NCBI RefSeq assembly: GCF_021917145.1
Contig: NC_061070.1
Coordinates: 19,126,959 to 19,190,958 of the forward strand
DNA length: 64,000 nucleotides
From: Hypomesus transpacificus
Lineage: Eukaryota > Chordata > Actinopteri > Osmeriformes > Osmeridae
Reading direction: 5' to 3'
Shown here: piece by piece, positions 1 to 64,000 of the stretch
Layout of the letters: each line of letters starts with the position of its first letter
Numbering within the stretch: position 1 is the stretch's first letter
The notes under the pieces: generated by a model
Databases searched by the model: none
Seen by the model: only the letters and a program-made list of their open reading frames with translations
Told to the model about the DNA's origin: nothing
Program-made: the position numbers and the translations under genes

Positions 1-184
1 ACTGCCCACGCTGTTCTCTAAGGAAGTGACCTCAATTCATCCAATGACCTTGTTCACACAAGTGAGACAGAAAAGAAGGACCGAAAAAACACAGAGGGCC
101 TTATCAAATATAGCCCTCTGAGAACTCTGAGAGCACTCTGGATCGAGTGTTTGAGGACCCAGAGTTAGAAGGCCCCAGGGGGAG

Positions 185-555
185 GAGGCCTGGAGTCTGG
201 AGCGTCTGGGAGGGCTGGGTACTGTAGTCTGGGAGGGCTGGGTACTGTAGTCTGGGAGGGCTGGGTACTGTAGTCTGGAGCGTCTGGGAGGGCTGGGTAC
301 TGTAGTCTGGGAGGGCTGGGTACTGTAGTCTGGGAGGGCTGGGTACTGTAGTCTGGAGCGTCTGGGAGGACTGGGTACTGTAGTCTGGAGCGTCTGGGAG
401 GACTGGGTACTGTAGTCTGGGAGGGCTGGGTACTGTAGTCTGGGAGGGCTGGGTACTGTACTCTGGGAGGGCTGGGTACTGTAGTCTGGAGCATCTGGGA
501 GGGCTGGGTACTGTAGTCTGGAGCGTCTGGGAGGGCTGGGTACTGTAGATCTGAG
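185..555. repeat. Minisatellite downstream of PKZ copy A
   Basis: About 14 head-to-tail copies of a 23-bp unit (gtctgggagggctgggtact plus gta), some extended to 32 bp by an inserted ggagc-gtct. The same repeat occurs at 6262-6440 and 10266-10383, each time at the 3' side of a PKZ gene, so it marks the edge of the duplicated unit. Open frames across it on the minus strand are repeat translations rich in S, P, T and Q and are not genes. Positions 1-184 hold nothing I recognise. Confidence 0.95.
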
Positions 556-1174
556 GATGTTTAGGAGGTCTGAGGATGTTTAGCTGCAGCAACAGCAACC
601 CTGGCTTTGCTGCCATCCACAGAGTGCCACTGATTTAACATTGGGAGGGCAGAAAGCGCCCTCTAGTGTCAGAAGAAAGCACTGCATGCTGAGAGATGCT
701 CTGCAGTTCACTAGCTCACGCACGAGTGATGTACACAACACAAGATAGTAACTGATGAGAGGGAATAACCAACCATTCACTTTAATACATTTTTGTTTAG
801 TCAAACTACAAAGATTTATCATTATTTATAGTTATTACAGTAAACATGATTGTATCTTAATAACGATGATTTTTGTTATGTGCCGTTTTAAAAGTACCTG
901 AAAGTACAGCATTTTGCATATTGCATGTAAAAGACTAGCTAAAGCTAGTCATCAAGCAGAAGCCTTTATCTAAAGAGACAAACAGAAGAAGGATTTTAAC
1001 CTGCAACCATCTGCAGTCGAGTGCTCTAACCACTGAGCTATACCCTAACCCTATATCCCTCTTTAACACTGCAACTCCACATTCAATTTCAATTCATTTC
1101 AAATGTATATCATAATTAAAAACAACAATAGTTGACCAATGTGCTGTTCAATGTGTTTGCAGAACCCCAAAACA
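556..1174. other. 3' flank of PKZ copy A, homologous to flanks of B and C
   Basis: The stretch from the minisatellite to about 1160 is repeated with small changes at 6440-7010 and 10385-10950, so it belongs to the ancestral duplication unit. About 1000-1070, on the minus strand, looks like the tRNA-derived head of a SINE: a tRNA-like box A (agctcagtggttagag in reverse complement) and a degenerate box B. Copies B and C lack most of this piece. No gene is seen. Confidence 0.6.
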
Positions 1175-1762
1175 CTAGCCTGACGTTGTCATACTCATAA
1201 TTATCGTCAGAATATGAGTCTGATACCACTCCTATGGGCTGTGAGAATGGGAGGTGTTTCAACCAAACTAGGAAAAAAATGCCTCTTAGCTCAATTGGAT
1301 AGACCTACAACCAATCAGAGCAATGTAGTATGTTGATTGTTGAAAACAAATTCAACCCAAGCGCTCTTTGGTGACGTGGTTGATTACGTTACAGTTGATC
1401 ATCTGTCCATCATCGTTTAAAGCCCGCCCTGACAATTTTATTGGTCCGAACAGCTCTTGTTCGGACATAGTTTTTCCCCAACCAAACGACCCCAGACCCA
1501 ACTTCCCGACCAAAAGCCATCTGACCCCCGGGGCTCAGATGGCTGAGCGGTTAGGGAGTCGGGCTTTAAATCAGAGGGTTGTTGGTTTGATTCCCGGCCA
1601 TGCCAAATGAAGTTGTGTCCTTGGGCAAAGCACTTCACCCTACTTGCCTCGGGGAGAATGTCCCTGTACTTACTGTAAGTCGCTCTGGATAAGAGTGTCT
1701 GCTAAATAACTAAATGTAAAACGTTTTGTGGGCGGGGCTAAGTTTGGCTGGCACCCAGGCTA
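1175..1762. mobile_element. Probable nonautonomous DNA transposon (MITE) inside the copy A 3' flank
   Basis: The segment starts tagcctg and ends caggcta, forming short terminal inverted repeats, and it is missing at the matching place in copies B and C. It has no coding capacity. A SINE is nested inside it at 1531-1720. Family assignment is uncertain; the ends resemble common fish MITEs that begin with tagcctgacgttgtc. Confidence 0.5.
1531..1720 (+). mobile_element. tRNA-derived SINE, full-length-like
   Basis: The head is tRNA-like, with box A tggctgagcggttaggg and box B ggtttgattcc, followed by a body (ttgtgtccttgggcaaagca) and the tail gtcgctctggataagagtgt with ctgctaaata, ending in a short taaatgtaaa tract. 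Related copies lie at 15039-15226 and 21945-22087. It is not a tRNA gene because the acceptor stem does not close and the sequence continues into the SINE body. Confidence 0.85.
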
Positions 1763-1897
1763 CCAAAACCGAGTAAAACCCAGTAAAACATAGATACCCA
1801 AAAGACATAACTAACAACCGAGAACATCACAAGTTGTAGCATAGAAAATATGCGTTTTTAACATATATTTAAAAAGCAGAGAGCATCTAGCAGTGCT

Positions 1898-4800
1898 TTA
1901 CTGAGACTGCTGTTGTAATGCAGTTGGGTTTTTTGGCATGAAAACTTCAAGTTCCTTCGCAATCTCTTCAACATCTGGTCGTTCTGCAGGGTTCTTGAAG
2001 AGCATTTTCCTGATGATACGATGCTACAGGAGAGGCCCAATTATTTATTAATTTTACAATTTAACATAGTTAAACAACTGAATTAGATGCTTACTGAGTT
2101 CATAAAACATATATTGAACATATACATTCAGTCCAATGGAACTTCTCACCTCTGGGCTGTACTTGTTTTTGAAGTCTCCAGGAAAGACTTGTCTATGTAG
2201 ATCTTCAAACAGCTGTGATGTCAAGGTCACACAGAAGTGTATTAAGTTGAAATAAACTAATTTAAACAAATGAACATTGAGGACAACACCAAACACATTT
2301 AAATGTGAGACTCATTCAAGAGTAACAGTTAAATCTGGTCAATGTTCACCTTCAATTTCTCTGAAACAGTTGGCATTTTCCACAAAATCTCAAAACAAAT
2401 CAGTCCAAGGGCGTAAATGTCAGTTTTCTTGTCATAAACCGTCTCTGTCTTCTGAAAATGCAGTGAGTGATTTAAGTATCTGTGGCCATTTAACATGGGA
2501 TGATATAACGGTTACATTTATAACACTACACGGTAACAAACATGATTACCTGCTCAGGGCTCATGTAAATCAGTGTTCCTGTTTCTGAAGTGCGACGGAC
2601 AGGACTAGAGCTGGCGATGGTAACGTGCCCAAAATCTCCAATCTTCAAAGTCTCATCTTCTCCAATAAACATATTTTCAGGCTTTAAATCAAAAATCAAA
2701 ACACAATGATGTAAATGAACATGAAAATGCTTCATAAGTCATGTGTCATGTCTCATTTTGCTGCTGGAAATGGAAGAAAAACCTTGGGTTCTCCAGTACC
2801 TTCAGATCTCGGTGAATGTGTCCTTTAGAGTGGATGTATTCTACTCCACTGACTATTTGGCGAAACATGTGGAGTGCCTCAGCTGTTTTTAATTTATTTT
2901 TTGTTCCTTCATTCCTTTTTTTGATCCAGTCATTGAGGGTTCCCTTTTCACAGAACTCCATTTTAATGAACAGGCAAGACAAGTCTCTTCCACTGAGGAG
3001 AAACACACACACAAAACACTGTGTTTAATGTAAACCGGATTATTACATATTTACATTATTAATTTACTAACTTCCACTGGATGTACATTTTATTGCATAC
3101 CTTTTTTCAGCTCCATTCGCTGAGCTGCAGGAGTCTTTTTGGTCTGAACCAGTTCGGTATTGGGAACTCCTGGGAGATATAGAGAAATACAAATGTAAAC
3201 TAGAACTAAATATTACCTTCCTAAATATCTAGCCAGGTTATATGACTTCAAGGGTACAAAGTGTTCTGAAGGTAAGTTATCAGGGTACGTAGGTGTGCTC
3301 ACGTTGTACTGTCATCATCGTCAAATTCATTAATCCAAAAAGCCTCTTCATCCCAAGACGTGAAGTAACTAACGATGTTCGGATGCCTGAACGTGGCCAG
3401 TGCTTTTATCTCCCTGCTGGCCTTTCTGTAAGACATGAAGATGCATTAGGGGCCCATTGACTGACTGAGCAGACATGCATATCTGATCTTATTAACAGGA
3501 AGTTAGGCCTGTTCTTTCTGTGTGGTGTAGGAGCAATGCTTTAATTTTAATTGCAGTTAAGGTTATGAGGAAAAAATGATGTGTCATCTATATAACTATA
3601 GATAAAACACTTTAAGTTGCCTGTGAAACAGGGTTGTAATTGTACTGTGCTGTGCTGCAGTGTCCCATACAGTACATGGTATTCTCTTACCTTGTATACT
3701 CCAAAATCTTCACTGCATAGATGTTGCCATCCAGCTTGTGTTTGGCTTTGACAACACACCCAAAGCCTCCTGCTCCTAGCACAGACACCAGGTCAAAATC
3801 TCGGAAGAACCTACAAAGACAAATACAGATGGTGAGAACCTGTTTCAAATTCAAACACATCCACAACTCAGTGGCAAACGTTTCATACTTATCTCCTATT
3901 ACATGAACAATTTGCAATAATGTAGTCATAACCTGTACCTGGAGTCTTCCTTCAATTTGATGGAACAATCTTGAAATGTCCTTCAGAAAGAATTAACACA
4001 ACATTAAAAATGGTTATACTGTTCGTTCGTTATCTGCCACTTGTCCGGGGGTCGGGTCGCGGGGAGCAGGGAGGCCCAAACTTCCACCAGCTCTTCCTGG
4101 GCGACCCCGAGGCGTTCCCAGGCCAGCCGAGAGACATAGTCCCTCCAGCGTGTCCTGGGTCTTCCCCGGGGCCTCTTCCCAGTGGGACGTGCCCAGAACA
4201 CCTCACCAGGGAGGCGTCCAGGAGGCATCCTTAAAATGCCTGCGGCCGCTTGTATTTGCGATCTCGTTCTTTCGGTCACTACCCACAGTTTGTGACCATA
4301 GGTGAGGGTAGGAATGTTATACTGGTTATACTGTACAGAATGCTATTATCTCATTTACATATTTGTACATTACCCTTTATATTTTATCAGGCGGCCTCCT
4401 CCCTTCGCTCCATCAACCTTCCACAACCTTTTCACCACTCCGCTTCTACTCAAGCCATGCAGACACTTGGTCACTTCACTTTGTGGCACGCCCAGCTTTG
4501 CTGCTAGGTGAGATGATTTCATTCCCTTGCTTCTGCCGTCTGATAACAGCAGATTTTTTAATTTAGCCGCCAAAGCATCCGTTGGTTCAGACTTCTTCTT
4601 GGTGGATGCAGAACGCTTCCGATAGGACCAAAGAGGTGAAGTTTGATTCCTGACCGACAGCCCCGTTTCCTGTAGCCGGTATAAGACAGTGTTTTACCTC
4701 TCTGATGGTCGTCAGGGCATGGTTTGCCATCAATTTTAATAAGACTATGAGCTACCAGTCCACTAGCTTATAGTCTTATTGAAGTGTCAGTTTTAAGAAC

Positions 4801-6037
4801 TACAGGTATCAACGTTGTAAAGCTATATAACCGGTGCACAATCCTGCATTTGTTCTTTAAATTGATGGCAGACCATGACCATGGCTGAGAAGCACACAAA
4901 TATTGTTGGATTAACAAGGAGGACTGAATAAGCAAAGAAACTAGTCAAAATATGTTTACAACTAAATTACATTTAGCAAGTTAAGAAATAAGCCTTTCGC
5001 ATCTGGACTGCTGTATCATTATAGCATTATTATTTACTAATTATTTAATGATCTTCTGATATCAGTCAAAATGACACTGGAGCCCAACAGGTTGGGTGTA
5101 TCAAGATGATCAAGATGGTCGTCATGGTAGCATACATCAAGAAAGACAGAGCAGCACATCAAGGGATGGGTATCAGATAGATTAAAATATAATACTATAT
5201 TAACTTACGTGTGTTTTTGAGGAGGATGTTGCAGGTTGTGGGCTTGATGGGCTATTCTCATCATTTGGGGTAGGTCCTACAATATCAATTAAACAAAACA
5301 TTTTACCACGAGTCACCATTTGTTGTTATTCATATTAATGACAGAGTTTCAAAAATGGCTTACCATCAGAATCTGAAACAGCCAAAAACCGCGATGTACG
5401 ATCATTCCCAACTCTCTGAAAATATGATATTGTATGATAAATATGAAAATAAACAACTGTAAGGGAAACCAACTAAAATTACAGTATTAGGCATATTAAA
5501 TCAATTTGATAGGCTACTGTTTAATTAATTTAATTATCTTCATTGTTATGAGCTGTCCTTTAACTCGATTCATATTGTCAACCCAACACTACTTCTAACT
5601 TCAACAACGTTCAGATCTGCAGTGTCTGTATTTAGTCAATGTTTATGCTAACAAAGGAGGCCGCAGGACTAAAGCTCACATAATTAGGGGATTGGTAGCG
5701 GACAGGTTAATGAATACAATATAAAACGGAATCGTGGAATGCTCCGTTGCCTTTTACAGGCGTTTCATTATTAACAAAGGTGTTTCATTATGACAGGGGA
5801 GCGTTATCTTTTCAAACAACGTTAACGCGCCATTTCTACACGTCCAGTGTCCCTACAACAACTACAAACACAACAGCGATAACGTTACCCAAGTAATGTT
5901 GAAGCTTTCTAACTTACTGGTTCAAGAAGCTTCTTTAATGGTGGAATATAATCTGAATGAAGCCCACGTAAATTATTATTAGAGGCTACATTGTCAGAAA
6001 TATCACAAAAAACATTCTTCCGTTTATGTTCTTCCAT
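1898..6037 (-). CDS. PKZ-like eIF2-alpha kinase, copy A (rearranged; proposed chimeric 5' end)
   Basis: Role: Z-alpha plus eIF2-alpha kinase family. Kinase and linker exons, all open and in phase: 1898-2023 (stop TAA), 2150-2212, 2350-2451, 2550-2681, 2800-2992, 3101-3169, 3303-3425, 3691-3810, 3939-3980. Motifs seen: LGAGGFG, YAVKIL, HIHRDLKPEN, KIGDFG, GTLIYMSPEQ. The exon from 4374 carries one Z-alpha domain. Upstream, the first Z-alpha is truncated by an in-frame TAA near 4695 and the ancestral start is inverted (see 4716-4920). A start that restores an open protein uses three upstream exons (5918-6037, 5364-5415, 5209-5276) joined to an acceptor before 4669. All phases then fit, giving 501 aa. 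The kinase part is firm; the chimeric 5' end is inference. The alternative is a 5'-dead pseudogene. Unlike B and C, exon 7 has two extra codons and intron 1 carries a LINE fragment. Confidence 0.65.
4021..4322 (-). mobile_element. Non-LTR retrotransposon 3' fragment in copy A intron 1
   Basis: On the minus strand an open frame encodes the C-terminal tail typical of fish Rex-like LINE reverse transcriptases (MTERTRSQIQAA, RMPPGRLPGEVFWARPTGKR, RPRTRWRDYVSRLAWERLG). An internal part found in longer family members is missing between QIQAA and RMPPG. An 11-bp direct repeat, tggttatactg, flanks it at 4011-4021 and 4323-4333 and is present once in copies B and C. This is a 5'-truncated insertion specific to copy A. 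Confidence 0.85.
4716..4920 (+). other. Inverted ancestral 5' end of PKZ copy A
   Basis: Plus-strand 4784-4912 matches the minus-strand promoter, 5' UTR and first codons of copies B and C: cagttttaagaac, gtaaagctatat, aattgatggcaga, then atggctgagaagcacacaaa (M-A-E-K-H-T-N). In copy A this block therefore points away from its own kinase. The plus-strand frame stops after 16 codons. A second copy of the UTR end (4716-4737, minus orientation) and a 16-bp inverted repeat (4738-4753 and 4765-4780, 15 of 16 matching) flank the junction and look like an inversion scar. Confidence 0.8.
5209..6037 (-). CDS. Three small in-phase coding exons, unrecognised protein
   Basis: Exons 5918-6037 (starts ATG at 6037, donor GTAAGT), 5364-5415 (donor GTAAGC) and 5209-5276 (donor GTAAGT) join without a stop into 80 residues that begin MEEHKRKNVFCDISDNV and end in a Ser/Pro-rich stretch (SPSSPQPATSSSK). 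No domain is recognised; it looks disordered apart from a short motif LHSDYIPPLKKLLEP. The last exon ends in phase 0, which matches the in-frame acceptor at 4671/4670 before the Z-alpha exon of copy A. It may be the 5' end of copy A, or the remains of another gene or transposon. The region 4921-5208 between them shows no further exon. Confidence 0.5.
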
Positions 6038-6261
6038 GATGATTTAAAAAAGACCGGGAAATTGCTTCAGCGATTCGCGAGACAAGTAAGCGATCACAGC
6101 TTCAGAAACAAACCCACAAGCCTAATACTATTATCAATCTGAGCCTTTAACATACAAACTGACCAAACTCGACCCTTTACTCGATCTAACCCAATTGTTA
6201 TTCTTAGCATATAGGTTATTCTCAATTGTTAGATTAATTATTCCGAATTATTTTATTTGTT
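6038..6261. other. Possible promoter region of the captured exons
   Basis: This is a unique 0.2-kb stretch between the ATG at 6037 and the minisatellite at 6262. It has a GC-containing core (gcgattcgcgagacaagta) and AT-rich flanks. No ISRE of the GAAANNGAAA type was seen. A promoter role is inferred only from position. Confidence 0.25.
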
Positions 6262-9200
6262 GTCTGGAGCGTCTGGGAGGGCTGGGTACTGTAGTCGTCT
6301 GGGAGGGCTGGGTACTGTAGTCATGAACGTCTGGGAGGGCTGGGTACTGTAGTCATGAGCGTCTGGGAGGGCTGGGTACTGTAGTCTGGGAGGACTGGGT
6401 ACTGTAGTCTGGAGCGTCTGGGAGGGCTGGGTACTGTAGATGAGTCTGAGGATGTTTAGCTGCACCAACAGCTCCCCCTGGTTTTGCTGCCATCCACAGA
6501 GTGCCACTGATTTAACATTGGGAGGGCAGAAAGCGCCCTCTAGTGTCAGAAGAAAGCACTGCATGCTGAGAGATGCTCTGCAGTTCACTAGCTCACGCAC
6601 GAGTGATGTACACAACACAAGATAGTAACTGATGAGAGGGAATATCCAACTATTCACTTTAATACATTTTTTTTAGTCAAAATACAGATCCTTAAGACAA
6701 GGTCAATCATTATTTATCAGACCGTTATTACAGTAAACATGATTGTAGCTTAATAACGATGATCTTTGTTATAATGTACTGTTTTAAAAGTACCTGAAAG
6801 TACAGCATTTTGCATAGTGTATGCAAGATGCACTATGCTAGCTAAAGCTAGTCATCTAGCAGAAGCCTTTATATGAAAAGACAAACAGAAGAAGGATTTT
6901 AACCTGCAACCTGCAATTCATTTCAAATGTATATCATACTTAAAAACAACAATAGTTGTCCAATGTGCTGTTCAATGTGTTTGCAGAACCACAAAATACA
7001 ATAAAACCGTCTGTAAAACCCAGTAAAACATTGATACCCAAAAGACATAACAAACAACAGAGAACATTACAAGTTGTAGCATAGAGAGAAAATATGCGTT
7101 TTTAACATGGATCTAAAAATATGTTGTGTTGGAGCAGTTTTGATAGAGGTCGGTAAGCTGTTCCAAAGTTTAGGTGTCACTATAGCGAACACTCAATAAG
7201 ACCTAGATTTGAGCTTTGACTTAATAAGATAATCAACATGACAACAATTACTCCATTGGAAAAATAATTTAGCCAGTCTCATATCTAGGCATTCCAAGTA
7301 CAATCTTTTGTTTAAATCCTGCTACACATTTTCATTAATCTGTCAATCGTTTGTTTTCAAACATAAATGACCAACCCACATTTCCTACAGCTGTTCAATA
7401 TAGTTAATATACTGAACAAATGTCTCCAGACTCTTGGGCCTGGCTAGGCAGGAGCAGCCAGTGGTGCCTCAAACAGACTTCTGTTCTAATGCAGTCGAGT
7501 TCCTTAGCAGAAAGTCTTCAAGGTACTTCGCAATCTCTTCAACATCTGGTCGTTCAGCAGGGGTGTTGGAGAGCATTTTCCTGATGATACGATGCTACAA
7601 GAGAGGCACAATTATTTATGTATTTTACAATTTAACATAACAACAGAAGTGCTTACTGAGTTCATAAAGTAAACAGTAAACATTCAGTCCAATGGAACTT
7701 CTCACCTCTGTGGCGTACTTGTTTTTGAAGTCTTCAGGAAAGACTTGTCTACGTAGATCTTCGAACAGCTGTGCCACACAGAAGGGTATAAAGATAGTGA
7801 GTTGAAATAGAAACAGGATTCAAATGAACATTGAGGCCAACACCGAACACATTTAAATGTGAGACTCATTCAAGAGTGAGTTAAATCTGGTAAATGTTTA
7901 CCTTAGATTTCTCTGAATCAGTGGGCATTTCCCACAGAATCTCAAAACATATCAGTCCAAGGGCGAAAATGTCAGTTTTGTCGTCATAATCCGTGTCTGT
8001 CTTCTGAAAATGCAGTGAGTGATTGAAATATCTATTGCAATTTAACATGGGATGATATAACTGTTACATTTATAACACAACACAGGAACAAACATGATTA
8101 CCTGCTCAGGGCTCATGTAAATCGGTGTTCCTTTATCTAAAGTGCGACTAACAGGACTAGAGTTGGTAACGTGCCCAAAATCTCCAATCTTCAAAGTCTC
8201 ATCTTCTCCAATAAACACATTTTCAGGCTTTAAATCAAAACACAATGATGTAAATAAATATGAAAATGCTTCATAATTCAAGTGTCATGTCTCATTTTGC
8301 TGCTGGAAATGGAAGATAAACCTCAGGTTCTCCAGTACCTTCAGATCTCGGTGAATGTGTCCTTTAGAGTGGATGTATTCTACTCCACTGACTATTTGGC
8401 GAAACATGTGGAGTGCCTCAGCTGTTTTTAATTTATTTTTTGTTCCTTCATTCCTTTTTTTAATCCAGTCATTGAGGGTTCCCTTTTCACAGAACTCCAT
8501 TTTAATGAACAGGCAGGACAAGTCTCTTCCACTGATGAGAAACACACAAACAAAACACTGTGTTTAATGTAAACTGGATTATTAAATATTTACATAATTA
8601 ATTTACTAACTTCCACTGGATGTACATTTTATTGCATACCTTTTTTCAGCTCCATTCGCTGAACTCCAGGAGTCTCTCTGGTCTGAACCAGTTCGGTATT
8701 GGGAGCTCCTGGGAGATATAGAGAAATACAAATGTCACCTAGAACTAAATATTACCTTTCTAAATATCTAGCCAGGTTATATGACTTCAAGGGTACAAAG
8801 TGTTCTGAAGGTGAGTTATCAGGGTACGTAGGTGTGCTCACGTTGTACTGTCATCATCGTCAAATTCATTAATCCAAAAAGCCTCTTCATCCCAAGACGA
8901 GTAGTAACGAACGATGTTCGGATGCCTGAACGTGGCCAGTGCTTTTACCTCCCTGCTGGCCTTTCTGTAAGACATGAAGATGCATTAGGGACTACATAGG
9001 ACTACATACTTGAGGAGTGAGTTTCACCACACACCGGCTACAGATGCATAAGTTAGGCCTTTTCTTTTTGTGTGGTCTAGGAGCAATGCTTCACTTCAAA
9101 TGTAATTGCAGTTAAGGTTATGAGGAACAAATGAGGTGTAATATATATAACTATATATAAAACACTTTAAGTTGCCTGTGAAACAGGGTTGTAATTGTAC

Positions 9201-10265
9201 TGTGCTGCAGTGTCCCATACAGTACATGGTATTCTCTTACATTGTATTAGCCAAAATCTTTACTGCATAGATGTTGCCATCCAGCTTGTGTTTGGCTTTG
9301 ACAACACACCCAAAGCCTCCTGCTCCTAGCACAGACACCAGGTCAAAATCTCGGAAGAACCTACAAAGACAAATACAGATGGTGAGAACCTGTTTCAAAT
9401 TCAAACACATCCACAACTCAGGGGCAAATGTTTCATACTCATCTCCTATTAAATGAACAATTTGCAATAATGTAGTCATAAACTGTACCTGGAGTCTTCC
9501 TTCAATTTGATGGAACAATCTTGAAAGTACCTTCAGAAAGAATTAACACAACATTAATCATGGTTATACTGTACAGAATGCTATTATCCCATATACACAT
9601 TTGTACATTACCCTTCATATTCTATCAGCTGGCCTCCTCCCTTCGCTCCATCAACTTTCCACAATGACGTCTCCCCCAACCTCTTCACCTCTCCACTTAT
9701 ACTCAAGCCATAAAGACACTTGTTCACCTCACTTCGGGACACGTTCAGCTTTTCTGCTAATTGAGATCGTTTCATCCCCTTGTTTTGGCCGTCCGATAAC
9801 AGCAGCTTTTTTAATTCCCCTGCCAAAGCATCCGTTGGTTGAGAGTTCTTCACAGTGGCGGCTAAGCACTTCTGACGGGCCCATATGGGTGGCTGGTCGG
9901 AATTCCTGAACAGCTGCCCCGTTTTCTCCAGCCGGTATAAGACACTGTTGACATCACTGGCTTTCTGCAGGCCAACACCTTTCGCTATTTGGAGTGCTGT
10001 GGCTCCGTCCTCTTTGTCGTTCAGAAAGGTACATATTTTGTTTTCCAGGTCATTGTTTGTGTGCTTCTCAGCCATCGTCTGCCATCAATTCAAACAACAA
10101 ATACAGAGATGTCGCATCGTTACAACATATAGCTTTACAAAAACGATACACGGTTCTTAAAACTGAGACTATACCCCACCACCAATAAATGATCTAATGA
10201 GGAGCAGAAGATCGCACTCAAAGTATCACTACAGGTGAGTAGCCACTACTAACACTAACTGTGGT
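6262..10265. repeat. Segmental duplication unit 1 (carries PKZ copy B)
   Basis: This unit runs from a minisatellite (6262-6440) through the 3' flank, PKZ copy B and part of its 5' region, ending at aacactaactgtgg near 10263. It repeats at 10266-14205 with offsets of 3940-3945 bp and very few differences, so duplication was recent or the copies are being homogenised. The 3' flank at 7100-7468 holds about 300 bp not present in copy A and with no gene seen. Confidence 0.95.
7469..10075 (-). CDS. pkz: Z-DNA-dependent eIF2-alpha kinase PKZ, copy B
   Basis: Predicted 475 aa. Exons (5' to 3'): 9612-10075, 9489-9530, 9241-9360, 8842-8964, 8640-8708, 8339-8531, 8102-8227, 7902-8003, 7706-7768, 7469-7594; every junction keeps phase and the stop is TGA. 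Two winged-helix Z-alpha domains (about residues 8-68 and 86-145) have the Z-DNA contact set: N43, Y47, P62-P63, W65 and N118, Y122, W139. Kinase: glycine loop LGAGGFG at 180, K203, kinase insert with a DDDDST stretch, HRD D335, DFG D353, activation end GTPIYMSPEQ. Known role of the family: binds Z-form nucleic acid in the cytoplasm and phosphorylates eIF2-alpha to shut down translation during infection. Start chosen at the first ATG, which begins the Z-alpha-1 exon. The upstream interferon-type promoter of copy C is missing here. Confidence 0.93.
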
Positions 10266-13200
10266 TACCGTAGTCTGGGAGGACTGGGTACTGTAGTCTG
10301 GAGCGTCTGGGAGGGCTGGGTACTGTAGTCTGGGAGGGCTGGGTACTGTAGTCTGGAGCGTCTGGGAGGGCTGGGTACTGTAGATGAGTCTGAGGATGTT
10401 TAGCTGCACCAACAGCTCCCCCTGGTTTTGCTGCCATCCACAGAGTGCCACTGATTTAACATTGGGAGGGCAGAAAGCGCCCTCTAGTGTAAGAAGAAAG
10501 CACTGCATGCTGAGAGATGCTCTGCAGTTCACTAGCTCACGCACGAGTGATGTACACAACACAAGATAGTAACTGATGAGAGGGAATATCCAACTATTCA
10601 CTTTAATACATTTTTTTTAGTCAAAATACAGATCCTTAAGACAAGGTCAATCATTATTTATCAGACCGTTATTACAGTAAACATGATTGTAGCTTAATAA
10701 CGATGATCTTTGTTATAATGTACTGTTTTAAAAGTACCTGAAAGTACAGCATTTTGCATAGTGTATGCAAGATGCACTATGCTAGCTAAAGCTAGTCATC
10801 TAGCAGAAGCCTTTATATGAAAAGACAAACAGAAGAAGGATTTTAACCTGCAACCTGCAATTCATTTCAAATGTATATCATACTTAAAATCAACAATAGT
10901 TGTCCAGTGTGCTGTTCAATGTGTTTGCAGAACCACAAAATACAATAAAACCGACAGTAAAACCCAGTAAAACATTGATACCCAAAAGACATAACAAACA
11001 ACAGAGAACATTACAAGTTGTAGCATAGAGAGAAAATATGCGTTTTTAACATGGATCTAAAAATATGTTGTGTTGGAGCAGTTTTGATAGAGGTCGGTAA
11101 GCTGTTCCAAAGTTTAGGTGTCACTATAGCGAACACTCAATAAGACCTAGATTTGAGCTTTGACTTAATAAGATAATCAACATGACAACAATTACTCCAT
11201 TGGAAAAATAATTTAGCCAGTCTCATATCTAGGCATTCCAAGTACAATCTTTTGTTTAAATCCTGCTACACATTTTCATTAATCTGTCAATCGTTTGTTT
11301 TTAAAACATAAATGACCAACCCACATTTCCTACAGCTGTTCAATATAGTTAATATACTGAACAAATGTCTCCAGACTCTTGGGCCTGGCTAGGCAGGAGC
11401 AGCCAGCGGTGCCTCAAACAGACTTCTGTTCTAATGCAGTCGAGTTCCTTAGCAGAAAGTCTTCAAGGTATTTCGCAATCTCTTCAACATCTGGTCGTTC
11501 AGCAGGGGTGTTGGAGAGCATTTTCCTGATGATACGATGCTACAAGAGAGGCACAATTATTTATGTATTTTACAATTTAACATAACAGAAATGCTTACTG
11601 AGTTCATAAAGTAAACAGTAAACATTCAGTCCAATGGAACTTCTCACCTCTGTGGCGTACTTGTTTTTGAAGTCTTCAGGAAAGACTTGTCTACGTAGAT
11701 CTTCGAACAGCTGTGCCACACAGAAGGGTATAAAGATAGTGAGTTGAAATAGAAACAGGATTCAAATAAACATTGAGGCCAACACCGAACACGTTTAAAT
11801 TTGAGACTCATTCAAGAGTGAGTTAAATCTGGTAAATGTTTACCTTAGATTTCTCTGAATCAGTGGGCATTTCCCACAGAATCTCAAAACATATCAGTCC
11901 AAGGGCGAAAATGTCAGTTTTGTCGTCATAATCCGTGTCTGTCTTCTGAAAATGCAGTGAGTGATTGAAATATCTATTGCAATTTAACATGGGATGATAT
12001 AACTGTTACATTTATAACACAACACAGGAACAAATATGATTACCTGCTCAGGGCTCATGTAAATCGGTGTTCCTTTTTCTAAAGTGCGACTAACAGGACT
12101 AGAGTTGGTAACGTGCCCAAAATCTCCAATCTTCACAGTCTCATCTTCTCCAATAAACACATTTTCAGGCTTTAAATCAAAACACAATGATGTAAATGAA
12201 TATGAAAATGCTTCATAATTCAAGTGTCATGTCTCATTTTGCTGCTGGAAATGGAAGATAAACCTCAGGTTCTCCAGTACCTTCAGATCTCGGTGAATGT
12301 GTCCTTTAGAGTGGATGTATTCTACTCCACTGACTATTTGGCGAAACATGTGGAGTGCCTCAGCTGTTTTTAATTTATTTTTTGTTCCTTCATTCCTTTT
12401 TTTAATCCAGTCATTGAGGGTTCCCTTTTCACAGAACTCCATTTTAATGAACAGGCAGGACAAGTCTCTTCCACTGATGAGAAACACACAAACAAAACTC
12501 TGTGTTTAATGTAAACTGGATTATTAAATATTTACATAATTAATTTACTAACTTCCAGTGGATGTACATTTTATTGCATACCTTTTTTCAGCTCCATTTG
12601 CTGAACTCCAGGAGTCTCTCTGGTCTGAACCAGTTCGGTATTGGGAGCTCCTGGGAGATATAGAGAAATACAAATGTCACCTAGAACTAAATATTACCTT
12701 TCTAAATATCTAGCCAGGTTATATGACTTCAAGGGTACAAAGTGTTCTGAAGGTGAGTTATCAGGGTACGTAGGTGTGCTCACGTTGTACTGTCATCATC
12801 GTCAAATTCATTAATCCAAAAAGCCTCTTCATCCCAAGACGAGTAGTAACGAACGATGTTCGGATGCCTGAACGTGGCCAGTGCTTTTACCTCCCTGCTG
12901 GCCTTTCTGTAAGACATGAAGATGCATTAGGGACTACATAGGACTACATACTTGAGGAGTGAGTTTCACCACACACCGGCTACAGATGCATAAGTTTTCT
13001 TTTTGTGTGGTCTAGGAGCAATGCTTCACTTTAAATGTAATTGCAGTTAAGGTTATGAGAAACAAATGAGGTGTAATATATATAACTATATATAAAACAC
13101 TTTAAGTTGCCTGTGAAACAGGGTTGTAATTGTACTGTACTGTGCTGCAGTGTCCCATACAGTACATGGTATTCTCTTACATTGTATTAGCCAAAATCTT

Positions 13201-14205
13201 TACTGCATAGATGTTGCCATCCAGCTTGTGTTTGGCTTTGACAACACACCCAAAGCCTCCTGCTCCTAGCACAGACACCAGGTCAAAATCTCGGAAGAAC
13301 CTACAAAGACAAATACAGATGGTGAGAACCTGTTTCAAATTCAAACACATCCACAACTCAGGGGCAAATGTTTCATACTCATCTCCTATTAAATGAACAA
13401 TTTGCAATAATGTAGTCATAAACTGTACCTGGAGTCTTCCTTCAATTTGATGGAACAATCTTGACAGTACCTTCAGAAAGAATTAACACAACATTAATCA
13501 TGGTTATACTGTACAGAATGCTATTATCCCATATACACATTTGTACATTACCCTTCATATTCTATCAGCTGGCCTCCTCCCTTCGCTCCATCAACTTTCC
13601 ACAATGACGTCTCCCCCAACCTCTTCACCTCTCCACTTATACTCAAGCCATAAAGACACTTGTTCACCTCACTTCGGGACACGTTCAGCTTTTCTGCTAA
13701 TTGAGATCGTTTCATCCCCTTGTTTTGGCCGTCCGATAACAGCAGCTTTTTTAATTCCCCTGCCAAAGCATCCGTTGGTTGAGAGTTCTTCACAGTGGCG
13801 GCTAAGCACTTCTGACGGGCCCATATGGGTGGCTGGTCGGAATTCCTGAACAGCTGCCCCGTTTTCTCCAGCTGGTATAAGGCACTGTTGACATCACTGG
13901 CTTTCTGCAGGCCAACACCTTTCGCTATTTGGAGTGCTGTGGCTCCGTCCTCTTTGTCGTTCAGAAAGGTACATATTTTGTTTTCCAGGTCATTGTTTGT
14001 GTGCTTCTCAGCCATCGTCTGCCATCAATTCAAACAACAAATACAAAGATGTCGCATCGTTACAACATATAGCTTTACAAAAACGATACACGGTTCTTAA
14101 AACTGAGACTATACCCCACCACCAATAAATGATCTAATGAGGAGCAGAAGATCGCACTCAAAGTATCACTACAGGTGAGTAGCCACTACTAACACTAACT
14201 GTGGT
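10266..14205. repeat. Segmental duplication unit 2 (carries PKZ copy C)
   Basis: This is the second 3.94-kb unit, starting with a shorter minisatellite (10266-10383). It diverges from unit 1 right after actaactgtgg at about 14203: unit 1 continues into the minisatellite, unit 2 into unique promoter sequence. Copy C is therefore probably the parental copy, with B made by unequal exchange at the minisatellite. Confidence 0.9.
11414..14015 (-). CDS. pkz: Z-DNA-dependent eIF2-alpha kinase PKZ, copy C
   Basis: Predicted 475 aa, same gene structure as copy B. Exons: 13552-14015, 13429-13470, 13181-13300, 12784-12906, 12582-12650, 12281-12473, 12044-12169, 11844-11945, 11648-11710, 11414-11539. Differences from B that I noticed are few: V44 to A and R48 to Q near the Z-alpha-1 recognition helix, Y to C just after the Z-alpha exon, L to V before the DFG loop (DETVKIGDFG), and D to E in the activation loop. 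All Z-DNA contacts and catalytic residues are kept. It is the only copy next to a canonical ISRE (14418-14432), so it is the best candidate for the interferon-inducible PKZ. Confidence 0.93.
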
Positions 14206-14369
14206 GGTTGTTGGGAGAGTTAGTTAAATCATGAGCTAGCGAGCATATTACATCTGACAACTCACTTCACAAATTCCTCCTAAACTAATTTAAACTTGTC
14301 ATATATTTTTATTTTAGACGTGTCTAATTCAACTCACCGGTTAGTGGTAAACAACGCAGACTACTCACC
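14016..14369 (-). other. Probable 5' UTR intron of PKZ copy C
   Basis: On the minus strand a donor GAGGAG/GTGAGTAG ends at 14369, and an acceptor tttgaattgatggcag lies 3 bp before the ATG at 14015. Together they suggest a short noncoding first exon just upstream of 14369 spliced to the Z-alpha exon. Only the part up to 14205 was copied into the other units. Confidence 0.45.
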
Positions 14370-14417
14370 TCCTCAGACGACTTGCGGACTTGCGGATCAA
14401 TTTCCAGAATTTATCAG

Positions 14418-14432
14418 TTTCAGTTTCATTTC
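14418..14432 (-). promoter_or_regulatory. Tandem ISRE upstream of PKZ copy C
   Basis: Minus strand reads GAAATGAAACTGAAACT, which contains a perfect GAAANNGAAACT interferon-stimulated response element with a third GAAA half-site. It lies about 50 bp upstream of the proposed first-exon donor and 0.4 kb from the start codon. Teleost pkz genes are known to be interferon-induced. Confidence 0.75.
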
Positions 14433-15038
14433 TCACGACTGCACTGCGGAAACGCTTTTCTCTCGCGGTATCGGTTTCGCAGATAAAATCGTGACATTGT
14501 ATCAGCTGGCCTGGAAACTTCCGGAATGGTTTATCAAAGAATATGAACCATAATAAAAACACAGAGCATCTGCCTGTTTCATGATCAATTTACGATTTAT
14601 TTAAAACATTAAACCATAACGAACAATATATTTTAGTTTTAGTTGTAACCCAAACACACACTCAACATGTATAGCCTACGTATGTCCACATATTCCAAAA
14701 CGTGTCTTCGTTCAGGAACTATCTTGACAAACATTAAGATAACATTGGTAAGAATCCACATTATAATATCTCATGTCTAACCTCAATCATTCATTACTTA
14801 AGTCATAAAGTGTACTAATATAACCATGTACCTCTTTACACATGTAAATATCTTCTCTGATGACTTGGTGGTATCTATAGATTTGTTCAAGCTAACATCA
14901 AAGTTATTTCCAGAATATTTCAATCATTTTTTCAAACATTTGATCCATCCTTATTGCTGTGGTATGGTCATATATACCGTACAGATCCAGAGCAAATTCA
15001 TACGCTACGTGAAGGATAAAAAGTGATGCTAAAATCAG
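14433..15038. other. Intergenic spacer between PKZ copy C and eif2ak2
   Basis: AT-rich, no gene seen. It includes the distal promoter of PKZ copy C and ends at a SINE. Confidence 0.5.
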
Positions 15039-15226
15039 GAGTCAGGTGGCTGAGCGGTTAGGGAATCGGGCTAGTAATCAGAAGGTCGCTGGTTCGATTC
15101 CCGGCCATGCAAACTGATGTTGTGTCCTTGGGCAAGGCACTTCACCCTACTTGCCTCGGGGGAATGACCCTGTACTTACTGTAAGTTGCTCTGGATAAGA
15201 GTGTCTACTAAATGTAAAATGTAAAG
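15039..15226 (+). mobile_element. tRNA-derived SINE at the 3' end of eif2ak2
   Basis: Same family as 1531-1720: box A tggctgagcggttaggg, box B ggttcgattcccgg, body ttgtgtccttgggcaaggca, tail ctctggataagagtgtcta. It begins 28 bp beyond the eif2ak2 stop codon, antisense to that gene, so the 3' UTR probably runs through it. Confidence 0.88.
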
Positions 15227-15253
15227 TCAATTATATTGCTGACTTCCTGTGTT

Positions 15254-18200
15254 TCAAAGAGTTTGGTTGGCTTTAAGGCTGTTTTGATCTTTTGACGGGA
15301 CAACATAAGATCCAAGTTCAGTGACCAGCTGTTTGGCCTCTGGCCTGTCCTCGGGGTGTTCCTTCAGCATTGACTCCATCAGCTTTTGCTGCAACACAAC
15401 AACAGGTGATCAGGGACCAATCACAACAACAGGTGATTAGGAACAAATCAAATGCAAAGAGTGGAATGGTAGGGCAAAATATGAAGTCCTGCTGGCGGTC
15501 TGTGAAGTTGTTAAACTTGAAGTTGTTAAGCTCCGTACCTCAGGGGCATACAACACAGAGAAGTTGTTAAGCTACGTACCTCAGGGGCGTACAACACAGA
15601 GAAGCCCTTGGGGAATATGTTGCTCCTCACGTCATACCAGACCTGTACATGGAATACAGACAATGCAATAACAGTCATTTGCTTTGATGCATACAACAAA
15701 ATAATCCAAAATTATAAAGATTGTGGAATGAAAGAGAAGCCATGGGTACAGTTCGATAAACTTACTTTGTTTTTTTCCGCAACAGTGAATAGTTTCCAAA
15801 GTAGTTCGAAGAAGATCAAACCTAAAGCAAAGATATCTACTTTCCTATCGTAGGTGCTCGTGTTGATCTGTCAAACACAAGACAGAACCGAAGCAACAGA
15901 ATCATGCTAAATGTTTGTTACAATGTGGGTTTAGCTGATTGCAAGCTTGGGAATTATAAGTCAAATACAGTCAAATGCTATATAACTTAAAACTGTGGTT
16001 AAAACTTACATTTGTATTGACCTGGACATTCATGTCTAATGACCTTATATACCTGGTTAGAGATACCTGGTATACTGTTATATAGAAGTTACCTGTTCAG
16101 GTGCCATGTAAGACCTGGTTCCAGTGCGCTTGGTTCGCTCAATAAGGCTTTCATCATCGTCGTCATTCTCTGTGGTTGCCAGGCCAAAATCCCCAATCTT
16201 CACCTTTTCATTACCGGCAAACATTATGTTAGAAGGCTGAAAGAAGACAACCAATCATGTTAGAAGGCTGAAAGAAGACAATCAACTCATGTTAGCAGGT
16301 TGAAAGAAGACAACCAATCATGTTAGAAGGCTGAAAGAATACAGCCAATCATGTTAGCAGGCTGAAAGAAGACAACCAATGGGAAAACTACACATACAAA
16401 TAACGCAAAAAAAAAAAAAAACACTTAACAGACGCCTCTGTTAAGATGACACTTGACTGACCTTAAGGTCTCTATGGATGAGTTTATTTGAGTGGATGTA
16501 CTCGACTCCATGAAGGATCTGCTGGATGATGCCCTGACTCATCTCCCTTCGTTTGAGGTCCCGTTCTGCATTTCTTTCATCTATCCAAGTTTTCAGGGTC
16601 TTACCACATAGTTCCATCTGGATGTAAAGGAACTTCGCAGACGCATCGCTGCCGGAACTAAACTCATAACAAACATTTACTAATGAGAAAAGCATTTGAA
16701 TTGGCAGCTGGAATGATCATTTATATTCTCTTTGCAGCTTTCACTGTTTACACATATTGAACAATATTGATGTTTACTGTGAAGTGCTGCCACTGTCTGA
16801 GGTGTTGGCACATTTGTACTCTATGTCTTCCATCCAGGTTGTGTAGTAACGTACTATGTTACAGTGCTCGAGGCGTGCCAACGCATCGACTTCTCGGATA
16901 GATTTTCTGAGAGCAAACAGAATCACATAATCAAGCAGTCGTCACTGATATATGACCAAAGAAAATGTGTTTTATCAAGTCGAAGGTTTGGCTCCTCCAA
17001 AACTACTCACGCTTTACTCCGCACAATCTTCACAGCATAGTATCTTTTGTCTATCTTTAGACGGGCCTTGTACACGTGCCCAAAGCCACCTTTGCCCATG
17101 CGTTCAATGGAATCAAAGTCAGTTGAGAACCTTTTTGAGAGAAAAAATATGAATAAGTATTACTTTTAAGACAGGATTTAGTATCACAGTTTGCACTGAA
17201 TTTCAGTGACTCAAATAGTACCTTGAGACTGGTTGATTATTTGGATGGTTAGCAAACTGGAAATTGGGTGCAAGTCTGAGAGGACAGGAGAGGACAGGAG
17301 AGGGGTCTTTAATAACACAGTAAACAATAACAGTAAAATATGGTAATAAATAAAACATAATAGAAAAGGGGAAATCACTTTATCTTAGGCTTTGCATCTT
17401 GATGATTTTTTTTCTGTGTAAACAAGAATAGAATGAGGATTCATAAAGGGTTTCATCTGTGTATTTTATATTCTACAGGCAAGTAATGTACTAATTAATA
17501 AATAGCACTTTGCAGCAGGCATAGAAAATGATTATGATCTGTTTAGAAAACAGAAAGACTTTTAACCTGGCTGGTGTTAGTTGATTCTGCAAACACTACT
17601 GATTGTGTATCACTGGTCGCCATGCTTTGGGGTGTGGTGTCACATGACTCCCTGGTGTCACATGACTCCCTGGGACACAAGAGGAAACAGATACATTTAG
17701 ACCGTAGTACCAGTCTCTCCACCTGCTGTACTGTCCAGTGCCCAGTCTACTTCAGGGCTTCACAACATCGCTCCCACACACACACAGACACACACACACA
17801 TTCCATACCCCGTTCTTGAACTTTGTGAGGGAGAAACTTCATCTTCGGAAACGTTTGAGGACACCTGAACAGAAGATTACATTTCGTAAGTTAGTAATAA
17901 CATCTGTAATGATGTAAACATCTACCATGATAGCAAACACAAGAACAACAACAAAACACAAAACTCGCAGCTGAAATGTGGCATTGTAATGCTTGTCTGT
18001 TGTTGCGGTGATGCTATACTGGATTAGCTAGACTAGCTACCTGGCTGTTCCAGTCCGGCTGCTCCTGGAGGGCCAGCCATGTCAGCTCAGCAGCCAGCTG
18101 CTTGGCGCTTTTGGCTGTCTTCCCCACCCCTTCTGGATACTCCTTACTGCCCATAACTACCTTGTAAACAAATCTTAACATCAAACAAAAATCAGTTAAA

Positions 18201-20122
18201 CTACAGTTGGATAAACGTCTTCAATATGACACGGTAGAAAAGGGGGAGATGGGAGGATAGTAAACCTCCCAACATTCAAACACCAACGATGTTTGACTAT
18301 TATTTATGTTGTGTTGTGTTGTGTTACTTCAACCACCGCTGTTTAAACTAAATCTACACCCTTGTACTGTGTAGTAAGGAGTACACAGCTACACCTTTGC
18401 CCTGTGTAGTAAGGAGTATACAGCTACACCCTTGTACTGTGTAGTAAGGAGTATACAGCTACACCCTTGTACTGTGTAGTAAGGAGTATACAGCTACTCA
18501 ATGAGGATCATGCGATGGACCACGTCTTTCCACTAATATGTAATCGTGAACCAGCTTCGTTTTCTGACAGTAGTGGTTCAGGATTCCTATGAAGTTGGTC
18601 TCTGTACAGTTGGGTTGTTCTGTTGGAGAGTCCATGCTCAGGTTTTGAACCACAGAACTGAACACAAAAAAATCCCCACCAATGGTATATTGTTAGTAAT
18701 GTTGTAAAGATCATTACATTTGAAAACAATATGGCTTAGATGGCAAGCATTAAGTAAAAAACAACAACTTAAAAACAAGGGACATTGTTGTGACTGACCT
18801 TGTGGACCGCGTTTCTTGGCTCCAGTCCTTGTTTTGTGGTGATGGGTTAGCCTTGCTGTTTTCTTCTACAGTCTGAGTCAAAAGTTTTGTCACTTACTAG
18901 ACCGATGTAGAGCTAGTTGCATTTATACAGATATTAGTGTACAGTATTTGTATATCCTGAAATGTATATAAAGCAGCAAACTATTTAGTGTACTGCTTTG
19001 GCATTTTTCTCATGTTTGGAGGGAAATTAAGCCAGGGGCGTATTTAAACGAACATTTTGAAAACCATAAATATTTCACCCCTACTTTTCATTTAAAAAAT
19101 CAAATTTAACGGCTGCATCCTCAGTCTGTCCCCCCACATTTGAAAACAATACTGAGTGAAACGTAGTTTAACACCTTACCCCTGTGGTGTGATTATTGTT
19201 TATCATCTCATAGACAAGCTTGGCTGCCTCCTCCTTCGCTTCCTTCTTCGTGTTCCCAAACGCCGTTGGGCACTCTTTATCACCAACCACCACGCAGCAA
19301 CAGCATCTACAGGAAATCACAAAAGGATTATATTTAGTCCTTTTTAACACTGGTTCAACACTGGTTCTAGAATCACTCTGAAGCGTTTGAAGACTTACTG
19401 CATGTGATTGTTTTCCGCCACCCTTGCGGATTCAGAGTACTTGACAGAGATCCTGTTTTTCTGTCCATATTCATTGAGCCAGCATGTGAAGTTGGCAGCA
19501 TTAATCACTTGGACGAGAGGCGAGGGCGAGCCCCTAAGTGAAACGTTCTAGGGAAGACACATTTCTTTGTTACACAATGAAAGTCGAGGCCAGGTTTATA
19601 ATATAAGCCAGGGTCAGACAGCGGCCCTGGAGGACAGCGGCCTAGGGAAACATCTATAACATGCAGGACAGCGGCCCTCGAGGACCAGAATTGATAAACC
19701 CTTATATAAGCATTGGGCAATGCCCATGACATACAGTCTACCACTAGGATGGCACTGAGCATCTTACTGTATCGTTCGACTCAGTGTCCAGCCCATCCAA
19801 TGCGTTTTTTGCAGCATTCTGTTTTGCTTCCTTTTTGTTTCTCCCTGTCCCATTGGGATATATGTTCTTGTCTACAACTGCCCTGACGGTGAACCTGATG
19901 AATGAATAGATAAAGCGATTATCAATAGATATCACATACATCTTGAAGATATCCGGTATTCTACAGTATAGGCTACGTCTTACGTACAGTTGTTCGTACA
20001 ACAGAATCAACATACCTTTTAATATGATCCGGACCCTCTGCACCTACGTCTTCATACTTAAGTTCTGAACGCGTGCGCTGTGTATACTCATTCAGTTGGG
20101 CAATGTAATTCTTAGACTCCAT
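15254..20122 (-). CDS. eif2ak2: Interferon-induced dsRNA-dependent protein kinase PKR
   Basis: Exons: 20016-20122, 19768-19894, 19399-19547, 19180-19306, 18799-18872, 18502-18657, 18041-18173, 17809-17864, 17222-17275, 17011-17130, 16778-16906, 16462-16657, 16093-16236, 15766-15867, 15580-15642, 15254-15388. All phases agree; 623 aa if exon 6 is used. Domains: dsRBD1 residues about 5-72 ([19 protein letters not shown]), dsRBD2 about 91-165 ([18 protein letters not shown]), dsRBD3 about 211-285, then the kinase with GKGGFG at 340, K362, HRD D474, DFG D492 and [12 protein letters not shown]. Family role: binds dsRNA, dimerises, autophosphorylates and phosphorylates eIF2-alpha, blocking translation. 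Odd: the donor after exon 6 reads TT instead of GT, and skipping that exon would keep frame. Tandem repeats copy the exon 13 acceptor and exon 15 donor. Kinase exon sizes match PKZ (120, 102 and 63 nt), showing common origin. Confidence 0.92.
15520..15603. repeat. 41-bp tandem duplication of the eif2ak2 exon 15 donor region
   Basis: Two copies of a unit holding the last 25 or so exon bases, the GTACG donor and the start of the intron (gttgttaagctacgtacctc on the plus strand). The true exon uses the outer copy (15562-15603). The inner copy offers a decoy donor. Confidence 0.85.
16228..16380. repeat. 31-bp repeat copying the eif2ak2 exon 13 acceptor
   Basis: Five copies of atgttagaaggctgaaagaa plus agacaaccaatc. 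The first copy spans the real intron-exon junction (minus-strand ctttcag then CCTTCTAACAT); the others put four more copies of the same acceptor and first exon bases in the intron. Confidence 0.9.
18357..18497. repeat. 35-bp tandem repeat in eif2ak2 intron 6
   Basis: Four copies of gtagtaaggagtatacagct with acacccttgtactgt. The array starts immediately after the expected exon 6 donor site, which itself reads TT. Confidence 0.9.
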
Positions 20123-20480
20123 AATTTAACAATCGGTGAATCTGTTTCAGCGTCGCGTTCTGATAACGCCCCTTACAACAGCTGTCAGTGTGTCCATTCT
20201 TTAATTTCGTTTTGGATTACTTCAAATTAATGCAACGAAAGTTCATACTCTCGCGTATCCTCCCTCGCAAAACATTGATATGACTGGCTAGGTTTGAATA
20301 CGGAAATAGCAGGTCCATTCCATGTTTTAACTGTAAGACCAGTAGGCCTGTGCGAAGTTTTTTCTTCCCGAAACTGAAAGCGCTTTAACTTTCGATTTCC
20401 CCAAATGTAACCATGTCGGCCCCATGGCTCATCAGCGCCAGTACGCAGGAGCGGTTGATGCGGCGTCAACTCTTTATTGT
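20123..20480 (-). promoter_or_regulatory. eif2ak2 promoter with two opposed ISREs
   Basis: Plus 20370-20379 is GAAACTGAAA and 20390-20399 is TTTCGATTTC (GAAATCGAAA on the minus strand); both fit GAAANNGAAA perfectly and lie 250-280 bp upstream of the PKR start codon. Interferon induction of PKR through ISREs is established in vertebrates. Exact transcription start not visible. Confidence 0.7.
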
Positions 20481-21060
20481 GTCTATGATGTCAGCTGTAA
20501 CCATACATCCTATGGCCCTGCATAGACTCGTATAACTAGACCAAGCAGAGGAGCTTTTTAAAGATGGCGCCCCCGTTAATTTCTATGGAAAGTGGTCAGA
20601 GGCGCAAGCGCGATTATTATTATGTGATTATGATTCATATTTATGATTCAGTCTTAAATGTTTTTTTCATTTTCTGTAGGCCTAAACCGCTGACTTTTAT
20701 AACAGTGTGATACTGACTTCCCTGAATAAGCTGCTAACAACAGTCCTCATATCTGGATGTATAAATGTATGTTGAATTCCTCTTCAAGTCAAGCCTCATT
20801 AGTACTTCCCTCTGGCCCTTCCCTTCATCACATCCTCCCTGCAAAATGTTTCAAGAAGACTACAAATTTAAGAGCCCATCATCAAACACTACAAATTTGG
20901 TGCAGCCCCACAGGAAGTAGAGAATCACAAGAAGAGGTCAGCAATGCCATGCGAGGGAGACGGCCCCATCAGTCTGTTCACAGCTCCGGAGGTCACTACA
21001 ACAACATGACCACTTCCAACAACAGGCTATATTCAAGCAGGTTGCTGAGATGTAATCTCA
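20481..21060. other. Intergenic spacer between eif2ak2 and gpatch11
   Basis: No supported gene. A plus-strand open frame of 124 codons (20757-21131) has no recognisable domain and no splice or homology support. An aagatggcgccccc motif near 20562 resembles a YY1-type promoter element, but no gene start follows. Confidence 0.4.
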
Positions 21061-21061
21061 C

Positions 21062-21067
21062 TTTAAT
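21062..21067 (-). terminator. Poly(A) signal ATTAAA of gpatch11
   Basis: Minus-strand ATTAAA about 175 nt beyond the gpatch11 stop codon; a common variant of the polyadenylation signal. Confidence 0.45.
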
Positions 21068-21238
21068 ACTTGTTTTAAAAATGTTCTTACAACGGAAGAG
21101 TCTTATATACAACAAAACATCGAAAAACTGAAGTGGTTCCAGCATTATCAAAAATGAAGGATCCTCAAAAACAACATTGATCAGTATAGTCACACAGTCA
21201 AACTTTCTCCAATGTACAAGTTCAGAAAGAGATGGACG

Positions 21239-23329
<2,091 letters not shown>

Positions 23330-24271
23330 GACGGACCTTGCTTATGTGTTAGACAACAAATATATAACCGAAAATAAACTTAAATTATTATCAGAGAATT
23401 GTCTCTGTTATTATGGTTGTGCCGGTTATGACGGCTGTTTGGTACGTTGAAACGTGAATCTGGGTAGAAACTTGAGTAATTCAGTTAGTACTTGACTTAT
23501 TTCCTTGGGATAATACATACTGCTTTTTTAGCGAAAAAAGAACAATAAATAAATAATTATGACTGTTAAGTATGAATATTTATATTTAGAGTCGACAATT
23601 TGTCTAAGATGTTGTAAATCTTATGAAATACTGTTTCCAGTAGAATTCTCATCGGAAGACCTTTCTTGCTACACCCCAATTACGGAAGTGTTGTCATTTT
23701 CGTCATTCATACAGGTTGGAGAGACAGTACACTACAATATGACATTTCGTTTTTTTATTGTTTGCCTGTTTTCTTCAAAGTGTTTGTAATACGTTTTAGA
23801 TGGTTGACTGTATTAGTATCGGACAACATTTGCGTATTTGGGGCTAGCAGTGCTAAACAACAAAGTTGGACAGGTATCAAAACAGAGCTATCCTAGCTAG
23901 CTCGTACAGTAGTATCTGCTTTCTCTTGACTGACTGCAGTTGGTCTGTGTCACTGTCACTTGGGTACTCAGCATTGTCATTGGTGCTAATGGTAGGCAGT
24001 TAAAAGTATTTAATGGTTGATTGCTTGCTGATACATTCTCAATGTTTGCCTATTTTACTTAGTCAAGCTGTTGTGTTGCCTCGTTTGGTAGCTAGCTCCA
24101 GTCGACTCGACAGTCAGCAAACGTTAGCAACATTAGTTAGCTTCGTTAGCTACATTATGTAGAAGGATGTGTTTGTAAAACAATACAGATCCCCAAAGAT
24201 GCCACGGTTTCTTTTCAAAGGTGCGGCTGTGACGCTAGAGGAACCGTGACGCTGTTTCTGGAGTTCCTGCC
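23330..24271. promoter_or_regulatory. Shared spacer between divergent gpatch11 and heatr5b
   Basis: The two start codons face away from each other across 942 bp. The spacer holds no other gene, so both promoters must lie here or partly overlap. No clear CpG island or named motif was recognised by eye. Confidence 0.6.
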
Positions 24272-44445
<20,174 letters not shown>

Positions 44446-45060
44446 CCCCAAACTCTCTCTGACTCTCTTCCTGTTTGGTGATGCTGTAGTTTAGTTTTTT
44501 TTTTTTTTTTATCTGCTGTTGGTTTTGTCAGTCTCCTGTAGTTATTTATTCTAGAACAAAATATACATCACTCTGGAGACGAAAGGCATGTACACTGAAA
44601 TATAATTTGAAGGCTCTTTTAATGTTGACTGTAGAGTCATTTGAATGTATGGTCATGGCATTTGAATGTGCTGTTTTGGTTTGAGATGTGGAATATGTAA
44701 AGGGGCATGTCATCTCATTAGATTCTCGTTATTTGCATTCCTTCTCGTTATTCCTAAGCCTAGTTGTTTGGGGCGGGTTAAAAATGTTATGAGGTCGTGC
44801 TTCAACATGAACATGCTCTAGTTGTTGACTATAATTATTTTCCATGGTAGTATGCAATCATGCGTGTACTTCTTGTTTGTTTAAGAATGTTTTTACTATC
44901 TCGTGAGATGATTCACTGCATCTAGGTAGCGTCAAACTTCATGTCTGTTAACCCTCAAGAATGTTACGTTTTATCCATTCCACTACAGCATGGGATGTCT
45001 CAATCTCATTCTGAAAAATTTGATTTTCTAATCAAGAGGTTAATAAAGAAATTCTAATTT
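44446..45060 (+). other. heatr5b 3' UTR with poly(A) signal
   Basis: Follows the TGA at 44443-44445. A poly(T) run lies near 44495. AATAAA at 45042-45047 is the first canonical signal, giving a 3' UTR of about 600 nt. Confidence 0.7.
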
Positions 45061-45651
45061 CGTCCTCATGGTTTGTAAATATTGTTTAGGAAGGATTATT
45101 GTTGGGGACCATTAGTAAAAGAATCAAGTCGTGAGAAATACCTTGTTTTGCCGATGTTATTAAAAGATGAAACAACTTATTTTTTTCGTATTTTGCTATG
45201 TTGAGTTTATGTATATCTTGCACACATTCCAAATTACTTAATTACTTGTATTCCGCTAATATGATTAATACGGGACTATCTAATAAATCTTGCAAAGAGA
45301 CATTTGAAAAGATCAATAAAGCAATCAAGGCATTTTTTTTTTGTTTATGTTGTGAAGTGTCATGCAATTTTGGGGGGGCAACGCTTCGAGTCTGCGAGCA
45401 CTGTGTGTTCACCGTGTGGCCCGCGAGCAGAAGAGCTCGGGGACTGTATTTTCTCCGGTACTACAGCACGCTGGGGGCGTGACCTCTCCGCCTGACGTCA
45501 TCCTGTGACTAGCTGTCAGAAAGTGAGTTCATTCCCGTAGCCGACATAGACGAGCTAGGTCGATACTTTTTGTCCTTCCGCTAGCTAGTTGTAGTCAAAG
45601 ACCTCACGAATAACCACAAACGGCTTCTCCTTCTTTAAACCGAGCCCGGCC
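45061..45651. promoter_or_regulatory. Intergenic spacer and strn promoter/5' UTR
   Basis: Only 0.6 kb separates the heatr5b poly(A) signal from the striatin start codon. The last 250 bp are GC-richer (tgacgtcat CRE-like site near 45494-45502) and fit a housekeeping promoter. Confidence 0.5.
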
Positions 45652-47443
45652 ATGGACGAACAGGCAGGGCCCGGTGTTTTCTTCAATAACAACAACAATT
45701 CTATTTTACCCGGTGGAGGAAAAGGACCGTTGCCCGACGGGGACGCTGGGGAGGCGGCTCGAGCCCAGTATAGCATCCCGGGGATTTTGCACTTCCTGCA
45801 GCACGAATGGGCCCGATTCGAAGTGGAGAGGGCACAATGGGAGGTGGAGCGGGCTGAATTACAGGTAAACACAATGGATGAATCATTCACTGGAGCATGT
45901 GTATTTGCAGTGTTTTCAGGATAGGACCTTAGCTATGTATTACAGTAAGAGGGGAATGCGTTGCACAAATTGATTGTTTCCGTTAGCATCAGCTAGCTTG
46001 CTAGCTAATTAATGTTGCCACACAGCGCCCCCTGCCCTTAGCGTAGTCGGCAGCACATGCTACAATACAAAACAGAAAATAGTAATTTAAAATGACTTGG
46101 GCTGTCCCGCGGTGTTCCGTTTTGTTAGATTTTTTCAGTTAAATTGTAAAAAATCAACGGCTTAAAAGAACCTAAGTTTGTGATAAACGTTATGCATTTC
46201 TAAGTAGTAAAATTCGATTACATTAATGTATAGTCTAAGATAGCTTGGAACTCAGAAGGTGGTTATAGATTACTCTGCCCCATTATCTAAGGGGAGTCCT
46301 ATATGTTAAAGATTGAGACGTACACTTTGAGCAATGCACTATTCCATTATACTTCTATATTTGCTTGTTTATGAAGAATAATGTTCGGTAATATCCGTTC
46401 TGCCCTGTACGTGTTCGACTTGCTTGTAGGGAAACGAAGTGATCCACTGTCTGAGCTACCAGAGCGCGGTACTAGGAGATCGTATTCCGCCCTTCTTGTA
46501 AGAAGATCGCTAAAGGTCGTAGCTAGCTAATGCAAATTACGTCAGAGTAGACTTTTATCGTACCCCTGTAACAATCATTTGTGATCATTGATTAGTCTCC
46601 TCAAAAATGTGTCAGTTAATAATATAGTAATCCCTGCAGCGGTCAAGACAGTACAGTACTAAAGTACTACAATTATCTGTCTGTTGTCTCTTCAGTCACC
46701 ACATCCGACCGTCATTACAGGGTGTTATACTAACTCACACAAACCACAATCAATCTGAAGTCTTTTAGGGATCGTTTGATATTTAGAACAGCACTTGCTT
46801 TCGTGTCTCGCTTCCTTTATCCGCTTACGGAGGTATCATTGCAGTATTGTATCATGGCAAGTAAATCAAATGCTACTATTTTAGACAAAGCTTGTTCAGG
46901 AGTTGCTTTGGAATGTGGTGTATCCAGCTTGTCAGCGGAGCATCACGGGCAGAGCCACTCCCCTCATTGATTCAGCTGAGTGTAGATCTACCGTTTTTAT
47001 TTAATTTATATTTTTTAACTTCCTCAAATTCTAATCAAACAGTCTGACATCGAGTCCACCTGATCTCGTTATATCACTTCTCTGCGTTCCCCTATCAGAC
47101 TTGTCCCGGGCTGTGGCTGACATGAGTTTGACGGCTATAGGGAGTCAATTAATTGACTGACCTTTGTCCTGTTTGTCAGATGAGAAAAGGACTGCGCTTT
47201 CATTTACAACCCTGCGAGAGGACAGGGTTTGAACTTGGATGTGACAGGAGGTGTTTGTGTGGTGGACAAAGACGTGTTGACTGTAAGTCAGATTAAGGAG
47301 GCACTGGATAAGTGTGTTTATTTTTAATTAGTGGAGTACACATTGTGGGCTGTTGACTTAAACTCTGATTAACACAGATCCCCCCAGGGCTTGATTGATG
47401 AGGCTGGGTTTAGTTAGGTTCCAGAATGCTTCCTCAGCCCTAT

Positions 47444-47506
<63 letters not shown>

Positions 47507-47511
47507 ATCAT

Positions 47512-47562
<51 letters not shown>

Positions 47563-47591
47563 TTCTATCTCTCTCTCTCTCTCTCTATCAT

Positions 47592-47652
<61 letters not shown>

Positions 47653-48297
47653 TTCTATCTCTCTCTCTCTCTCTATCATTCTATCTCTCTCTCTCTCTCT
47701 ATCATTCTATCTCTCTCTCTCTCTCTATCATTCTATCATTCTATCTCTCTCTCTCTCTATCATTCTATCTCTCTATCTCTCTCTCTCTATCATTCTATCT
47801 CTCTCTATCATTCTATCTCTCTCTATCATTCTATCTCTCTCTATCATTCTATCTCTCTCTCTCGAGGGGAAATCCCTCCACTAAGGAGTATCTCCTTGCC
47901 AAAACTGATCAGTCGGCAGCCCAAGTGTGACACCCGGAGAAGGTCAAAGGTGACTCAGGGTGTCAGGTAGCTCCATTCAGGATGAGAGGCTGAACTTCAA
48001 GTTTCCGTTCATTCAGGACTTTAGGTCTCATTCATAGGACAGAAAACTGGTTGTGGTTTACTTCCTGGATTACGACCTGGTAGTTAATGGTCGGAAGTAG
48101 TGCCAGGACACTGGTGTTGGTGTGATTGGCAGTGAGGTGACTATGTCTGACCCTCAAGCTTAGGGAAGCGGTGGGGAAGGGAGCGCTCATGCGTGAGTTA
48201 CAGGAAGTTAAGACATCAGTAGGCCTGAAGCCTGAGGTACGATGACAGCTACAGTTCTGCTGCTGATGGAAGAGGAAGGCTGTGTTGAACGCTTGCA

Positions 48298-48352
<55 letters not shown>

Positions 48353-51300
48353 CTCTCACCACCCACATGTAAGGTGTTGGGTGGCTCTGTGTGTTAGCTC
48401 CAGCACCAGGCTGTGGTTAGTTCTGCATGCTCACGGTGGGAGAGCATGAAAAACACACTGAAAGCCAGTAAGTAAGAACTCTAAATTTCAACTGGGGCAC
48501 GTTTTTGATCTTTCGGTAAAAATCAACCCAGGGAGACTGTCAGGACAGCAGGTGGTCTCAAAACAGGTTAACTGCTGTCCCTTGGAGATAAGGAGTTTTA
48601 TTCCTCTGTGCTCTGGTCCACTGTCCTTCTGGAGTCAGACCAGATAGCCTCCATCCTCAGTGTTTCTGAAAACAGTCTAGTCTTCAGGGTTAGATCTTCC
48701 CTCCTGCCTCACCATTCACACGTACAGCCCTGGCTGTGTGTGTAAGTGAGACAGCTGGCCCCTTGCGAGGCAGAGCTGCCTTCCTCTCAAGTCTTCAGTC
48801 ATAAGACGCCAATCTGTCAGAGCCGGAAATGTGTGTCCACCAGCACAAACCGGGGGCTTGATCTTGTGTGTGCTCCCCCGGTTGGGCTTTATCCATTTGG
48901 GTTGTTTTCAAGATGTTTTCTTTGTTGGGTGGAGGGGGGTTTCTGGTTTTTAGCTGTTTGGGGGTATTGGTTTCCCTGACTCTGGGATCGATTGTGATGA
49001 AATATTGGTTGAAAAATCTGCTTCTCTCTGGCTGTCCAGGAATGACTTGCTGGTCCGACAGCAGAGCCGACGGCTGGTTAGCATCGACAGCAGAGCCGAA
49101 GGCTGGTTAGCATCGACAGCAGAGCCGGAGGCTGGTTAGCATCGACAGCAGAGCCGGAGGCTGGTTAGCATCGACAGCAGAGCCGGACGCTGGTTAGCAT
49201 CGACAGCAGAGCCGAAGGCTGGTTAGCATCGACAGCAGAGCCAAAGGCTGGTTAGCATCGACAGCAGAGCCGGAGGCTGGTTAGCATCGACAGCAGAGCC
49301 AAAGGCTGGTTAGCATGGCATTAACGGTGACACTGACTAGAGAGAGCTTGAAGGGCGAACTGCTTTTCTTCCATACCTGAGCTTGACAGACTTTCTGGAT
49401 GATAGAAATGTTTTCCTCACACCTTTATTGATGTTTCGTAACATCGTGCCCCTTGTTCACCCTGGTCTGGTCCTAGAGCCCCTCGACAACGCCTGTGTTT
49501 GAGTTCCTCACCTGCAGGGGGGGTCTCTGGGGGAGGGGGGGGGGGGGGGTTCGCTGCAGGAGGATCCTCGTTGATTCTCAAGTTTCTGTGGTCAATCTGC
49601 AGCTGGGTCTCTCCCGGACCCCACCAGTGTGTTTGCGTGTGTGTGTGTTTTCTGTTGCAGTAAAAGCCTTCTACAGAAGCTGCCAAGCTGTCTTTTTCCT
49701 TGATAAGGACAACTCCTTTATTTCAACAGCCCGGCCTCTCCTGGTATTGTCCTAAAAGTGTTTCCACCGAAGAGCTCAATCGGTGTGGGTTAATAATTGA
49801 TCGAGCAGTCAATGCGTTTAACCATTGACTTGAAAATGACCTGATTGTTATTCCCCCCCCCATTTGCCCAAGTCAGGTTGACATTGGCTAAGAGTCCAGG
49901 AAGCCTTCCCAGCTGCTAGTGCTAGGAGCGTGCTACTCCTGAGTTGTGCTGGCGTCAGGGCTATTCTCCCTGGCGCACTCGGCTCTCCTGTCTCCTCTCT
50001 TGTTTTGCTGCCCTTGTCTGTCTGTGCTAGAGTGATGGAATGCGTGGAATGTACTTGGCTTGCTATCGGGTCGGCCATCTTTGTGCTCCTGGGGTTGTAT
50101 CTGTGACAGAGTGAATCCTCTATAAGGCCTGCATGGCTGTTTTCCTTGGAAGTTAGCCTGTTGTTGAGTTCTTAGATTTGTTGTTTTTGTTTGTGATACA
50201 GCCAGCATATTCAGAGCTGAGTTTTGTGTTCAGCTCTGTAGGGGTGTGATAATGGGTGGGGATGGAGTGAGATCAGCGTGGGGATGGAGTGAGATCAGCG
50301 TGGGGATGGAGTGAGATCAGCGTGGGGATGGAGTGAGATCAGCGTGGGGATGGAGTGAGATCAGCGTGGGGATGTGGTGAGATCAGCGTGGGGATGTGGT
50401 GAGATCAGCGTGGGGATGTGGTGAGATCAGCGTGGGGATGGAGTGAGATCAGCATGGGGATGGAGTGAGATCAGTGTATCTGTCCAGTCGTTCTGATATC
50501 CCTGAGCCACTAACAGAGTTAGCTCTGTCTCTGCTAAATGGCCTTATTGTGTTTTAGCCTCCGTTGGCCGTGATGCAAAACCAGTCTGGGAGAAAACACG
50601 TCTGGAATGCTCGAAACCTCCACCCAGGATCCCGTTTGGTTGAGGACAGAAAGGAGGGTTTTTCCCTTTGTGCGTTTGTCGAGGGGATTTTTCCGATGGC
50701 ATGTTGCAAGGCGGTGTGACGCTCGCCTCGTCAGCTTGGCGTCCCCTCACCAACGATGCGCAGAATGTGACGGCGTAGTTCGACTAATGATTCGATTTCC
50801 TTGCTCGGAGTTGTTTCCTTTAGCTTTCTCTTTGATGTCTCCACCTACAGATCTCTGTCTCTCTGATGTCTCCACCTACAGATCTCTGTCTCTCTGATGT
50901 CTCCACCTACAGATCTCTGTCTCTCTGATGTCTCCACCTCCAGATGTCTGTCCCCAGCCAGCGTCTGTCTCCTGGGTGGTCTGGTCCCTTCCCTGCAGGC
51001 CTGCCCCCCTCCCTGCAGGCCTGCCCCCCTCCCTGCAGGCCTGCCCCCTCCCTGCAGGCATGCCCTCCAACAAGCTCTGCTCCTAGTCTTAACCCTTAGG
51101 AGAACAGCAGGAAACACAGTGGTAGGCTAGGCTAACCTGACCCTTGGTACTGTTGGTGGTTAGGGCTGGGCGATATATAATTATTGCGATATTATCGCTA
51201 ATATTCGAGATATCGCCCAGCCCCTAGACTAGTTTGGAGGGAGTTGTGTGTGAAGAAGCTCACATTGTTGAGATGATGCAGTGAGGGGCTGAGTCATGCT

Positions 51301-54300
51301 TGCAGACAGCATCAGAGCTTCCTTCAACACCTCCATCATCCTCCCACATGAAGAGGGAGTCATTCAGCTTCTCATTGTCCTTTTGCTTGACGTCTCGCTT
51401 GCCCCAGTTCCTGCAGTGATTTAAGCAAGCTATTGTTGTCATGACAAGTGACAAGGACAGTAAGTACTGACATGCTAATCCCTAAACTCTGGAGCCCTGG
51501 GAGGACTCAGTGCTGCAGTCTGGATTATCAACCTGCCATGGGGGGAAACTAACTTTTTTGTCCACCAGCAAGTGAATGTTCATAATATTCCCGCCTGGGG
51601 AGGGTGACTTGGCTGGAGGGTCCTGGTGTACCAGGGGGGACCTCTGCTGAGTGGCAGGGTGCTGGTGTCCTAAGGGAGACCTCTGCTGAGGTGGAGGGTG
51701 CTGGTGTCCCAGGGGAGACCTCTGCTGAGGTGGAGGGTGCTGGTGTCCCAGGGGAGACCTCTGCTGAGGTGGGGGTTTGATGTTGGGCTGTTTGGTCTGG
51801 CGGACACAGGTTGTTGCTGCCAGGGTGTTGGTGATGTCATTCTGTCTGTGAGGGGCTGGACTGTGGTCAGAGTCTGGGAAGCCTGTGGGACTGTGTCTGT
51901 CTCAGAGTGTGTGACGTGTGTGTTTGAGAGAGTGTGTTTGTGTGTGTGTGTTTGACAGAGTGGGTGGGTGTGTGTTTATGTGTGTCTGTGTCAAGAGTAT
52001 GTCTGTCAGTGTGTGTGTGTGTGTGTGTGTGTGTGGGATCAAGTGATGTAATTCTGAGTCAGACTGCATGAACAGCTGCTGCCTATTACTGTAGGAGGAC
52101 ACTGGTGTGGAGGAGGAGGCAGGCAGGGATGAAGAACAAGCACATTCAAATACAACTTCACTGGCTTTTTTCCTCTTTTCATTTGGCAACATGGCTGCAT
52201 ATTGATTTGATATAGACCTATTTTTGTCTCTGTGGAGGCAAGGTCTTTGGAACATTTGTTACAAGCCTCCCATGCAGTTTGTGTGCCGTAGTCTACAATC
52301 AAAGCCAAACTGACGATTGCACTGTTCTGGGCTGAAATGTTATTACTGTCTGTGTCTCAGACCTATCCCAATCTACTACATATCATCTGGGTTTTCAACA
52401 TAACCTGAACCTTAATCCCTCACTCGGGCATTCACTGCATTCCATTGCTTCGGGACAAATTCTTCCAGGGAAACATGTTTGCAGACATACAGGCCCTTGA
52501 GGTAGAATTTTAGGAATCCACATGAGTAATCCAGAACGTGATGCTTTTCAGGGGTTCTGAAGAGGTGTTGAATGATGAGTAATCCAGAACGTGATGCTTT
52601 TCAGGGGTTCTGAAGAGGTGTTGAATGTTTCTCACTTTGGGGTTTGTTTGTTTTGCAGGCCCAGGTCGCCTTCCTGCAGGGGGAGAGGAAGGGGCAAGAG
52701 AACCTGAAGCAGGATCTGGTCAGGAGGATCAAGATGCTGGAGTACGCCCTCAAACAGGAGAGGTTAGAGCCTGCCGTCTGCATTCACACACCTAACACAC
52801 CTCAACACCACACACACCTCAACACCACACACACCTCAACACCACACACACCTCAACACCTAACACACCTCAACACCACACACACCTCAACACCACACAC
52901 ACCTCAACACCACACACACCTCAACACCACACACACCTCAACACCACACACACCTCAACACCACACACACCCTCCTACTCTCCCCTCCTCCTCTCCCTTC
53001 CTCTCCTCCTCTCCTCTCCCCTCCTCCTCTCCTCCCCCTCCTCTCTCCCCTCCTCCTCTCCTCCCCTCTCCTCCTCCTCCCCTCATCCTCTCCCCTCCTC
53101 TCCCTTCCTCTCCTCCTCTCCCTTCCTCCTCTCCCCTCCTCCTCTCCCCTCCTCCTCTCCCCTCCTCCTCCCCTCCCCTCCTCTTCTCCTCTCTCCTCCT
53201 CTCCTCCTCTCCTCCTCCCCTCCTCCTCTCCTCTACTCCTACTCCCCTCCTCTCCTCTCCCTTCCTCTTCTCCCCTCTCCTCCTCCCCTCCTCCACCCCC
53301 TGGAGCACCACGGTGTCAGGCCGCTGCTGCATGTTTCCATGGTAACACCAGTGACACACATTGCATTTCCCCGTCTGTGTTCCGGATGGCTGCACGCTGA
53401 AACTGGGATATGATGTCATTCTCCCTCCCTCCCACCCTCCCTCCCTCTCCCCCTCCCTTTCTCCTTCTTCTCATCTCTCCCCAGCCTCCCCCTTCTTATC
53501 ACTCACAGAAATTGAAATACTTTTTTCAGTTTTGGTCCTCTGAAGAGAGCCTTATTTGTTATTGTGTGTCATTGTTGAATTTGTTTATTTATTTAAGGGA
53601 ACTAACTGATATTTCTTTGAATACCCAGATTCAGATAACTTATTTGGTTAATAATAGTTTGATACAGCAAACCCCCACATCGCTCATTTCTCTGCCTCTT
53701 ATGAACGTGATATGAGGCTAGGCTTGAGTGTCTCACCCTCCTTAGAACTGGTCTGTTATCCCTGGTTGCTTAGCAACAGGTCCTGTCGTGTAAAGACCTC
53801 AGGGGAAACGGTGCTGAAGAAGGCAGGGTGTTCCCAATTTACCAGGAATTTGATAGCTGGAGTGTTCCTTGATCCTCATGGGAGCTGTGCAGAGGGAGGT
53901 ACTGGGTCGGGCATTTAGCCCTCAGAGTACACACACACACACACACCTGGGCAGTGCATGCTTCTGATAAGGACGTGTGCGTTCATGCAGACAGCTCTTT
54001 TTCATGAGAAGCACCAAGTGGACAGCATGTGTCACTGCACTCTCAGAAACCTGCCACGCCAGTAGAATCATGGGCTCAGTCAAGTTCTAAAGAGCAAAAG
54101 GCTTTTTCTGAAATTGTTCTGAAAATTATAGTGATCATAATCTTTTGTTCTGATTCCTTTCTCCTCATCAGGGCAAAGTACCACAAGTTAAAATACGGAA
54201 CAGAGTTGAACCAAGGTGACATGAAGCCCCCGAGCTATGACTCTGGTAAGTCGACCGTTGCAGCACCACACCTTCCCTCCTGGTGATGAATCATGTTCAG

Positions 54301-57300
54301 CATTATTAAACCACCTTTTGTCACACAATTTCTGTGTTGATTTATGAAAGAGTTGTCTAGGTTTCCCTCATGTTGGGTCTTGTCTAAACCGACGGGTTCA
54401 TTCCAGTGTCTTTTCCATGTGAACCGATCCACTAGATGAATCAGGCTTCATGTCAACAGCGTTGGAACTGACACTGCTGAATCCCCTTCAGTCGGAGGTC
54501 TCGTCTGTGTCAGCACTATTGCACAGGAAGCACCTCCTCCCATCACTAGTTTGTATTCTCACCCCATCTCTGTTCACAGGGGCTTCTAGGCACCAGCGCT
54601 TTGAAGTGTGGACAGAGAAGGAGAGGGAGGAAGGAATGAGAGAGAGGGGGGGGGGGGGGGTGGACAGAGGGCAAGGGAGAAGGAAAGAGAAAGGGAGAAA
54701 GTTAGGGGGAGAGTGAGGCAGAGGGAGAGGGAGGCAGAGGGAGAGGGAGGCAGAGGGAGAGGGAGGCAGAGGGAGAGGGAGAGGGAGAGGGAGAGGGAGA
54801 GGGAGAGGGAGAGGGAGAGGGAGAGGGAGAGGGAGAGGGAGAGGGAGGCAGAGGGAGAGGGAGGCAGAGGGAGAGGGAGAGGGAGAGGGAGGCAGAGGGA
54901 GAGGGAGGCAGAGGGAGAGGGAGAGGGAGAGGGAGAGGGAGAGGGAGAGGGAGAGGGAGAGGGAGAGGGAGAGGGAGAGGGAGGCAGAGAAGGAGAGAGA
55001 GTGAGGCCGAGAGAGAGAGTGAGGCAGAGAGAGGGGCAGAGAGTGAGGTAGAGGCAGAGAGAGGTGTTGGGTTAAGAGGTGACGGGGTGTGTGGGGTAGC
55101 TGTGTGTGTGAGGGTGCACCTGCCTGCCCCCCCTCCAGACACAGCCTCATTTACCCCCCATTAGCACACGTCTGCTCTTACTCTACTGGATGAATGAACA
55201 AGACATCATCCCCCCAGGGCCCTCATCCCCCAGGGCCCTCATCCCCCAGGGCCCTCACCCAGGGCCCTCACCCCCCAGGGCCCTCATCCCCCAGGGCCCT
55301 CACCCAGGGCCCTCACCCCCCAGGGCCCTCACCCCCCAGGGCCCTCACCCCCCAGGGCCCTCACCCCCCCAGGGCCCTCACCCCCCAGGGCCCTCATCCC
55401 CCATGGCCCTCACCCTGGGGGGCTGGGGGCTGGCCTGGGGTGTGGACAGTCTTCCAGGCTCTGCAGACTGGAATGGTTTGGGCATCAGCTTTTTGTTAGC
55501 ACAGCAAATACGTCATGTCGTCGTAAGACCAGTTTAAAGCAGCACAGGAATTAGGATGAATAAGAAGCGTCATGAAATATTGAGCTTCTCTACAGCGACT
55601 GTGTTGCTGTTTCAGTTTGAGCAGAGAGGATGAGCTCCCTAATGTGCTAGGTGTATGATGTGGGTTCTTGGTTGTGTTGAAGCTTTCAGATGGTTCTCTG
55701 GGGTCGAATCACGTCTTCTTTATCCCCTCAGTCCTGCTGGTGTTGGTAACACATTCAGAATTTGACTCTAAAAACCTAAATAACATAATGAAGCCTTACT
55801 CAGCCGGATAACTGGGCTGCATTTGACTTCACTTGACTGACATTGATGGGGGCTTGAGGGAAGGTTATACTTGCACGGAAAATCAGAAGTTAAAAGTCAA
55901 TTAAGTTTCACAACGGTAATTGTATGTGGATATTTCCGTTGCAGCCGGGCTCCGAGGGCCTACAATAAGTACCAGTGTAGCTAGTTTCAACAGAGGAAAC
56001 TCCCACTATTTAGAGCAGATGAGCGTCGATCATGTTCCACAGCCCCCAGGAGCTCAGCATGTTTTGACTTGGAAAAACAATCCAGAGATGTTTTGCAGAG
56101 TTGCTGCTGCAGTGTGACATCTCCAGTGGACTGTGTGTGCAGAGTGGGGTCACTGTTGTGTCTGCTGTGCGGTCATCTCTGTGTTCTGTGCTGTGTGGTC
56201 ATCTCTGTGTTCTCAGAGGAAGCCAACGAGAACGAGACCACAGGTTCTCTCAACAACCAGCTGTCCTGGAGACAGGGTCGACAGCTCCTCAGACAGTAAG
56301 TAGAGTCACACATACAGTGCCCTCCAAAAGTATTGGAACAGTGAGGCGAATTCCTTTATTTTTGCTGTAGACTGAAAACATTTGGGCTTGACATCAAATA
56401 ATGAACGTGAGACCAGAGATCAACGTTTCAGCTTTTATTTCCAGGTATTTACATCAGGATCTGATGCACAACTAAGAAAATATCACATTTTGTTTGAATC
56501 CACCCAATTGTCATGTGATCAAAAGTATTGGAACAGATATACTTAAAACATATTTAAGTGAATAAGACTTAATATTTAGTTGCAAATCCTTAGCTTTCAA
56601 TAACTGCAGCAAGTCTGTGACCCATTGACGTCACCAAACTTTTGCATTCTTCCTTTTTGATGCTTTCCCAGGCTTTCACTGCAGCCTCTTTCAGTTGTTG
56701 TTTGTTTTGTGGGGTTCCTCCCTTCAGTCTCCTCTTAAGCAGGTAAAATGCATGCTCTATAGGGTTTAAGTCTGGAGATTGACTTGGCCAGTCTAATACC
56801 TTCCATTTCTTGCCCCTGATGAACTCCTTTGTTGTTTTGGCAGTGTGTTTTGGGTCGTTATCTTGCTGCATGATGAAGGCTCTGCCAATCAGTTTGGTTG
56901 CATCTTTCCTTAAATTGGCAGACAAAATGTTTCTGTAGACTTCCGAGTTCATTTTGCTGCTGCCATCATGTGTTACATCCTCAATGAAGATTAATGAGCC
57001 CGTCCCAGAAGAAGCCATGCAAGCCCAAGCCATGACATTACCTCCACCGTGTTTCACAGATGAGCTTGTGTGTTTGGGATCATGAGCAGTTCCTTTCTTT
57101 CTCCAAACTTTAGCCTTTCCATCACTTTGGTAAAAGTTAATCTTTGTCTCATCAGTCCATAAAACTTTGTCCCAGAATTTTTGAGGTTCATCTCTGTACT
57201 TTTTGGCAAATTCCAGCCTGGCCTTCCTATTCTTCTTGCTAATGAGTGGTTTGCATCTTCTGGTGTAGCCCTTGTACTTTTGTTCATGAAGTCTTCTGCG

Positions 57301-58805
57301 AACAGTAGATAATGATACCTTCCCTCCTGCCATCTGGAGGTTGTTGCTGATCTCACTAACAGTTGTTTTAGGGTCTTTCTTTACAGCTCTCACAATGTTT
57401 CTGTCATCAACTGCTGATGTTTTCCTTGGTCTACCTGTTCGACGTCTGTTACTTAGTACACCAGTAGTTTTCTTCTTCTTCAGGACATTCCAAATGGTTG
57501 TACTGGCTATGGCCAATGTTTCTGCAATGGCTCTGATTGATTTTCCATCTTCTCTAAGACTCACAATTGCTTGTTTTTCACCCAAAGACAGCGCTCTGGT
57601 TTTCATGTTGTTTTCACCTCTGAATACAGTCTGCATAGACAAAACCTATCTTACCCAATCTGAACCTGAGTGTAGACATTCAGTGGTATTTATTGATTGA
57701 ATAATGTATGTAATAGGACACACCTGGGCAACAAAACACACCTGTCAGTCACATGTTCCAATACTTTTGCTCACGTGACAAATGGGTGGGTTCGAACAAA
57801 AAGGTGATATTTTCTAATTTGTGCATCAGATCCTGATGTAAATACCTGGAAATAAAAGCTGAAACGTTGATCTCTGGTTTCACATTCATCGTTTGATGTC
57901 AAGCCCAAATGTTTTCAGTCTACAGCAAAAATAAAGGAATTGGCCTCACTGTTCCAATACTTTTGGAGGGCACTGTATATACACACACATACATACAGAC
58001 ACAGACACATCTAACTGCTACAGGGACACATCTAACCCTGCTACAGGGACACATATAACCCTGCTACACAGCCTCTCTCACGATGGGCAGTTCAGCTAGC
58101 AGGGTCCAGCAGCAGAGAGGTGCCAGACAGGGCTGGGAGGACCAGCCAGCTAAGTGTCTGGCAAGAGAGCATGGAGAGCAGCGCCCTCACCTGGACAACA
58201 CTGTCATTACACACTCTCCTCCCCCTGCTCTCCCCCTCCTGCTCTCTCCTCCTCCTCCTGCTCTCCTCCTGCTCTCCTCCTCCTGCTCTCCCCCTCCTGC
58301 TCTCCTCCTGCTCTCCTCCTCCCCCTGCTCTCCTCCTGCTCTCCTCCTCCTGCTCTCCTCCTCCTGCTCTCCTCCTCCTGCTCTCCTCCTCCTGCTCCTC
58401 CTTCACCATTTTGAGAATTACAAATATGCAGATTTTTCAAGCCATTTATTCCCCCCACCCCTCCAAAACATTTCTTTCCAAAACATCTTCCTCCAGTGTT
58501 CCCTGGTGGTGCTCCCCAGACTGACCAGGTGTGTGGTTGCAGGTACCTGCAGGAGGTGGGCTACACAGACACCATCCTGGATGTGAAGTCCCAGAGGGTA
58601 CGCTCCCTGCTCAACCTGGCCGGAGACGGGGCAGGCCGGTCGGGGGACAGGCCCGGGGCGGAGCCCCTGGTCAACGGCACCGACACAGCCACTAGGGGCC
58701 CAGGGCCGGCAGGGTGAGGAAGCACATCTTGTTATGGAGAACCTGTTTCAAAACCTTGTTTCTCTCATTTAACTGTGTGCGCGTGTGTGTGTGTGTGGGG
58801 GGGGG

Positions 58806-58900
<95 letters not shown>

Positions 58901-61500
58901 GGGTGTGTGTGTGTGGGGCGTGTGTGTGTGGGGCGTGTGTGTGTGTGTGTGTGTGTGTGTGGGGTGCGTGTGTGGGGGGTGTCTGTGTGTGTGTGTGTGT
59001 GTGTGGGGTGTGTGTGTGTGTGTGTGTGTATGTGGGGGGGGGGGGTGTGTGTGTGTGTGTGTGCGCGTGCGTGTGTGCGTGTGTGTGTGGGGGGTGTGTG
59101 TGTGTGTGCATGTGTGTGTGTGTGTGTGTGTGAGCAGGACAGCAGAGCTGTCTGACTCCAGTGCTGTGTTGGAGGCCTTCAGGTTCATTGAAAGTGCCGC
59201 AGCAGATTTCAGCGATGAAGATGAAGACGAGGAGAACGAGGGGAGAGACCGGACCATCATGGAGTCAAGGACGGTGAGAAGCTTGACACACACACACACA
59301 CCTGCACACAAACACACCTGGACAAACACACACACACCTCCACACCCACACACCTGCACACACACACACACCTGCACACACACACACACCTGCACACACA
59401 CACCACACTATTAAGTTAACCTTCTGTGCATGTGCTGCAGATCCTTAGGAAGAAGCCTTCTTCGTCATCTCCCACTGTGTCTACCAGCATGGACACCACT
59501 GTGTCTACCAGCATGGACACCACTGTGTCTACCAGCATGGACACCACTGTCCTCCCTAGCATGGACACCAGCGAGGACCCGGACACAGACGAGGTTATGA
59601 AGGGCTTCGACTTCCTGTCCAGCCCCGACGACATGGACACCTCCCCAGAGTCCAGGAGCGCTGGGGACGGGACTGACTGGGGTGAGACGGGGGGGCAGGG
59701 GGACGGAGGGGTGGGGTGTGACGGGGGGGTAGGGGGACGGAGGGGTGGGGTGTGACGGGGGGTAGGGGGACGGAGGGGTGGGGTGGGGACGGGGGGTAGG
59801 GGGGACGGAGGGGTGGGGTGAGACAGGGGGGGCAGGGGGACGGAGGGGTGGAGTGTGACAGGGGGGGCAGGGGGACGGAGGGGTGGGGTGAAACAAGGGG
59901 GGCAGGGGGACGGAGGGGTGGGGTGTGACAGGGGGGGCAGGGGGACGGAGGGGTGGGGTGAAACAAGGGGGGCAGGGGGACGGAGGGGGTGGGGTGAGAC
60001 GGGGGGGCAGGGGGACGGAGGGGTGGGGTGAGACAGGGGGGGCAGGGGGACGGAGGGGTGGGGTGAGACGGGGGGGCAGGGGGACGGAGGGGGTGGGGTG
60101 AGACGGGGGGGGCAGGGGGAAGGAGGGGGTGGGGTGTGAAGGGGGGGTAGGGGGACGGAGGGGGTGGGGTGAGACAGGGGGGGCAGGGGGACGGAGGGGT
60201 GGAGTGTGACAGGGGGGGCAGGGGGACGGAGGGGTGGGGTGAAACAAGGGGGGCAGGGGGACGGAGGGGTGGGGTGTGACAGGGGGGGCAGGGGGACGGA
60301 GGGGTGGGGTGAAACAGGGGGGGCAGGGGGACGGAGGGGTGGGGTGAGACGGGGGGGGGGGCAGGGGGACGGAGGGGTGGGGTGAGACAGGGGCCATAAG
60401 CCATTCATCACTCAAATATTTCAAACTGAACAAAAAATGAGACACTTATCTTTAGGTAGTTTCATTTTGCCCAAGAACACAGCCTGTCAGGAGAAGATCC
60501 AAGAGTTTAGTTTGAATTCATTTAGCCAGTTTCCTCCTACTGTAGCTGTTTGAGAAAAGCTGCTTTTGGTTCCCAGTCTTCACAGCACTGTTGTTCATCC
60601 TCCATGTGTCCCTCCATGCACCACCATGAGTCCACTCAGTTTGTCTGGATTAACCTTCTTCCATTGTTGGTTCTCAGCCCTCCTAACCCTCCTGTGGCAC
60701 CACCCTGCCTGTTCCACCCGTGTTTGTGTCTGAGAATCAACTGATCAATCTGATTCTCTCTTGTGACTGTGTCTGTTAAGGTCCCACCAAGCCCTTTAGA
60801 TATCCTTAGTGGTCTGTCGGCCTGTTCCTATTTAAAGGTCCTGGTATGCTTTAAAAACGAGTGTACATTTGAATTGACAAGGACGCAAGGATGTTTGAAC
60901 GTGCTGAAGTGACACAACAGCCCTCGTTCTAGACACGTTAACGGGCGTTGGAAGCAGAGAGCCGGTGGCCGAGGGCACATTTTCAGTCGGTGACCCCTGA
61001 CCCCTGTCCTCTGTCTCGCACCCAGGGGGCAACTCAGGACTCGCTGCCATGGTGACAGCGTCTCTCCCCCTTAAACAGAGATGCCCCCGTCCACCCTGCA
61101 GGGCCCACTGAGCCTCCCTCCTCAAGGCCTCCTCCTTGTTTACAAGCCTGGTCTCCAGGTGCTGTTAGGACCGGGTGTCCTGACTGGTCTCCAGGTGCTG
61201 TTAGGACCGGGTGTCCTGACTGGTCCTGGAGACTAGAGGCTAGAGGCTGGAGGCTAGAGGCTGGCCCCAGAGGGAGGGAAGGCTAGACCCTCCAGGACAG
61301 TGGCAGTGTGAGGCTGCCCTCGCCCCTAGTGGGCCCCAGCAGGGCTGCAGCTGAACTGCCTCTCGGTCTGGTTTTGTCCCCCTGTGTAGAGAAGGACGAG
61401 CAAGGTCCCATGTCTGAGGCCTGGGACGTGGACCAGGGCCTGATTACCAAACTCAAGGAGCAGTACAGGAAGGAGCGCAAGGGGAAAAAGGGGGTGAAGA
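45652..61500 (+). CDS. strn: Striatin, N-terminal half (3' part outside window)
   Basis: Eight coding exons, 376 codons plus one base, all in phase: 45652-45864, 52659-52762, 54172-54245, 56217-56295, 58543-58713, 59138-59273, 59441-59681, 61390-61500. Starts [11 protein letters not shown] with an Asn run. The caveolin-binding/coiled-coil region follows ([20 protein letters not shown] to [20 protein letters not shown]), which in the family binds PP2A-A and calmodulin; then [17 protein letters not shown], an acidic [13 protein letters not shown] stretch, SAGDGTDW, and the basic [17 protein letters not shown]. The WD40 repeats must lie beyond 64000. Role: regulatory B''' subunit and scaffold of the STRIPAK phosphatase-kinase complex. 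The absence of AEAAAAG-rich sequence near the N-terminus fits striatin of fish; strn3/strn4 are less likely because of the MDEQAGPG start. Confidence 0.95.
45865..47440. other. strn intron 1, proximal part
   Basis: No gene or clear repeat recognised in this 1.6 kb. Confidence 0.5.
47446..47865. repeat. (CT)n with tatcattctat interruptions, strn intron 1
   Basis: Long CT microsatellite with about fifteen atcattctat insertions, evidence of secondary repeat expansion. Confidence 0.96.
48300..48358. repeat. (CA)n microsatellite, strn intron 1
   Basis: About 25 CA units. The stretch 47866-49055 shows no gene otherwise. Confidence 0.96.
49060..49312. repeat. 29-bp minisatellite, strn intron 1
   Basis: About nine copies of cagcagagccgaaggctggt plus tagcatcga with single-base variants. 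Confidence 0.95.
50248..50475. repeat. 22-bp minisatellite, strn intron 1
   Basis: About ten copies of gtggggatggagtgagatca plus gc. Confidence 0.95.
50832..51062. repeat. Two short tandem arrays, strn intron 1
   Basis: 29-bp unit tgatgtctccacctacagat plus ctctgtctc (four copies), then a ctgcaggcctgcccccctcc array. Confidence 0.9.
51158..51228. mobile_element. Tiny palindromic DNA-transposon remnant
   Basis: tagggctgggcgatata and tatcgcccagcccctag form opposed termini around an AT-rich core; resembles solo ends of hAT-type MITEs. Confidence 0.5.
51600..51775. repeat. 39-bp minisatellite, strn intron 1
   Basis: Three to four copies of gctggtgtcccaggggagac plus ctctgctgaggtggagggt. The remaining intron up to 52658 has GT tracts (51917-52034) and a 48-bp near-duplication at about 52525-52625, but no gene. 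Confidence 0.85.
52790..53295. repeat. acctcaacaccacacac array and CT-rich tract, strn intron 2
   Basis: About twelve copies of the 17-bp unit, then 300 bp of ctcctctcccctcctc. Pro/Ser frames are repeat translations. Confidence 0.95.
54625..55070. repeat. (GAGGGA)n array, strn intron 3
   Basis: Hexamer gagaggg/gagggag repeats with ggcaga interruptions; strongly purine-biased. Confidence 0.96.
55205..55415. repeat. cagggccctcaccccc array, strn intron 3
   Basis: About thirteen copies of a 16-18 bp unit. The intron from 55416 to 56216 shows no gene. Confidence 0.93.
56315..57975 (-). mobile_element. Tc1-like transposon, apparently full length, strn intron 4
   Basis: 1661 bp, flanked by TA at 56313-56314 and 57976-57977. 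Ends are perfect inverted repeats (cagtgccctccaaaagtatt / aatacttttggagggcactg), with inner copies of caaaagtattggaacag near 56520 and gttccaatacttttgctcac near 57755, giving long IR/DR-type termini of about 200 bp. An open transposase lies between. Confidence 0.96.
56590..57642 (-). CDS. Tc1-family DD34E transposase, intact frame
   Basis: 350 codons with no stop or frameshift; the start may instead be the Met 12 residues in ([12 protein letters not shown]), giving 338 aa, the usual Tc1 length. N-terminal paired-like helix-turn-helix DNA-binding part (about 15-130, including GRPRKTS). Catalytic triad in order: D in [11 protein letters not shown] in [12 protein letters not shown] in [10 protein letters not shown], with 34 residues between the last two. 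Also [11 protein letters not shown], the glycine-rich box. It is antisense to strn within intron 4. Activity cannot be judged from sequence alone, but no inactivating lesion is visible. Confidence 0.93.
   Translation of the reverse strand: MSMQTVFRGENNMKTRALSLGEKQAIVSLREDGKSIRAIAETLAIASTTIWNVLKKKKTTGVLSNRRRTGRPRKTSAVDDRNIVRAVKKDPKTTVSEISNNLQMAGGKVSLSTVRRRLHEQKYKGYTRRCKPLISKKNRKARLEFAKKYRDEPQKFWDKVLWTDETKINFYQSDGKAKVWRKKGTAHDPKHTSSSVKHGGGNVMAWACMASSGTGSLIFIEDVTHDGSSKMNSEVYRNILSANLRKDATKLIGRAFIMQQDNDPKHTAKTTKEFIRGKKWKVLDWPSQSPDLNPIEHAFYLLKRRLKGGTPQNKQQLKEAAVKAWESIKKEECKSLVTSMGHRLAAVIES
58215..58405. repeat. ctcctcctgct microsatellite, strn intron 4
   Basis: Imperfect ctcctgctctcctcc repeats ahead of exon 5. 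Confidence 0.93.
58774..59134. repeat. Long (GT)n with G-run interruptions, strn intron 5
   Basis: 360 bp of alternating GT broken by gggg blocks, ending at the exon 6 acceptor tgagcag. A smaller CA array follows at 59285-59405. Confidence 0.96.
59477..59572 (+). repeat. 24-bp coding repeat inside strn exon 7
   Basis: Three exact copies of gtgtctaccagcatggacac plus cact and one divergent copy, encoding (VSTSMDTT)3 and VLPSMDTS. It keeps frame. Confidence 0.95.
59690..60392. repeat. G-rich 34-bp minisatellite, strn intron 7
   Basis: About 20 copies built from ggggtgagacgggggggcag plus ggggacggaggg. It starts at the exon 7 donor, and each unit carries a donor-like GGTGAGAC. Confidence 0.96.
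60393..61389. other. Distal strn intron 7
   Basis: No gene. A 36-bp direct duplication (ggtctccaggtgctgttagg plus accgggtgtcctgact) lies at about 61149-61222. Confidence 0.5.
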
Positions 61501-62760
61501 GTAAGTTCTCTCTGGCGTCCCTGCCTCCCTCCTCTCCCTCTAAAGCCTGAGTTTGACAAGATTCATATCAAAGAAAAAGAAAAACTCAAATCAGAAAAAG
61601 GCATCTTCGCCCTCTCTCCTCATCTTCTATTCAAGCCTCTCATTCTCCTGCCTTCCTTCCACTCAGCACAGCTCTGGCCACAGCCATGTGTGTGTGTGAT
61701 GTGTGTGTGTGTGTGTGATGTGTGTGTGTGATGTTTGTACCCCTGGTGTCTTTCATCTCTGTTCTGTTTTGGCGCTGTACTTTCCTTGCATGTCCCCTGT
61801 CCTGTCGTCTCCTGTCCTGTTAAAACAACCCATTTCAACCACTTCCTGAAGCCTTAAACTCAGACACCATCATCTGTATAGTGTTCCCTAGTACCCAAAA
61901 CCTGCTCATGTCATCATCATCATCACAGTTTTTAGTATCTTTCAAACTTACAGGTAGTTTAGCAGTTTCAAATCAATTCCAGTAAAAGCCTTCACCTGTG
62001 TGAACCCCAGTGCAGTCAGCAGAACATCCCTGTACTGATGGAGTTGTGTTTAGACCAAACTATGCTTTCCTTCGCTCTGCTGCAGCGCTGTAACCACAGG
62101 CGGAAATCCCTGGTAGTATGGGGGGAACGCCCCCTCCCCCCCCCAATCCTGGGAAAAATATGATTCCCCCCCAATATATCACTGTAAACATAACTACGTA
62201 GTTTTGAATATGAATAATATGCATTGAAGGCATTATAGACACAAGCTTAACATAGGCTGTGTTACAATACCACATATGGTCTGTCAATATAATTGTGCCC
62301 CCCCTCCCCCAAGTTGCCATCAGATTTTCTCCCCTGGCTGTAGCAACGACACAGCAGCTACACAGCAGCGACAAACTGGTGTACACCTGCTCACTCCCTC
62401 ACCACCTTCTGGTTCTTCATTTTCAGCAGATTAGATCATCTGAGCTTTTTTCCCCATCGCTGCTTTACCTTCACCTCTCCAGTGGTCTTGATCTACCTTG
62501 CTTGCTGGCTCCCTGCTGTGGATGTGTGTGGGGGGGTTATCAGGGACATCAACTCAGCACCGTTTAAGGGCTGCACTTAGCTGTGCCCCCTCTACCTCAC
62601 CAACAGACCTGGTGACTGATCTGCCCCCTCCTGCATCCTACATCACTTCTCATCCCTTTTCAGTTCAGTTCAATGAGCCTCCGGACTCTCTGCCTCACGC
62701 CTCCCTCTTCTGTATCTTCATGACCTTTTAACATCCAAATAAATCCTTTCTTACCGCACA
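61501..62760. other. Start of strn intron 8
   Basis: No further striatin exon recognised. TG tract at about 61688-61735. The piece 62090-62340 has mirrored poly-C edges and may be an old transposon. Confidence 0.45.
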
Positions 62761-62764
62761 CGGC

Positions 62765-64000
62765 TCTCATTTTCTGTATGTCTCTCTCTCCTCTCTGTAT
62801 GTCTCTCTCATCTCTGTATGTCTCTCTCTCCTCTCTGTATCTTTCCTCTCTGGATGTCTCTCCTCTCTGTATGTCTGTCTCACCTCTCTGTATGTCTCTC
62901 TCACCTCTCTGTATGTCTCTCTCTTCTCTCTGTATGTCTCTCCTCTCTGTATGTCTCTCTGTCCTCTTTGTATGTCTCTCTCTTCTCTATGTCTTTCTCC
63001 TCTCTGTTTGTCTCTCTCTCCTCTCTGTATGTCTCTTTCTTCTCTCTGTATGTCTCTCTCTCCTCTCTGTATGTCTCTTTCTCCTCTCTGTATGTCTCTT
63101 CTCTCTGTATGTCTCTCTCCTCTTCTCTCACTCTCTCTCCTCTCTGTATGTCTCTCCTCTCTGTATGTCTCTTTCTCCTCTCTGTATGTCTCTCTCCTCT
63201 TCTCTCACTCTCTCTCCTCTCTGTTTGTTCTTCTCTCCTCTCTGTGTCTCTCTCCTCTTCTCTCTGTATGTCTCTCTCCTCTTCTCTCTGTATGTCTCTC
63301 TCCTCTTCTCTCTGTATGTCTCTCTCCTCTTCTCTCTGTATGTCTCTCTCCTCTTCTCTCACTCTCTCTCCTCTCTGTATGTCTCTCTCCTCTTCTCTCT
63401 GTATGTCTCTCTCCTCTTCTCTCTGTATGTCTCTCTCCTCTTCTCTCACTCTCTCTCCTCTCTGTTTGTTCTTCTCTTCTCTCTGTATGTCTCTCTCCTC
63501 TTCTCTCACTCTCTCTCCTCTCTGTATGTCTCTCTCCTCTTCTCTCTGTATGTCTCTCTCCTCTTCTCTCACTCTCTCTCCTCTTCTCTCTGTATGTCTC
63601 TCTCCTCTTCTCTCACTCTCTCTTCTCTCTGTATGTCTCTCTCCTCTTCTCTCACTCTCTCTCCTCTTCTCTCTGTATGTCTCTCTCCTCTTCTCTCACT
63701 CTCTTCTCTCTGTATGTCTCTCTCTTCTTCTCTCACTCTCTCTCCTCTTCTCTCTGTATGTCTCTCTCCTCTTCTCTCACTCTCTCTTCTCTCTGTATGT
63801 CTCTCTCCTCTTCTCTCACTCTCTCTTCTCTCTGTATGTCTCTCTCCTCTTCTCTCACTCTCTCTCCTCTTCTCTCTGTATGTCTCTCTCCTCTTCTCTC
63901 ACTCTCTCTTCTCTCTGTATGTCTCTCTCCTCTTCTCTCTGTATGTCTCTCTTCTCTTCTCTCTGTATGTCTCTCTCCTCTTCTCTCACTCTCTCTCCTC
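62765..64000. repeat. Large pyrimidine satellite running off the window
   Basis: More than 1.2 kb of tctctgtatgtctctctcct plus cttctctcactctc, with a higher-order pattern of alternating gtatg and actct blocks. Minus-strand Glu/Arg frame is a repeat translation. Confidence 0.97.

Follow-up and report, generated by a model that had tools for sequence, protein, structure and literature searches.

In the eIF2-alpha kinases a common catalytic domain is coupled to various sensors (PKR for dsRNA and PKZ for Z-DNA, the family also comprising GCN2, PERK and HRI). The 64-kb stretch of DNA analysed here (the window) carries three adjacent head-to-tail copies of PKZ (A, B and C) beside PKR, and copy A raises the question of whether such a kinase can lose its start and its sensor and be expressed behind a different 5' end, as implied by a first-pass annotation proposing that it may have captured a new promoter and N-terminus. 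Our preferred, tentative answer, to which we give slightly less than even odds (about 0.47), is that copy A represents a PKZ paralogue of chimeric make-up, without a sensor, in which three upstream exons (a, b and c) are spliced to the kinase.

The PKZ array and the damaged 5' end of copy A

A search of the 437-Mb genome with the Z-alpha exon (E 0.01) matched copies A, B and C only and gave no further PKZ locus. Judged from its sequence, copy A demonstrably lacks its start and the greater part of Z-alpha-1: the residual start reads ATG CCC TGA and was destroyed by a local inversion that left an inverted copy of the 5' region beside short inverted repeats (Table 1). The first Z-alpha domain, previously reported as lost, is mostly missing, its last part being retained. 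In the Z-alpha-2 remnant, five wing residues are missing and two of the three Z-DNA contact residues (as given in PMC3834819) are gone, with N changed to T and Y to H. The Pfam z-alpha family has no match in copy A at E 0.01 (B, 3.5e-21) and does not occur either among the 10 families that its first 178 residues yielded up to E 10, and the two N-terminal Z-alpha domains that characterize PKZ are therefore not found in copy A. The predicted structure of the remnant has three helices at a mean pLDDT of 58, and a fold search with it placed Z-alpha entries among weak matches (best of all E 0.15), which is indicative only.

Five ISRE-like sites with at most one mismatch occur in the window (14412-14427, 20384-20399, 24523, 54677 and 54683). 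The first precedes PKZ-C, the sole PKZ copy with such an upstream site, and the second precedes PKR; the same scan found none near PKZ-A or PKZ-B. The plus-strand neighbour, considered as GCN1, was rejected as such given that its exon 43897-44445 matches an LAA1-like TPR (PF25808), fitting HEATR5; we take it to be HEATR5-like, with name and gene extent assigned provisionally from the translations of open reading frames, one of which (26408-26785) has no match to a Pfam family.

A continuous frame from exon a to the kinase

The three upstream exons (120, 52 and 68 nt) had been read as splicing in phase into 80 open codons, and this stands: joined, they are open, end in phase 0 and have GT/AG at their borders, as do the exons of PKZ-A, all nine introns of which keep GT/AG. 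Together with 4374-4669 and nine further PKZ exons they give 501 codons followed by a stop, confirming the continuous 501-residue reading that had been described as running through an intact kinase. The kinase is of PKR type, with catalytic residues and insert present, and PKR (6d3k, E 1.8e-66) is its top hit in the PDB.

Table 1 Features of the copy A locus and of the comparison copies (positions in the window)
Feature	Position	Strand	Remarks
PKZ-A exon 10	1898..2023	-	includes stop codon
PKZ-A exon 9	2150..2212	-	
PKZ-A exon 8	2350..2451	-	
PKZ-A exon 7	2550..2681	-	DFG to SPEQ
PKZ-A exon 6	2800..2992	-	HRDLK
PKZ-A exon 5	3101..3169	-	kinase insert
PKZ-A exon 4	3303..3425	-	
PKZ-A exon 3	3691..3810	-	glycine loop, catalytic lysine
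PKZ-A exon 2	3939..3980	-	
Copy A Z-alpha exon	4374..4669	-	296 nt; end of Z-alpha-1, degenerate Z-alpha-2
Inverted repeats	4715..4783	.	28 nt, 86% with 4853-4880; 20 nt, 90% within 4735-4783
Inverted copy of PKZ 5' region (start codon, intron end)	4783..4900	+	homologous to B 10056-10170
Second competing acceptor, first base after	4884	-	score 6.60; 38 codons, same stop as 4923
Best competing acceptor, first base after	4923	-	score 8.30; 51 codons to stop
Exon c	5209..5276	-	68 nt, phase-0 end
Exon b	5364..5415	-	52 nt; longer variant from 5456 is out of phase
CpG-retaining, promoter-like stretch	5500..6199	.	CpG o/e 0.99
Exon a	5918..6037	-	120 nt, 40 codons; ATG at 6037, runs to donor
Banp-like site TCTCGCGA	6075..6082	-	8/10 bases of Banp motif TCTCGCGAGA; 37 bp 5' of ATG
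Repeat-related stretch 5' of exon a	6079..6258	-	relatives on contigs 363, 20 and 3
PKZ copy B	7469..10075	-	intact, 475 aa; used as comparison
PKZ copy C	11414..14015	-	intact, 475 aa

Exons a-c resemble a gene start

The upstream part looks like a genuine gene start, because a three-exon chain of this kind is rare in random sequences and because CpG is undepleted there, as it is at the starts of PKZ-C and PKR. Under strict cut-offs, which were set post hoc at the observed scores and used splice-score matrices of vertebrate consensus frequencies, 500 first-order Markov sequences of equal length yielded no such chain; looser cut-offs gave 1/300 and 2/300 random sequences. When the strict rule was applied to real tiles of the window, 4/94 were positive (2/94 with a phase-0 end), all on the plus strand within 24319-37829, a region taken for the HEATR5-like gene. 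Loosened, the rule let 9/94 and 13/94 tiles reach the observed score, of which 1/9 and 3/13 lay outside the coding strands of assigned genes. Codon log-odds for the 80 codons are -0.03 per codon, the best of six frames, a value equalled or bettered by 31% of 1958 stop-free 50-codon intergenic windows and hence uninformative.

CpG o/e falls to 0.42 at 4670-4900 and 0.24 at 4905-5208. The value of the promoter-like stretch is reached by 19/1238 other 700-nt tiles, starting in 13951-14301 (PKZ-C start), 19751-20051 (PKR start), 23051-23151 and 44951-45101; with 300-nt tiles the signal is less special (51/1262 other tiles). A Banp-like site (motif from PMC9363121) lies in this stretch, its exact sequence occurring once in the window and at least once in 12/100 shuffles. 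Its match to 8/10 bases, and a position so near the ATG that transcription would need to start closely adjoining it, count against the site. The chain and CpG results support a promoter-like, exon-structured gene start directly 5' of copy A and in compatible phase.

Alternatively, expression of copy A might begin at an internal Met of the Z-alpha-2 remnant, or rely on read-through from a promoter elsewhere, giving a kinase with a shortened front. The first in-frame Met does lie within the remnant (..KGMKSS..), and a TAA immediately 5' of 4669 interrupts the unspliced frame (one TAA inside the A match). Nevertheless, no other 700-nt tile near A matches the CpG value of 5500-6199, and the gene-like upstream exons would be left unexplained, which makes this route distinctly unlikely.

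Origin of the upstream exons

Protein and DNA searches of the 437-Mb genome, in which the best candidates were scored, found no second copy of exons a-c. As that search yielded no donor copy, capture of the promoter and N-terminus is not established. The description of the new N-terminus as unrecognised holds, the 80-residue segment having returned no family in Pfam or NCBIfam, no PDB entry and, among viral contigs, 14 pattern matches of which 0 were confirmed; its further description as a new sensor finds no support in these searches. Within 10 kb beyond copy A, we recognised no other minus-strand gene exons in the list of open reading frames and in 4 kb read by eye, no gene search being involved.

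Exons a-c could also be transposable-element coding sequence lying upstream by accident, which had been named as an outcome that would sever their link to the kinase. Repeat-related DNA does occur in the 180 bp at 6079-6258, with a 73% relative of 6079-6241 on contig 363, 82% relatives of 6195-6258 on contigs 20 and 3, and a shared border at about 6255-6258. Against this, repetition across the genome is confined to that outer stretch, the exons themselves having neither a second genome match among the best candidates scored nor a family match, and no inverted repeat pairs the two ends of the upstream segment. We therefore rejected exons a-c as a transposon and regard this origin as highly improbable.

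Proposed splicing into copy A

The fusion acceptor (ctacag/GAAACG; AG at 4671-4670, first exon base 4669) is in phase 0 as first described, yet its AG is common to all three copies, and B and C, which read ctggag, differ in the flanking bases. These raise the acceptor score to 5.7 (5.74) in A from -2.6 in B and -2.9 in C, placing it within the range of PKZ acceptors (2.95-11.66). In simulated unconstrained drift from B, the same AG reached the score of A in 0.4-1.2% of trials; when every in-phase AG of the 91-nt stretch was counted, a score as high arose in 1.7-5.4%.

The expected splice from exon c into 4669 is not established, since the acceptors at 4923 and 4884 are closer to exon c and score higher. 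Their use would give products of 131 or 118 residues. In addition, the best upstream chain uses the exon-b acceptor at 5456 (36.7 versus 33.4), and its end does not match the phase of 4669. In favour of a joined transcript, no AATAAA lies on the minus strand between exon c and 3094; ATTAAA variants are present on that strand at 5049 and 4740. It is accordingly a realistic possibility that exons a-c, though a genuine promoter and gene start, are not joined to the kinase but spliced to 4923 or 4884 in or beside the inverted debris to give a short protein or non-productive RNA, with copy A, its own start dead, an untranslated pseudogene tidied by conversion from B and C. The stronger acceptors, from which 51 and 38 codons stay open, the better-scoring out-of-phase chain and the ATTAAA variants fit that account, as does the mosaic identity described below.

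Possible constraint and gene conversion in the kinase

The kinase exons of A form a gene-conversion-like mosaic of identity to B and C. Compared with B/C, introns 2, 4 and 5 diverge by 3-5%, introns 3 and 8 by 16% and 23%, and the Z-alpha exon by 21%. Exons 2-7 give the impression of having been homogenised with B/C and, together with several introns, are near-identical to B, which suggests that conversion could hold the frame open without selection and may explain part of the intact kinase.

The retained open frame had been taken to argue against simple decay. This is only partly right, given that exons 2-7 look homogenised and that dN/dS, at 0.6-0.8 outside exons 2-7, has intervals that include 1. 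The interval also includes 1 for the kinase (0.66 (0.38-1.18) over 306 codons) and for the Z-alpha exon (0.60 (0.36-1.05)). What remains of the argument is that the Z-alpha exon (dS 0.37) and exons 8-10 (dS 0.19), both outside the homogenised stretch, are open with only in-frame indels, which speaks against an untranslated pseudogene. So does the rate of change: with the window PKR as outgroup, a relative-rate test counted 7 A-only and 8 B/C-only changes (p 1.0), that is, the copy A kinase evolves no faster than those of B and C. Exon indels between A and B are multiples of three in 3/3 cases, intron indels in 3/10 (Fisher p 0.07), a count that leaves aside the 312 nt inserted in intron 1, a length likewise divisible by three.

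A model for a chimeric kinase

A local inversion and deletion have removed the start codon and most of Z-alpha-1, and directly upstream on the same strand there is now a putative promoter followed by three short 5' exons. Under the chimeric reading that we prefer, exon c would be spliced to the acceptor at 4669, in the former Z-alpha-1 frame. The predicted product begins with 80 Ser/Pro-rich residues, continues through a winged-helix remnant that, by comparison, lacks two of three Z-DNA contacts, and ends in an intact PKR-type kinase. Such a structure would make copy A an eIF2-alpha kinase without Z-DNA control, expressed through a CpG-type promoter and not an interferon-response element. Its activity might be set by dose, through dimerisation of the kinase, or by a partner of the new front; alternatively, copy A may dampen B and C through mixed dimers. 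That fish thereby possess, in addition to PKR and PKZ, a functional third class of eIF2-alpha kinase, an antiviral enzyme without Z-DNA sensing that has gained an unrelated single-copy 80-residue front and a CpG/Banp-type promoter and is now constitutively expressed or linked to another input, we consider rather doubtful. If the model is true, copy A is a natural case of this kinase family gaining a member by loss of a sensor and exchange of front and promoter, for which the intact copies B and C alongside serve as controls.

Comparison with known systems

Among the literature matches listed, no title describes a PKZ of this make-up, and we do not claim its absence from print. Chimeric genes in Drosophila yakuba arise when rearrangement joins a promoter and start codon to other DNA (PMC6776367), and the proposed arrangement is similar in placing the promoter and translation start of one piece of DNA before other exons; it differs in that an innate immune kinase would be altered and in that the 5' donor was not found in the genome. 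PKR (EIF2AK2) provides the closest PDB kinase domain (6d3k), whereas copy A lacks dsRNA-binding domains. In structure the copies resemble PKZ of zebrafish, goldfish and grass carp (PMC2291453 and PMC7137213): the window has three kinase exons of the zebrafish lengths (120, 102 and 63 bp), a kinase insert, a single exon holding both Z-alpha domains (in B and C), a tandem head-to-tail array adjoining PKR, and LFIKMEFCE, one residue off the published LFIQME(Y/F)C(D/E). Copy A departs from that PKZ in missing most of Z-alpha-1, in its degenerate Z-alpha-2 and in having, in place of an ISRE-like site, three candidate 5' exons ahead of it.

PKZ locus and its neighbours

The window lies at C11:19126959-19190958 and, judging by its PKZ genes, is fish DNA. 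Its minus strand carries a PKR gene and three head-to-tail copies, C, B and A, of PKZ (the fish Z-DNA-binding eIF2-alpha kinase), of which B and C are both intact at 475 residues each. In the 437-Mb genome (376 contigs), Z-alpha-exon matches at E 0.01 were confined to these three copies. We take the adjoining plus-strand gene, in name and extent, to be HEATR5-like, and its position beside PKR/PKZ to correspond to that of human HEATR5B next to EIF2AK2. Minisatellite arrays (about CTGGGAGGGCTGGGTACTGTAGT; borders by eye) flank the PKZ copies, whose tandem duplication they may have driven. By eye, the upstream side of copy B (10262-10390) breaks off into such an array (compare 14160-14430 at C). 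B therefore seems to be missing the sequence found upstream of C with its ISRE-like site, the only one of five in the window that precedes a PKZ copy; B may rely on the promoter of C or not be expressed at all.

Features of the PKZ locus and its surroundings (window positions)
Feature	Position	Strand	Remark
Candidate 5' exons a, b, c	5918-6037, 5364-5415, 5209-5276	-	
Copy A Z-alpha exon	4374-4669	-	acceptor at 4669
Copy A insertion, intron 1	4023-4334		312 nt, not in B/C; looks like a dispersed-repeat piece
Start remnant	4715-4742		28 nt, correctly oriented
Inverted copy of B/C gene start	4783-4900		75% identity to 10056-10170
13-nt direct repeats	4902-4914, 6225-6237		ATTGTTGGATTAA / ATTGTTAGATTAA
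Outer 180 bp of upstream segment	6079-6258		
Minisatellite arrays	190-560, 6260-6440, 10263-10390		
ISRE-like site of copy C	14412-14427		
PKR kinase exons	about 15270-17140	-	
HEATR5-like gene part	43897-44445	+	Pfam LAA1-like C-terminal TPR (PF25808)
700-nt tiles reaching the upstream CpG value (starts)	13951-14301, 19751-20051, 23051-23151, 44951-45101		first two at PKZ-C and PKR starts
351-residue open frame	56590-57645	-	presumably a Tc1/mariner-type transposase

Loss of the front of copy A

At 4783-4900 the start of the B/C genes is present in inverted orientation; inverted repeats tie this stretch to the start remnant, which reads ATG CCC TGA, so that the old copy A start is dead. Homology to B starts again from 4693 downwards, a point that we place within the third helix of Z-alpha-1. 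The Z-alpha-2 remnant lacks five wing residues and has N to T and Y to H changes at two of the three contacts that are conserved (Tyr, Asn and Trp; PMC3834819). Pfam z-alpha gave no copy A match at 0.01 (copy B, 3.5e-21); a low-confidence model still has three helices.

Upstream segment

The 1,350 bp between the inversion and the minisatellite (~6260) match neither B nor C and hold exons a-c together with a CpG-retaining stretch, the CpG value of which is reached by 19/1238 other 700-nt tiles (51/1262 others at 300 nt). Near-identical direct repeats lie near both ends of the segment (by eye). By its sequence, with A at -3 and G at +4, the exon-a ATG has a strong context, and one TCTCGCGA site lies 37 bp before it; at least one such site occurred in 12/100 shuffles. 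The Banp motif TCTCGCGAGA is described in PMC9363121 as a mark of CpG-island promoters that, in zebrafish, lies 20-70 nt ahead of the transcription start. The upstream site has 8/10 bases of this motif, so that Banp is no more than a lead. Three other places hold relatives of the outer 180 bp, and protein and DNA searches of the genome (best candidates scored only, very common words skipped) found no second copy of exons a-c, so that the segment resembles a gene start present in single copy, its far upstream edge being repeat-derived. The first-pass annotation suggested that copy A may have captured a new promoter and N-terminus; as a duplicate of a gene still present elsewhere in the genome, this is unsupported, and the data instead support a single-copy gene start that either moved here or is native to the site.

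Exons a-c do form, as proposed there, a single 501-residue frame with the truncated Z-alpha exon and nine exons of the kinase, and the borders are GT/AG. Comparable three-exon chains, scored with what we take to be vertebrate splice matrices, arose in 0/500 first-order Markov sequences at cut-offs set post hoc at the observed scores, and in 1/300 and 2/300 at looser ones. Among real window tiles, 4/94 were positive under the strict rule, every one in the HEATR5-like region, and 9/94 and 13/94 under the looser rules, with 8 and 10 of these on PKZ, PKR or HEATR5-like coding strands and 1 and 3 elsewhere; the rule therefore detects mainly genes.

Possible joining to the kinase

Fusion is favoured by the shared strand and phase (0 to 0), by the failure to find AATAAA ahead of 3094 and by the acceptor at 4669, which scores on par with several real PKZ acceptors. 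When drift was simulated from B, taking B's state as the older one, an acceptor that good arose at this AG in 0.4-1.2% of trials, and at one or another in-phase AG of the stretch in 1.7-5.4%. Against fusion, acceptors at 4923 and 4884 outscore 4669, the frames read from them running into a stop after 51 and 38 codons, respectively, and the higher-scoring of two chains in the segment (36.7 vs 33.4), with exon b from 5456, is out of phase with the kinase. The structural finding on copy A and its upstream exons is well founded; we put the chance that these form one fused gene, judged from sequence, at about even.

Possible constraint on copy A

A-B divergence is mosaic: high in the Z-alpha exon (21%), intron 3 (16%), intron 8 (23%) and exon 10 (17%), and low in exons 2-7 (1-7%) and introns 2, 4 and 5 (3-5%), with the stretch of high identity to B/C (2600-3990 against 8150-9540; kinase exons 2-7 and introns) broken in intron 3. 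The pattern is suggestive of gene conversion. Since conversion can maintain an open frame even in a dead copy, it weakens the earlier argument from the open frame against decay; the frame is also open outside the homogenised stretch. In the Z-alpha exon dN/dS was 0.60 (0.36-1.05), and in exons 8-10 it was 0.70 (0.34-1.66). Relative to the window PKR, 7 kinase positions changed in A only and 8 in B/C only (omitting gap columns and columns where B and C differ), and the copy A kinase has thus decayed no faster than its intact sisters, which favours, but does not prove, a functional copy A.

If fused, the kinase would be freed of Z-DNA control, would carry an 80-residue Ser/Pro-rich front and would stand under a CpG-type promoter. 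Dimerisation activates PKR-type kinases, and copy A would accordingly work through dose, a partner of the front or mixed dimers with B/C; the suggestion that the front is a new sensor is not supported.
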